Below, one piece after another: positions 1 to 47,369 of a DNA stretch of 47,369 nucleotides. Numbering within the stretch: position 1 is the stretch's first letter; each line of letters begins with the position of its first letter. The notes beneath the pieces are model-generated. The model was given only the letters and a program-made list of their open reading frames with translations, ran no database searches and was not told where the DNA came from. The position numbers and the translations under genes are program-made. The stretch is from NCBI GenBank assembly GCA_000992345.1, contig LBUA01000003.1, positions 1-47,369 on the forward strand, read 5' to 3'. The stretch comes from Parcubacteria group bacterium GW2011_GWD2_38_12. Lineage in GTDB: Bacteria > Patescibacteriota > Minisyncoccia > GWC2-36-17.

Positions 1-1
1 C

Positions 2-136
2 GATGAATTAAGAAAGGCAACCGAGGAAATTATTGGGATTAGGGAAGAGATAGAAAAATCGGACTTTAAATGCTCTGACCACATCTTTTGCCAGAATAAC
101 TGCGAATATTCACTTCTTTGCCGGGCGTCGGAGTAA
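2..136 (+). CDS. C-terminal end of a putative PD-(D/E)XK nuclease (partial)
   Basis: Open reading frame entering from the left edge; 44 codons before a TAA. The visible tail is Glu/Lys-rich and ends with a cysteine cluster (Cys24, Cys30, Cys34, Cys40 of the fragment; spacing C-x5-C-x3-C-x5-C). Cysteines at the extreme C-terminus are known from AddB/RecB/Cas4-type PD-(D/E)XK nucleases, where they hold an iron-sulfur cluster, so a helicase-nuclease or stand-alone nuclease is the best guess. The catalytic motifs lie outside the window, so the assignment rests only on this tail. It ends 4 bp from the end of the convergent ASCH gene. Confidence 0.4.
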   Translation, partial: DELRKATEEIIGIREEIEKSDFKCSDHIFCQNNCEYSLLCRASE

Positions 137-140
137 CCGC

Positions 141-476
141 TTAAAGTTTTAAGTCGAATATCCCCAATTGTCCTTTGACCGGAACAATCGGATTTATCGG
201 TCGAATGTTTTTTAAAAACCAACTGTGAGCTCTGGGGTAAACCTTGATACAAGCTTTCCTTTCGTGTTCTTTTTTCATCGGTTCAATCCGGTAAAGTTCT
301 ACAATACAAAGAGCATATCCGGCAGGATGGATATCTGGTTTTTTAGAAGAACAAATAACCAAATCGCCCCGGTAATTTGTCGTCCATTTTCTTGTTTCAA
401 TAGTTTTCTTGCCGGTGGCAACCAAATTGGCCCAAGGTTGTTTAAGGGAGATTGCTTTATAAATCATAGAAACCAT
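141..476 (-). CDS. ASCH domain protein
   Basis: A 111-residue single-domain protein. The N-terminal stretch KAISLKQPWANLVATGKKTI (residues 7-26), followed by E-T-R-x-W and a Y-R-G-D-L segment, is the signature of ASCH domains (PUA-like beta-barrels proposed to bind RNA; some members act on modified nucleosides). Length fits a stand-alone ASCH protein. Convergent with the upstream nuclease tail. Start chosen at the ATG at 476; a second Met three codons downstream is an equally good start. Substrate and reaction cannot be told from sequence. Confidence 0.8.
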   Translation of the reverse strand: MVSMIYKAISLKQPWANLVATGKKTIETRKWTTNYRGDLVICSSKKPDIHPAGYALCIVELYRIEPMKKEHERKACIKVYPRAHSWFLKNIRPINPIVPVKGQLGIFDLKL

Positions 477-504
477 TTTACGAAAGTTCCCGGAGATACT
501 GTTT

Positions 505-729
505 TTGAAGGATGTTCCGGTGGTTCCGGTGGTTATCGCTATAATTTATATCCTGCTGGCAGTAATGGCTGCGATTTATCCAGGGGGAAATTTTATATTT
601 TAGGTGTTACTAATATGGAGTCTGTATCGGGCCAACATCTCCAAAGTCCGGGATTTAAAGAGTGCGGTTTTGATTGGTATTCAGCTGGTTTTGAGTGGTA
701 TGCCGGATCCTTTGAAAAATGATTATTGA
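505..729 (+). pseudogene. Small two-helix membrane ORF interrupted by an in-frame TAG
   Basis: One reading frame runs from a TTG at 505 (GGAG at 492-495, spacing 9) to TGA at 727-729 and is broken only by TAG at 601-603. The first part (32 codons) is one hydrophobic helix (residues VPVVPVVIAIIYILLAVMAA). The part after the TAG starts immediately with GTG (604) and encodes a basic segment and a second hydrophobic helix (SAVLIGIQLVLSG). Both halves look like one 74-residue membrane protein. It may be a decayed gene, a stop readthrough case, or two tiny overlapping ORFs. No family recognised. Confidence 0.35.
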
Positions 730-767
730 TAATTAGTAACTAGCGATTAGGAGTTAAGAATCAGTAA
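730..767. repeat. Degenerate word repeat before gatA
   Basis: Short A/T-rich stretch built from words such as ATTAGTAACTAG and GATTAGGAGTTAAG, ending at the gatA start. Similar word-repeat spacers precede several other genes in the window. An AGGAG at 749-753 lies 14 nt from the ATG, too far for a normal ribosome binding site. Confidence 0.4.
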
Positions 768-2186
768 ATGGCGAATTTAGAAAGTTTTACAATCAAAAAA
801 GCCATAGATAGCTTAAAGAAAAAAGAATTTTCCGCAGTTGAATTGGCGAGAGAAGTATTGGCGAATATCAAAAAAACCGATGATAGAATCGGCGCTTATT
901 TATCGGCGCTGGAAGATTCTGCGTTAGCTCAAGCAAAAGAAGCCGATAGTCAAATTGCCAAGAGCGAGTATTTTGATTTATTGGGAATACCCCTTGCCAT
1001 AAAAGACAATATCTTAATCAAAGGGGAAAAATGCACGGCTGGTTCTAAAATTTTGGAAAATTATACGGCTTTATATGATGCGACCGTTATTAAAAAATTG
1101 CGAATGCAATACGCGGTTTTTTTAGGGAAAACCAATATGGACGAATTCGCCATGGGTTCTTCCACGGAAAACTCGGCTTTTCAAAAAACCAAAAATCCCC
1201 AAGATTTAGAACGTGTGCCGGGGGGTTCTTCTGGCGGTTCGGCCGCGGCTGTCGCCTCCAATCAATGTCTGGGAGCTTTAGGTTCGGATACGGGCGGGTC
1301 TATTCGCCAGCCGGCGGCATTTTGCGGAATAGTGGGATTCAAACCGACATATGGCGCTGTATCGCGTTACGGTCTTATGGCTATGGCTTCTTCCCTTGAT
1401 CAGATTGGTCCCTTGGCGAAAACCGTGGAGGACGCGGAAATTTTATTTAACGCGATTTGCGGAAAAGACAGAATGGATGCCACTTCGGTTCACTATGGAG
1501 AATTAAAATTGCCGATTAAAAAAATAAATCAAATGACGATTGGTGTGCCCAAAGAATATTTTGACAAAGGATTGGATGAGCGAATCGCGGATAAAGTGAT
1601 GGCGGCGATTAAAAAATTTGAACAAGCCGGAGCAAAAATAAAAGAGATTAGCTTGCCGTATTCAAAATATGCAATTGCCGTGTATTATATTATAATGCCG
1701 TCGGAAGTTTCTTCCAATTTGGCAAGGTATGACGGCATTAAGTACGGTTTTTCAAGGCAAGAAGGGGATTTAATAGATGTTTATCTGAATTCTCGCGATC
1801 AAGGTTTTGGACCAGAAGTAAAGAGGCGCATAATGCTCGGCACTTATGCGTTATCTGCCGGATATTATGATGCTTATTATTTGAAAGCGCAAAAAATTCG
1901 CGCAAAAATCAAGGGGGATTTTGATGAGGCATTTAAAGATGTTGATTTGATTATGGGACCGGTAACCCCAAATCTGCCGTTTAAGTTCGGAGAAAAAACA
2001 GAAAATCCTCTTTCAATGTATTTGGAAGATATTTATACTGTTCCGGTGAATTTGGCGGGGCTCCCGGCGATGTCACTGCCTTGCGGAAAGATTGGGGATT
2101 TGCCAGTGGGGCTCCAGATTATTGGGAAACATTTTGATGAAGGAACAATTTTTGAAGCAGGGAAATTCTATGAGCAGAGTTTATAA
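768..2186 (+). CDS. gatA: Glutamyl-tRNA(Gln)/aspartyl-tRNA(Asn) amidotransferase subunit A
   Basis: Amidase subunit of GatCAB. It releases ammonia from glutamine, which is used to convert Glu-tRNA(Gln) or Asp-tRNA(Asn) to the cognate amide-aminoacyl-tRNA. The amidase-signature triad is intact: Lys79 (in IKDN), cis-Ser154 (in GGSSGGS) and nucleophile Ser178 (in DTGGSIRQP), exactly the spacing known for GatA. 472 residues, close to the usual 480-490. ATG at 768; no close Shine-Dalgarno. gatB and gatC are not adjacent, so the complex is assembled from dispersed genes. Confidence 0.96.
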   Translation: MANLESFTIKKAIDSLKKKEFSAVELAREVLANIKKTDDRIGAYLSALEDSALAQAKEADSQIAKSEYFDLLGIPLAIKDNILIKGEKCTAGSKILENYTALYDATVIKKLRMQYAVFLGKTNMDEFAMGSSTENSAFQKTKNPQDLERVPGGSSGGSAAAVASNQCLGALGSDTGGSIRQPAAFCGIVGFKPTYGAVSRYGLMAMASSLDQIGPLAKTVEDAEILFNAICGKDRMDATSVHYGELKLPIKKINQMTIGVPKEYFDKGLDERIADKVMAAIKKFEQAGAKIKEISLPYSKYAIAVYYIIMPSEVSSNLARYDGIKYGFSRQEGDLIDVYLNSRDQGFGPEVKRRIMLGTYALSAGYYDAYYLKAQKIRAKIKGDFDEAFKDVDLIMGPVTPNLPFKFGEKTENPLSMYLEDIYTVPVNLAGLPAMSLPCGKIGDLPVGLQIIGKHFDEGTIFEAGKFYEQSL

Positions 2187-2187
2187 A

Positions 2188-2266
2188 AACAATTGACGAT
2201 TGACAATTGACAATTGACTAAATTCAGTCAAATGTTAAATGTTTATAGTCAAATGTACGCGAAGCG
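2188..2266. repeat. Start-adjacent word repeat, copy 1 (ends in a GCGAAGC mini-hairpin)
   Basis: Composed of repeated words ACAATTGAC/GACAATTGAC and TCAAATGT/TAAATGTT, ending in TACGC-GAA-GCGTG (2256-2268). A second copy with the same word order lies at 9785-9864 before clpB. The terminal stem differs between copies by a compensatory change (A-T versus T-A at the second pair). In both copies the hairpin's 3' arm runs into the start codon of the next gene. Confidence 0.75.
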
Positions 2267-2793
2267 TGTATCCGTTTGATTACAATTTATTTCTAGATTT
2301 TTTTTATTCGGAAACTTGGGAACAAATAATTTTTTGGATTAAATTATTTTCCGGAGTTTTTTCAGCTGTTTTATTTATTGGCATAGTAATTTTAGGCATT
2401 AAAACCAAAAAGTTTTGGGAAAGAATAGGTAATTTAGTCCAAACAATTGAAGCTGTGCATGAAATAAAGGGCAAAGAAAAAATGACAAAAAAATGGCAGG
2501 AGATTGTGGCTAAATCCAAATCACATATAGAATCGGACCACAGATTATCCATTATTGAGGCCGATAAATTAATGGACGAGCTTTTAAAAAATATGGGTTT
2601 TAAGGGTCGCGATATGGGGGAAAGATTAAAGGGGGTGAATCAAAATCAAATTTCCAATATCAATGAAATCTGGCAGGCCCATAAAATCAGAAATAATTTG
2701 GTGCACGATGTTTATTTTAAACCAGCGCACAGCGATACGGAATTTGTCATTAAAACCTACGAGAACACCCTGAAAGAGGTGGGGGTGTTGTAA
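2266..2793 (+). CDS. Membrane-anchored protein with a RiboL/HEPN-like helical tail, function unknown
   Basis: The start is placed at GTG 2266, where the upstream repeat ends; this matches the clpB start after the sister repeat. An ATG at 2239 would read nine codons of repeat DNA. The 175-residue product has one strong transmembrane segment (about residues 20-47) and a charged cytoplasmic part. A C-terminal helical segment contains NEIWQAHKIRNNLVHD; R-N-x-x-(V/A)-H motifs of this type occur in HEPN-like or DUF4145-like domains, but the match is short. No enzyme assigned. The gene precedes the A22 protease by 22 bp and is probably co-transcribed with it. Confidence 0.6.
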   Translation: MYPFDYNLFLDFFYSETWEQIIFWIKLFSGVFSAVLFIGIVILGIKTKKFWERIGNLVQTIEAVHEIKGKEKMTKKWQEIVAKSKSHIESDHRLSIIEADKLMDELLKNMGFKGRDMGERLKGVNQNQISNINEIWQAHKIRNNLVHDVYFKPAHSDTEFVIKTYENTLKEVGVL

Positions 2794-2815
2794 TGAAAAT
2801 TTAAGATATAAAAAT

Positions 2816-3664
2816 TTGCAGAAATTTTTACAATATTTCAAAACAGAATTATTTTTGCAGGAATTAGCGCTATTTTCCATTGCCCAGTTTTTGGGTATTT
2901 TTTTAGCAAGAAGAGTGGATTGGGTGATGGCGGGGGCGCAAATCACGGCAGAGCAAATATCGGTGTCTGATTTTGTAATTTATTTTTTGATTGGCACTGT
3001 TTTGATTTTCGCCTTATCTCAAAAATCAAGAATATCGGGATTTTTGATGAATATATTTTTTGTGTTTACTTTATTTTTGGGAGCTAGTTTTTTCTTTTCC
3101 TTCTTCATAAATCAAGCGTCGGCTTTTTATTTTTCTGTTGCTTTAATCATAGCTAGATTTGTCTTCCCGTCTATTTTTCTACATAATTTTTTATTTTTGC
3201 TTTCTATTTCTTCTTTTTCAAGTATTTTGGCCCTGCAAATGACGCCGACAGTCATAGTTATTTTGCTTGCCGCTTTGGCGGTTTACGATATTGTTTCCGT
3301 ATATTTGACCGGACATATGGTAAAAATGGCAAAAACCATGATAGAGAGGCATTTGATTTTTGGGTTTATTATACCTGAGAAAATTAAATATAATTTTTGG
3401 GGTGTTCAAAAAGCCAAACCCGGGCAAGGGGTTGTGTTTCTTGGCGGAGGAGATGTTGGTTTGCCTATTTTTCTTGTGGCCAATGTCGCGGCTTCTAATT
3501 TGACCGGTGGAATAATTGTTGCCTTGTTTGCCGTATTGGGGATGATTTTAAGTTATTATTTGTTTGTATCGCAAAAATTCAAGAAACCAATGCCGGCCTT
3601 GCCTCCGATATCAATGATGACTATCTTGGGTTATTTAATTATTCAGGTTTTGGGATGGTTATAA
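2816..3664 (+). CDS. Presenilin-like A22-family intramembrane aspartyl protease
   Basis: Integral membrane protein of 282 residues with about nine hydrophobic segments. All three hallmarks of GxGD aspartyl proteases are present in order: Y157-D158 in an A-V-Y-D-I-V segment, G-G-G-D-V-G-L-P with Asp213, and the P-A-L-P motif at 260-263. These match the prokaryotic presenilin/signal peptide peptidase-like group, which cuts transmembrane helices, for example leftover signal peptides. The start is a TTG at 2816, because no ATG or GTG occurs before the first helix in this frame. Substrates are unknown; the neighbour upstream is a single-span membrane protein. Confidence 0.85.
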   Translation: MQKFLQYFKTELFLQELALFSIAQFLGIFLARRVDWVMAGAQITAEQISVSDFVIYFLIGTVLIFALSQKSRISGFLMNIFFVFTLFLGASFFFSFFINQASAFYFSVALIIARFVFPSIFLHNFLFLLSISSFSSILALQMTPTVIVILLAALAVYDIVSVYLTGHMVKMAKTMIERHLIFGFIIPEKIKYNFWGVQKAKPGQGVVFLGGGDVGLPIFLVANVAASNLTGGIIVALFAVLGMILSYYLFVSQKFKKPMPALPPISMMTILGYLIIQVLGWL

Positions 3665-3750
3665 ATTAGCGAGCTGTTGCATTTTTAAGGGGTGAGAGTA
3701 AAATTAAAGTATAAAACAGGTTCAGTGTTAGCTTCTGTCTTTTAGAAATT

Positions 3751-3789
3751 TACTAAAAACTAGAAACTAAAAACTAGAAACTAATTAAA
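3751..3789. repeat. Tandem word repeat before the Rieske gene
   Basis: Consecutive copies of ACTAGAAACTAAAA-type words (AACTAGAAACT occurs twice) fill the 39 bp before the ATG at 3790. Same style as other start-adjacent word repeats in this window. Confidence 0.6.
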
Positions 3790-4194
3790 ATGGCAGAAAA
3801 TATCGAAGAGAATGAATATATACCGGTCGCCAGCTTGGAAGATTTTACCGGTAAAATCAAAGTTGAAGTGCAAAACGAAGAGCTTCTTATCATTAATGTT
3901 AGAGGGGAAATTTATGCTATCTCCGACAGATGCGGTCATATGGGAGTCTCCCTTTTTTATGGAGAGCTTGATGGTTATAACATAGAATGCCCATTGCACG
4001 GAACGCAATTTAACGTGCAGACAGGTGAAGTTGCGAATCTTGAAAGCAGGAAACCAAAATTAAAATTTTTAAAAGATGATCTTGATGCCCTGTTAAAAGG
4101 ATTGGGTTTACCGCTTGTTAAAATAAAGCCGCTTAAAATTTATAAAGTGAAGGTTGAAAATGGAGTAATTAAAGTCAAGATGCCCAAGGTATAA
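3790..4194 (+). CDS. Rieske-type [2Fe-2S] ferredoxin domain protein
   Basis: A 134-residue soluble protein with one Rieske fold. Cluster ligands are Cys48-x-His50 and Cys67-x2-His70 (motifs DRCGHMG and ECPLHGTQF). The following F-N-x-x-T-G-E is typical of small Rieske ferredoxins associated with dioxygenases or nitrite reductase NirD. No oxygenase, reductase or respiratory gene is nearby, so the electron partner is unknown. An insertion of about 30 residues (roughly 84-115, KPKLKFLKDDLDALLKGLGL) before the last strands is longer than in usual small Rieske ferredoxins. Followed by a clear terminator. Confidence 0.9.
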   Translation: MAENIEENEYIPVASLEDFTGKIKVEVQNEELLIINVRGEIYAISDRCGHMGVSLFYGELDGYNIECPLHGTQFNVQTGEVANLESRKPKLKFLKDDLDALLKGLGLPLVKIKPLKIYKVKVENGVIKVKMPKV

Positions 4195-4221
4195 AATTTT
4201 TAAAAAATCACCAATTATTAG

Positions 4222-4257
4222 ACACCTCCGATATAAAATCGGAGGTGTTGAGTTTTA
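4222..4257 (+). terminator. Rho-independent terminator after the Rieske gene
   Basis: Perfect 11-bp stem ACACCTCCGAT / ATCGGAGGTGT (4222-4232 and 4238-4248), 5-nt loop, then TGAGTTTTA. The tail overlaps the -35 of the thiI promoter. Confidence 0.8.
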
Positions 4258-4276
4258 CGCTAGACTTGGATAGTAT
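4248..4276 (+). promoter_or_regulatory. Promoter of thiI, predicted leaderless transcript
   Basis: TTGAGT (4248-4253), 17-bp spacer, TAGTAT (4271-4276). The expected transcription start, about 7 nt downstream, coincides with the thiI ATG at 4284. The same -10 hexamer is used before clpB. Confidence 0.55.
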
Positions 4277-4283
4277 TTGAATA

Positions 4284-5459
4284 ATGAAAAAAATAGTTAT
4301 TATTCATTATCACGAAATAGCCTTAAAGGGGCGTAATCGCGCCTTTTTTGAGAATGTTCTTTTGGAAAATATTAAATTATCATTAAGGTCCGAAAAAGTT
4401 GACGATATTTTCAGGGTCTACGGAAGAATTATTGTCAGATTAAACGCCGACTCACGCATTGATTCAATTATAATAAAACTGGAAAAAGTCTTTGGGATTG
4501 CTTATTTTGCTGTTGGGTTTAAGGGATCAAGGGATTTAGAGGCGTTAAAAGGAGATATATGGGAAACATTAAAAAATGAAGAATTTGAATCTTTTCGGAT
4601 AACGACAAAAAGAGGCGACAAATCTTTCAAATACAGTTCTCAAGAAACGGATAAAATAATCGGTTCCCATGTCTGGCAGAAAATTGAAGAAGCCGGCAGG
4701 AAACCGAAAGTTGATTTAGAAAATTTTGACATCAATATCGTGATAGAAATATCCAGCCAAGGAACATTTTTCTATTTTAAAAAAATAAAAGGTCTTTCTG
4801 GTTTTCCTCCGGGAACTTCCGGCAAGGTAGTTTCTTTAATATCCGGAGGATTTGATTCGCCTGTGGCTACCTGGAAAATAATGCGTCGCGGAGCGGAGGT
4901 TATTTTTGTTCATTTTCACAGTTATCCGTCAACATCATTGGCATCCAAAGAAAATGTTAGAGAAATTATAAAAATTCTTACGCAATATCAATTTTATTCT
5001 AAAGCATATTTTGTGCCGTTTCTGGATATACAAAAATCAATAATGTTGAATTGCGAGCAGTCTTTTGGCGTGATTTTATATCGTCGGTTTATGATGCGTA
5101 TCGCGGAAAAAATTGCGAAGAATGAAAACGCGAAAGCGCTTATAACTGGAGATTCTTTGGGTCAAGTTGCTTCGCAAACATTGGAAAATATTGCAGTTGT
5201 TTCCAGCGCTATTGATTTGCCTATTTTGAGACCATTAATAGGAGAAAATAAAGAGGATATAATAAAGTTATCTCAAGAAATCGGAACCTTTGATATTTCT
5301 TCAAGACCGGTTGAGGATTGCTGCAGTTTATTTGTGCCAAAACACCCAAAAACGAAAGCCAGAGTGGAGGATGTTATGGAGATGGAAAAGAAATTGGATA
5401 TTGATGAGCTTATCAGAAGCGCTTTAGATAAAACAGAAGCAGAGATTTTTGATATCTAG
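4284..5459 (+). CDS. thiI: tRNA 4-thiouridine synthase ThiI
   Basis: ATP-dependent sulfurtransferase that makes s4U at position 8 of tRNA. Layout: N-terminal ferredoxin-like region (1-60), THUMP RNA-binding domain (about 60-165), then the PP-loop AANH domain with S187-G-G-F-D-S192 and a late D-C-C-S-L-F-V-P-K-H-P motif (about 345-355). 391 residues, the short form without a C-terminal rhodanese domain, as in many Firmicutes; sulfur would then come from a dedicated cysteine desulfurase, not seen here. Starts at ATG 4284, where the promoter predicts a leaderless mRNA. Convergent with elp3. Confidence 0.93.
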   Translation: MKKIVIIHYHEIALKGRNRAFFENVLLENIKLSLRSEKVDDIFRVYGRIIVRLNADSRIDSIIIKLEKVFGIAYFAVGFKGSRDLEALKGDIWETLKNEEFESFRITTKRGDKSFKYSSQETDKIIGSHVWQKIEEAGRKPKVDLENFDINIVIEISSQGTFFYFKKIKGLSGFPPGTSGKVVSLISGGFDSPVATWKIMRRGAEVIFVHFHSYPSTSLASKENVREIIKILTQYQFYSKAYFVPFLDIQKSIMLNCEQSFGVILYRRFMMRIAEKIAKNENAKALITGDSLGQVASQTLENIAVVSSAIDLPILRPLIGENKEDIIKLSQEIGTFDISSRPVEDCCSLFVPKHPKTKARVEDVMEMEKKLDIDELIRSALDKTEAEIFDI

Positions 5460-5479
5460 CAATATTTATAAGGTTTATA

Positions 5480-5505
5480 CAATAAAAGGCGCGCGCATTT
5501 TATTG
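5480..5505. terminator. Hairpin between convergent thiI and elp3, possibly bidirectional terminator
   Basis: CAATAAAA / TTTTATTG stem (5480-5487 and 5498-5505) with GC-only loop GGCGCGCGCA. A/T arms read as U-tracts in both directions. The right arm overlaps the elp3 stop codon (5500-5502). Confidence 0.5.
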
Positions 5506-7323
5506 ATTCTTAGGAAGTTTTACCATATAGGTATTTTTTAGCTTATATCCCAGTTTTCTGTAATAGTTTCTCGCGCCGATTCCGGAGATAACTGCAATTT
5601 TTGAAAAGCCGAATTCTTTCTTTGCGATTTTTTCCGCTTCTTTTATTAATTTTCTTCCAAGGCCCAGGTGCTGCGATTTACCCCCTTTTTTATTTATTTT
5701 TTCCATTTGTCCGTAGGTATGCGCCTCGCGGATGATAGCGGTGTTTTGCAAGATTGGGAAGATGAAAGATGGCAGAATTATCCCGTGAGCGGGTTTGCGG
5801 CCATTTTTGGCATGGTCTCCGCTTAGCAAAGCGGAGCAAAAATGAGACGCATCCTCGGAGCCCGCGGCTGGGCGGGAGAGAATGAGCGAATGGGATAATT
5901 CTGCCATCTTTTCTTCCGTATTATTTATTCTTAATCTCAAAAGCGCGACCAATTTGTCGCTTTTAGTATCCTCAAAAGATAAAAATATCTCCCTTCCGCC
6001 AGAAGCTGAATAGTCTTTTCTTATAAGTTTTAAATTATGAGCTTCGGGTTTCAAGTCTTTTATTTCTCGGCATCTGATGCATCGGCATTGTTTGCCTTCT
6101 TTTGCCATTTCTTTATGAATAATTTCTCGCAAATTGGAAATTTTCCCGCCAGCTTCAATGCTCGGAGTGGGAATATCGCGAATGACGCGGACAACGCGGC
6201 AATATTCCGGAATTTTCGTTTTGGCGTTTTTTAGGATATTTATAATTTGTTTATCGGAATAGGGTTTATATTTGCCATTTTTATATAATATGTAAAGTGG
6301 TGTTCCTTTCAAAACTACGCAAGGATAAATTTTTAGCATATCCGGCTGGAAATCGGGATTTATAAATAATTCTTCAATCATTTTTTCATCACGTTTGGAG
6401 TTTGATCCGGGTAAGCCCAACATAATATGATAATTAATTTTAAACCCGTAATTTTTTAGCAGTTTTGTCGCTAAAATTGTTTCTTTGACGGAGTGTCCGC
6501 GGCTACATTTTTTTAAAATATTGTCATAAATACTTTGGACGCCGAGTTCAACGCGCGTGCATCCGTACTCGCGCATTTTTTTTATTTCTTTTTCATTTAT
6601 CCAGTCCGGCCGCGTTTCTAGCGTTAATCCAATAATCCTGTTTTTCGCCGTTTCATTTTTCTTTTGCGCGGCATCTAATCTTTTTAGTAAGTTTTTAATT
6701 TTCGCGCTTCTATCAAACTTTTCCTTGTTTTTAGTTTTCAGTTTTATTCGCCACGACGGATTAGTTTGATTTACTGCCTCAAAGCAGCGAAGAATAAACC
6801 AAATCTGATATTTTTCGGGTATTGCTGACCATGTTCCTCCGGCTATAATTAATTCAATCTTATCGGTTTTATGTCCTTGGGCGCAAAGAGACTCCAGGCG
6901 GGATTTTACTTGCCTATAAGGATCAAATTTATTGGTAATCGCGCGCATCACGGCCGGTTCATTGGAAAGATAGCTTTTGGGCATGCCTTTTTCTGTTGGA
7001 CAGTAGATGCATTTTCCCGGACATCCGAAATCCGGAGTGATGACAGTGATTGAGGCGATGCCAGATAATGTTCTGACCCTTTTTTTCAGCAGGATATCTT
7101 CAAGAGCGGAATTGGCTGTAATTTTTCTAGATTGGATGAGTTTGTGATAAACTGAAATGAGATCGGTATTTTTGGGAATACGGCTGGCATCAGTTTGCTC
7201 GGAAACATTTTTTAGGGATTGGCGTTTAATCTGGGAAAACTTAAATCCATTTAGCTTTTTATGCGCTAAAGCGGTAAAAATAATATTTTTTAGAACCCGT
7301 TGATTAATTGATTTATTTGCCAT
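5500..7323 (-). CDS. elp3: Elp3-family tRNA uridine(34) modification enzyme (radical SAM + acetyltransferase), with insertion
   Basis: Catalytic subunit that installs the carboxymethyl (cm5) group on wobble uridine 34 using acetyl-CoA and S-adenosylmethionine. The radical SAM cluster motif C101-x3-C105-x2-C108 (PGKCIYCPTEKG) and the Elp3-type segments ETRPDWI, RVELGVQS and C-R-C-I-R-C-R-E are present. The GNAT acetyltransferase part follows, with REAHTYG, QHLGLGRKL and ISGIGARNYYRKLGY. 607 residues is about 50 longer than usual because residues about 471-520 are encoded by a palindromic insert (5765-5911) placed between two conserved GNAT strands (VALLRLRI and AIIREAHTYG). The ATG at 7323 overlaps the divergent methyltransferase ATG. 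Confidence 0.93.
   Translation of the reverse strand: MANKSINQRVLKNIIFTALAHKKLNGFKFSQIKRQSLKNVSEQTDASRIPKNTDLISVYHKLIQSRKITANSALEDILLKKRVRTLSGIASITVITPDFGCPGKCIYCPTEKGMPKSYLSNEPAVMRAITNKFDPYRQVKSRLESLCAQGHKTDKIELIIAGGTWSAIPEKYQIWFILRCFEAVNQTNPSWRIKLKTKNKEKFDRSAKIKNLLKRLDAAQKKNETAKNRIIGLTLETRPDWINEKEIKKMREYGCTRVELGVQSIYDNILKKCSRGHSVKETILATKLLKNYGFKINYHIMLGLPGSNSKRDEKMIEELFINPDFQPDMLKIYPCVVLKGTPLYILYKNGKYKPYSDKQIINILKNAKTKIPEYCRVVRVIRDIPTPSIEAGGKISNLREIIHKEMAKEGKQCRCIRCREIKDLKPEAHNLKLIRKDYSASGGREIFLSFEDTKSDKLVALLRLRINNTEEKMAELSHSLILSRPAAGSEDASHFCSALLSGDHAKNGRKPAHGIILPSFIFPILQNTAIIREAHTYGQMEKINKKGGKSQHLGLGRKLIKEAEKIAKKEFGFSKIAVISGIGARNYYRKLGYKLKNTYMVKLPKNQ
5765..5911. mobile_element. 147-bp palindromic element inserted in frame in elp3
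   Basis: Bounded by a perfect 20-bp inverted repeat (5765-5784 and 5892-5911; arm AAAGATGGCAGAATTATCCC). The 107-bp centre is far more GC-rich than the surroundings. It holds a nested hairpin CTCCGCTT / AAGCGGAG and GTCTC / GAGAC pairing. It contains no stop in the elp3 frame and adds exactly 49 codons. This is the architecture of Rickettsia palindromic elements, which also insert in frame into genes; no relation by sequence is claimed. No second copy was seen in the window. Confidence 0.7.
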
Positions 7324-8140
7324 GGAAAAAGAAACCGTTAAATATTTAATAAAAAAAACCCTTTCTAATTATTCAAGTATCGCCGCAGATTTTGACAGGA
7401 CCAGGGGATTTTCTTGGCGGATTATGCAAGAATTTGCCAAATTTGTAAAGCCGGGGGATGTGGTGCTGGATTTTGGTTGTGGCAACGGCCGATTGTTGGA
7501 TTCACTGGAAATAGAAAACATAGTTTATAAGGGCGTGGATCCCGTGCCGGAATTTATCAATATTGCTCGTCAAAAATATCAGGATGTTACTGCTTTTGAT
7601 CAATCGGCTCGAGGACTGGCGATAAAAACAAAAAGAAGCATGGAATTTAAAGTTATGGATTTTGATGTTGATGATTTCAAGATAGATTTTCCCGATAAAT
7701 ATTTTAATCATATTTTTGCAATTGCCGTTTTCCATCACTTGCCGTCACGCGAGTTGAGAAAAAATGTTTTGAAAGAATTTAAGAGAATCCTGAAAGACGA
7801 CGGGTGTATCTTTATTTCTGTCTGGAATTTGTGGCAAGGAAAACATCTTTTTGAGATTTTAAAGTTTTTTTTAATGAAAATTTCTGGTAAAATAATAGGA
7901 GGAAGATTTTTAAGGGGATGGTATGATGGCGTGTCTGTTGCAGATTTGGATTCCGGAGATTTGTTTATTGATTACACCACTACGGATAAAAATATTGTAG
8001 TTCGTCGTTATCATCACGCATTTTGCAAAAAGGGGATATCGGATATGGCCAAAGACGCAGGATTGCGACCCCAAAAAATCTTTTATGATCATAAGGGATT
8101 TAATATTTGCGCGATCATAAGGGCTTCGTCCAAAATTTGA
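7322..8140 (+). CDS. Trm9/ALKBH8-like tRNA wobble-uridine carboxymethyl methyltransferase (putative)
   Basis: Class I SAM methyltransferase of 272 residues. Beyond motif I (VVLDFGCGNGRL, 48-59), three segments match the Trm9 family: N-terminal Y-S-S-I-A-A-D-F-D-x-T-R-x-x-x-W (17-32), FHHLPSRELRKNVLKEFKRIL with I-F-I-S-V-W (137-168), and C-terminal R-R-Y-H-H-A-F-C-K-K-G (228-238). In eukaryotes Trm9 methylates the cm5U made by Elongator to mcm5U. Here the gene is back-to-back with elp3. Trm9 needs the activator Trm112 in yeast; none is visible, so this would be a stand-alone version. Another small-molecule methyltransferase cannot be excluded. Confidence 0.7.
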   Translation: MEKETVKYLIKKTLSNYSSIAADFDRTRGFSWRIMQEFAKFVKPGDVVLDFGCGNGRLLDSLEIENIVYKGVDPVPEFINIARQKYQDVTAFDQSARGLAIKTKRSMEFKVMDFDVDDFKIDFPDKYFNHIFAIAVFHHLPSRELRKNVLKEFKRILKDDGCIFISVWNLWQGKHLFEILKFFLMKISGKIIGGRFLRGWYDGVSVADLDSGDLFIDYTTTDKNIVVRRYHHAFCKKGISDMAKDAGLRPQKIFYDHKGFNICAIIRASSKI

Positions 8141-8255
8141 AGTTTTTAGAGCGAGCAAATTTTGGCTACGAAACCTTACCCTGTTAAATAACTTTGATTT
8201 TTTCAAAAATCAAAGTTAAAATTTGAAGGATATGTTCAAATTTTATTTAACAGGG
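8130..8255. repeat. Chain of nested palindromes after the Trm9-like gene
   Basis: First hairpin CCAAAATTTG / CAAATTTTGG (8130-8139, 8156-8165) overlaps the stop codon. Then an outer 13-bp stem CCCTGTTAAATAA / TTATTTAACAGGG (8179-8191, 8243-8255) encloses two further hairpins. The first of these is AACTTTGATTTT / AAAATCAAAGTT (8190-8217). The second is TAAAATTTGAA / TTCAAATTTTA (8217-8245). Together they form a three-way junction. No T-run follows, so it is not a simple terminator. It may be a palindromic element, an mRNA 3' end structure or a small RNA. Confidence 0.65.
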
Positions 8256-8259
8256 CGCT

Positions 8260-8320
8260 CATTGTTGTAGCTAAATTTATTACGCTATACAATGTCCGCT
8301 CATAAATTTAGACAACAATG
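8260..8320. promoter_or_regulatory. Dyad spanning a putative promoter and the start codon of the RNase gene
   Basis: CATTGTTGT (8260-8268) plus CTAAATTTAT (8271-8280) pair with ATAAATTTAG (8302-8311) plus ACAACAATG (8312-8320), whose last three bases are the ATG. A possible promoter TTGTTG (8262-8267), 18 bp, TATACA (8286-8291) lies inside, so the arms flank the -10. It could act as an operator or as an mRNA fold that hides the start. Confidence 0.5.
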
Positions 8321-9706
8321 GCAAAGCTAACATTTTACGGAGGAACAAAAATTGTTACAGGAGCCTGTTATCTTTTAGAGGCCAATAATAAGAAGGTTAT
8401 TGTTGATTGCGGGATGTTCCAGGGCTCTTGGTTTACGGAGGAAAAAAATTACGAACCCTTTCCCTTTGATCCCAAACAAATTGATGCGTTTTTTTTGACA
8501 CATGCTCATATTGATCATTGCGGTAGAGCGGCGAAACTTTATCGAGACGGGTTTCGCGGGAAATTTTACGCTACAGCGCCGACTTTGGATTTCTCCAGAA
8601 TTATGCTTGCCGATAGTCATCATGTGATGCTCGAGGATTCCGAAAAAAGGGGTTTGCAGCCATTTTACGGTTTAAATGATATAGCCGGACTTATGGATTT
8701 GGCTGTTCCCTTGAAATATGGAGAAAGAGTTGAGATTACCAAGGGTTTTTCTTGCCGCGTCAGGAATTCCGGCCATATTTTAGGATCGGCATTTTATGAA
8801 TTTTTTGTGGAAGAAAATAGTTTATCCGCCGATGGGCGAGCCAGAAAAAACAAAATTGTTTTCTCTGGAGACCTAGGCAATCCCCCCACCCCCCTTATAA
8901 AACCGATTGAATATATTGATGAAGCGGATTATTTGGTAATTGAATCGGCCTATGGCGATAGACTTCACGAACATCGCGACCAAAGGAAGGAATACCTTGA
9001 AGACGCGATAGAGGAAACAGTCAAATCCGGAGGGGTATTGATGATACCGGCGTTTGCCATGGAGCGCACCCAGGAACTGCTTTATGAATTGAATGATCTT
9101 GTAGAGCATGGTCGCGTGCCACAAATCCCCATTTTTATAGATAGTCCGCTTGCGATAAAAGCAACGGAAGTTTATCGCAGGTATGATGATTATTATAATA
9201 AAGAAGCGACATATGTTATAAGTTCCGGCGATGAGATTTTTAAATTTCCCGGCCTTAAATTTACGGAAACAGTTGAAGAATCAAAAAAAATAAATGAAGT
9301 TCCGGCGCCAAAAATAATTATCGCCGGATCAGGCATGTCTACGGCTGGCAGGATATTGCACCATGAAAAAAAATATTTATCAGATCCCAAGAATACTTTA
9401 TTGATATTTGGATATCAAGCAAAGGGGTCGCTGGGCAGAAGATTGCTTGAGGGTCAGACAGAAGTGAAGATACATGGCGAGACAATTTTCGTTAGGGCAA
9501 AAATAAAATCAATCGAAGGATACTCGGCTCATGCCGATCAAGACGGCCTGGTAAAATGGGTTAGGCCAATGAGACATACTCTAAAAAAAGTTTTTATAGT
9601 GCAGGGTGAAGACGAGGCTGCCCTTAAACTGGCGACGGTTTTTAAAGATAAATTAACCGTTGATGCTGTTGTTCCGGAATACGGTCAGGAGTTTATTTTA
9701 GAATAA
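8318..9706 (+). CDS. Beta-CASP metallo-beta-lactamase ribonuclease
   Basis: Zinc-dependent RNase of the beta-CASP family (CPSF73/RNase J relatives). The metal site is T-H62-A-H64-I-D66-H67; further metal-ligand regions are SGHILGSAF, VFSGDLG and the late Y-S-A-H-A-D. The RMMBL-like C-terminus (FIVQGEDEAAL) is present. 462 residues, close to the usual 450-470 of bacterial proteins of this group. They are predicted to cut or trim RNA; the target is unknown. Start at ATG 8318 without a Shine-Dalgarno, at the base of a long dyad. A CIRCE-controlled clpB follows. Confidence 0.88.
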   Translation: MAKLTFYGGTKIVTGACYLLEANNKKVIVDCGMFQGSWFTEEKNYEPFPFDPKQIDAFFLTHAHIDHCGRAAKLYRDGFRGKFYATAPTLDFSRIMLADSHHVMLEDSEKRGLQPFYGLNDIAGLMDLAVPLKYGERVEITKGFSCRVRNSGHILGSAFYEFFVEENSLSADGRARKNKIVFSGDLGNPPTPLIKPIEYIDEADYLVIESAYGDRLHEHRDQRKEYLEDAIEETVKSGGVLMIPAFAMERTQELLYELNDLVEHGRVPQIPIFIDSPLAIKATEVYRRYDDYYNKEATYVISSGDEIFKFPGLKFTETVEESKKINEVPAPKIIIAGSGMSTAGRILHHEKKYLSDPKNTLLIFGYQAKGSLGRRLLEGQTEVKIHGETIFVRAKIKSIEGYSAHADQDGLVKWVRPMRHTLKKVFIVQGEDEAALKLATVFKDKLTVDAVVPEYGQEFILE

Positions 9707-9724
9707 TAATATATAATCACAGTA

Positions 9725-9753
9725 TTGACAGCCATATTTTATTTATTTAGTAT
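9725..9753 (+). promoter_or_regulatory. Sigma-70-type promoter of clpB
   Basis: Perfect -35 TTGACA (9725-9730), 17-bp spacer, -10 TAGTAT (9748-9753). The predicted transcription start falls at about 9760, inside the CIRCE element. Confidence 0.8.
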
Positions 9754-9754
9754 A

Positions 9755-9781
9755 TTGGCAGTCTTACGACGAGAGTGCTAA
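9755..9781 (+). promoter_or_regulatory. CIRCE operator (HrcA heat-shock repressor site)
   Basis: Matches the CIRCE consensus TTAGCACTC-N9-GAGTGCTAA. Left arm TTGGCAGTC (7 of 9 bases), 9-bp spacer, right arm GAGTGCTAA perfect. It overlaps the predicted start of transcription, as in known HrcA-repressed genes, and implies an hrcA gene elsewhere in the genome. Confidence 0.85.
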
Positions 9782-9784
9782 AAT

Positions 9785-9864
9785 AACAATTGATAATTAA
9801 CAATTGACAATTGACTAAATTCCGTCAAATGTCAAATGTTAACAGTCAAATGTTCGCGAAGCGA
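9785..9864. repeat. Start-adjacent word repeat, copy 2 (before clpB)
   Basis: Same order of words as 2188-2266: ACAATTG-type words, GACTAAATTC, GTCAAATGT and AAATGTT, then TTCGC-GAA-GCGAA (9853-9865). The clpB ATG begins with the last base of the hairpin. The element makes up the whole leader between CIRCE and the start codon. Confidence 0.75.
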
Positions 9865-12534
9865 ATGAAACCATTCAATCATTTCACAATCAAAGCTCAA
9901 GATGCGCTGATGAGAGCGCAGGAAATCGCTTTTATTAAATCGCAATATCCGATAGATCCCTTGCATCTTTTAAAATCGTTGGCCGAGCAGGATGAAAGCG
10001 TTATCCCGACAATTTTAGAAAAGATCGGGGTAGACCTTGATCTTATGGATTTGCAGATAGATACATCTCTAGAAAATGTCGTAGCCAATCAAAAAAAGCA
10101 GCAAGGCGGAGTTTTCGGTCAGATTCCAATAAGCCAGGAAATGGCTAATATCTTGGAAAAATCCAATCAGGTTTCAAAGCATATGAAAGATGACTTCATT
10201 TCCACGGAACATTTGCTTTTGTCTTTATTGGAGGTTCCATCAAGAGCAAGAGATATCTTGGAGAAATTTAAAGTTACCGGCGAACAGATTATGCAGATTT
10301 TGGCGTCTGTTAGGGGCTCGCAAAGGATTACTGATGCTGAGCCGGAGAGTAAATATCAGGTTTTGGAAAAATATGCAAAAAATCTTACGGAAATGGCGCG
10401 AAGCAAAAAATTAGATCCAGTAATTGGTCGCCAAAAAGAAATCCGCCGCGTGATGCAGGTTTTATCGCGCCGCACGAAAAATAATCCTGTTTTAATAGGC
10501 GAGCCGGGCACCGGAAAAACCGCGATAGCAGAAGGTCTTGCGCAAAGGATTATTGATGGCGACGTTCCGGAAAGCCTTAAAGACAAAGAAATAATTTCTC
10601 TTGATTTAGGAGCATTGGTGGCTGGTACAAAATATAGGGGAGAATTTGAGGAAAGATTAAAGACGGTGTTGAAAGAAATTGAAAACCAGGGCGGTAAAAT
10701 AATTTTATTTATTGACGAGTTGCATACCTTGGTGGGGGCGGGCGCGGCTGAAGGAGCGGTTGATGCTTCTAATATGTTAAAACCGGCATTGGCTAGGGGC
10801 GATTTGCACGCGATTGGCGCAACAACCATAAAAGAGTATCAAAAATATATAGAGAAAGATCAGGCGTTGGAGCGTCGTTTTCAGCCGGTTTTAGTGCAGG
10901 AGCCGTCTCAAGACGAGGCGATTGCCATACTGCGCGGCTTAAAAGAAAAATACGAGATGCATCACGGAGTGAAAATCACCGATTCCTCAATTATCGCAGC
11001 CGTTAAACTATCCTCTAGATATATTGCGGATAGGTTTTTACCCGATAAAGCCGTTGACTTGATAGATGAAGCGGCTTCATCCCTAAGGATGGAAATTGAT
11101 TCCATGCCTCAGGAGTTGGATCAAGCTCATCGGGAATTGATGCGTTTAAGGATAGAGGAGGAAGTGCTTAAAAAGGAAACTGATCCCTCCGTAAAGGAAA
11201 CAATAAAAAATATTCGAAAACAGATTGCTGATTTTAAAGAAAAAACAAAAGATTTGGAAATGCAGTGGCAAGCTGAAAAAGATAAAATTTCCAAAATCAC
11301 TGACGCAAAAAAGAAAATTGAGGGATTAAAACAGGAAGCTGAAATCGCAGAACGCAATGCCGATTTACACAAAATTGCGGAAATTAGATACTCCAAAATT
11401 CCTAGTTTTGAAAGAAATATAAAAGATTTTGAATCTTCGCTGGCGCGTTTGCAAAAAAAGCGCAGGATTCTCAAAGAAGAAATAACCGAAGAAGATATTG
11501 CTCGCGTTGTTTCCAATTGGACCAATATTCCGATTTTAAAAATGCTGGAGGAGGAAGCGCAAAAATTATCAGGCATAGAAGAAACTTTAAAATCTCGAGT
11601 TGTTGGGCAAAGCGATGCGATAAAAGCGGTGGCTAATGCCATTCGTAGATCTCGCGCCGGCATTTCCGAAGAACAAAAGCCGATTGGCAGTTTTATATTT
11701 TTGGGACCAACGGGAGTTGGCAAGACCGAGCTTGCAAAGGCGCTTGCTGAATTTATGTTTTCCACCGAGCAGGCGATCGTGAGGGTTGATATGTCAGAAT
11801 ATATGGAAAGCCACGCGATTTCCAAAATGATTGGATCTCCGCCCGGTTATGTTGGTCACGAAGAAGGAGGGCAATTAACCGAGATCATTAGGCGAAAGCC
11901 GTATAGTGTGGTGCTTTTTGACGAAATAGAAAAAGCGCATCCGGAAATATTTAATATCTTACTTCAGATATTGGATGACGGCCATTTGACCGACTCCAAG
12001 GGAAGAAAAGTTAATTTTAAAAATACTATTATTATTATGACTTCCAATGCCGGATCTGATATAGTCCAGAAGATTAATAAGTTTGGCTTTGATCTTTCAG
12101 ATGACAAGCAATTGGTCAGGGCGGAGAAAGAAAGCGAAGCCAAAGAAAAAATTAAAGCAGCTCTTAAGGATTATTTTAAGCCGGAATTTTTGAATAGAAT
12201 TGACGAGATGATTGTGTTTAACGGCCTTACCCCAGGGGATTTGGAAGAAATTATTGAGATTCAGCTGGAGAAAGTTTTTGCGCGTTTAGCCAAAAGGGGC
12301 ATTAAGATAAAAGCTACAAAAAAAGCCAGGGATTTATTGGTGGAAAAGGGATATGATTTGCAATACGGAGCGCGTCCTTTAAAGCGCGTTATTCAACGCT
12401 TGATTTTGGATCCAGTAGCAAAATTCATTATTACTGGCCAGATTAAAGAAGGCGAAGAGATAGCAGTTGATCAAGAAAATGGTGAAATAATCATCAAAAA
12501 ATCCAGCACTAAAGGCGCCCTGGCGCTCGTATAG
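9865..12534 (+). CDS. clpB: ATP-dependent disaggregase ClpB
   Basis: AAA+ unfoldase that, with DnaK, rescues aggregated proteins after heat stress. 889 residues from ATG 9865. An upstream in-frame ATG at 9811 would translate repeat DNA, whereas M-K-P-F-N-H-F-T matches the family's N-terminus. Layout: Clp N-domain repeats (about 5-150), AAA1 with GEPGTGKT (about 213-220) and FIDELHT, a long coiled-coil M-domain (about 415-540), then AAA2 with GPTGVGKT (about 614-621) and [10 protein letters not shown], and the D2-small domain. The full M-domain marks ClpB rather than ClpA/ClpC. Controlled by a consensus promoter and CIRCE. Confidence 0.95.
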
Positions 12535-12615
12535 TGGTTATAAAATTATAATGTTATAAAATAAAAAGCTTTGATTGAATTTGACTTTATGATTTATAAC
12601 TTTTAACTTTATAAT
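12535..12615. other. Short convergent spacer
   Basis: AT-rich spacer between clpB and the convergent GT2 gene, made of repeated TTATAAAAT/TTATAACTTT words. No convincing stem-loop terminator. Confidence 0.4.
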
Positions 12616-13659
12616 CTACTTATACCATCTCTTAATTTCTTTCGTTGAAACTTTTTTGCGGCGCATGATTTCTTTTCTTTTTTTCAGGGCGCGTGGCAGA
12701 TATCTGATGAATCTCGGCAATCCGACAAAAATCGTATAAGGCTCAAAGATTAGGGAATAAACAAAAAGCTGTATTTCCCTGTTTAAGAATTTATAAATAT
12801 CAAGCCATCTAAAAATTCCTAAATCATTTTTAACGAATGTAAGCCGCAGATTCACCCAATCCAACATTTTTTTATTTTTGGGCAGTGATTTTCGTTGTCC
12901 GATAAAATCCCATCTGCTTTTACTTGTGCGTTTGGTGGTTTGGCGTTCGTGCCAGGCGATGACTTGCGGCGTGAAATAATTTTTCCATCCCAGAAGATGC
13001 ATCCTCCAGCCAAGGTCAATATCGTCTCCATACCAAAAATAATCTTCATCATGATACTCTCCCCAAACGGCGGAATCTTCCAGCGCCCCGCGACGCCAAA
13101 ACGGACAAGCGCCCTCATAGGAAAAAATTTCTTCTTCTTTCGAAAATTGTCCGGTATCTTTTATGCCGTGTCCGCGATTGACTATGCGGCGTGATTTATA
13201 GATTTCAAATCCCGCAGTATCTATAATATTTGTTTTTATTTTTAGTTCTGCGTTGTTCTGTGTTTGTTCTGTGTTGTTCTGTGTTGCGAATGGAGCGAGC
13301 TGATAAATTTTTGCTTGAAGCGCGCCGATTTTCGGGTTTTGCTCCATTATTTCCACCGCTTTTTCAAGAAAATCTTCTTTAATCCAAACATCAGCACAAA
13401 GCCCCAAAATATATTTTCCGGAGGTCATCTTAGCAGCGCGGTTCTGCCCGGGTCCAAAACTGTAATTTTTATCAGCTTTGAAAAACTTCGCTCTCGGAAA
13501 ATCATTTCTTACGATTTCCAGGGTTTTATCGCTGGAATTATTGTCAAAAACCAAAACCTCATAGTTTTTATAAGTCTGGTTGAAAACCGCTTTCAAACAA
13601 TCGCGAATGCGCTTTTCTTCATTATAGACAACAAGATTTATGGAAACGAGAGGATTCAT
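12616..13659 (-). CDS. GT2-family glycosyltransferase
   Basis: 347-residue cytoplasmic GT-A fold enzyme. The N-terminus PLVSINLVVYNEEKRIRDCL, D-N-N-S-S-D-K-T and a C-A-D-V acceptor-metal segment are typical of GT2. A later D-E-D-Y-F-W-Y-G-D-D-I-D-L-G-W-R (about 210-225) is the ED-x-D-L-x-x-R type motif of rhamnosyltransferase-like members. The C-terminal basic amphipathic part suggests membrane association. Last gene of a minus-strand glycan operon. A stretch of 10-11 bp repeats (13246-13287) encodes a T/Q/N-rich loop, about residues 124-138. Sugar donor and acceptor unknown. Confidence 0.9.
   Translation of the reverse strand: MNPLVSINLVVYNEEKRIRDCLKAVFNQTYKNYEVLVFDNNSSDKTLEIVRNDFPRAKFFKADKNYSFGPGQNRAAKMTSGKYILGLCADVWIKEDFLEKAVEIMEQNPKIGALQAKIYQLAPFATQNNTEQTQNNAELKIKTNIIDTAGFEIYKSRRIVNRGHGIKDTGQFSKEEEIFSYEGACPFWRRGALEDSAVWGEYHDEDYFWYGDDIDLGWRMHLLGWKNYFTPQVIAWHERQTTKRTSKSRWDFIGQRKSLPKNKKMLDWVNLRLTFVKNDLGIFRWLDIYKFLNREIQLFVYSLIFEPYTIFVGLPRFIRYLPRALKKRKEIMRRKKVSTKEIKRWYK
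13246..13287. repeat. Short tandem repeat inside the GT2 gene
   Basis: Four imperfect TTCTGTGTTG units spaced 10, 11 and 10 bp. Unit length is not a multiple of three, so gain or loss of one unit would shift the reading frame. Encodes the loop ATQNNTEQTQNNAEL. Confidence 0.7.
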
Positions 13660-13739
13660 AAATAATAATTTTAAATTTTAAAATCTAAATTTTTAAATAA
13701 TTTCAAATGTTTTAATGTTTAAAAATTAAAAATTGGAAA
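13660..13739. repeat. A/T word repeat upstream of the GT2 gene
   Basis: Eighty bases of degenerate TTTTAAATTTT, AAATTTTTAAAT and AAAATTAAAAATTGG words between two minus-strand genes. No recognisable promoter or hairpin. Confidence 0.45.
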
Positions 13740-15263
13740 TTAAAAAATTTTGCGTTCCCTTGATATCCCATATATTGCCCCAACCAATATCATCAGTCCT
13801 AAAAATACTCTTTCATCAAAAATTGCCGGATCAGTCATTGAATAAGCGATAATCCATGCGATATATAGAATTGAAAAAAGTCCGAAAAATTTTATTAAGA
13901 CATTTTCGTCTTGCGACAGATTTTTAATTTTCTTGTAAATTTCATAGATAATTGCTAGAAATACGGCAAAAGCAAAAATGCCTATTTCCGCCAGAATTTG
14001 CAAAAATAAATTATGCGCGGATGATCCCGCTTTGGCTAATGCGATATTTTGCTTCAAGACAGCGGGGAAATTTCCGATACCAACGCCAAGCGCAGGATTT
14101 TTAATTATTGATTTTGCGCTTTCTTTCCATATCCAAATGCGTCCCTGATTTGATGTCTCTCCTGCGTCAAAAATGGATGCTAGCCGGTTTATCAGAACTC
14201 GGCTTTCTTCGGTTTCATTTTCAATTAATTGGAATTGCTTGGAATTAAATATTGGCTGGGAAATAATGAGCGCTACGATGAAAAAAATCAGCGGTAAGGT
14301 CAATTTTAAAATAATTTCTTTTGGCGCGATTTTTTTGAAATAATAAAATCCAATTATTAAAATTGGCAGAGCGGTGGCCGCCCAGATGCCACGTGTGCCG
14401 GAAAGCACGATGCCTAAAGAAAAAATGCCGAGTAAAAAATAAGCCGGTAAACAAGATTGGGAAACAGTTTTTCTAAAGATAATAAAAGTTGAAACAAATA
14501 CCGAAACGATTAAAAGATAGAGCGGAAAACTGTGGCTGTCAGGGAAAGAAGAGAACATTCTCAAATGGATTGTGCCGTTAAAATATGCAAACCAAGTGTT
14601 GGCTGATATGGCGATATTGGCCCAGGCGTTGCCATATAGATTTTTTTCAATCGTTAATGCCCAGAATTCAATAAAATTATTTATGGGCATCAGATAAGCC
14701 AAGATAAGTTGCAAGACTCCGATTGAGGCGATGAATATTCCGGAAAAAATAAAATTACGGCCAAGGCGCATGAAATTTTCGCGATTGATGACATGTCTTA
14801 CGACAAAAAACAGCATCCCCAAATTCAAGAAGTATATAATTCTTTTGATTCCGGCGATGGGGTCTTCGGCTTTCAGTAAGGATAAAATGGCGATGAAGGT
14901 TAATAGACTAATCAATATTTCTAAGCGGAATTGTTTTAAGGAGGCGCGCGCAATTCCTTTTGAAAACATTGCGAAAGAAATTACGCGCGCTTCTAAAATG
15001 AATTTTACAAATAAAATCAAAACCAGAATCCGCCAGATGTTGAAGTTGTCAAAACTTTCCGTGATGGGAAGCGCTAAAAATAAGGGGATTGATCTGGCTG
15101 TGAACATTACGGAATCTTCAAGGGAAGAAATGATGAGTATGGTTGGTAAAAAAATAGCCAAAAACAAAGCGCTTTCGCGCGGTAAAATTCCGATAGCTAT
15201 TAAAATAACAAACAGCAATTCTATGAAGAAAGCGATGTTTATGATGGATAATATTTTTCCCAT
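13740..15263 (-). CDS. O-antigen ligase/polymerase family membrane protein (Wzy_C)
   Basis: 507-residue protein with about eleven transmembrane segments. The Wzy_C signature lies in the large outer loop (about 375-440): an N-Q-G-R-I-W-I-W-x-E-S segment, GVGIGNFP, and A-H-N-L-F-L-Q-I-L-A-E-I-G. Members either polymerise glycan repeat units or transfer a glycan from undecaprenyl-pyrophosphate to an acceptor. The start overlaps the end of the YfhO-like gene by 25 bp, so the two are translated from one mRNA. Whether it acts as polymerase or ligase cannot be decided. Confidence 0.88.
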   Translation of the reverse strand: MGKILSIINIAFFIELLFVILIAIGILPRESALFLAIFLPTILIISSLEDSVMFTARSIPLFLALPITESFDNFNIWRILVLILFVKFILEARVISFAMFSKGIARASLKQFRLEILISLLTFIAILSLLKAEDPIAGIKRIIYFLNLGMLFFVVRHVINRENFMRLGRNFIFSGIFIASIGVLQLILAYLMPINNFIEFWALTIEKNLYGNAWANIAISANTWFAYFNGTIHLRMFSSFPDSHSFPLYLLIVSVFVSTFIIFRKTVSQSCLPAYFLLGIFSLGIVLSGTRGIWAATALPILIIGFYYFKKIAPKEIILKLTLPLIFFIVALIISQPIFNSKQFQLIENETEESRVLINRLASIFDAGETSNQGRIWIWKESAKSIIKNPALGVGIGNFPAVLKQNIALAKAGSSAHNLFLQILAEIGIFAFAVFLAIIYEIYKKIKNLSQDENVLIKFFGLFSILYIAWIIAYSMTDPAIFDERVFLGLMILVGAIYGISRERKIF

Positions 15264-17437
15264 GCAAGTTTTAATTTTTTCTCAAAAATAGCAAAAATTA
15301 TTGCTGTTAAAATGATAATCAACCCGATTATAGTCAAAATTGCTCCCGATTTCAATGGTTTGGAATCAAATTGCAATATTATTTTATGGTCTCCAGCTGG
15401 AACGAAAATGGCCTGGAAAAGATAGTCAGCCTGATAAATTTTTGTATCTTGGCTATCAATCTTAGCCTGCCAGCCGGGATAATGAGTTTGGTTAAAGACT
15501 AAAAAGCCGTTATTTTCATTTTTGACGGACAGCTTCCATATACCTGGCGTTGCATCTTCAATTATTATTTCTTGTTTTTCGGTTTCCTGGATTGCGACGG
15601 TGATAATCTCTGGATTTTCTTCTAGGATTACAGTCTTTCGGGGATATATTTCTTTTAATTTCATTAGCGCGTCATCTGCATTACTTGCAACTGTATAATC
15701 AGTTACAAAAAAAGCTCGGGGAAAATAATCTGTATTGATGCATAAATTTCCGACCTTCTCCAATGTGTTTGCGCGTTCCGGAATGAATTGGCAGGGGAGA
15801 TATTTTATGCCGGCAAGATCAATTAAGTTAGCATTTTTTACCATAATATCAACAAAATTGCCGTATCGCGCAAGCGCCAGGGGATTATAGCCGTCAAAAG
15901 CGTAAATCTTCCGCATTTGCGTTGAGTTATCGGAAAATTCTGGGATTTTAAATACCTTAAATTTATCTATTTCGTCCAGCGCCTCGTATTCTTGCAGGAT
16001 ATTCTGAGCAATCCATGGTTCTCGCAATATATCGGAAGATTTTTTTCTAGCGTAAAGCAATTCATTCGGCAAAACAGCGTTAAAAATCTCGGCGGCGCTT
16101 ATAATTAAAATCATTATCCAAAATAATTTGGCGATGATATTTCGAGGATTTAGCAAGAAGGCGGATGTCTTGCTTGCCGTTGCCGCCAATCCAACAACAG
16201 CCAAATTAAATAAAAGCATCATATTGGATGGCGCGCGGATTTTATCAAAAAACGGAACGAATTGATAAAAATATTTCTGTAGAAATCCATATTGGCCGAA
16301 ACTATAAATTACGGAGATTATAGAAAGAATTAAAAAGAAAATCGCCGTTTTTCTTGATTCTTTTTTAAAAATTCCCAAAATCGCTCCGCATATTGCGAGA
16401 AAAATTGCGGTTACGGTGATATAAAGATAATTTTGAGTTCTATCCCACGGGCCCGTATATTGACCGCCATACGCTACATTATTGTAATTATAATTGAAAA
16501 GCGATTTTAAGCTGTCGGGATTCAAACTCTCGGTTTGGGACATTTCGAGCGATATTTTTGCTCGCAGGGATTGTTTTGTCAGCTCAAAAGTCGGAAAGAA
16601 CTGAATAGAGGAAATCAAAATAGCCATTATATACACGATTGCTATGATTGCGATTTTCTTGCGGAGAGAATTCGGTTTTTGAGGCAATATCTTGGGAAGG
16701 AAATATTGCTTGGCCCTGTCTAATTCCAGGGGTTCTATTTTTCCTCGTTCTTGTTGTTTTATTTTTAATACAAGAGTCCATATGAAATCAAAAGCGAAAT
16801 AAAATCCTATGGCAAAGGCAGTGTATAATGCCATCTGAAAATGGCCTGCAAGAATCGCAATGCCAAGAAAAAATCCGCAAAAAATAGCATCCCTAATTTT
16901 TTTATAAAATGGAGAATAACCTTTATCTTCTAGGGCTCGCAACAAAAATAAAAATATTAAGGGTAGCCAAACGGCGGTATTTTGCATGCCTACATGAGAA
17001 CCATGTCCCACCATAAAACCGGAAAAAGCGTATATAAGTCCGCCTCCCAAAGCAAAAATAAAATTACCGCTCAAGTAGCGCGTAAATAAAAATGCGAAAA
17101 ATCCCGCCAGAAGATAATGGAAAATCAATTGATATTGCATTGATTCTGGCGTAAAGACGCTGAAAAAACTGATGATTAAATTAACCGGATAAAACAAGGC
17201 GACTTGCAGATCAGCGATTTGGGGAAAACCGTTGAAAATATAAGGTGTCCAAAGGGGGAGTTGTCCGGCTTGCCATGTTTGTGAAGAAAAAAATAGATTA
17301 AAAAAATGTACGCTAATCGCGTCCCATTGAATCGCCCCGAATTTATTTACAATCGGATTCCAGAAAATCACCAATGTGAATGTGGCATAAAAGAATAATG
17401 CAAAGATGATTTGAAAATTTTTTCTAATGAACGACAT
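15239..17437 (-). CDS. YfhO-like multi-span membrane protein (GT-C-type)
   Basis: 732 residues with about twelve transmembrane segments, an inner linker and a C-terminal extracytoplasmic beta-rich part. The C-terminus carries F-N-Q-T-H-Y-P-G-W-Q-A-K-I-D and V-P-A-G-D-H-K-I (about 650-700), typical of YfhO/GT-C proteins. Bacillus YfhO takes part in glycosylating lipoteichoic acid; related proteins use polyprenyl-phosphate sugars outside the membrane. Here it sits between an O-antigen ligase and a GT4, so a role in decorating a surface glycan is likely. The exact sugar is unknown. Confidence 0.8.
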   Translation of the reverse strand: MSFIRKNFQIIFALFFYATFTLVIFWNPIVNKFGAIQWDAISVHFFNLFFSSQTWQAGQLPLWTPYIFNGFPQIADLQVALFYPVNLIISFFSVFTPESMQYQLIFHYLLAGFFAFLFTRYLSGNFIFALGGGLIYAFSGFMVGHGSHVGMQNTAVWLPLIFLFLLRALEDKGYSPFYKKIRDAIFCGFFLGIAILAGHFQMALYTAFAIGFYFAFDFIWTLVLKIKQQERGKIEPLELDRAKQYFLPKILPQKPNSLRKKIAIIAIVYIMAILISSIQFFPTFELTKQSLRAKISLEMSQTESLNPDSLKSLFNYNYNNVAYGGQYTGPWDRTQNYLYITVTAIFLAICGAILGIFKKESRKTAIFFLILSIISVIYSFGQYGFLQKYFYQFVPFFDKIRAPSNMMLLFNLAVVGLAATASKTSAFLLNPRNIIAKLFWIMILIISAAEIFNAVLPNELLYARKKSSDILREPWIAQNILQEYEALDEIDKFKVFKIPEFSDNSTQMRKIYAFDGYNPLALARYGNFVDIMVKNANLIDLAGIKYLPCQFIPERANTLEKVGNLCINTDYFPRAFFVTDYTVASNADDALMKLKEIYPRKTVILEENPEIITVAIQETEKQEIIIEDATPGIWKLSVKNENNGFLVFNQTHYPGWQAKIDSQDTKIYQADYLFQAIFVPAGDHKIILQFDSKPLKSGAILTIIGLIIILTAIIFAIFEKKLKLAWEKYYPS

Positions 17438-17497
17438 TATTTATCTTAAATTAGAAATGTGTTGAGGTATGCTGAATAAAGCATTTCTAATTCATAG

Positions 17498-18697
17498 TTA
17501 TTTAAAAGTCTCTTTAAACAATTCTAATAATTTTTTGCCGTGTTCCTGCCAAGAAAATTTTTGCATGGCTATTTGCCCCTCTTTTATTATCTTTTCTCTT
17601 CTTGGCGCGTTGGTAAGGGCATTTTCCATCTCTTTTGCTATGGAATTTGGATCATCAATATCTTTTACGAAAAATGCGTTATCACCAAGCATTTCATGAG
17701 TTAAGTTGTTGTCATTTACGAGGGGGACTAATCCGCATTTGAGCGCTTCCATAGGGGGCAGACCCATCGCTTCGTGGGAGGATATATATAAGAGAAGCTC
17801 AGCGTTATTGAAGAGATATAAAACTTCATCTTGAGGCAGATAATCGGTTCTGATTATTGCTTGTCTGCCCAACCCTTTATTTATTTTATCCGTGAGTTCA
17901 TTAAGAATCGGAGGATTATACTTATCAATGCAGGCGACAAGATATTGAAAATCGGGAAATCTATTGGCGATTTTCTCAAACGCCAGCATGGATTCTTTGA
18001 TTTTTCTTCGTGGGAAAGCTTGGCCGACGGATAAAATGTATTTATTTTCAATGCCAATCCTTTGTTTTATTTCTTTTATTTTTTGGATGTTTTCAGCGGT
18101 TTTTGCGAGTTGTCTCATTTTTTCATTCAATCCCCATGTGATTACGGAAATTTTATCGGCTGGAATTTTGTATAATTTTGCCAATTCTTTTTGGGAAAAT
18201 TCCGATATGGTCAACACTTTATTGGCTCGTTTTGCCGCAAGCCAGCTGAAAATGCGATAAGCAATTTTATATTTGAATGGAAGATTTCCATAATGCGATT
18301 CATAATAGACATCATTGGTGAGTACAACTATACTTTTGCCGACAAAAAAAGCCGGTATCATATAAGACGGCAAGAAAAATCCGTCTAGTCCGTCTCTAAA
18401 ATATGCGATGGGTATTAAAATGTGATAAAAGATATTGAAGCTCGGAGGCAAAAGAGGTGCTCTCAGAATTTTTTTTTCAAAAATCTTGTTATTTAAAACA
18501 GCGTCTTTCGGTATTTCTTTTTTGAAATATAAAACAAAACGAAACTTATTTTTCGCCTCTTGAGGTTCAACCTCGGGGGTCATGAGGTCAAACCTCGCGG
18601 AGTTCTTCGCGAGAGATTCCAGTAATTGAATCAATGTTTGACCAACTCCGAATCTCTCTCCTTCTAAATTGTGGCATTCAATGCCGATTTTTAGCAT
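17498..18697 (-). CDS. GT4-family glycosyltransferase
   Basis: 399-residue retaining GT-B fold enzyme. The N-terminal GIECHNLEGERFGVGQTL is the donor-side start of GT4 proteins. The C-terminal half carries ILSVGQAFPRRKI and S-H-E-A-M-G-L-P-P-M-E-A-L-K-C-G (about 320-336), the nucleotide-sugar binding E-x7-E type motif. First gene of the minus-strand operon, divergent from galU. Codons for about residues 29-46 consist of stacked palindromes (18561-18613) that seem inserted into a variable loop. Acceptor unknown. Confidence 0.9.
   Translation of the reverse strand: MLKIGIECHNLEGERFGVGQTLIQLLESLAKNSARFDLMTPEVEPQEAKNKFRFVLYFKKEIPKDAVLNNKIFEKKILRAPLLPPSFNIFYHILIPIAYFRDGLDGFFLPSYMIPAFFVGKSIVVLTNDVYYESHYGNLPFKYKIAYRIFSWLAAKRANKVLTISEFSQKELAKLYKIPADKISVITWGLNEKMRQLAKTAENIQKIKEIKQRIGIENKYILSVGQAFPRRKIKESMLAFEKIANRFPDFQYLVACIDKYNPPILNELTDKINKGLGRQAIIRTDYLPQDEVLYLFNNAELLLYISSHEAMGLPPMEALKCGLVPLVNDNNLTHEMLGDNAFFVKDIDDPNSIAKEMENALTNAPRREKIIKEGQIAMQKFSWQEHGKKLLELFKETFK
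18561..18613. repeat. Stacked palindromes inside the GT4 gene
   Basis: GAGGTT-C-AACCTC (18562-18574), GAGGT-CAA-ACCTC (18584-18596) and CTCGCG / CGCGAG (18594-18599, 18608-18613) lie in tandem. The first is the core of the dispersed palindrome family seen at 25.4-30.1 kb. Read in the gene frame it encodes E-V-E-P-Q. Confidence 0.6.
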
Positions 18698-18777
18698 ACC
18701 CGGTATAATTTAATTGCGATTAGTTAATTTATATTATACATTATATTAGTTAACTGTTAACTATTAGCCGATATTTT
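18698..18777. promoter_or_regulatory. Divergent spacer with a possible galU promoter and word repeat
   Basis: TTGCGA, 17 bp, TACATT (18715-18743 region) is a weak promoter candidate towards galU. A TATAAT at 18704-18709 lacks a good -35. The last 35 bp contain TTAGTTAACTGTTAACTATTAG-like words, as before other genes here. Confidence 0.3.
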
Positions 18778-19665
18778 ATGCCTGAAAATATAAAAATAAA
18801 AAAAGCCATTATAGCGGTTGCTGGATTTGGAACCAGATTTCTGCCGGCTACCAAAGCTCAGCCCAAAGAAATGTTGCCGATAGTGGACAAGCCGGTTGTG
18901 CAGTTTATCGTTGAGGAGGTAGTTCGTTCCGGAATTGAAAATATAATTTTTGTAACCGGCAGAGGGAAGCATGCCATAGAAAATCATTTTGATTATTCTA
19001 TTGAGCTTGAAAATGCTCTTAAAAAAAGTGGCAAACGGCATATTTACGAAGAGATAAAGAAAATATCTGATATGGCGAATTTTGTTTATACGAGGCAAAA
19101 AGAAGCCCGTGGAAACGGCGATGCTCTGCTTGTGGCAAGCCACATGGTGGCCGGTGAGCCGTGCGCCGTGCTGTTTGGTGATGATTTGGTTGATTCCAAA
19201 AAACCAGTGATAAAACAATTGATGGATGTTTATCAAAAATATGGCGCATCGGTAGTTGCTTTGGAGAAAGTTTCGAAAAAAGATGTCCATAAATATGGCA
19301 TAGTGAAAGCCAAAAAAATAGGAGGCAGATTATATAAAATAGAGGGAATAGTGGAAAAGCCAGAAATTGGCAGGGCGCCATCCAACTTGGCGGTAGTGGG
19401 CAAATATATTATCACTCCCGATGTATTTGAGATATTGGAGAAATTAAAAAAAATGCCGTCAAAGTGGGGTGGCAAAGAGCTCGGTATTACCGATGCTTTG
19501 AGAGAGTTATTGAAAACTCGCCCAATATACGGTTTGGAATTTGAGGGAACGCGATATGATTGCGGGTCAAAAATTGGATTTTTGAAGGCGATAGTGGACC
19601 ATGCCTTAAAACATTCAGAGGTAAAAGATGAGTTTAAAAATTACTTGAAAAATAAGAAAATCTAA
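18778..19665 (+). CDS. galU: UTP-glucose-1-phosphate uridylyltransferase
   Basis: Makes UDP-glucose from UTP and glucose-1-phosphate, the donor or precursor for the glycan genes on both sides. The nucleotidyltransferase loop G-F-G-T-R-F-L-P-A-T-K-A-Q-P-K-E-M-L-P (residues 17-35) has the catalytic Arg and Lys; E-K-P, GDD(L/V) and E-G-T-R-Y-D-C-G segments follow in the usual order. The usual A-A-G-L-G is V-A-G-F-G here. 295 residues, normal for GalU. Stands alone, followed by a perfect terminator; divergent from the GT4 operon. Confidence 0.95.
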   Translation: MPENIKIKKAIIAVAGFGTRFLPATKAQPKEMLPIVDKPVVQFIVEEVVRSGIENIIFVTGRGKHAIENHFDYSIELENALKKSGKRHIYEEIKKISDMANFVYTRQKEARGNGDALLVASHMVAGEPCAVLFGDDLVDSKKPVIKQLMDVYQKYGASVVALEKVSKKDVHKYGIVKAKKIGGRLYKIEGIVEKPEIGRAPSNLAVVGKYIITPDVFEILEKLKKMPSKWGGKELGITDALRELLKTRPIYGLEFEGTRYDCGSKIGFLKAIVDHALKHSEVKDEFKNYLKNKKI

Positions 19666-19678
19666 ATAAATATTTTAA

Positions 19679-19730
19679 GCAATACCCGCCCGAATTTTTA
19701 AAAATTCGGGCGGGTATTGCTTTTTCTCTT
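19679..19730 (+). terminator. Rho-independent terminator of galU
   Basis: Perfect 20-bp stem GCAATACCCGCCCGAATTTT (19679-19698) with its complement at 19701-19720 and a 2-nt loop, followed by TTTTTCTCTT. Confidence 0.9.
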
Positions 19731-19799
19731 TAATTTTTGTATTTTCCCAGTAAGTATTTTCATGGGCAAATGTCAATTATTAATCGTCAATTGTTTATT

Positions 19800-20555
19800 A
19801 TGGACAATCGCCAACTTTGGGAAAATATTTTTCAACTCTCGCAGGCGGTTTTTCGCGTCACTCATTTATTCCCCAAAGAGGAGATTTTACGTAGGCACCT
19901 GCGTGAAAGAATCACCGAGATTTTATATCAAAGCTCTCGGGGGTTTAGTTTAGAGTCCGCCGACTGGAGGATTCAACCTCGCGATATTTTTATGGAGAGA
20001 AACAGACTATTAATAAATGATATTCATAATTTTCGCTTCCTTCTCTTTACAGCCAAGAATTTTAATTTTGTGGAAGAAAAAAACCTGGCAGTACTGATAA
20101 AAGAGTCCGAAAATCTGCTAGAATTTTTGGATAAAAAAAATAAAGAAAATCTCAACTTGTTAATTAATCAAAATACGACAATCCACGAACGAAATGATCA
20201 GAATTTCCAGTCGCCCTTGTCATCGAGCGGAATCACCTTGCCAAATAGCGATGTTCCAAAATTGATAAGAAAATCTCCCACATCTAACAGAAGAATTCTT
20301 CAGCGTTCAATGGCAGAGAACCTTACAGACAAAGATATGATAGGGTTTGCTGTTTTAAATATCAGACAGCAAAAAATAATAGATTATTTTCATAAATTCA
20401 GTGAAGAAAAAGTACGTCTAAAAAATATCGCTGACGAGTTTAAAAATATCCCGCCAAGAACCCTAAGACAAGATTTAAAATGCTTATGCGACAATGGTTA
20501 TTTGGCGCGCGATGGATTTGGCCCGGGTAGTTTCTACCTCTTCGTTAAAAAATAG
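19800..20555 (+). CDS. Winged-helix DNA-binding protein of unknown role
   Basis: Start chosen at ATG 19800, directly after a word-repeat spacer (GTCAATTATTAATCGTCAATTG); a TTG at 19737 would translate that repeat. 251 residues: an N-terminal helical domain (1-110), a polar linker (about 110-170) and a C-terminal winged helix (about 185-250; RQQKIIDYFHKF, then R-T-L-R-Q-D-L-K-C-L-C-D-N-G-Y-L). The winged helix resembles DeoR-type and other repressor domains. Contains a degenerate GAGGATTCAACCTC palindrome near codon 55. The stop lies in a 21-bp stem. No target known. Confidence 0.6.
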   Translation: MDNRQLWENIFQLSQAVFRVTHLFPKEEILRRHLRERITEILYQSSRGFSLESADWRIQPRDIFMERNRLLINDIHNFRFLLFTAKNFNFVEEKNLAVLIKESENLLEFLDKKNKENLNLLINQNTTIHERNDQNFQSPLSSSGITLPNSDVPKLIRKSPTSNRRILQRSMAENLTDKDMIGFAVLNIRQQKIIDYFHKFSEEKVRLKNIADEFKNIPPRTLRQDLKCLCDNGYLARDGFGPGSFYLFVKK

Positions 20556-20611
20556 GGCAAGAATGCGTCATTGCCTTATTATTTTGTTTTATGACGCATT
20601 CTTGCCCTATT
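20551..20611. repeat. 21-bp perfect inverted repeat after the winged-helix gene
   Basis: Arms 20551-20571 and 20591-20611 (AATAGGGCAAGAATGCGTCA plus T) with a 19-nt loop; the stop codon lies in the left arm. There is no strong T-tract. The word GGGCAAGAAT recurs as an imperfect inverted pair at 21686-21809 upstream of the S-layer-like gene. Confidence 0.7.
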
Positions 20612-21072
20612 ATTTCCGATTATAACGCATTAAAAATTCAATGTTGGGATTCAAGAGATTGAGATTTGAAGATTATTGGTTATCGTAATTCAGAAACATT
20701 CAACCTCGCGGCATTTTTTCGTTTGAGGTTTAATTTAAGGTATTTATAGGGGTTAAATTTCGGAGATTTTAGGAATATTTAACAGCTCCTGGATTACTTG
20801 AAATTTTTTGGATAATTTGATAAAATATATGCAGATTTCGAACTATTTTATATTTCAAAAATTCCATAAAAATTTATGCTAATTTCGTCAAGATTTTAAG
20901 TGGGTCTATTGATCCGAGCCTGATCTGAAATTGAATTAAAATTGGGAGAGGGATAAACGAGAAAAGGCCGTCATTTGCAGTTTAAGAATATTGATTCAGA
21001 GTTATCTTGCATTTGTTTAATTGTCTAAAAATTGCAAAAATATAGCATAAAAAGTTATCCACAAGTTTACAT

Positions 21073-21101
21073 TTGTTATTCTATTTGAAAAAATTTATAA
21101 T
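21073..21101 (+). promoter_or_regulatory. Putative promoter of a small RNA
   Basis: TTGTTA (21073-21078), 17-bp spacer, perfect TATAAT (21096-21101). The expected start is near 21108; no ORF follows for over 700 bp, but a hairpin-rich stretch begins at once. Confidence 0.4.
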
Positions 21102-21107
21102 ATATCC

Positions 21108-21200
21108 ATGGCATTGGATTAATTCCAATAAGCGGATGCTGGCTAGTTGTTTAGCCACATTTCGCTTATAAGTGTTGAATCAAGGATTAATCGCGCTTGC
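21108..21200 (+). ncRNA. Candidate structured small RNA
   Basis: Directly downstream of the putative promoter. Hairpin 1 ATTGGA / TTCCAAT (21113-21129) is followed by a stem TAAGCG / CGCTTA (21129-21134, 21163-21168) that encloses GGCTA / TAGCC (21141-21145, 21152-21156). The 3' end is not defined; no clear terminator was found. No known RNA family recognised. Confidence 0.3.
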
Positions 21201-21582
21201 CCTTGAAGTAATTAAGTAAAAATGATATTATTTTCAAATACTAAAACAGCAAATAACCTATTGTCATTTTTTTGCTTTTTTGGTAAACTTGAATCATATA
21301 AAATTTGGTTTGCAAATTTAATGTTTTGATGCGTCGCGGCGAATCGAAATATCAGATTTGGAAGCCAAGAAAAAATGATAGTACGGAGGGTACTTTGAAA
21401 ATTTAAAATCATTAAGAGAGATTTGAAAAAAAGATTTGAGAAATGATAGAAAATGAGTTTTGTTTTGAGACGCGATTCAGTATGTTGTGTCATTCGTATT
21501 ATTTAATATAATTCGTGTGGCATTCGTATATTGGTATCGCATTATTTAATTTGAATTTTTTCCGGAGACAAAAGTCAGGTCG

Positions 21583-21623
21583 GTTGGGTCCGCTACGGCG
21601 GATTCCCGTGACTAGACTCCAAC
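21583..21623 (+). other. GC-rich stem structure
   Basis: GTTGG (21583-21587) pairs with CCAAC (21619-21623) around TCCGC-TACG-GCGGA (21589-21602). It stands out by composition from the AT-rich surroundings. It does not match a riboswitch that I recognise. Confidence 0.3.
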
Positions 21624-21685
21624 GATTGTATCGTAAATTTTTAATCAGTAATTAATAGCTCTTGATTGATTTTTATTGTTGAAAG

Positions 21686-21809
21686 TTTTGCCCTATTCTT
21701 GCCTTATTATAATGGGACATTCGCTGTGGCGAATAAGACATAAAATAATAAGACATGAAATTCTAGCGCCGAGCACCCAAGAACCTAGTGAGACAAGAAC
21801 AGGGCAAAA
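21686..21809 (+). promoter_or_regulatory. Structured leader and promoter of the S-layer-like gene
   Basis: Outer imperfect inverted repeat TTTTGCCCTATTCTTGCCT / AGACAAGAACAGGGCAAAA (17 of 19 bases). Inside it are TTATTAT / ATAATAA (21704-21710, 21745-21751) and ATTCGC-TGTG-GCGAAT (21719-21734). A perfect TATAAT lies at 21708-21713, with only a poor -35 (TTTTGC). If it is used, the mRNA has a leader of about 135 nt. Confidence 0.45.
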
Positions 21810-21842
21810 TAAGTAAACCAATAAAAATTAGTTAAGTTTAAA

Positions 21843-21848
21843 AAGGAG
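21843..21848 (+). promoter_or_regulatory. Strong ribosome binding site of the S-layer-like gene
   Basis: AAGGAG, 7 nt before the ATG at 21856. It is the only strong, well-spaced Shine-Dalgarno I found in this window, which fits very high expression. Confidence 0.8.
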
Positions 21849-21855
21849 AAAAAAT

Positions 21856-24800
21856 ATGAGTACTTTATTCGGGAAACGCACAAAGAAAGTTCTCTCTGTC
21901 GCGTTGTCCTTATCTGTTATCGTATGGTCTCTCGGATTGTTTGCTCTCACCTTCAACGTTGCGTTCGGCGCGACATTGAATGAAGGCGACATCATTCGTG
22001 GTCCAGACGGTATCAAAGTTTACATCATTAACAACAACGGATATAAGAGACACATCTTCAATCCGGAAGTGTTTAATATGTACGGCCATTTGAAATGGTC
22101 AAACATTAAAGCTGTTGATCAAGCAACTTTGGATTCATACACAACATCAGATCTTTACAGAGCTGATGGCGACCAAAAAGTTTATCAGACAGCTGATGAT
22201 GGCGTAAAAAGATGGTTCAATATGACTGGCGAGCAATTCGTTGCTTCTGGTTATACTTTCAACCAAGTTTTTGTAGTAAATCCTAAAGAAAGAGATTTCT
22301 ACTCAACTGGCGCTGAGATTACTTCTAGCCAACAGCAACCAGTAGCGGGCGCGTTGAATGTTTCTGTTGATTCTAGCTTAGCTTCTGCAACATTAGTTGC
22401 TGACAGCACTGCTAGTTCGGTTGAAGGCGCTCAAGCTTTAGCCCCTGTGTTGAAGCTTAAATTTGACGGTTCAGCTACAGTCACTTCACTTAAGATTCAC
22501 AGACAAGGAATTTCTGCTGACGCGGACGTTTCTAATATGTATCTTTATGAAGGTGACAATTATTTGGCTGACAGTCCGATTGTTTCCAACACTTACTACA
22601 CATTTACCAATTCTGCCGGTCTATTTTCTGTATCCGGTTCTAAGACCATTACAGTTAAAATGGATGTTGCTGAAGACACATCTTCAGGCAAAACATTGCA
22701 ATTTGGCGTAGTTGCTTCAGCTGATGTTGCTTCAAACGCAACTTCAACTGCTGGCAGTTTCCCAATGCACGGCAATGTAATGACAACTGCTACCGTCACT
22801 GATCTTGGTAAATTGACTCTTGCTCATATATCCGATCCAGGCACTGCTATGGATGCCGGTATTACCGAACAAGAAGTATGGAAATTCAGTTTGGCTGCCG
22901 CAGATCAGAAGGTTAAAGTTTATTCAATCAAGGTGACTGCTATCGGCAGTATCACCGCTTCTGATCTTACAAATTTCAAACTTCATGACGGAACAAGTCA
23001 GGTTGGTTCTACTGTTGCTGCTATGAATAGCGACAAGACCGTTACCTTTGCCTTGGCTCCTTATGAAATCACATCCGGTCAGACAAAGAATATTTCTTTG
23101 AGGGCCGATGTTGTTGCCGGATCAAGCCGCAATTTCTACTTCCAGATTGCTGGAGCTAGAGATATAGTTGCTCAAGATGCAAATTATGGCGTATATTTGA
23201 AGCTTAACAAGGCTGATACATACACCATCATCAAGGCAACCAACACTACAACTATCAATCCTGGTACGTTGTCAATCACCAAAGCTTCGGATTCCCCATC
23301 AGGAAACGTTGCTAAGGACGCTTTGGCTGTGACATTGGCTAAATACAATGTTAAGGCATCTGGCGAAGCTATGAAAGTTAGCAGCTTGGTTGTAAGAACA
23401 ATCTTGTCCACTGCTGACGATGCTAACCTTGATAACGGCAAACTTTTGTTGGATGGCGTTCAAATCGGCACCACAAAAGACTTGGATTCAGAAACTTCTG
23501 TTGATAGTAATGTTACCGATGATGACGCATCAGCTGATGATGACACTACCTTTACATTTGGCAGTTCTTTCATCGTCAACGCTGGTCAAACTAGAGTTTT
23601 GACTGTAGTTGCTGATGTCAAAAAAGGTGATGGTACTGCATTGACCGATACCAACACCATGACCATTACGCTTGAAGCTCTTACCGGAAACTTAATCAGA
23701 CAATCTTCAGGCACTAGCACTGATACTGCTGAAGTTGGCGCTAACCAACTCACAGTATCCGCAGCTGCTTTGACTGCTTCTAAGAATGCGACATTGGCTA
23801 ATATGAGCGTTGTTGCTGGCCAGACTGGTGTTACCATCGGTTCTTGGCTCTTTACAGCTGGCGCAGCTGAAGCTGTTGATGTCAACACAATTGTATTGAA
23901 AGATGCTGCCACTGGTTCTGAAACTTGGGGCGATGCTTTCAATAACTTGAAGCTTTACAGCGGTTCCACTCAACTTGGCTCAACCATTACTTCGCCTACA
24001 GCGACTGGTGATGCCGTAACCCAGACATTTAATCTTTCAACTGCGTTGAGGATTAATGCTGGTCAATCAATTCAGGTTGATTTGGTTGCCGATGTTCTCA
24101 CTGGCGCAACTTGGACAACTGATGAAGTGGCGGTTGATTCAGCTTCTGCTACTGGCGTAAGCACAAACGCCACTGTTTCTTATGCAGGTGATTCCGCTGG
24201 TCAAGATATTGCTGTAGCTACTGCCGGCACCTTAACTGTTGCCACAGCCGCTACTCCGACCAATCCGAATACCAGTTATATGGTTGCTGGAGATCTTGAA
24301 CAGACAGTTGCCGCTTGGAAATTCACAGCGGATAACATTGAAGACTTGAAAGTTACTCGCATCAAATTGAAACAAGCTCAAACAGATGTTAATGCTCCAA
24401 GCAATGTTAAGAACCTCAAGCTTTTCGTTGGTTCTTCGCAAATTGGTTCAACAGCTCCTGCTTTGACTGATCCAGATTCAGCGGTTTCTGTTGATGAGTA
24501 TGCAATCTTTGAAAATTCAGCTGGTCTGTTCACTGTTCCAAAGAACAGCACAGTAACCCTTGTTTTAAAGACCGACATCACTCCTTCAACGAACGCGGTA
24601 TTTGGCGCAAATGGCGAGCAGTTTAAATTCAGAGTTGCCAATATAACAACTCACACTGCATCTACCGACATTTCTGCTAAGGGTTCATTATCTGGCGCAT
24701 TCGCATTAGGTTCTGCCTCAGCAAATTATGACGGTAATAGTCAGATTGTTGTGAAGACCAAACCGACATTCGCCATAAATAGTGCTTCACCTACAGGAAG

Positions 24801-25248
24801 TTTGGTTCCCGGTAATGTTGAAATCATTAGATTCAATATTACGGCTCACACAGCAAATGATGTGACATTTGATGGCACAAACCACAATATCCTGTTCACG
24901 ATAGTTGAAGCTGGTGTTGACGTTGCGGATAGTACAGCTGATTTGTATGATGCTTCTACTAACACCACAGTCGCCACCCAGTTGACTAGTCAAGACTTTG
25001 ATGATGGTTCTGTCACTTTCACGACAGTTAATACTACAATCCCTGCAGGTCAAACCAAGACATATTATGTCAAGGCAAACCTAACGGATTACACAGCTAC
25101 TGGTAACTCATTCCAGATGACTATTGGCAATGCGGCTGCTGATCTTTCATGGTCAGACGGCACGACTTCTGCTGATATCAACAATGCCAATGTTTCTAAT
25201 ATTGGCTTGCCTATCTCTGGCAATATCTTAGTTAAACCAGGCGCATAA
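21856..25248 (+). CDS. Large secreted modular surface protein, candidate S-layer protein
   Basis: 1130 residues. Signal peptide: basic start (KRTKK), hydrophobic core (VLSVALSLSVIVWSLGLFAL), likely cut after A-F-G-A (near 38). Then two related segments with V-Y-x-x-x-x-x-G-x-K-R (about 42-150; GDIIRGPDGIKVY and DQKVYQTADDGVKRW). After these come six Ig-like modules. Their V-x-A-G-Q-T-K-type strands followed by (V/L)-x-A-D-V lie near residues 258, 407, 574, 733, 894 and 1062, a period of about 160. No cysteine, very rich in Thr/Ala/Ser/Asp, with codon choice unlike neighbours (many AAC, ATC, GCT). Followed by a terminator. S-layer role is inferred. Confidence 0.75.
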   Translation: MSTLFGKRTKKVLSVALSLSVIVWSLGLFALTFNVAFGATLNEGDIIRGPDGIKVYIINNNGYKRHIFNPEVFNMYGHLKWSNIKAVDQATLDSYTTSDLYRADGDQKVYQTADDGVKRWFNMTGEQFVASGYTFNQVFVVNPKERDFYSTGAEITSSQQQPVAGALNVSVDSSLASATLVADSTASSVEGAQALAPVLKLKFDGSATVTSLKIHRQGISADADVSNMYLYEGDNYLADSPIVSNTYYTFTNSAGLFSVSGSKTITVKMDVAEDTSSGKTLQFGVVASADVASNATSTAGSFPMHGNVMTTATVTDLGKLTLAHISDPGTAMDAGITEQEVWKFSLAAADQKVKVYSIKVTAIGSITASDLTNFKLHDGTSQVGSTVAAMNSDKTVTFALAPYEITSGQTKNISLRADVVAGSSRNFYFQIAGARDIVAQDANYGVYLKLNKADTYTIIKATNTTTINPGTLSITKASDSPSGNVAKDALAVTLAKYNVKASGEAMKVSSLVVRTILSTADDANLDNGKLLLDGVQIGTTKDLDSETSVDSNVTDDDASADDDTTFTFGSSFIVNAGQTRVLTVVADVKKGDGTALTDTNTMTITLEALTGNLIRQSSGTSTDTAEVGANQLTVSAAALTASKNATLANMSVVAGQTGVTIGSWLFTAGAAEAVDVNTIVLKDAATGSETWGDAFNNLKLYSGSTQLGSTITSPTATGDAVTQTFNLSTALRINAGQSIQVDLVADVLTGATWTTDEVAVDSASATGVSTNATVSYAGDSAGQDIAVATAGTLTVATAATPTNPNTSYMVAGDLEQTVAAWKFTADNIEDLKVTRIKLKQAQTDVNAPSNVKNLKLFVGSSQIGSTAPALTDPDSAVSVDEYAIFENSAGLFTVPKNSTVTLVLKTDITPSTNAVFGANGEQFKFRVANITTHTASTDISAKGSLSGAFALGSASANYDGNSQIVVKTKPTFAINSASPTGSLVPGNVEIIRFNITAHTANDVTFDGTNHNILFTIVEAGVDVADSTADLYDASTNTTVATQLTSQDFDDGSVTFTTVNTTIPAGQTKTYYVKANLTDYTATGNSFQMTIGNAAADLSWSDGTTSADINNANVSNIGLPISGNILVKPGA

Positions 25249-25307
25249 GCTGTCTCTGAATGATTGAATGAATCCGTTGGTCTGCCTTAGGTGGATTGCA
25301 ACGAACC

Positions 25308-25348
25308 CAAAACACCCCCGATTTATTCGGGGGTGTTTTGTTTTGTCT
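25308..25348 (+). terminator. Rho-independent terminator of the S-layer-like gene
   Basis: 14-bp stem CAAAACACCCCCGA (25308-25321) with its complement at 25327-25340, 5-nt loop, then TTTTGTC. Confidence 0.9.
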
Positions 25349-25379
25349 AATTTTATTTTGTCTAAAAAAGCCTTTTTCT

Positions 25380-25412
25380 CCCCACTATCGAAGTTGAACT
25401 TCGATAGTGGGG
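25380..25412. repeat. 33-bp perfect palindrome (dispersed family)
   Basis: 16-bp arms around one central G: CCCCACTATCGAAGTT, G, and the exact complement. Core GAAGTTGAACTTC. Family members at 25566, 29824, 29855 and 30025. Confidence 0.85.
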
Positions 25413-25454
25413 GAATGGTGGGACGGGTGGTGATGTCATTTGCTGTGATTACAT

Positions 25455-25463
25455 TGTGGATAA
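25455..25463 (-). other. DnaA-box-like nonamer
   Basis: TGTGGATAA is the complement of TTATCCACA. A single copy, 4.4 kb from the other copy at 21055; no cluster, so an origin is not supported. Confidence 0.2.
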
Positions 25464-25530
25464 ATTTTTGGTGTGATAAAATAAATGAATAAATACATTA
25501 ATAAAAAAGTGATAAAGAAAAAACAATAAA

Positions 25531-25555
25531 GACCTCTTCGCGAGAGGCCTTTTTG
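25531..25555 (+). terminator. Short-stem terminator
   Basis: CCTCT-TCGCG-AGAGG (25533-25547) followed by CCTTTTTG. No gene ends just before it, so it may back up the S-layer terminator or end an unseen short transcript. Confidence 0.55.
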
Positions 25556-25565
25556 TAAATAATTT

Positions 25566-25592
25566 CAATATCGAAGTTCAACTTCGATATTG
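25566..25592. repeat. 27-bp perfect palindrome (dispersed family)
   Basis: 13-bp arms CAATATCGAAGTT around one central C. It ends 13 bp before the next start codon. Confidence 0.85.
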
Positions 25593-25605
25593 GGGAAATA
25601 AAAAT

Positions 25606-26106
25606 ATGGAGGATAAAATCGAGAACGCTACCAATATAAAACCGGTTAAAAAATATTTAAAAATAGGGGGCGTGGTTTTGGGGATTATTTTAATATCCGC
25701 ATTTTTTGCTTTTTATGCATACCCAAAATATCAGGATTGGAAATTTAACAAAGAACTTAAAGAATTAACAGAAGAAACAAATAGACCATATTTGGAAGAT
25801 ACTTATGGCGGTAAAACTCCCAAAGAGACACTGGAATTATTTATTGCCGCAGTGGAAAAAGAAGATTTTGATTTGGCGAGTAAATATTTTGTCTTGAGCA
25901 AACAGGAGGAATGGAAAAAAGAGCTGATTGAAATAAATAATTTAAATAAAACAAAAGATTTTTTAAAACCAGTAGCAGAAGAAATAATAAAATTAGAAAA
26001 TAATGACACGGGATTGGTTAATGGTGACAAATATATATCGAAGGGGACAATTTTATTTAATTTAATTAAATATCCTCAAGGAATTTGGAAGATTAAAGAA
26101 ATTTAA
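25606..26106 (+). CDS. Single-span membrane protein with a small extracytoplasmic domain
   Basis: 166 residues. One transmembrane helix (about 21-43, GGVVLGIILISAFFAFYAYP) is followed by an outside domain with P-K-E-T-L-E-L-F-I-A-A-V-E-K-E-D-F-D-L-A-S-K-Y-F (about 69-92). This resembles the start of DUF4878/NTF2-like domains found in lipoproteins and anchored proteins, ending in strands I-S-K-G-T-I-L-F and W-K-I-K-E-I. The stop overlaps the next ATG (TAATG), so the two are translationally coupled. A binding or assembly role for the large neighbour is possible; no enzyme motif seen. Confidence 0.75.
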   Translation: MEDKIENATNIKPVKKYLKIGGVVLGIILISAFFAFYAYPKYQDWKFNKELKELTEETNRPYLEDTYGGKTPKETLELFIAAVEKEDFDLASKYFVLSKQEEWKKELIEINNLNKTKDFLKPVAEEIIKLENNDTGLVNGDKYISKGTILFNLIKYPQGIWKIKEI

Positions 26107-29100
26107 TGGTTATTATATTAAGGAAAATATTTTTTATTGTAACGATTGCGATTTTAACAATCGGAGGTTTATTTTTATTTTCTCAAAATAGCAAATCTTA
26201 TGATGACCAAACAACTCACCCAGGTATAACCGATGAAATTGTAGATTTTTATAATCTTTATTTCGATGATAGATTAACCAATGAAGAAAAAGAATTGATA
26301 GTGCAGGGGTCAATTGATGAAGACACGCCCCCAAGATGGATAAACCATTTTTATGATCCGACAAACGGCGACGGGTGGAAATCTGAGAATTTGGGCAATG
26401 TGTCATCTGGAACATTAAAATTGTTTTCAAAAATATTTTTCAATGTAAATACGGAAATTGTATCTTCAAAAAACTGGGCTCACAATGAAGTTTTGCAATT
26501 AAAATATCAAGATTATGGCGGTAATCGCACCTGGGAAAACGCCATAAGAAGATATGTAAATGGCGATAAGGAGTATGCTTATAAAACTCTTGGACACATC
26601 CTACATCTATTAGAAGATAAAACTGTGCCAGATCATACCAGAAATGATACTCACGCGCACGAAGGAGACGGTTTAACTAAAGATGGTGGCAGTCCCTATG
26701 AGGATTATAGTAGTGGCTGGAATAGATGGAATTTAACTATTGCGCAAACTTTAGGCAAAGAAAATAAATCGCCGGTAATTTTAAATTCTATTGATGAATA
26801 TTTTGATTATTTGGCCAATTACTCTAATCAATATTTTTTTAGCGAGCATACGATAAATTCTGAAAAATATGGCAATCCAAAGATTTTAAGAGAAGATAAG
26901 AATTATGGATATGGGAAAGATAAAAATGATCAGGAGTTTGTGTTGGTTAAAAAATATGAAGCTTGGAATAAAGATAAAAAACTATATGAGAAAATATATA
27001 CATTGGAAGATAACGATAATTTAGTTTTATCTTCCTATTTCTCTCGTCTCTCCAGCGAAGCGGTATTAAACGGTGCTGGAGTAATAAAACTTTTTAAAGA
27101 AGAAGTTGCCAAAGCGGAAAAAGACAAAAACTTAATAAAAGATGAGCCAAAAATAAGTTGGTGGCAAAAAATGAGATCGCCATATTATGGATTTATTTTA
27201 CCGGTATATGATTCAGTAATATCAGTTTCAGATACTATTGGAAACATCTTCTCCCAACCCCAACAAATCAGCCCAATGGCTTTCGTCGCTAATATCGGGC
27301 AAGTTGCGGAAAACTTGACTCAAAATACTGTTGATGAGCAGGGGCAAGAATCAAGAATTGGGAATCAAGAATTGGGAATGGAATCAGGAATTATCGGATC
27401 AAAAACAGGGATAGAAACAGAAGGAGTAAGTATAGAATCAGAGCCAGTAGAATCAGAGTCAATAAGCGCGAATCAAGAATTGAGCAATAATGACAAGATT
27501 GAAATAATCCATGCGCCATATCAACGGCCAATTTCTGGGGAGATTATTCATGCTCCATATCAAGGTAATAATAGCGGCAGTATTGGCAACTCCGTAAGCA
27601 ATGAGAGCGGTGTTTTTATGCCAACTGGCCAATATCAAAATATATATATTCATTCTCAACCGCCAGATGAAAATAATGTTGATGATCAAGCGCCATTAGA
27701 TCAATTAAGCGACACTGTTCCCATAATAGTTGGTAATGATGCGCCGGATATTAATACCGAGCAATCACAAAATGATACAGAGGTGGCGGCGCCAGATGTT
27801 TTAGAACAGAATCAAGAATCGGGGATAACAAATCAAGAAGAAGAAAATCCAGGGCCAGTCGAAGAAGAATCAGCGCCCCCAACCCCAACTTTGCCGGATA
27901 TCGATTTTTATCTCACCGATTACAATGTCCGCAACTTTAGCTTTACTTTGAATTGGGAGGATAAAAACAGCGTTATTAAAAATTGGGAATTGCAATATAA
28001 ACTTGCGCCGAATTTTGATTGGCAAGATTTAAATTTTCAAAATAATGTTGCTTCTCCTGATGAAGGAAGCGCGGATTTTGTTGCTTTGTATGACGACCTG
28101 ACTTATTATTTTCGTTTGCATGGCAGTAGCGCAGATACAAATAGCGCTCAAACCGATTGGCAATATTTACAAGCTGATATTTCCTCAAAACCGGTGGTGA
28201 TAAATGAAATTGCCTGGATGGGGACAAAGGCGGATTCCAGTGACGAGTGGATTGAACTTGCCAATAAGACTAATCAAGAAATAGATTTGACTGGTTTAGT
28301 TTTGAAAACAACAGACGGAATTATTGATGTAAATTTAACTGGAAAAATTGCTCCCCGCGGTTTTTATTTGCTTGAACGAACAAATGATGATCCTGTTGTG
28401 AATATTTTAGCCGATCAAATTTATAAAGGAGCGTTAACAAATAGGCAATATTCAAATGAGCCGGGGCAGAATTTAATATTGATTGATGCAGAAAATAATA
28501 TGGTAGACAGTGTTTGGACATTATATGTCGGAGACAATGACAGCAAAAGAACTTCCGAGAGGGTTAATATTTGGTCCAGTAGTATATTTAAAAACAATTG
28601 GCAAAATTATAAGGGCGAAGGGGGCGAAGCGCAAGACGCGGATGGCAATAAAATTCTCGGCACTCCTCGCGCGGCTAATTCCGCTATTGGGATTTATCCT
28701 TTAAATAGCGGTGTTTTTGAAGCCCCGCCGCAAATAACAAAAGATACCATTTTACTGGCTTTAAGAGGCAAATATATAGCTAATGGCCCTATTGGAATTA
28801 ATAATTCCCAAGTCACAATAGAACCAGGCGCCGAATTTGAATTCACAAGTTTTAGCCAATTGCAATTTAGTGATGGCGCAAAATTGATTGCCAAGGGGAC
28901 AGAAAATAGTAAAATAATAATTAACGGGAATGAGGAATATACAAAATTGTATTTTTCCGGCGCCAAGGGAGAGATAGAAAATGTAGAGATTAACAAAGGG
29001 AAAATATCGGCTAATAATTCAATCATAAAAATCAACAAATCAGTAATCAAAAACGCAAAATACGGCCTTTTGATGTTGCAAAATAATTCGGAATTTGATA

Positions 29101-29807
29101 TTTCAAACAGCGAATTTAGCGGTGATAACGGCAGTAATTTTGCAGGAAATCCATATTATGGCCAAGCTATTTTTATTCAACAAAGCCATGGAACCATTCA
29201 AAACAGTGAAATTAAAAACAATCAAAATCATGGAATTTATGTGGATTCATTAGATTCATCAAATAGTCCGGTTGATATTTTAAACAATATTTTCACCAGC
29301 AACTCAACGCCCATCGCCACAAACGGATTTATTAATTTGAATTTAGAGGATAATACAATTGGTGCCGGAAAAGGACTTGCGGTTTATAATCCATTTGTAA
29401 GAGATGGTGAAATTGCGACAATTTCCAATAAAATTCCTTATCTGCTTTATGACAAAGCAAAAGATAATTATTGGTATAAAGTCGGCGATCCGAAAGTGGA
29501 AGCGGGCGGGGTATTGAAAATTGAGCCTGGGGCTGTTATACAGTTTGGTAGCGACAGTTTTCTGAAAGTTTATGGACGTTTGGAGGCGATAGGTACATTG
29601 GATAAGCCAGTAGTTTTTATGGGGCAATGGGATAGCGCTTCCTACGATAATATGATCAGTGATATAAAAGGCGTGGTAAGTGAATCCAGTTATGTTCAAT
29701 TTTATGACGGTTCGGAGGCGGTACTGGAAAATATCATCAGTCGGCAGAAGATTATTGATCAATATAAAAACATATCTTATCAATCATTTTGGCTTGTGAG
29801 AGAGTAG
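26106..29807 (+). CDS. Mosaic surface protein: zinc phospholipase C-like, lamin-tail and beta-helix domains
   Basis: 1233 residues with an N-terminal signal or anchor (4-26). A zinc-dependent phospholipase C/S1-P1-like domain (about 35-250) has His38, His81, W-A-H126-N-E, G-H164-I-L-H167-L-L-E-D and D176-H177. A low-complexity Glu/Ser/Gln linker (about 410-595) contains a duplicated I-I-H-A-P-Y-Q. Next come a fibronectin-like part (about 598-690), a lamin-tail domain (about 695-805; VINEIAWMG and D-E-W-I-E-L-A) and a right-handed beta-helix region (about 875-1200). The LTD and beta-helix parts suggest binding to surface polymers; the zinc site suggests phosphoester hydrolysis outside the cell. 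Substrate unknown. Confidence 0.75.
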   Translation: MVIILRKIFFIVTIAILTIGGLFLFSQNSKSYDDQTTHPGITDEIVDFYNLYFDDRLTNEEKELIVQGSIDEDTPPRWINHFYDPTNGDGWKSENLGNVSSGTLKLFSKIFFNVNTEIVSSKNWAHNEVLQLKYQDYGGNRTWENAIRRYVNGDKEYAYKTLGHILHLLEDKTVPDHTRNDTHAHEGDGLTKDGGSPYEDYSSGWNRWNLTIAQTLGKENKSPVILNSIDEYFDYLANYSNQYFFSEHTINSEKYGNPKILREDKNYGYGKDKNDQEFVLVKKYEAWNKDKKLYEKIYTLEDNDNLVLSSYFSRLSSEAVLNGAGVIKLFKEEVAKAEKDKNLIKDEPKISWWQKMRSPYYGFILPVYDSVISVSDTIGNIFSQPQQISPMAFVANIGQVAENLTQNTVDEQGQESRIGNQELGMESGIIGSKTGIETEGVSIESEPVESESISANQELSNNDKIEIIHAPYQRPISGEIIHAPYQGNNSGSIGNSVSNESGVFMPTGQYQNIYIHSQPPDENNVDDQAPLDQLSDTVPIIVGNDAPDINTEQSQNDTEVAAPDVLEQNQESGITNQEEENPGPVEEESAPPTPTLPDIDFYLTDYNVRNFSFTLNWEDKNSVIKNWELQYKLAPNFDWQDLNFQNNVASPDEGSADFVALYDDLTYYFRLHGSSADTNSAQTDWQYLQADISSKPVVINEIAWMGTKADSSDEWIELANKTNQEIDLTGLVLKTTDGIIDVNLTGKIAPRGFYLLERTNDDPVVNILADQIYKGALTNRQYSNEPGQNLILIDAENNMVDSVWTLYVGDNDSKRTSERVNIWSSSIFKNNWQNYKGEGGEAQDADGNKILGTPRAANSAIGIYPLNSGVFEAPPQITKDTILLALRGKYIANGPIGINNSQVTIEPGAEFEFTSFSQLQFSDGAKLIAKGTENSKIIINGNEEYTKLYFSGAKGEIENVEINKGKISANNSIIKINKSVIKNAKYGLLMLQNNSEFDISNSEFSGDNGSNFAGNPYYGQAIFIQQSHGTIQNSEIKNNQNHGIYVDSLDSSNSPVDILNNIFTSNSTPIATNGFINLNLEDNTIGAGKGLAVYNPFVRDGEIATISNKIPYLLYDKAKDNYWYKVGDPKVEAGGVLKIEPGAVIQFGSDSFLKVYGRLEAIGTLDKPVVFMGQWDSASYDNMISDIKGVVSESSYVQFYDGSEAVLENIISRQKIIDQYKNISYQSFWLVRE
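27347..27381. repeat. Direct repeat inside the mosaic protein gene
   Basis: AATCAAGAATTGGG occurs twice in tandem and is followed by a shorter third unit. It encodes part of the Glu/Gln/Gly linker and looks like the A/T word repeats of the intergenic spacers. Confidence 0.6.
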
Positions 29808-29823
29808 GGTATTATGTATAATT

Positions 29824-29854
29824 CCAAATATCGATGTTCAACCTCGATATTTGG
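29824..29854. repeat. 31-bp near-perfect palindrome (dispersed family)
   Basis: 15-bp arms around C29839 with a single mismatch (GATGTT versus AACCTC). Confidence 0.8.
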
Positions 29855-29879
29855 ACTATCGAAGTTGAACTTCGATAGT
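29855..29879. repeat. 25-bp perfect palindrome (dispersed family)
   Basis: 12-bp arms ACTATCGAAGTT around one G, directly abutting the previous palindrome. Same core as 25380-25412. Confidence 0.85.
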
Positions 29880-29901
29880 GGGACGCCCCCCCATTTTACC
29901 T

Positions 29902-30615
29902 ATGAATAAAAAGCCATCTTTAATTTTATATGTGGTTTTATTGGTAATTTTAATAGTCGCGAGCGCTGTTTTGTATTGGAAATGGCCGATTTTTGCTGAT
30001 TTTTTTGTTAATCAGCAAAATAATTCAAATATCGAGGTTCAACCTCGATATTTGAGCGAATTGCCGCAAGAGTTAAAAAATATCAAATTCACGGATAAAT
30101 ACCAAAAAGAAGATTATGAAAATGCCATAAAAGCCGAGGAGGATATTAGGAAAAATCCCGATGATTATTATAATTATAATTCTGCTGGGTTTTGGTGGAA
30201 GGGGCTTGGCGATATAACAACTGTCAATAAAAAATTATATTTTAATCGCGTTATTGAGATTTATTCTTTCGCCGGCAAAAAATTTGAAGACAAAAAAATA
30301 TATCAGCCCTATCAGAATTTATCTAATATTTATATTATTTTAAAAGAATATGATAATGCGGAAAAAGCGCTAAAAGATGCCATTATTTTGGCTCCCGAGG
30401 TCGGCGATTTATATATCCGGCTTGCCGATTTATACCAAAATTTAATGAACGCGCCATCGCAAAAAATTATTGATTTGTATGAGTCGGCCTTACATCAAGA
30501 GTCTTATCAGCCGGATGTTATTTATCCCGCTTATGCTCGGTATCTTTGTGGTATCAGCAAGGACAAGGAAGCCACCGAGAAGACAAAACTAAGTTGCGAT
30601 ATATTTAAAGATTAG
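29902..30615 (+). CDS. Membrane-anchored TPR protein
   Basis: Start at ATG 29902; an in-frame start at 29878 would translate palindrome DNA. 237 residues: an N-terminal transmembrane helix (about 8-27) and then TPR-like helical repeats (about 75-215; e.g. YNYNSAGFWWKGLGD, YQNLSNIYIILKEYDNAEKA, GDLYIRLADLYQ). A complete dispersed palindrome (30025-30055) lies in frame just after the membrane helix and encodes residues about 42-51 (N-I-E-V-Q-P-R-Y-L). Followed 16 bp later by the O-antigen-ligase/TPR gene; likely a scaffold for it. Confidence 0.75.
   Translation: MNKKPSLILYVVLLVILIVASAVLYWKWPIFADFFVNQQNNSNIEVQPRYLSELPQELKNIKFTDKYQKEDYENAIKAEEDIRKNPDDYYNYNSAGFWWKGLGDITTVNKKLYFNRVIEIYSFAGKKFEDKKIYQPYQNLSNIYIILKEYDNAEKALKDAIILAPEVGDLYIRLADLYQNLMNAPSQKIIDLYESALHQESYQPDVIYPAYARYLCGISKDKEATEKTKLSCDIFKD
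30025..30055. repeat. 31-bp perfect palindrome inside a coding region
   Basis: 15-bp arms TCAAATATCGAGGTT around one C. Open in the gene frame. Same family as the intergenic copies 145 bp upstream. Confidence 0.85.
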
Positions 30616-30631
30616 CAAAGGCCATCAATTA

Positions 30632-32815
30632 ATGAATTATTTCTTAAGATTTCTTATATTTGCGTCTTTGTTGGTGTTTTTGATACCAGCCCATCTTTAT
30701 CGCGCGGTTTATTTTAATGTCGTCGTAGAAATCTCCCTTTTTATTTATCTGTGGCTTTTGATAAAAAATAAAATAAAGCCGCCAAAATTGTCTTTGATTG
30801 GAGTGGCTTTTTTTGTCTTTATTTTAGTGTCCGCTTTGGCGACTATATTTAGCGTTGAACCAGCAAAAAGTTTTTGGGGCACTCCGGTGCGTTCTTTGAC
30901 CGGGGGCCTATTTATGCAGTTGCATTATTTTGCATTTTTTGTTGTTTTATCCGGAGTTTTTGGCAAAAAAGAAGATTATTTGAAATTATTTAAATATTTT
31001 CTTGGCATAGGCGCCATTATAGAATTTTATGGATTATTTGAAAGGATTTATTTGGAGCAACAGAGAATCGACTCATTGTTTGGCAATCCGATTTATTATG
31101 GAATTTTTTCCATTTTTATTTTATTTATTAGTATTTATTTTTTTGTAATAGAAAATAAAAAAATATATAAGGCTATTTATTTTGTCGTTGTATTGCTTGC
31201 AATCGCAGGTGTTTATTTGTCATCGTCTCGTGGGCCGATTTTGGGATTGGCGGTTTCTTTAATTTTGTGTTTACCATTTTTAATATATTTAGGATTTCAA
31301 AAAATAAAAATTTTTTATCCGAAATTCAATGTTAAAATTGCCATCTTGGGCGCCGCTATTTTTTTGGTTGTCTTTTTGGCAGGAACATATTCCCTATTAA
31401 AGGATAACTATATGATTAAGCGTTTTACTAATCTTGCGCAGGATCAATCAACCATCAATCGCTTGGCGTCTTGGGAAATCGCGCTTAAAGCGATTGGCGA
31501 CAAACCGATATTTGGCTGGGGGCAAGAGAATTTTGAATTGGCTTTTAGCAAACATTTTAATCCAAAATTGATAACAGACAATGTCAGCGAGCTGTGGTTT
31601 GATCGCGCGCATAACAATATCTTGGACATAGCGGTAACGACGGGGTTGGCAGGGCTGTCTGCTTATCTGGCAATATGGTTTGCCTCCGCGATTGCGCTAA
31701 TTCGTTTATATAAACAAGACCGCAAGGCAGAATCGGTGATTTTTTCCATGCTTTTTGCGGCTTATTTTATAAGTAGCTTGACTTTTTTTGATACGCTAAT
31801 TACTTTTTTGCCGCTCATTTTGATTTTAGGATTTTTGCCGTATTTATCAATTAGCGCAAAAGAATTAGAATTAAATGAAAAATTTGGAAAATTATTGCAA
31901 AAAATATTGTTGAAAAATGAAAATCAGCATGTTTTACGGGGGATTGCGATGATTTTGACGATATCTGCCGTGTTTATAAATTTTAAAATCGCAAAAGCAT
32001 CGTCTTATTACTACGAAATTAAGTTTGATAAAAATAAAACATTTAGCAATTTAACGGATTATTATGATAAAATACTATCAATAAATCCAGCGATTTTTGA
32101 AGCAGAAGCGACATATTCTTTTGCCAGAATTATCACTGGTGCAAAAATTGACGACGAAAAGTTGATAGACTATATCCGTCAAACAAAAGAAAAGTTGGAA
32201 AAATTATCTTTAAAAAATAAATATGATATCAAACCACTTTATTACGGAGCGCAAGTTGACTTATTAGATTTTAATTTGAATGGTAATAATAATTCTTTAA
32301 ATAATGCTAAAAATTTATTGGAAAAATCAATAAAAATAGCACCCAATCGCCAGGATCTTTATATGGATCTGGCCCAAATTCATATGAACTTGGGCGATTA
32401 TACCGAAGCAATAGTTTCTATGAGAGCGGCCAAAGATTTAAATATCAAATATTTAAGGCCACAACTTTATTTGAGCGTTCTTCACGCGCTAGATGGTCAA
32501 AATGATTTAGCGGAAACGGAGTTTAAAGCAATATTGGAATCCGGATTCAAATTTGAGTATAAGGATTACAATAATATGATTTTCTTAGCAGATTGGTTTG
32601 CGGAAAGAGAAGATCATTTAATGGCGATAAATTTATTAAAAGATGTGTTAAGATTATATCCAAAAGATATTAAGATAAAAAAGAAGATAGCTTCTCTTTA
32701 TGCTGAGATTAATGATAAAGAAAATGCGATAAAGCAAACGGAAGAAATAATACTTATTGATCCCGCAAGTCGCGAAGAAGCGGAGAAATTTATTAATTTG
32801 ATAAACACTTTATAA
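30632..32815 (+). CDS. O-antigen ligase-like protein with C-terminal TPRs, candidate protein glycosyltransferase
   Basis: 727 residues: about twelve transmembrane segments (1-445) with a Wzy_C loop (about 270-345) bearing S-T-I-N-R-L-A-S-W-E-I-A-L, F-G-W-G-Q-E-N-F and D-R-A-H-N-N-I-L-D-I-A. A long C-terminal region (about 455-725) of TPR helices follows (PNRQDLYMDLAQIHMNLGDY and others). O-antigen-ligase folds joined to TPRs are found in PglL-type oligosaccharyltransferases and in polymerases. The place next to a candidate S-layer gene fits protein O-glycosylation, but that is inference. Confidence 0.8.
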   Translation: MNYFLRFLIFASLLVFLIPAHLYRAVYFNVVVEISLFIYLWLLIKNKIKPPKLSLIGVAFFVFILVSALATIFSVEPAKSFWGTPVRSLTGGLFMQLHYFAFFVVLSGVFGKKEDYLKLFKYFLGIGAIIEFYGLFERIYLEQQRIDSLFGNPIYYGIFSIFILFISIYFFVIENKKIYKAIYFVVVLLAIAGVYLSSSRGPILGLAVSLILCLPFLIYLGFQKIKIFYPKFNVKIAILGAAIFLVVFLAGTYSLLKDNYMIKRFTNLAQDQSTINRLASWEIALKAIGDKPIFGWGQENFELAFSKHFNPKLITDNVSELWFDRAHNNILDIAVTTGLAGLSAYLAIWFASAIALIRLYKQDRKAESVIFSMLFAAYFISSLTFFDTLITFLPLILILGFLPYLSISAKELELNEKFGKLLQKILLKNENQHVLRGIAMILTISAVFINFKIAKASSYYYEIKFDKNKTFSNLTDYYDKILSINPAIFEAEATYSFARIITGAKIDDEKLIDYIRQTKEKLEKLSLKNKYDIKPLYYGAQVDLLDFNLNGNNNSLNNAKNLLEKSIKIAPNRQDLYMDLAQIHMNLGDYTEAIVSMRAAKDLNIKYLRPQLYLSVLHALDGQNDLAETEFKAILESGFKFEYKDYNNMIFLADWFAEREDHLMAINLLKDVLRLYPKDIKIKKKIASLYAEINDKENAIKQTEEIILIDPASREEAEKFINLINTL

Positions 32816-32838
32816 ATTAAATTTGTTTGATGTTTTGA

Positions 32839-32907
32839 TGCAATATAAGTATACGCATTACTAATATATGTTGACTAAATGCGATATTTTTTGTAATTTA
32901 TATTGCA
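32839..32907. promoter_or_regulatory. Dyad-embedded promoter region of the second glycan operon
   Basis: TGCAATATAA (32839-32848) pairs with TTATATTGCA (32898-32907) and encloses CGCATT / AATGCG (32854-32859, 32878-32883). Inside, TTGACT (32871-32876) with 17-bp spacing to TAATTT (32894-32899) is a candidate promoter. The arrangement suggests an operator or a leader hairpin. Confidence 0.45.
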
Positions 32908-32935
32908 TAAAAAACAAATAAACAAAATAAATGAT

Positions 32936-33898
32936 ATGAAAAAAGCATTAGTTGCCGGAGCGGGCGGTTTTATAGGTAGTCATTTAGTCAGAAGATTAAA
33001 AAAAGAAGGTTATTGGGTAAGGGGTGTAGATTTAAAAAAACCGGAATTTAGTATAACAGAAGCCGATGAATTTATCGTTGGCGATCTGCGGGATTTTGGA
33101 GTTTGCAGAAGTGTTTTAGACCAGCCATTTAATGAAGTTTATCAATTGGCTGCCGATATGGGTGGCGCAGGATATATTTTTACCGGAGAGCATGATGCCG
33201 ATGTGATGCATAATTCTGCTACGATTAATTTAAATATGGTTGACCTTGCAAACAAGCATAAAGTTGGCAAGATTTTTTATTCATCTTCGGCTTGTATGTA
33301 CCCTGCATACAATCAAGAGGATCCAGATAATCCGAATTGTTCGGAAGACTCTGCTTATCCCGCGGCACCCGATAGCGAATATGGCTGGGAAAAACTTTTC
33401 AGCGAGCGTCTTTATTTAAGTTATAGCAGAAATTACGGTTTAAATGTTCGCATTGCCAGATTTCATAATATTTTTGGACCGGAAGGAACTTATGTTGGCG
33501 GAAAAGAAAAGGCGCCGGCTGCGATTTGCAGGAAAGTGGCAGAAGCCAAAGATAAAGGATTTATAGAAATATGGGGGGACGGCAATCAAACCAGGTCATT
33601 TTTATATATTGATGAATGCCTAGAAGGAGTAAGAAGACTTATGGAATCAGATTTTATCGGGCCGGTCAATATCGGGTCAGATGAGATGGTGAGTATAAAT
33701 AAACTGGCGCAAATTACCATGGAGGTAGCTGGTAAAAATTTAGAGATAAATCATATTCCTGGACCATTGGGAGTCAGGGGGAGAAATTCAGACAATACTT
33801 TGATTAAAGAAAAATTAGATTGGTCTCCGTCACTGCCATTAAAAGAAGGAATTAAAAAAACTTATGAGTGGATTTCTTTACGCGTAAATAATACTTAG
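32936..33898 (+). CDS. GDP-mannose 3,5-epimerase-like NAD-dependent epimerase
   Basis: Start at ATG 32936 before KKALVAGAGGFIGSHLV (Rossmann G-x-x-G-x-x-G at 8-14). 320 residues, extended SDR family. Motifs specific to GDP-mannose 3,5-epimerases are present: A-D-M-G-G-A-G, S-S-S-A-C-M-Y-P (catalytic Cys region, about 113-120), Y-G-W-E-K (Tyr-x3-Lys) and R-F-H-N-I-F-G-P-E-G-T with G-G-K-E-K-A-P-A-A-I-C-R-K. That enzyme turns GDP-D-mannose into GDP-L-galactose or gulose. First gene of the long operon; supplies a sugar donor. Another C3/C5 epimerase substrate is possible. Confidence 0.85.
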   Translation: MKKALVAGAGGFIGSHLVRRLKKEGYWVRGVDLKKPEFSITEADEFIVGDLRDFGVCRSVLDQPFNEVYQLAADMGGAGYIFTGEHDADVMHNSATINLNMVDLANKHKVGKIFYSSSACMYPAYNQEDPDNPNCSEDSAYPAAPDSEYGWEKLFSERLYLSYSRNYGLNVRIARFHNIFGPEGTYVGGKEKAPAAICRKVAEAKDKGFIEIWGDGNQTRSFLYIDECLEGVRRLMESDFIGPVNIGSDEMVSINKLAQITMEVAGKNLEINHIPGPLGVRGRNSDNTLIKEKLDWSPSLPLKEGIKKTYEWISLRVNNT

Positions 33899-33900
33899 TT

Positions 33901-35241
33901 ATGAATAAGATTAAAAAAATATCTGTCGTCGGACTTGGAAAACTCGGATCTTGTTTGGCCGCATCTCTAGCCTATAGAGGATTTGATGTAATAGGATTTG
34001 ATATTAATAATAATTTTGTCAATTCAATAAATAATGGCATAACTCCCGTTGACGAGCCACGATTGCAAGAATTGATTAATAAATCAAAAAAAAGATTAAA
34101 AGCCACGATGAATCCGGAAGATATAATAAATAACTCTCAAGCCACATTTATTATAGTGCCCACTCCTTCTACGAAACGAGGTGATTTTTCTGATAAATAT
34201 ATTCAAGATTCTTTAATATCGTTGGCGCCATTTTTAAAAAATAAAAAAGAACATCATATCTTTGTAATAACATCTACTGTTTCTCCCGGTACGACGGAAA
34301 AAAATCTTATACCCTTAATAGAGAAGTTGTCAGGCAAAAAATTAAATAAAGATTTCAGTGTTTGTTATAACCCCGAATTTATTGCGCTTGGCGATGTTGT
34401 AAACGGTCTTTTGAGACCAGATTTAGTATTAATAGGAGAAAGCAGTAAGAATGTCGGCGATATATTAGAAAAAGTTTATAAAAAGTTTTGTGAAAATAAT
34501 CCTGTTATAGCAAAAATGTCTCTTGTGAGCGCGGAAATCTCTAAAATAGCGTTAAACTCATATGTTACTATGAAAATCAGTTTTACCAACACTCTCGGCA
34601 ATATTTGTGAGAAGATACCCGGAGCGAATGTTGATGATGTGACACGAGCGCTTGGCGCGGACAAAAGGATTTCCCCGTATTATTTGAAAGCAGGCCTTGC
34701 TTATGGTGGCCCATGTTTTCCGAGAGATAATAGAGCTTTTGATTTTTTCGCGAAAAATCACGGCATAGACGCTAAATTGGCAAAAGCCACAGATCGCGTA
34801 AATGAATTTCAGATAGAAAACAAATTTAAAAAAATAAAGAATATTTTAAAAATTCATAAATTTAATTCTATTTCCATTTTGGGTCTTGCTTATAAAATAA
34901 AAACTCCGGTGATTGAAGAATCTCCAGCCGTGAAATTGATAAATTATATTTTGACCAATCACAAAAAAACGAAAATTTGCATTTATGATCCCTTGGCGAT
35001 TAAAAGTGCAAAATCTGTTTTCTCCAGAAAAATATACTACGCCTCATCAATGGAAAAATGTCTTAACTTTTCCCCATTATGGGTTATAGCGACGCCGGAA
35101 CCGGAATTTAAAAATATAAGCGACAAGCATATTAAACACAATCCTACTGTTATCGTCGATTCTTGGGGTATAATAGACGAATCTAATTTCAAAAAGGACA
35201 TAAAATATATCAGGATCGGGAAACACAATGAATACAATTGA
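33901..35241 (+). CDS. UDP-glucose/GDP-mannose dehydrogenase family protein
   Basis: 446 residues. NAD-binding SVVGLGKLGSCLAASLA at the N-terminus, then the T-P-S-T region, C-Y-N-P-E-F-I-A-L-G and the catalytic Cys in Y-G-G-P-C-F-P-R-D (about 264-271). A C-terminal UDP-binding domain with I-L-G-L-A-Y-K follows. The usual product is a uronic acid donor such as UDP-glucuronate. The I-A-L-G-D-V and S-Y-V-T-M-K-I-S-F variants match the less characterised branch often labelled nucleotide sugar dehydrogenase, so the sugar is not fixed. Two bp from the epimerase; overlaps the next gene by 14 bp. Confidence 0.88.
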   Translation: MNKIKKISVVGLGKLGSCLAASLAYRGFDVIGFDINNNFVNSINNGITPVDEPRLQELINKSKKRLKATMNPEDIINNSQATFIIVPTPSTKRGDFSDKYIQDSLISLAPFLKNKKEHHIFVITSTVSPGTTEKNLIPLIEKLSGKKLNKDFSVCYNPEFIALGDVVNGLLRPDLVLIGESSKNVGDILEKVYKKFCENNPVIAKMSLVSAEISKIALNSYVTMKISFTNTLGNICEKIPGANVDDVTRALGADKRISPYYLKAGLAYGGPCFPRDNRAFDFFAKNHGIDAKLAKATDRVNEFQIENKFKKIKNILKIHKFNSISILGLAYKIKTPVIEESPAVKLINYILTNHKKTKICIYDPLAIKSAKSVFSRKIYYASSMEKCLNFSPLWVIATPEPEFKNISDKHIKHNPTVIVDSWGIIDESNFKKDIKYIRIGKHNEYN

Positions 35242-36040
35242 AAATGTTAAAAATTATTGGAATGGGAGGCCATGCAATATCAGACATTCCACAAAAGAAA
35301 TAGGTACTAAAGAATATTTTAATGAAGTGGAAGCGAGAAAGTATTTTGTTGAGCCGCATATACTTGATTTTGCACAATTTGACAGATGGAAAGATAAAAA
35401 TGTTTTAGAAATTGGCTGTGGTATCGGCACGGCTACAATCGGTTTTGCCCGCGCTGGCGCGGATGTAACGGCGGTTGATTTGTCTGAAAAGTCATTAAAA
35501 ATGGCTAAAAAAAGAGCGAATATATACGGGTTTAAAAATATAAAATTTTATACTGCTAATGCGGAAGAACTTTCAAAAACAGTGCCGGTGGAGAAATACG
35601 ATTTAATTTATTCTTTTGGCGTAATTCATCACACTCCTCATCCGGAAAAAGTATTTGAGGAAATTAAAAAATATTGCAAACCGGAAACGGAAATAAGAAT
35701 AATGCTTTATTCCAAATGGTGCTGGAAAGTATTCTGGATAATTTTTACCTACGGCAAAGGCAGATTTTGGCAAATAAATAAATTGGTTCCGAGATATTCC
35801 GAGGCGCAAACCGGCAGTCCGATTACATATATTTATTCATTTTGGGATATTCGTAAGTTGATGAAAGATTTTAATATTATGAATATATACAAAGATCATA
35901 TTTTCCCGTATGTTATAGGAAAATACGTAAAATACGAATATCAATATGTTTGGTATTTCAGGTGGATGCCAAAGTTTTTATTTAGATGGTTGGAAAGACA
36001 TTTTGGTTGGCACACCATGATTATTGCAAAATTAAAATAA
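35228..36040 (+). CDS. Class I SAM-dependent methyltransferase
   Basis: 270 residues. SAM motif I V-L-E-I-G-C-G-I-G-T-A (about 58-68), acidic V-D-L-S (about 82-85) and F-G-V-I-H-H-T-P-H-P (about 130-139) are in standard order. The N-terminal Y-W-N-x-R-P-C-N-I-R and long aromatic C-terminus occur in UbiE/COQ5-like enzymes of glycan loci. Starts inside the end of the dehydrogenase gene (14-bp overlap), implying coupling. Likely methylates a sugar or lipid intermediate; not provable from sequence. Confidence 0.85.
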   Translation: MNTIENVKNYWNGRPCNIRHSTKEIGTKEYFNEVEARKYFVEPHILDFAQFDRWKDKNVLEIGCGIGTATIGFARAGADVTAVDLSEKSLKMAKKRANIYGFKNIKFYTANAEELSKTVPVEKYDLIYSFGVIHHTPHPEKVFEEIKKYCKPETEIRIMLYSKWCWKVFWIIFTYGKGRFWQINKLVPRYSEAQTGSPITYIYSFWDIRKLMKDFNIMNIYKDHIFPYVIGKYVKYEYQYVWYFRWMPKFLFRWLERHFGWHTMIIAKLK

Positions 36041-36043
36041 CCT

Positions 36044-36406
36044 ATGAATCCGTATATTCTTGTTTTAATATCTATAATATTATCATCTCTGGGCCAAATT
36101 CTTCTCAAGATAGGGGCTAATTCATTCACGGAAATACGTCTTTCCGCCGACAATTTTACCGTTATTATTTATAAAATGATAAAAAATCCTTCAATGATAC
36201 TTGGGGTTATTGTTTTTGCTACAAGTTTTTTTATTTGGATACTTTCTTTGTCAAAATTAAAACTCAATATTGCGTATCCGCTTACAAGCGCAACATTTGT
36301 TTTGGTTAGTTTTATGTCTGTTTTTATTTTGCATGAGCCATTTTCTTTTTATCAAATTATTGGTATTTGTTTTATTATTATCGGAATTGTTATTTTATTT
36401 CAATAA
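36044..36406 (+). CDS. EamA/SMR-like four-helix transporter, possible lipid-linked sugar flippase
   Basis: 120 residues with four transmembrane helices. N-terminal I-I-L-S-S-L-G-Q-I-L-L-K-I-G and the pattern L-K-L-N-I-A-Y-P-L-T-S-A-T-F-V-L-V with F-I-L-H-E-P-F fit single-domain EamA/SMR-type proteins such as ArnE/ArnF, which flip undecaprenyl-phosphate-aminoarabinose as dimers. It lies two genes before a polyprenyl-phosphate glycosyltransferase, which supports a flippase role. Only one such subunit gene is seen, so it would be a homodimer. A drug exporter is the alternative. Confidence 0.75.
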   Translation: MNPYILVLISIILSSLGQILLKIGANSFTEIRLSADNFTVIIYKMIKNPSMILGVIVFATSFFIWILSLSKLKLNIAYPLTSATFVLVSFMSVFILHEPFSFYQIIGICFIIIGIVILFQ

Positions 36407-36412
36407 CTTTAA

Positions 36413-36913
36413 ATGAACGAACGAGATTTTCCCAAAATAAATCTTATTTCTCCCGTTTTATGGTTTCGCTATTTTGTGCGTTTTTTTGCAAGTTTTATTC
36501 CACCATCTTTTTTAAAGAATTTTTTTTATAGAATAACAGGAATAAAAATTGGTCGAAATGTATTTATTGGAGAGAGTGTTTATTTTATAGATGGTTTCAA
36601 AGGTGGTCTTATTGATTTAAAAGATGGAGCGGTATTGTCTCCCAAGGTTGTCGTAGTGGCAATGGCGGTTCCGGCAGAATCATTTATTGGTAAAAAATAT
36701 TATGTTACAAAAACTGCTAAAGTTACCATAGGAGAGGGGTCTTGGATTGGGGTTGGCGCGGTAGTTTTACCATCTGTTGTAATTGGTGACGGGTCTATTA
36801 TTGGAGCAAATGCCGTTGTTAATGGTCCGGTCAGATCACTTGAAATGTGGGCAGGAGTGCCGGCGAAATATATTAAAAAGGTAGAAGATTATGGATTAAG
36901 AGATAAAAACTAA
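36413..36913 (+). CDS. Left-handed beta-helix acyltransferase (WbbJ-like)
   Basis: 166 residues. Hexapeptide repeats I-G-R-N-V-F-I-G, V-T-I-G-E-G-S-W-I-G-V-G-A-V-V-L-P-S-V-V-I-G-D-G and S-I-I-G-A-N-A-V-V form the left-handed helix. M-W-A-G-V-P-A-K-Y-I-K-K is the characteristic C-terminal end of sugar O-acetyltransferases. The N-terminal 45 residues are hydrophobic and basic, perhaps a membrane contact. Probably O-acetylates a sugar of the glycan. The usual catalytic His in the middle repeats is not obvious, so activity is less certain. Confidence 0.82.
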   Translation: MNERDFPKINLISPVLWFRYFVRFFASFIPPSFLKNFFYRITGIKIGRNVFIGESVYFIDGFKGGLIDLKDGAVLSPKVVVVAMAVPAESFIGKKYYVTKTAKVTIGEGSWIGVGAVVLPSVVIGDGSIIGANAVVNGPVRSLEMWAGVPAKYIKKVEDYGLRDKN

Positions 36914-36916
36914 AAT

Positions 36917-37870
36917 ATGAAAAATAAATTAATTTCAATTGTTTTACCTCTTCATAATGAGGAAGGAAATATTAATGAGCTGTATCAGCGCCTTATTAGA
37001 ACGCTTAATACAGAAAAAAAATATGACTTTGAAATAATTTTTGTAAATGATGGCAGTATTGATTCCTCTCTTAAATTGGTGAAAGATTTGTCGTTGCGTG
37101 ATAATCGAGTTAAATATATTTCATTATCTAGGAATTTTGGGCATCAAGCGGCGTTAACTGCTGGCTTAACATATGCAAAAGGCGATGCAATTATTATGAT
37201 AGATGCTGATCTTCAACATCCTCCGGAATTAATTACTGAATTAATCACCTGTTGGGAGGATGGTTATCAAGTAGTTTACACAGTTAGAGATGAAACAAAA
37301 GATATTTCATTTTTTAAGAAGATCACGGCAAATATTTTTTATAGATTAATAAATTTAGTATCGCAAGTAAAAATAGATCCGAATAGTTCTGATTTTAGGC
37401 TTATCGATTCCAAAATCTGCGATATAATTAGGCAAAATCCCGAAAGAGAACGATTTTATCGAGGCTTGATCCCATGGATTGGTTTTCGTCAAAAATCCAT
37501 AAGATTCTGTGCTGATTCTCGATTCTCCGGTAAAACCTCATATACATTATCTAAGATGTTAAGATTTGCAATTAGTGGCATCCTTTCCTTTTCTTTCGTC
37601 CCTCTCTTGGTAATTATTGGATTGTCTATTTTTTTGGCGATTGCTTCAATAATTTATATCCTATTTGTTTTTTATCAGAAATTTATTTCTGGTCAGGCTA
37701 TTCCCGGTCAGGCATCTGTACTTATTGCGATATTAATTATAGGTAGTGTTCAGCTTCTTGCTATTTCAATTACTGCTATATATTCATATAAAACGTATCA
37801 TGAAGCTAAGAGGCGGCCGATTTATATAGTCGACGAAACCAAGGGATTTAACGATGAGCCAAAATCATAA
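36917..37870 (+). CDS. Polyprenyl-phosphate glycosyltransferase (GT2, GtrB/ArnC-like)
   Basis: 317 residues. GT2 domain with S-I-V-L-P-L-H-N-E-E-G-N, F-V-N-D-G-S-I-D-S-S, S-L-S-R-N-F-G-H-Q-A-A-L-T-A-G and the metal-binding D-A-D-L-Q-H-P-P-E, followed by two C-terminal transmembrane helices (about 215-245, 260-290). This is the layout of enzymes that move a sugar from a nucleotide to undecaprenyl phosphate. Its stop overlaps the deacetylase start by one base (TAATG), tying both steps together. Confidence 0.92.
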   Translation: MKNKLISIVLPLHNEEGNINELYQRLIRTLNTEKKYDFEIIFVNDGSIDSSLKLVKDLSLRDNRVKYISLSRNFGHQAALTAGLTYAKGDAIIMIDADLQHPPELITELITCWEDGYQVVYTVRDETKDISFFKKITANIFYRLINLVSQVKIDPNSSDFRLIDSKICDIIRQNPERERFYRGLIPWIGFRQKSIRFCADSRFSGKTSYTLSKMLRFAISGILSFSFVPLLVIIGLSIFLAIASIIYILFVFYQKFISGQAIPGQASVLIAILIIGSVQLLAISITAIYSYKTYHEAKRRPIYIVDETKGFNDEPKS

Positions 37871-38694
37871 TGAATCATATAATTATTAATGCCGATGATC
37901 TCGGGCTAACTAATAGTGTCAATAAAGGAATATTTGAAGCAATTGATGCAGGCGTGGTCAGTGATGTATCCCTTTTGGCTGTAGGCGATGGATATGACGA
38001 CGCAGTAAAAGGTCTTCTAGAGAGAAATATCAAAACAATAGGATTGCATTTTTGTATAGTTGATAAAGAAAAGCCATTAAGTTTACCAAGCGAAGCATCA
38101 TTGATCTGTGAGAACGACGGGAGTTTTTTTACTAATCGAAATAGGATATTTGCGAAAATTCTTTTCAAGAAAGATGAAACATTGAAATTTATTAAAAGAG
38201 AACTTGAGTTACAAATAAAAAAAATAAAAAATTCAGGATTTAAAATAACCCATTTTGATTCTCACCAGCACGTTCATCTTTTTCCCGGGATTGCCGACAT
38301 TTTTGTTGAAACATGTTATCGTCATAATATCCCATTTATGAGACTTCCGAAAACACTCTCCCTAAGGAGTCCGTTGACGGGGTTTGCGGTGGGAATTTTT
38401 GCATGGCGACTTGAAAGGTTGCTTAAAAAATATAATATTAAGTTTGTGCCTTTTTGCGGTTTTGAATATAGCGGTTGTCTTACGGAAGAAAAATTAAGAA
38501 AAATTTTAATCCAAGCAAAACAAAAATTTGCGTCAGAGTTTATGGTGCATCCCGGAAAAAATGATAATTATACTCAAGAGAAATACGCGCACTGGAATTA
38601 TGATTGGAGCTCGGAATTGTCCTTATTATTAAATAACAAACATTTAATTAATGATTTAAGTCTTAAGTTAATAAATTTTGAATACTTGCTCTAG
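37870..38694 (+). CDS. YdjC/ChbG-family carbohydrate deacetylase
   Basis: 274 residues. Metal and active-site segments: I-N-A-D-D-L-G (6-12; catalytic Asp), G-L-H-F-C (about 58-62), T-H-F-D-S-H-Q-H-V-H (about 131-140; His ligands) and M-V-H-P-G (about 225-229). ChbG removes N-acetyl groups from chito-oligosaccharides; the related HpnK deacetylates a GlcNAc-lipid in hopanoid-producing bacteria. Coupled to the polyprenyl-phosphate glycosyltransferase, so the substrate is probably a lipid-linked N-acetyl sugar. Confidence 0.88.
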   Translation: MNHIIINADDLGLTNSVNKGIFEAIDAGVVSDVSLLAVGDGYDDAVKGLLERNIKTIGLHFCIVDKEKPLSLPSEASLICENDGSFFTNRNRIFAKILFKKDETLKFIKRELELQIKKIKNSGFKITHFDSHQHVHLFPGIADIFVETCYRHNIPFMRLPKTLSLRSPLTGFAVGIFAWRLERLLKKYNIKFVPFCGFEYSGCLTEEKLRKILIQAKQKFASEFMVHPGKNDNYTQEKYAHWNYDWSSELSLLLNNKHLINDLSLKLINFEYLL

Positions 38695-38704
38695 AAAATA
38701 AATC

Positions 38705-39556
38705 ATGAATTGCCCTAATTGCAACAGTCAAAAAAATAAAATTCGTTTTTCTTTAGATACATACAAAATTGTCAAATGCTTAAATTGCGGAGTGTTTTAT
38801 AATCGCGATTTCCCAGAAAAAGAAGATTTAAAAGAAACATTTTCAGAAAAATATTATTCAGATATTCAAAAAGAAGCGTTTTCTTATATAAAAGAACAAA
38901 GGAATGAAGATGTCAGCTGGGATATTTACAGGCTTGGACTTGATTATATAGAGAAAAATAGCGGGAAGGGATATTTGCTTGATGTCGGCTGCGCTTTTGG
39001 TTCTTTTTTGAAATTTGCCTCTAATAGAGGTTGGCGCGTTGGAGGCGTAGAAATCTCCGAATATTCCTCTTCTTATGCAAGAGATGTCCGCGGTTTTAAT
39101 GTGCTTACGGGAAATTTATTAAATTTACCAGCCCAAAATGAGCAATTTGATGTGGTTACTTTTTGGGATTCGATTGAGCATATGAGGGAAGTAAGACAAA
39201 ATATTGAAAAAGCTTCTGCCATTTTAAAGCCGAAGGGGTATATTGTTATCACAACAGATAATTTTAATGGATTTCTTTCATTTGTGGCCTCGTTGTTTTA
39301 TTATGCTTCTTTTACATTTCTCAAATACCCAATAAGAAAATTTTTTATTCCATATAATAGTTGTTATTTGACGCATAGCAAACTTAAAACTATATTGAGC
39401 CAAGTGGGGCTGAAAGAGGTGTACTATAGGGGGATAGATTATCCATTAAGTAAAATTAAACTTAATTTTTTTGAGCGAGTAATTCTTGGTATTTTATATA
39501 AAATTGGCGACTTATTGAATATGAACAGCCAGTTTATTATAATTGCGCAGAAATAA
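38705..39556 (+). CDS. SAM methyltransferase with N-terminal zinc ribbon
   Basis: 283 residues. N-terminal C3-x2-C6 and C25-x2-C28 (MNCPNCNS, VKCLNCG) form a zinc ribbon. The class I methyltransferase core has L-L-D-V-G-C-A-F-G-S-F (about 92-102) and V-T-F-W-D-S-I-E-H-M (about 151-160). This combination (methyltransf_23 type) is frequent in polysaccharide loci, where such enzymes act on sugars or glycosyl carriers. A hydrophobic stretch near 200 may touch the membrane. Ten bp after the deacetylase. Confidence 0.85.
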   Translation: MNCPNCNSQKNKIRFSLDTYKIVKCLNCGVFYNRDFPEKEDLKETFSEKYYSDIQKEAFSYIKEQRNEDVSWDIYRLGLDYIEKNSGKGYLLDVGCAFGSFLKFASNRGWRVGGVEISEYSSSYARDVRGFNVLTGNLLNLPAQNEQFDVVTFWDSIEHMREVRQNIEKASAILKPKGYIVITTDNFNGFLSFVASLFYYASFTFLKYPIRKFFIPYNSCYLTHSKLKTILSQVGLKEVYYRGIDYPLSKIKLNFFERVILGILYKIGDLLNMNSQFIIIAQK

Positions 39557-39558
39557 AT

Positions 39559-41808
39559 ATGTTTTCTTTAAGAACAAAATTAAATATTGCTCTGGCGTTT
39601 TTGACAAAAAACAGGCCTTTTTATATCCAGTATTATATTACCCCTTCTTGTAATCTAAATTGTCGTATGTGTAATATTGTTGAATCCAACTTTGATCTTC
39701 GGGCAGTTGATTTGAAAACTGTTGAAAAAATTGCCGCTAATCTCAGTAAAATTGGTGCTGGAGTTGTTCTCCTCACTGGCGGCGAACCGTTTCTTAGAAA
39801 AGATTTGCCGGAAATGATAGATATTTTTACTAAATACGGTTTGAACCCCAGACTTCAGACCGCAGGCCTGCTAACTAAGCGAGAACAGTTGGAAGCATGT
39901 GCCAGAGCAGGGGCAAAAGATATAAACATTAGTCTAGATTCTCTTATTCCTGAAAAACAAGAATATATTAATGGCAGTATTCCTAATTCTTGGCATCGCG
40001 CGATAGAAACGATTGTAAACGCAAATGACGTTTTCCAAAATCCCGATAGAATATGCGCTTTTGGGACTGTGCTTTCAAAATATAATTATATGGAGATTCC
40101 GGCTATCATTGAGCTTGCGACATTTCTTGGTTGGTATGAATCTTTGGTCCCCGTACATATTACATCCCTTGAATCTCCGATGAATTTTCGCGGCACAGAT
40201 AAAGATTTTAAATTTTATTTTCCTGACGATAAAGCCGCACTTGTTGAATTGAAAGAAAAAATAATTAAAATGAAACAGGGAGGATATAATATTTTTGATA
40301 GTGATGCTTATCTTAAATCTGTTTTTTATTTTCTTGAAAATAATCATCCGACATGGAGAAAAAATAATGTTTGTGATAGTCCCAATTTATATTTTGCCAT
40401 TTTACCGAATGGTGATTTTGCCCCTTGTTGCGATCATAGATTTCAAGGAAAATTATCTGTAGCTGATAAAGATTTTCCAGCACTCTATAATTCTCCAGAG
40501 TTTAGATCGTCGGTATATAAAACCACTTCTTCGTGTGGAGGATGTAATTTTGGAAGCTATCCGGAAGTTACTTTAAGCGTTCGCGATCCAAGAGCATTTT
40601 TAAGTCGCGTAAAGATGGTTTTATTTTCTAAAAATAAAAAGATTCCAAAAAGAACATTGCCCGAAGTTTATGAATTTATAGAACATCTCCGCAAAAAGTA
40701 TAGGATTGCTCCTTTTGAGCCGCCATCAAAATCAAAAGAAGTCGCATGCAGTCAACGTTATGGATATTCTGAAAAATCTTCTCGTAAAATATCTCCTAAA
40801 ATTTTGCAAGAAAATAATCAAGATAAGCCCGAATTCAAAGTATTAGTTACCGGTGCAAATGGTTTTGTTGGCGGGGCAATTGTTGAGGCGTTGCTTAAAA
40901 TGCCCGAAATATCCGTAATCGCGACTGTCAAAAAGTCTAATGCAGAATTAATGTCTTTAGCAAATAAAAATAACAGTCTTTTAATTATAGAAGGCGTTGA
41001 TTTGACTGATAAAAAAATGCTTTCAAGAATTCCATCAGGTATTACTCATGTGGTGCATGCCGCCGCGCTTGCGCGCTTTAAAGGGGCGCAAAAAGAAGAA
41101 CTTTATCGGAATAATGTTGACTCTACGGAAAATCTATTAAATTATTTCAAGGAAACTTCACGAAATACTTTCAAAAGATTTATTTTTATTAGCACTATTG
41201 GCGTTCATGACAGACCATTAATTTATGATAAAAAAATATTAATTAAGGAAGATTCCCCATTTAAGCCAAAAAGTGACTATGGAAAATCAAAATTAAAAGG
41301 GGAGAGAATGGTGCGTCTTAGCGGATTGCCGCATATAACTATCAGACTTGGCTGGGTATATGGTCCAAAAATGAGGGAAAATTCTCACATAAGAGCGTTT
41401 TTTGCAATATGCAAGAAAAAAAGTATTATATCGCGATTTGATTTTCCTGGCAGAATTAGTCTGGCTTATATTGACGATGTCGCAGAAGCTATTAAAGATT
41501 TGATTTTTAGGGAAAATCTTTCGCATAACACATATCTTATGGCAAGCGATGAGACCATTTCAATAGGGGATATTTTTAGAATATTTCGTCAAAAACTTGG
41601 ATATAGTGGAAAAATGATCTCTTTTCCCAACACCGCGCGACGCATACTTAATGTAGTGACTCCAATTTTTCCTATGGAAATAAGATCGCTTTTTGAAAAT
41701 TATCTTGTATGTAATGTAGATAATCTTAAATCTGAAGAAATTCAACTTAAGACCCTGTTCTCAAGGGGAATTGATCAATGTTTTGAAAGTTGGTTTAAAA
41801 AAATATGA
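39559..41808 (+). CDS. Radical SAM/SPASM-like enzyme fused to an NAD-dependent epimerase
   Basis: 749 residues. Domain 1 (about 20-330) is a radical SAM protein with C31-x3-C35-x2-C38, V-L-L-T-G-G-E-P-F and S-L-D-S. Late cysteines near 272, 289-290 and 325-328 (CDSPN, PCCDH, SSCGGC) are of the kind that hold an auxiliary cluster. After a linker rich in Lys/Ser (about 340-425), domain 2 is an extended SDR: V-L-V-T-G-A-N-G-F-V-G-G (about 428-439), F-I-S-T-I-G and the Y-G-K-S-K catalytic pair (about 575). No stop or frameshift separates them. Nearest relatives of part 1 look like HpnH/MoaA-type enzymes. Overlaps the next gene by 4 bp. Confidence 0.85.
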   Translation: MFSLRTKLNIALAFLTKNRPFYIQYYITPSCNLNCRMCNIVESNFDLRAVDLKTVEKIAANLSKIGAGVVLLTGGEPFLRKDLPEMIDIFTKYGLNPRLQTAGLLTKREQLEACARAGAKDINISLDSLIPEKQEYINGSIPNSWHRAIETIVNANDVFQNPDRICAFGTVLSKYNYMEIPAIIELATFLGWYESLVPVHITSLESPMNFRGTDKDFKFYFPDDKAALVELKEKIIKMKQGGYNIFDSDAYLKSVFYFLENNHPTWRKNNVCDSPNLYFAILPNGDFAPCCDHRFQGKLSVADKDFPALYNSPEFRSSVYKTTSSCGGCNFGSYPEVTLSVRDPRAFLSRVKMVLFSKNKKIPKRTLPEVYEFIEHLRKKYRIAPFEPPSKSKEVACSQRYGYSEKSSRKISPKILQENNQDKPEFKVLVTGANGFVGGAIVEALLKMPEISVIATVKKSNAELMSLANKNNSLLIIEGVDLTDKKMLSRIPSGITHVVHAAALARFKGAQKEELYRNNVDSTENLLNYFKETSRNTFKRFIFISTIGVHDRPLIYDKKILIKEDSPFKPKSDYGKSKLKGERMVRLSGLPHITIRLGWVYGPKMRENSHIRAFFAICKKKSIISRFDFPGRISLAYIDDVAEAIKDLIFRENLSHNTYLMASDETISIGDIFRIFRQKLGYSGKMISFPNTARRILNVVTPIFPMEIRSLFENYLVCNVDNLKSEEIQLKTLFSRGIDQCFESWFKKI

Positions 41809-42554
41809 GAAATAAATCTATTCTTATAACGGGAGCCGCTTCGGGACTTGGTGAGCAACTCGCTCTAGAAGCGCGCGCAAGAGGCTACGATCTTTATCTT
41901 GTTGATAATTCACCAAAAATTACTGATGTTGCCGCTAAAATTAATGCTAAATATTTAATTGCTGACCTTTCTGACCGAAGATCGTTAGACGAGATCGCTG
42001 AATGGGCGCGTAATGCGGAGATTATAATAAATAATGCCGGTATAGCAAAAAAGGAGGTGTTTCATAAAATGTCCACTCTAGACGCGGAAAGGGTAGTAGC
42101 GGTTAATATTTTGGCGCCGATGATTTTGAGCCGAATTTATCTTGAGCGTTTTTATAAGAGCGGTTCGGGCGCAATTATCAATATCTCCAGTTCGGCAAGC
42201 TATTTTCCGACTCCGCAAATGGCTCCATATGGTGCGTCAAAAGCGTGGTTGAACGCATTTACTGAATCTCTATTTATTGAAGTTAAAAGTTTTCCAAAAA
42301 TAAAAATTTTAGCTATTTGCCCCAGCGGGATGAATACGGATTTTCAGCAATCTAGCGGAGTTAAAAGGGATTATTCAGAGCTTCTTCTTAATCCCGTAAT
42401 TGTAGCTAAAAGAATATTTAATGATATAGAAAAAGGAAGGAGTGGAATAAGAAATTATGGAACAATGACACATTTATTCAAAATTCTAAGATCATTTTTG
42501 CCAGCAAAAATTTATTTGCGTTTGATTGGATATTTAATAAATCGCTATCGTTAA
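41805..42554 (+). CDS. Short-chain dehydrogenase/reductase
   Basis: 249 residues, classical SDR: T-G-A-A-S-G-L-G (cofactor loop, 9-16), I-I-N-N-A-G-I-A (about 74-81), I-S-S-S-A-S with the catalytic Ser and Y-G-A-S-K (about 148-152). A C-terminal extension of about 40 basic and hydrophobic residues may bind membrane, as in SDRs acting on lipids. ATGA overlap with the radical SAM-epimerase gene suggests the same pathway: keto-sugar or keto-lipid reduction is plausible. Confidence 0.88.
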   Translation: MRNKSILITGAASGLGEQLALEARARGYDLYLVDNSPKITDVAAKINAKYLIADLSDRRSLDEIAEWARNAEIIINNAGIAKKEVFHKMSTLDAERVVAVNILAPMILSRIYLERFYKSGSGAIINISSSASYFPTPQMAPYGASKAWLNAFTESLFIEVKSFPKIKILAICPSGMNTDFQQSSGVKRDYSELLLNPVIVAKRIFNDIEKGRSGIRNYGTMTHLFKILRSFLPAKIYLRLIGYLINRYR

Positions 42555-42562
42555 TTTAATAA

Positions 42563-44821
42563 ATGAAAATAATTGATTTTATGAAAATAAATATTGTTAA
42601 GTTATTCAAACCAATAATTTTGGTAGCAATATGTTACACATTGCTCACTATTGTTTTTTGGGGAGCCTTTGTCCTTGATAGGGGCTTACATGCTGAAACA
42701 AAATGGATTGAGCTTAGCCAGGAACGACCGAGTTTAGAAGGATTTATTTATCCCGATAAAGACAGGCTATTTATGTCTTTGCCTTTTCATATAGCGTATA
42801 TTTTCTCTGACGGCTCTTATTTAAGTCTTCACATTTTATTCGGAATTTTTGTTTTCCTTACAGGATTTTTGAGTTATTTGATAATGCGCCATTTTTTTCC
42901 TGGTAATATTTTTTTAAATTTTTTGATAGGGGCGGTCACTCTTGTGTTTGGAGCTGACATGGCTGTTGTGTTATTGCCCATGATTGTAGTTCGCCAAGCC
43001 ATAGTTTTTATGCTTGCGGCTTTTCTTATATTTTTAATTGCCTGGAAGAAGCAAAAACCGGCGCTACTATTGGTAGTAGCGACGGCTCAACTTATATCGC
43101 TTTGGACTTATGAGGTTGGTCTTTTAATGATGCTTTGCGCGCCCTTACTTATTTGGGAAAAAGGAATTAACTGGCGAAAATGGTGGATGTGGGCGTTCGC
43201 ATGGAATATAGTGCCCGCATTAAAGGTGGCTTATATGGGGTATCGTTATTTGATTCAGCAAGAGGTTTCATATCAATCAGCGCAATTATTTTCAGCCGAC
43301 TGGTCTATTATTAATATTCCCATAAGAATGTTTCGATTTGTTTATGATGGCCTATTATTTTGGAATTGGTCGGAAGATTGGCTCGGGCCTTTCAGCGAGG
43401 GATGCACTTCCACGATGGTAAATAAAATTTCTATACCGTTAATAATTGGCGTAGTCGGATTTGCGGTTGCTATTTTTTTGATAAATAAATTTCAATCTTC
43501 GGAAGGAAAGATCCCTGTTAACAAGATTTTGTTATTTGCCACTATTTTTTCAATTTTAGCGTATTTGCCGTTTTTGCCGCTTGGGCAAATTCATCCATTT
43601 TTTAAAATGAATTGGCGGACGCATTTTTATCCAGCTTTTCCTATGGCGGTTATTTTAATAATAGCACTTTACCAAATAGGACTAATGTTGCGCACAAGGT
43701 GGATCTTATTTATCGGAAGTATTCTTATAATCGTATCCGGGCTTTTTAGCGGTATGGCCAATCAATTAGAGCAGGATAATTTTTGGGCAAGGCATCAAAA
43801 TGTTATGTCGGCGATTGTTCGTCAAGCGCCGAATATCAAAGATGATACACTTGTTGTTTTGACCAATATTCCAGATAAGCTTTTGTATTCTGTTTGTGAA
43901 AATTATCCGCCGACAAATCCGTTCGGGTCTCCGATGTGGTTTAATTCCGCTCTTCAAGTATATTATCCGAACACCCGGCTTATAGGTCTTTATACTTATG
44001 AAGGCGCCATAATGCCCGAAGCGGACTTTAAATTTAATTTTAATAAAAATGGAGTGGAGTTAGAACGTACTAGTATTAGATTGGAAGGGAAAGATTTTGG
44101 ATATGACCAGATGATTGCTTTTGAATTTGATTCGCAAAAAGGAGCAACGCTTTTAGCGAGTGACTTCCCTTCGGCTGATGTTTTGGGATCAATTAATCAT
44201 TCGGATTATAATCCCATTAAGAGAATTGATTTTAATCCTCCGCCAATAGAAACAATTAGAAAATTAGATATTGATAAAGAAATATTCATTGGCGTTTCGG
44301 AAGAGTGTTATGACGAAACTAATATGGAGAAGCGTATTAATATGCTAGATTGGGGTGGAGATAATGTTCTGCGGGAGAGCTTGGGAGTTAATTTTTACGG
44401 CATTTTGCCACTTAATCGGGAGGGTTCACTGACCATGAAAGAAAATCATTTATATTTTTTGACAAAGGACGATAAGGATCATTTGACTACTCCATTTTTA
44501 CCGCTTCAAAATTTAGAGAGCGGAGAAAAATATATTACGCTTGTTAGCGCTTGGTATGGAGATTGGTCAATTAAAGAAATTATGTCTACTAAGGGCAAAT
44601 CCGCGGCTTTAATGATGTTGCAAGATAAAAATTTTAATACGCTTGTAGAAGCCCAGCCATCAGGACAATCTTTAACGCGATTGCCTGAAGGCAAATATAC
44701 TTTATGCGCGCCGGTAAGCGCTAAAACGGAAGATGTGCGAGTTGTTTTTAAGGGTAAGTCCGGAAAGGAAGTCATAATGCCGGATAGAATTATGATTGAG
44801 CACGTTCGACTTAAGAAATAA
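42563..44821 (+). CDS. Multi-span membrane protein with a large extracytoplasmic domain (GT-C-like), function unknown
   Basis: 752 residues. About ten transmembrane segments (20-420), with a conserved-looking D-R-G-L-H-A-E-T-K-W-I-E-L loop after the first helix (acidic residue in the first outside loop, as in GT-C glycosyltransferases). A soluble C-terminal part (about 430-750) with beta-strand character follows. No database family recognised by eye. As a GT-C protein it would use a polyprenyl-phosphate sugar outside the membrane, consistent with the upstream GtrB-like enzyme and flippase. Confidence 0.65.
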   Translation: MKIIDFMKINIVKLFKPIILVAICYTLLTIVFWGAFVLDRGLHAETKWIELSQERPSLEGFIYPDKDRLFMSLPFHIAYIFSDGSYLSLHILFGIFVFLTGFLSYLIMRHFFPGNIFLNFLIGAVTLVFGADMAVVLLPMIVVRQAIVFMLAAFLIFLIAWKKQKPALLLVVATAQLISLWTYEVGLLMMLCAPLLIWEKGINWRKWWMWAFAWNIVPALKVAYMGYRYLIQQEVSYQSAQLFSADWSIINIPIRMFRFVYDGLLFWNWSEDWLGPFSEGCTSTMVNKISIPLIIGVVGFAVAIFLINKFQSSEGKIPVNKILLFATIFSILAYLPFLPLGQIHPFFKMNWRTHFYPAFPMAVILIIALYQIGLMLRTRWILFIGSILIIVSGLFSGMANQLEQDNFWARHQNVMSAIVRQAPNIKDDTLVVLTNIPDKLLYSVCENYPPTNPFGSPMWFNSALQVYYPNTRLIGLYTYEGAIMPEADFKFNFNKNGVELERTSIRLEGKDFGYDQMIAFEFDSQKGATLLASDFPSADVLGSINHSDYNPIKRIDFNPPPIETIRKLDIDKEIFIGVSEECYDETNMEKRINMLDWGGDNVLRESLGVNFYGILPLNREGSLTMKENHLYFLTKDDKDHLTTPFLPLQNLESGEKYITLVSAWYGDWSIKEIMSTKGKSAALMMLQDKNFNTLVEAQPSGQSLTRLPEGKYTLCAPVSAKTEDVRVVFKGKSGKEVIMPDRIMIEHVRLKK

Positions 44822-44836
44822 TTTAATATTTATAAA

Positions 44837-45619
44837 ATGACAAAAAAAATAAAATACTACAAAGAATTAATTTGGGAATTAACTAAAAATGAATTGAAGC
44901 TCCGCTATAGCGGATCTGTTTTGGGTTTTATTTGGGTTTTTTTAAAACCATTTATGACATTTGCTATTTTGTTTATGGTATTTTCTGTTTTTTTTGGTCA
45001 ACATGACCCTTATTATAAATTCAATCTTTTAATTGGATTAGTGTTATTCTATTATTTTTCTGAAGGAACAATACAGCTCACCGATACTCTTCTCAAGAGA
45101 GCGGATATAATATTAAAGCTTAATTTTCCAAGATTTGTTGTTATTGTTTCATCGCTTCTTAGCACTTTTATTAATTTTTTAGCGTCACTCTCATTCTTTT
45201 TTGTTTTGGTTTTTCTATTTTCTAAAACAGACCACATATTTAGTATGTATGGTTTATTAATGTTTGTAATAGCAGTTATTTTCTTATCTTTGCTGATATT
45301 GGGCTTTGGTCTTTTTTCGAGCATAATTCAAGTTAAACTTCGGGATTTTCAACAAATCTGGTCTCTTTTTATTCAGCTTCTAATGTATTCCACTCCGATT
45401 ATTTATCCATTGACGATCTTGCCTGATAAATTACAGAAAATCATCCTATTAAATCCGCTTACAATTATTATTGATTTTTCAAGAAGTCAACTGTTAAATA
45501 TGCCACTTGCAGTTTCGCTAAATTCAGTGATTATTCTCGCAGTTTTTATTATTTTATTAAATGTTGCGGGATATTATTATTTTAATAATAGAATCAAAAT
45601 AATAGCGGAGAATATATAA
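44837..45619 (+). CDS. ABC-2 type polysaccharide exporter permease (Wzm-like)
   Basis: 260 residues with six transmembrane segments. N-terminal amphipathic L-I-W-E-L-T-K-N-E-L-K-L-R-Y-S-G-S-V-L-G and F-I-W-V-F-L-K-P are typical for Wzm/TagG permeases; the loop M-Y-S-T-P-I-I-Y-P and L-N-P-L-T-I-I-I-D match the same family. It exports a completed glycan attached to its lipid carrier, together with the ATPase six bp downstream. Confidence 0.92.
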   Translation: MTKKIKYYKELIWELTKNELKLRYSGSVLGFIWVFLKPFMTFAILFMVFSVFFGQHDPYYKFNLLIGLVLFYYFSEGTIQLTDTLLKRADIILKLNFPRFVVIVSSLLSTFINFLASLSFFFVLVFLFSKTDHIFSMYGLLMFVIAVIFLSLLILGFGLFSSIIQVKLRDFQQIWSLFIQLLMYSTPIIYPLTILPDKLQKIILLNPLTIIIDFSRSQLLNMPLAVSLNSVIILAVFIILLNVAGYYYFNNRIKIIAENI

Positions 45620-45625
45620 ATTATT

Positions 45626-46351
45626 ATGATTAAAATAGAAAATTTATCAAAAACATTTTTAGTTCCGCACGAAAAGAGATTTAATATTAAAGATTATTTT
45701 ATTCATTTTTTTTCAAAAATGAATTATGAAAAATTCAATGCTTTGAACGATATTTCTTTCAACATGGAAAAAGGAGAGTGGCTAGGTATTATAGGTAGCA
45801 ATGGAGCTGGCAAGTCCACACTTCTTAAAATACTAGCCGGTATTTATTCGCCTGATTCCGGGAAAATAGTTATTAAAGGAAATGTTGTTCCGTTTTTGGA
45901 ATTGGGGGTTGGCTTTCATTCCGAACTTTCAGCGAGGGATAATATATACTTAAACGGTTTACTGCTTGGTATTCCCAGAAAAAAAATTCAGGAAAAATTT
46001 GATGAGATAATAGATTTTGCGGAAATAAGGCCCTTCGTAGACCAGAAATTAAAAAATTTTTCGTCAGGTATGCAGGCGCGGCTAGGTTTTGCTATTGCGA
46101 TGCATGCGCCGGCAGATGTATTTTTAATTGATGAAATTTTGGCGGTGGGGGATTATGCTTTTCAACAAAAAAGTTTAAATACTTTCAAGAATAAATTAAA
46201 GGATAAAACTATTGTTTTTGTTAGTCATGATATGAATAAAATAAAAGAAAATTGTAATAGGGTAATGTGGATCGCAGATGGCCGAATTAAGGAAATTGGC
46301 AATCCAGAAAAGGTAATTGCTAATTATATAATATCGGAACAAAGGGTATAA
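45626..46351 (+). CDS. ABC transporter ATPase of polysaccharide export (Wzt-like, short form)
   Basis: 241 residues. Walker A G-S-N-G-A-G-K-S-T (about 57-65), signature F-S-S-G-M-Q-A-R-L (about 148-156), Walker B V-F-L-I-D-E (about 168-173), H-loop V-S-H-D. The I-x-G-N-V-V-P-F-L-E-L-G-V-G-F sequence is typical of Wzt/TagH. It lacks the C-terminal carbohydrate-binding domain of E. coli O9a Wzt, so export is probably not gated by a modified glycan end. Confidence 0.93.
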   Translation: MIKIENLSKTFLVPHEKRFNIKDYFIHFFSKMNYEKFNALNDISFNMEKGEWLGIIGSNGAGKSTLLKILAGIYSPDSGKIVIKGNVVPFLELGVGFHSELSARDNIYLNGLLLGIPRKKIQEKFDEIIDFAEIRPFVDQKLKNFSSGMQARLGFAIAMHAPADVFLIDEILAVGDYAFQQKSLNTFKNKLKDKTIVFVSHDMNKIKENCNRVMWIADGRIKEIGNPEKVIANYIISEQRV

Positions 46352-46354
46352 TTT

Positions 46355-47233
46355 ATGATAGACCTTATTTTTAATTTGATAAATAAATATAAACAAAAAT
46401 CCATAATTGAAAAAATGGATTTAGCTAATGAATTGGACAAGGTTGTCCGCTATTTTATTATTCTAACTCCCGGACATTCGGGGAGTTTGTGGCTTAGCAA
46501 GATTCTAAGCGCTCATCCGGATGTTTTATGTTTTCATGAGGGTCCGGTGCAGAAAATTTTCCCTAAAAGATATTACAATTTGACCGATGAAGATATAATG
46601 ATTTGGCTATATTCCCTAAAAAGTACTTCCGCAAACCATTACGGGAAAATTTATAAGGCAATTGGGGGTATTGGTAAGATAACTCCCTCTGCTGCATTAT
46701 CTGAAAAAATAAGACCATATTTTTTGGTTTTTAATTTGACGCGCAATCCAATTAATTTTATTAATTCACAACTTCAATCTACCGACGAAAGAGTTATTCC
46801 AAAGAGAAAAAGAGAAGTTTTAAAAATATCGGAGAACGCGGTTAGTCATTCCCCTCAAATTAAGGAAATATATTCAAAAAGCCTAGATAATAAGTTGTTT
46901 GTTTGGGCGTGTTGGGAATGGTCTTATTATGCCGAGAGTTCGAGTGATGCATTATATAGAATGGAAGATTTGACAAGTGATTTAGAAATTCTCATAAGAT
47001 CTTTAGAGGAAATAACCGGCATCAATATTAGTGAGAATAAATATTTTATGGATAGCATTAAAAATCTCATGGAGAATCGAGTCAATTCTCATTTAAAAGA
47101 AAAACGGCGCGATCTGAATGATATTTATTTAAACCAATGGAACAATGACCAAAGATTTTTATTCAATAAAATTTGTGGCTTAAAAGCCAAAGAACTTTAT
47201 CCTGAGTTATCCAATATTTTGAATCATGAATGA
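46355..47233 (+). CDS. Sulfotransferase family protein (putative)
   Basis: 292 residues. PAPS-binding elements: T-P-G-H-S-G-S-L-W-L-S-K-I-L (about 38-51, the 5'-phosphosulfate loop) followed by A-H-P-D-V-L-C-F-H-E, and F-N-L-T-R-N-P-I-N-F-I-N-S (about 128-140, 3'-phosphate binding Arg and Ser). It would sulfate a sugar of the exported glycan, using PAPS made elsewhere. Overlaps the next glycosyltransferase by 8 bp. The C-terminal half is divergent. Confidence 0.72.
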   Translation: MIDLIFNLINKYKQKSIIEKMDLANELDKVVRYFIILTPGHSGSLWLSKILSAHPDVLCFHEGPVQKIFPKRYYNLTDEDIMIWLYSLKSTSANHYGKIYKAIGGIGKITPSAALSEKIRPYFLVFNLTRNPINFINSQLQSTDERVIPKRKREVLKISENAVSHSPQIKEIYSKSLDNKLFVWACWEWSYYAESSSDALYRMEDLTSDLEILIRSLEEITGINISENKYFMDSIKNLMENRVNSHLKEKRRDLNDIYLNQWNNDQRFLFNKICGLKAKELYPELSNILNHE

Positions 47234-47369
47234 TATTATCAAACCTACTATCTCCATCATCACCCCTTGCTTCAATAGTTCCAAATTTATTCGGGAATGC
47301 ATTGAAAGCATTTTAGGGCAAGATTATCCCCATATTGAACATATTATTCAAGATGGCGCCTCAACTGAC
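47226..47369 (+). CDS. GT2-family glycosyltransferase (N-terminal fragment)
   Basis: 48 codons up to the window edge. S-I-I-T-P-C-F-N-S-S-K-F-I-R-E-C-I-E-S-I with Q-D-Y-P-H-I-E-H-I-I-Q-D-G-A-S-T-D is the GT2 nucleotide-binding start. ATG 47226 overlaps the sulfotransferase stop. Continues the operon. Confidence 0.85.
   Translation, partial: MNDIIKPTISIITPCFNSSKFIRECIESILGQDYPHIEHIIQDGASTD

Follow-up and report, generated by a model that had tools for sequence, protein, structure and literature searches.

A predicted Twitch-type radical SAM protein fused to one half of the SDR-SDR protein that usually partners it, in a recurrent glycan gene cassette of a Parcubacteria group bacterium

The stretch of DNA analysed here (47,369 nucleotides of Parcubacteria group bacterium GW2011_GWD2_38_12; hereafter the window) encodes a radical SAM protein fused to an extended SDR domain. 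The radical SAM half represents an uncharacterised subfamily of the Twitch type that belongs to a recurrent glycan cassette and that, in this one lineage, is joined to half of the SDR-SDR protein that usually accompanies it. We found no description of this cassette in the open-access literature.

The fused gene (39559..41808, plus strand) is one uninterrupted open reading frame that runs from an ATG at 39559 to a stop codon at 41808 and encodes 749 amino acids. Along the protein, a radical SAM core is followed by a four-Cys Twitch domain, a disordered linker and an extended SDR. Pfam matches were obtained for Radical_SAM (PF04055; residues 25-187, E 2e-21, 77 bits against a cut-off of 29.5) and Epimerase (PF01370; residues 428-646, E 2e-26, 93.6 bits against 20.9), while a match to SPASM (PF13186; residues 272-330) scored 21.1 bits, slightly under its cut-off of 21.5. 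Orthologues of both halves are known: 21 complete radical SAM proteins that stand alone align with the first half over its full length, to approximately residue 385, and the second half aligns with the greater part of the first domain in SDR-SDR proteins. The AlphaFold model of the fusion likewise has two folded domains and a disordered linker. This full-length model was built on a partly misaligned set in which some SDR rows were misplaced, and with a pTM of 0.56 its domain orientation is not reliable. The linker (residues 395-424; 40741..40830, plus strand) has a pLDDT below 50 and contains no in-frame ATG, its sole possible in-frame start being a TTG at codon 416.

The fusion put forward in the original prediction is real in the deposited sequence: when the genome it comes from (674 kb in 23 contigs, 96% complete) was searched, the same intact frame of 749 codons was recovered. 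Should it nonetheless stem from an assembly error or from a recent change of frame, its domains would work independently in one pathway. None of the 22 stand-alone orthologues compared (21 plus the 50% identical relative L130) is fused to an SDR, as that reading would have it, but the frame is open, codon third-position composition is even across the junction, both flanking domains are complete, the linker is of the typical flexible kind, and both domains are members of one cassette elsewhere. We therefore consider an artefact very unlikely.

The N-terminal half carries the radical SAM cluster motif CNLNCRMC (C31, C35 and C38; 39649..39672, plus strand). The CxxxCxxC pattern and a GGEP motif, both set in a partial TIM barrel, place it in the radical SAM superfamily (PF04055). 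All three of these cysteines, the GGEP motif and C272, C290, C291, C326 and C329 are invariant across 22 aligned sequences. The latter cysteines form a putative auxiliary cluster site of the Twitch type (C272-X12-G-X4-C290 and C326-X2-C329, plus C291; 40372..40545, plus strand), assigned from their invariance and from a model of the radical SAM half (pLDDT 78, pTM 0.83). In this model, C272 precedes and C290 follows a β hairpin (residues 278-288), and C326 and C329 come after a helix (residues 313-324). Such a placement is that of the Twitch class, of the BtrN, MoaA and SkfB kind, and an auxiliary cluster is accordingly predicted by the model. In BtrN, the Twitch arrangement fully ligates one cluster around a β hairpin and helix α2′ (PMC6231123), and this auxiliary cluster is thought to take an electron during two-electron alcohol oxidation (PMC9012708); together these studies set a precedent for electron acceptance by a Twitch cluster that is fully ligated (PMC6231123; PMC9012708). 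We also considered a SPASM enzyme and rejected it: the seven-Cys motif for two auxiliary clusters is absent, the only conserved cysteines being C272, C290 (with C291), C326 and C329. The label “cluster-rich” in the original prediction was thus an overstatement, as the sequence predicts two Fe-S clusters and not three.

Two affinities that the original prediction had named for comparison with this half found no backing. There is no B12-binding domain (PF02310) detectable by Pfam anywhere in the 749 residues, which speaks against a TsrM-type B12 radical SAM enzyme and likewise against a GenK-type one. Viperin, which makes ddhCTP and is not known to have an auxiliary-cluster domain, was matched by phmmer at an E-value of only 0.05, and in the fold comparison it ranked 14th and lower with 16% identity. 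The HpnH model was not among the best 25 of the 66 NCBIfam matches of the fusion, nor was the AprD4-family model NF033070 among those 25, and no listed model reached its cut-off. A BtrN-type radical dehydrogenase, which would oxidise a secondary alcohol by two electrons, fits the sequence in its ligand pattern only.

By fold, the radical SAM half is matched best in the PDB by the peptide enzyme SuiB, with BlsE, SkfB, DesII and MoaA following at similar E-values, so the fold cannot fix the substrate. With SuiB and SkfB among the top matches, the enzyme might be thought to mature a peptide in a RiPP-like manner and to lie among sugar genes by chance. Yet no peptide-recognition domain was matched in Pfam, the cassette yielded no gene for a precursor peptide (although no dedicated search was made for one), and a family 2 glycosyltransferase (GT2) and a methyltransferase are conserved beside the radical SAM gene, which leaves a peptide substrate highly improbable.

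A scan of GTDB species genomes yielded 21 orthologues of the radical SAM half, with 42-44% identity over residues 1-342, from Verrucomicrobiota, Pseudomonadota, Myxococcota, Bacteroidota, Elusimicrobiota and Omnitrophota. All 21 are separate proteins of approximately 374-410 amino acids from a common start, and none is fused to an SDR. The scan searched with artificial rows that contained a degenerate motif (PNG[DE][VF]xPCC), and hits were confirmed with the actual window protein as query; it sees only relatives that bear the motif, so 21 is a lower bound. Profile searches, with the centre genomes included, recovered the family in 4 of 237 genomes of the Omnitrophota phylum, 3 of 250 of the Verrucomicrobiota phylum and 1 of 229 gammaproteobacteria, and also revealed the nearest relative, L130 (49-50% identity). 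No orthologue was found in 380 and 384 sampled genomes of the same phylum as the window (about 760 relatives), in which other radical SAM proteins share only about 25-35% identity over parts of their length. Plasmid and phage collections held no close relative, and no useful result came from single-protein scans or from the few plain alignments made in viral contigs. Since the family is rare and patchy, its distribution suggests horizontal transfer. The trees are consistent with this, albeit weakly: the window sits beside L130 for the radical SAM and classical SDR domains with modest support, the extended SDR tree does not resolve its position, and the window and L130 are both long branches.

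Other radical SAM genes were observed along the way. Genomes L035 and L031, of the same class as the window, each carry a radical SAM gene with an extended SDR gene directly after it (L035: 9844-10929 and 8855-9844, both on the minus strand and overlapping; L031: 372-1529 and 1549-2547). We considered these pairs as the unfused ancestor and rejected them, as their radical SAM proteins are only 23-28% identical to the window protein and constitute a different pair. Because they are non-orthologous, the coupling of radical SAM and SDR genes arose more than once in the class. Distant relatives of the radical SAM half (29-32% identity) in L128, L129 and L131 lie amid two to four B12-binding radical SAM genes. 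Elsewhere in the window (5500-7323, minus strand), a 607-amino-acid protein resembles the tRNA-modifying radical SAM/acetyltransferase Elp3, an assignment made from sequence only.

The C-terminal half of the fusion (40837..41805, plus strand) is an extended SDR by its Pfam Epimerase match, its best matches and its motifs (TGANGFVG at residue 431, STIG at 545 and YGKSK at 574), with both the TGxxGFxG and YxxxK signatures of PF01370 present. The fusion stop codon overlaps by 4 bp the start of a gene for a classical SDR of 249 amino acids (41805..42554, plus strand; adh_short E 4e-37). In 11 of the 21 orthologue loci, and in L130, an SDR-SDR protein of about 567 amino acids, with an extended and a classical domain in tandem, is encoded no more than about 9 kb away from the radical SAM gene; in locus L063, the classical SDR end of such a protein lies at the contig edge. 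Alignment pairs the extended SDR of the window with the first domain of the SDR-SDR protein and the classical SDR with the second, the latter two sharing the specific motif CPxGMxTxFQ...GVK. We searched 12 genomes, which range from 2.3 to 7.5 Mb and all offer many SDR candidates; the best matches of the two window SDRs were the two halves of one SDR-SDR protein in all 12. These genomes had been picked for a didomain protein near the radical SAM gene, a choice of which the best-match test is independent.

The same three domains are therefore linked through two different joinings, namely a radical SAM-extended SDR fusion plus a classical SDR in the window, versus a radical SAM protein plus an extended-classical SDR fusion elsewhere. 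That two different fusions tie them together is good evidence that they share a pathway. The pairing of the halves is meaningful, as they are separate genes of one cassette in 11 of the 21 orthologue loci, besides L130 and the partial case in L063. Relatives that encode the halves as unrelated genes far apart, which the original prediction had named as counter-evidence, are not what we observed: in the 12 genomes searched, the best match of the fused SDR is the cassette protein. The suggestion that the overlapping SDR gene is part of the same functional unit is borne out by the best-match test in the same way. No SDR-SDR gene was seen in range in the remaining 9 of the 21 loci, so the radical SAM protein does not always need one. 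The designation “sugar epimerase”, in turn, is not established: it reflects a Pfam superfamily name, and no curated epimerase model reached its cut-off with the fusion protein (GalE, 61.9 against 262; HpnA, 56.5 against 368). PRK07201-type proteins (NF005539) resemble the didomain protein of the cassette in having two tandem SDR domains; they differ in that the cassette protein scores 95 bits against a cut-off of 549 and in that the window joins the first SDR to a radical SAM protein.

In the window, the fusion lies within a tight operon from 32903 to 47233, in which neighbouring genes overlap or stand no more than 15 bp apart, all on the plus strand. Upstream of the fusion are genes for a nucleotide-sugar SDR (32903-33898) and a UDP-glucose/GDP-mannose dehydrogenase (33901-35241), both assigned by Pfam; a methyltransferase, MT1 (35228..36040); an ArnF/ArnE-like small flippase (36044..36406; 64 bits to the ArnF model, under its cut-off of 99); a hexapeptide acyltransferase (36413..36913; Pfam Hexapep); a GtrB/ArnC-like polyprenyl-phosphate glycosyltransferase of the GT2 kind (36917..37870); a YdjC/HpnK-like carbohydrate deacetylase (37870..38694; YdjC E 6e-52, HpnK model 112 bits, under its cut-off of 233), which was not seen in other cassettes; and a second methyltransferase, MT2, with N-terminal zinc-ribbon-like Cys pairs (38705..39556; Pfam Methyltransf_23). 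The GT2 protein belongs with GtrB and ArnC, having a GT2 domain, C-terminal membrane helices (hydrophobic region 214-291) and close matches to solved members (284 bits to GtrB sll0501 and 114 bits to ArnC). Downstream of the SDR genes are a 752-amino-acid membrane protein with about nine helices predicted from hydropathy (42563..44821), which had no Pfam or PDB match and is a candidate GT-C glycosyltransferase, and a Wzm/Wzt-type ABC glycan exporter (44837..46351; ABC2_membrane and ABC_tran). The glycosyltransferase, flippase and exporter agree with the surface-glycan setting envisaged earlier. This gene set resembles the GtrB/GtrA and Arn systems in its GT2 near solved GtrB and ArnC, its small flippase, its deacetylase and its candidate GT-C, and we know of no radical SAM enzyme or SDR-SDR protein in those systems.

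Several other genes of the window were also observed. Behind the exporter, a 292-amino-acid protein (46355-47233, plus strand) with no Pfam or NCBIfam match has a sulfotransferase-like P-loop region (TPGHSGSLWLSKIL). Away from the operon, a YfhO-like membrane glycosyltransferase (PF09586; 15239-17437, minus strand) could be the transferase for which a polyprenyl-phosphate sugar serves as substrate. At 21856-25248 and 26106-29807 lie genes for two predicted proteins of great length (1130 and 1233 amino acids), one of them with a lamin-tail domain.

Much of this neighbourhood recurs with the radical SAM orthologues. A GT2 related to that of the window lies near the radical SAM gene in 20 of the 21 orthologue loci (210-251 bits in 19, and a partial 60-bit match in L076). 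Directly behind the radical SAM gene is a methyltransferase in every locus on a long enough contig (weak, at 67 bits, in L063), of which MT1 (65 bits) is a possible counterpart, the similarity being weak. Methyltransferases related to MT2 occur in 9 of the 21 loci. The flippase type varies, being ArnF/ArnE-like in the window and GtrA in other cassettes (seven of the 21 loci; PF04138 in L071). Several cassettes comprise only the GT2, GtrA, the radical SAM protein and the methyltransferase, with no SDR. Taken together, the cassette probably modifies a sugar that is carried on a lipid and meant for the cell surface.

We tentatively propose, at slightly under even confidence for the account as a whole, that the radical SAM domain oxidises an unactivated position of a sugar, that the SDRs re-reduce it, and that a surface-glycan sugar is thereby tailored. 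The GT2 would load a sugar onto polyprenyl phosphate, and the 5′-deoxyadenosyl radical would abstract a hydrogen from an unactivated carbon of the lipid-linked sugar or of its nucleotide precursor. The four-Cys auxiliary cluster would then take the electron, as in BtrN, to leave a keto-sugar, whose carbonyl the SDR domains would reduce or reposition using NAD(P)H. The simplest net outcome would be epimerisation; deoxygenation would result instead if the radical step were a dehydration as in AprD4/AprD3. The fusion would hand an unstable keto intermediate straight to its reductase. Methyl- and acyltransferases would finish the sugar, the small flippase would turn it over, and it would join the glycan exported by Wzm/Wzt. 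We found no specific evidence of the dehydration or the C-C bond formation that the original prediction had raised.

This proposal draws on the fusion itself, the orthologous family with its invariant Cys ligands, the two ways of joining the three domains, the recurrent GT2 and methyltransferase, and the closeness of the GT2 to GtrB and ArnC. It also draws on the BtrN-like Cys arrangement, on the sugar-acting enzymes BlsE and DesII as structural neighbours, and on the nucleotide-sugar SDRs matched by the full-length model. BtrN (2-deoxy-scyllo-inosamine dehydrogenase) resembles the window protein in combining a radical SAM core with a C-terminal Twitch domain whose four Cys occupy equivalent topological positions, and it acts on a sugar-like alcohol; it appeared neither in the sequence matches reported nor in the 50 fold matches listed. 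To our knowledge, BtrN is not fused to an SDR. In AprD4/AprD3, a radical SAM diol dehydratase makes a carbonyl on a sugar that a partner NADPH reductase reduces, a precedent for such a division of labour, although there the two are separate proteins (PMC5461906). Against the proposal may be set the peptide enzyme SuiB as best fold match, the nine loci that have no SDR-SDR gene, the varying flippase type and the weak relationship of MT1 to the methyltransferase beside the radical SAM gene elsewhere; the SDR alone could also act on a lipid carbonyl.

The radical SAM domain could instead act on a free nucleotide sugar before loading, much as BlsE and DesII do, with the SDR an ordinary nucleotide-sugar reductase or epimerase and the glycosyltransferase merely using the product. 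Among PDB entries, BlsE (cytosylglucuronate decarboxylase) matches the radical SAM half best by sequence (E 3e-9) and shares its CxxxCxMC motif, and it stands with DesII among the best fold matches (TM 0.70 by target length for BlsE); it differs in its structural identity of only about 18% and in its proposed second-cluster motif, C317xC319xxC322 (PMC3715490). In the full-length model, moreover, the fold matches of the extended SDR are nucleotide-sugar epimerases and dehydratases, and the operon opens with a nucleotide-sugar SDR and a UDP-sugar dehydrogenase. The constant partner, however, is a polyprenyl-phosphate glycosyltransferase, and the SDR-less cassettes fit a later tailoring step, which makes this course somewhat unlikely. 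It is improbable that the module modifies a lipid, be it a polyprenyl tail, a hopanoid-like molecule or an acyl chain, rather than a sugar. SDR-SDR proteins do score to models for HpnA, thioester reductases and PRK07201, the radical SAM profile weakly matches GDGT-MAS, and the YdjC gene is HpnK-like, but all the supporting models lie far under cut-off, we recognised no genes of hopanoid or fatty-acid metabolism in the operon, and the neighbours are glycan genes.

Returning to the oxidation and re-reduction of a sugar, we regard it as rather unlikely, though worth stating, that the full combination holds: a radical SAM enzyme and its reductase in one covalent unit, acting on a polyprenyl-phosphate-linked sugar, in a rare cassette that appears to have moved between phyla and into a 0.67-Mb genome. 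We know of no described counterpart for such surface-sugar remodelling. What the data describe is a Twitch-type subfamily of radical SAM proteins whose glycan-synthesis neighbourhood stays constant across at least six phyla, together with a fusion that predicts which oxidoreductases work with it. If the proposed reaction is correct, radical chemistry would lead to rare surface sugars in settings other than the biosynthesis of antibiotics, and a very reduced genome would have acquired a whole sugar-tailoring cassette.
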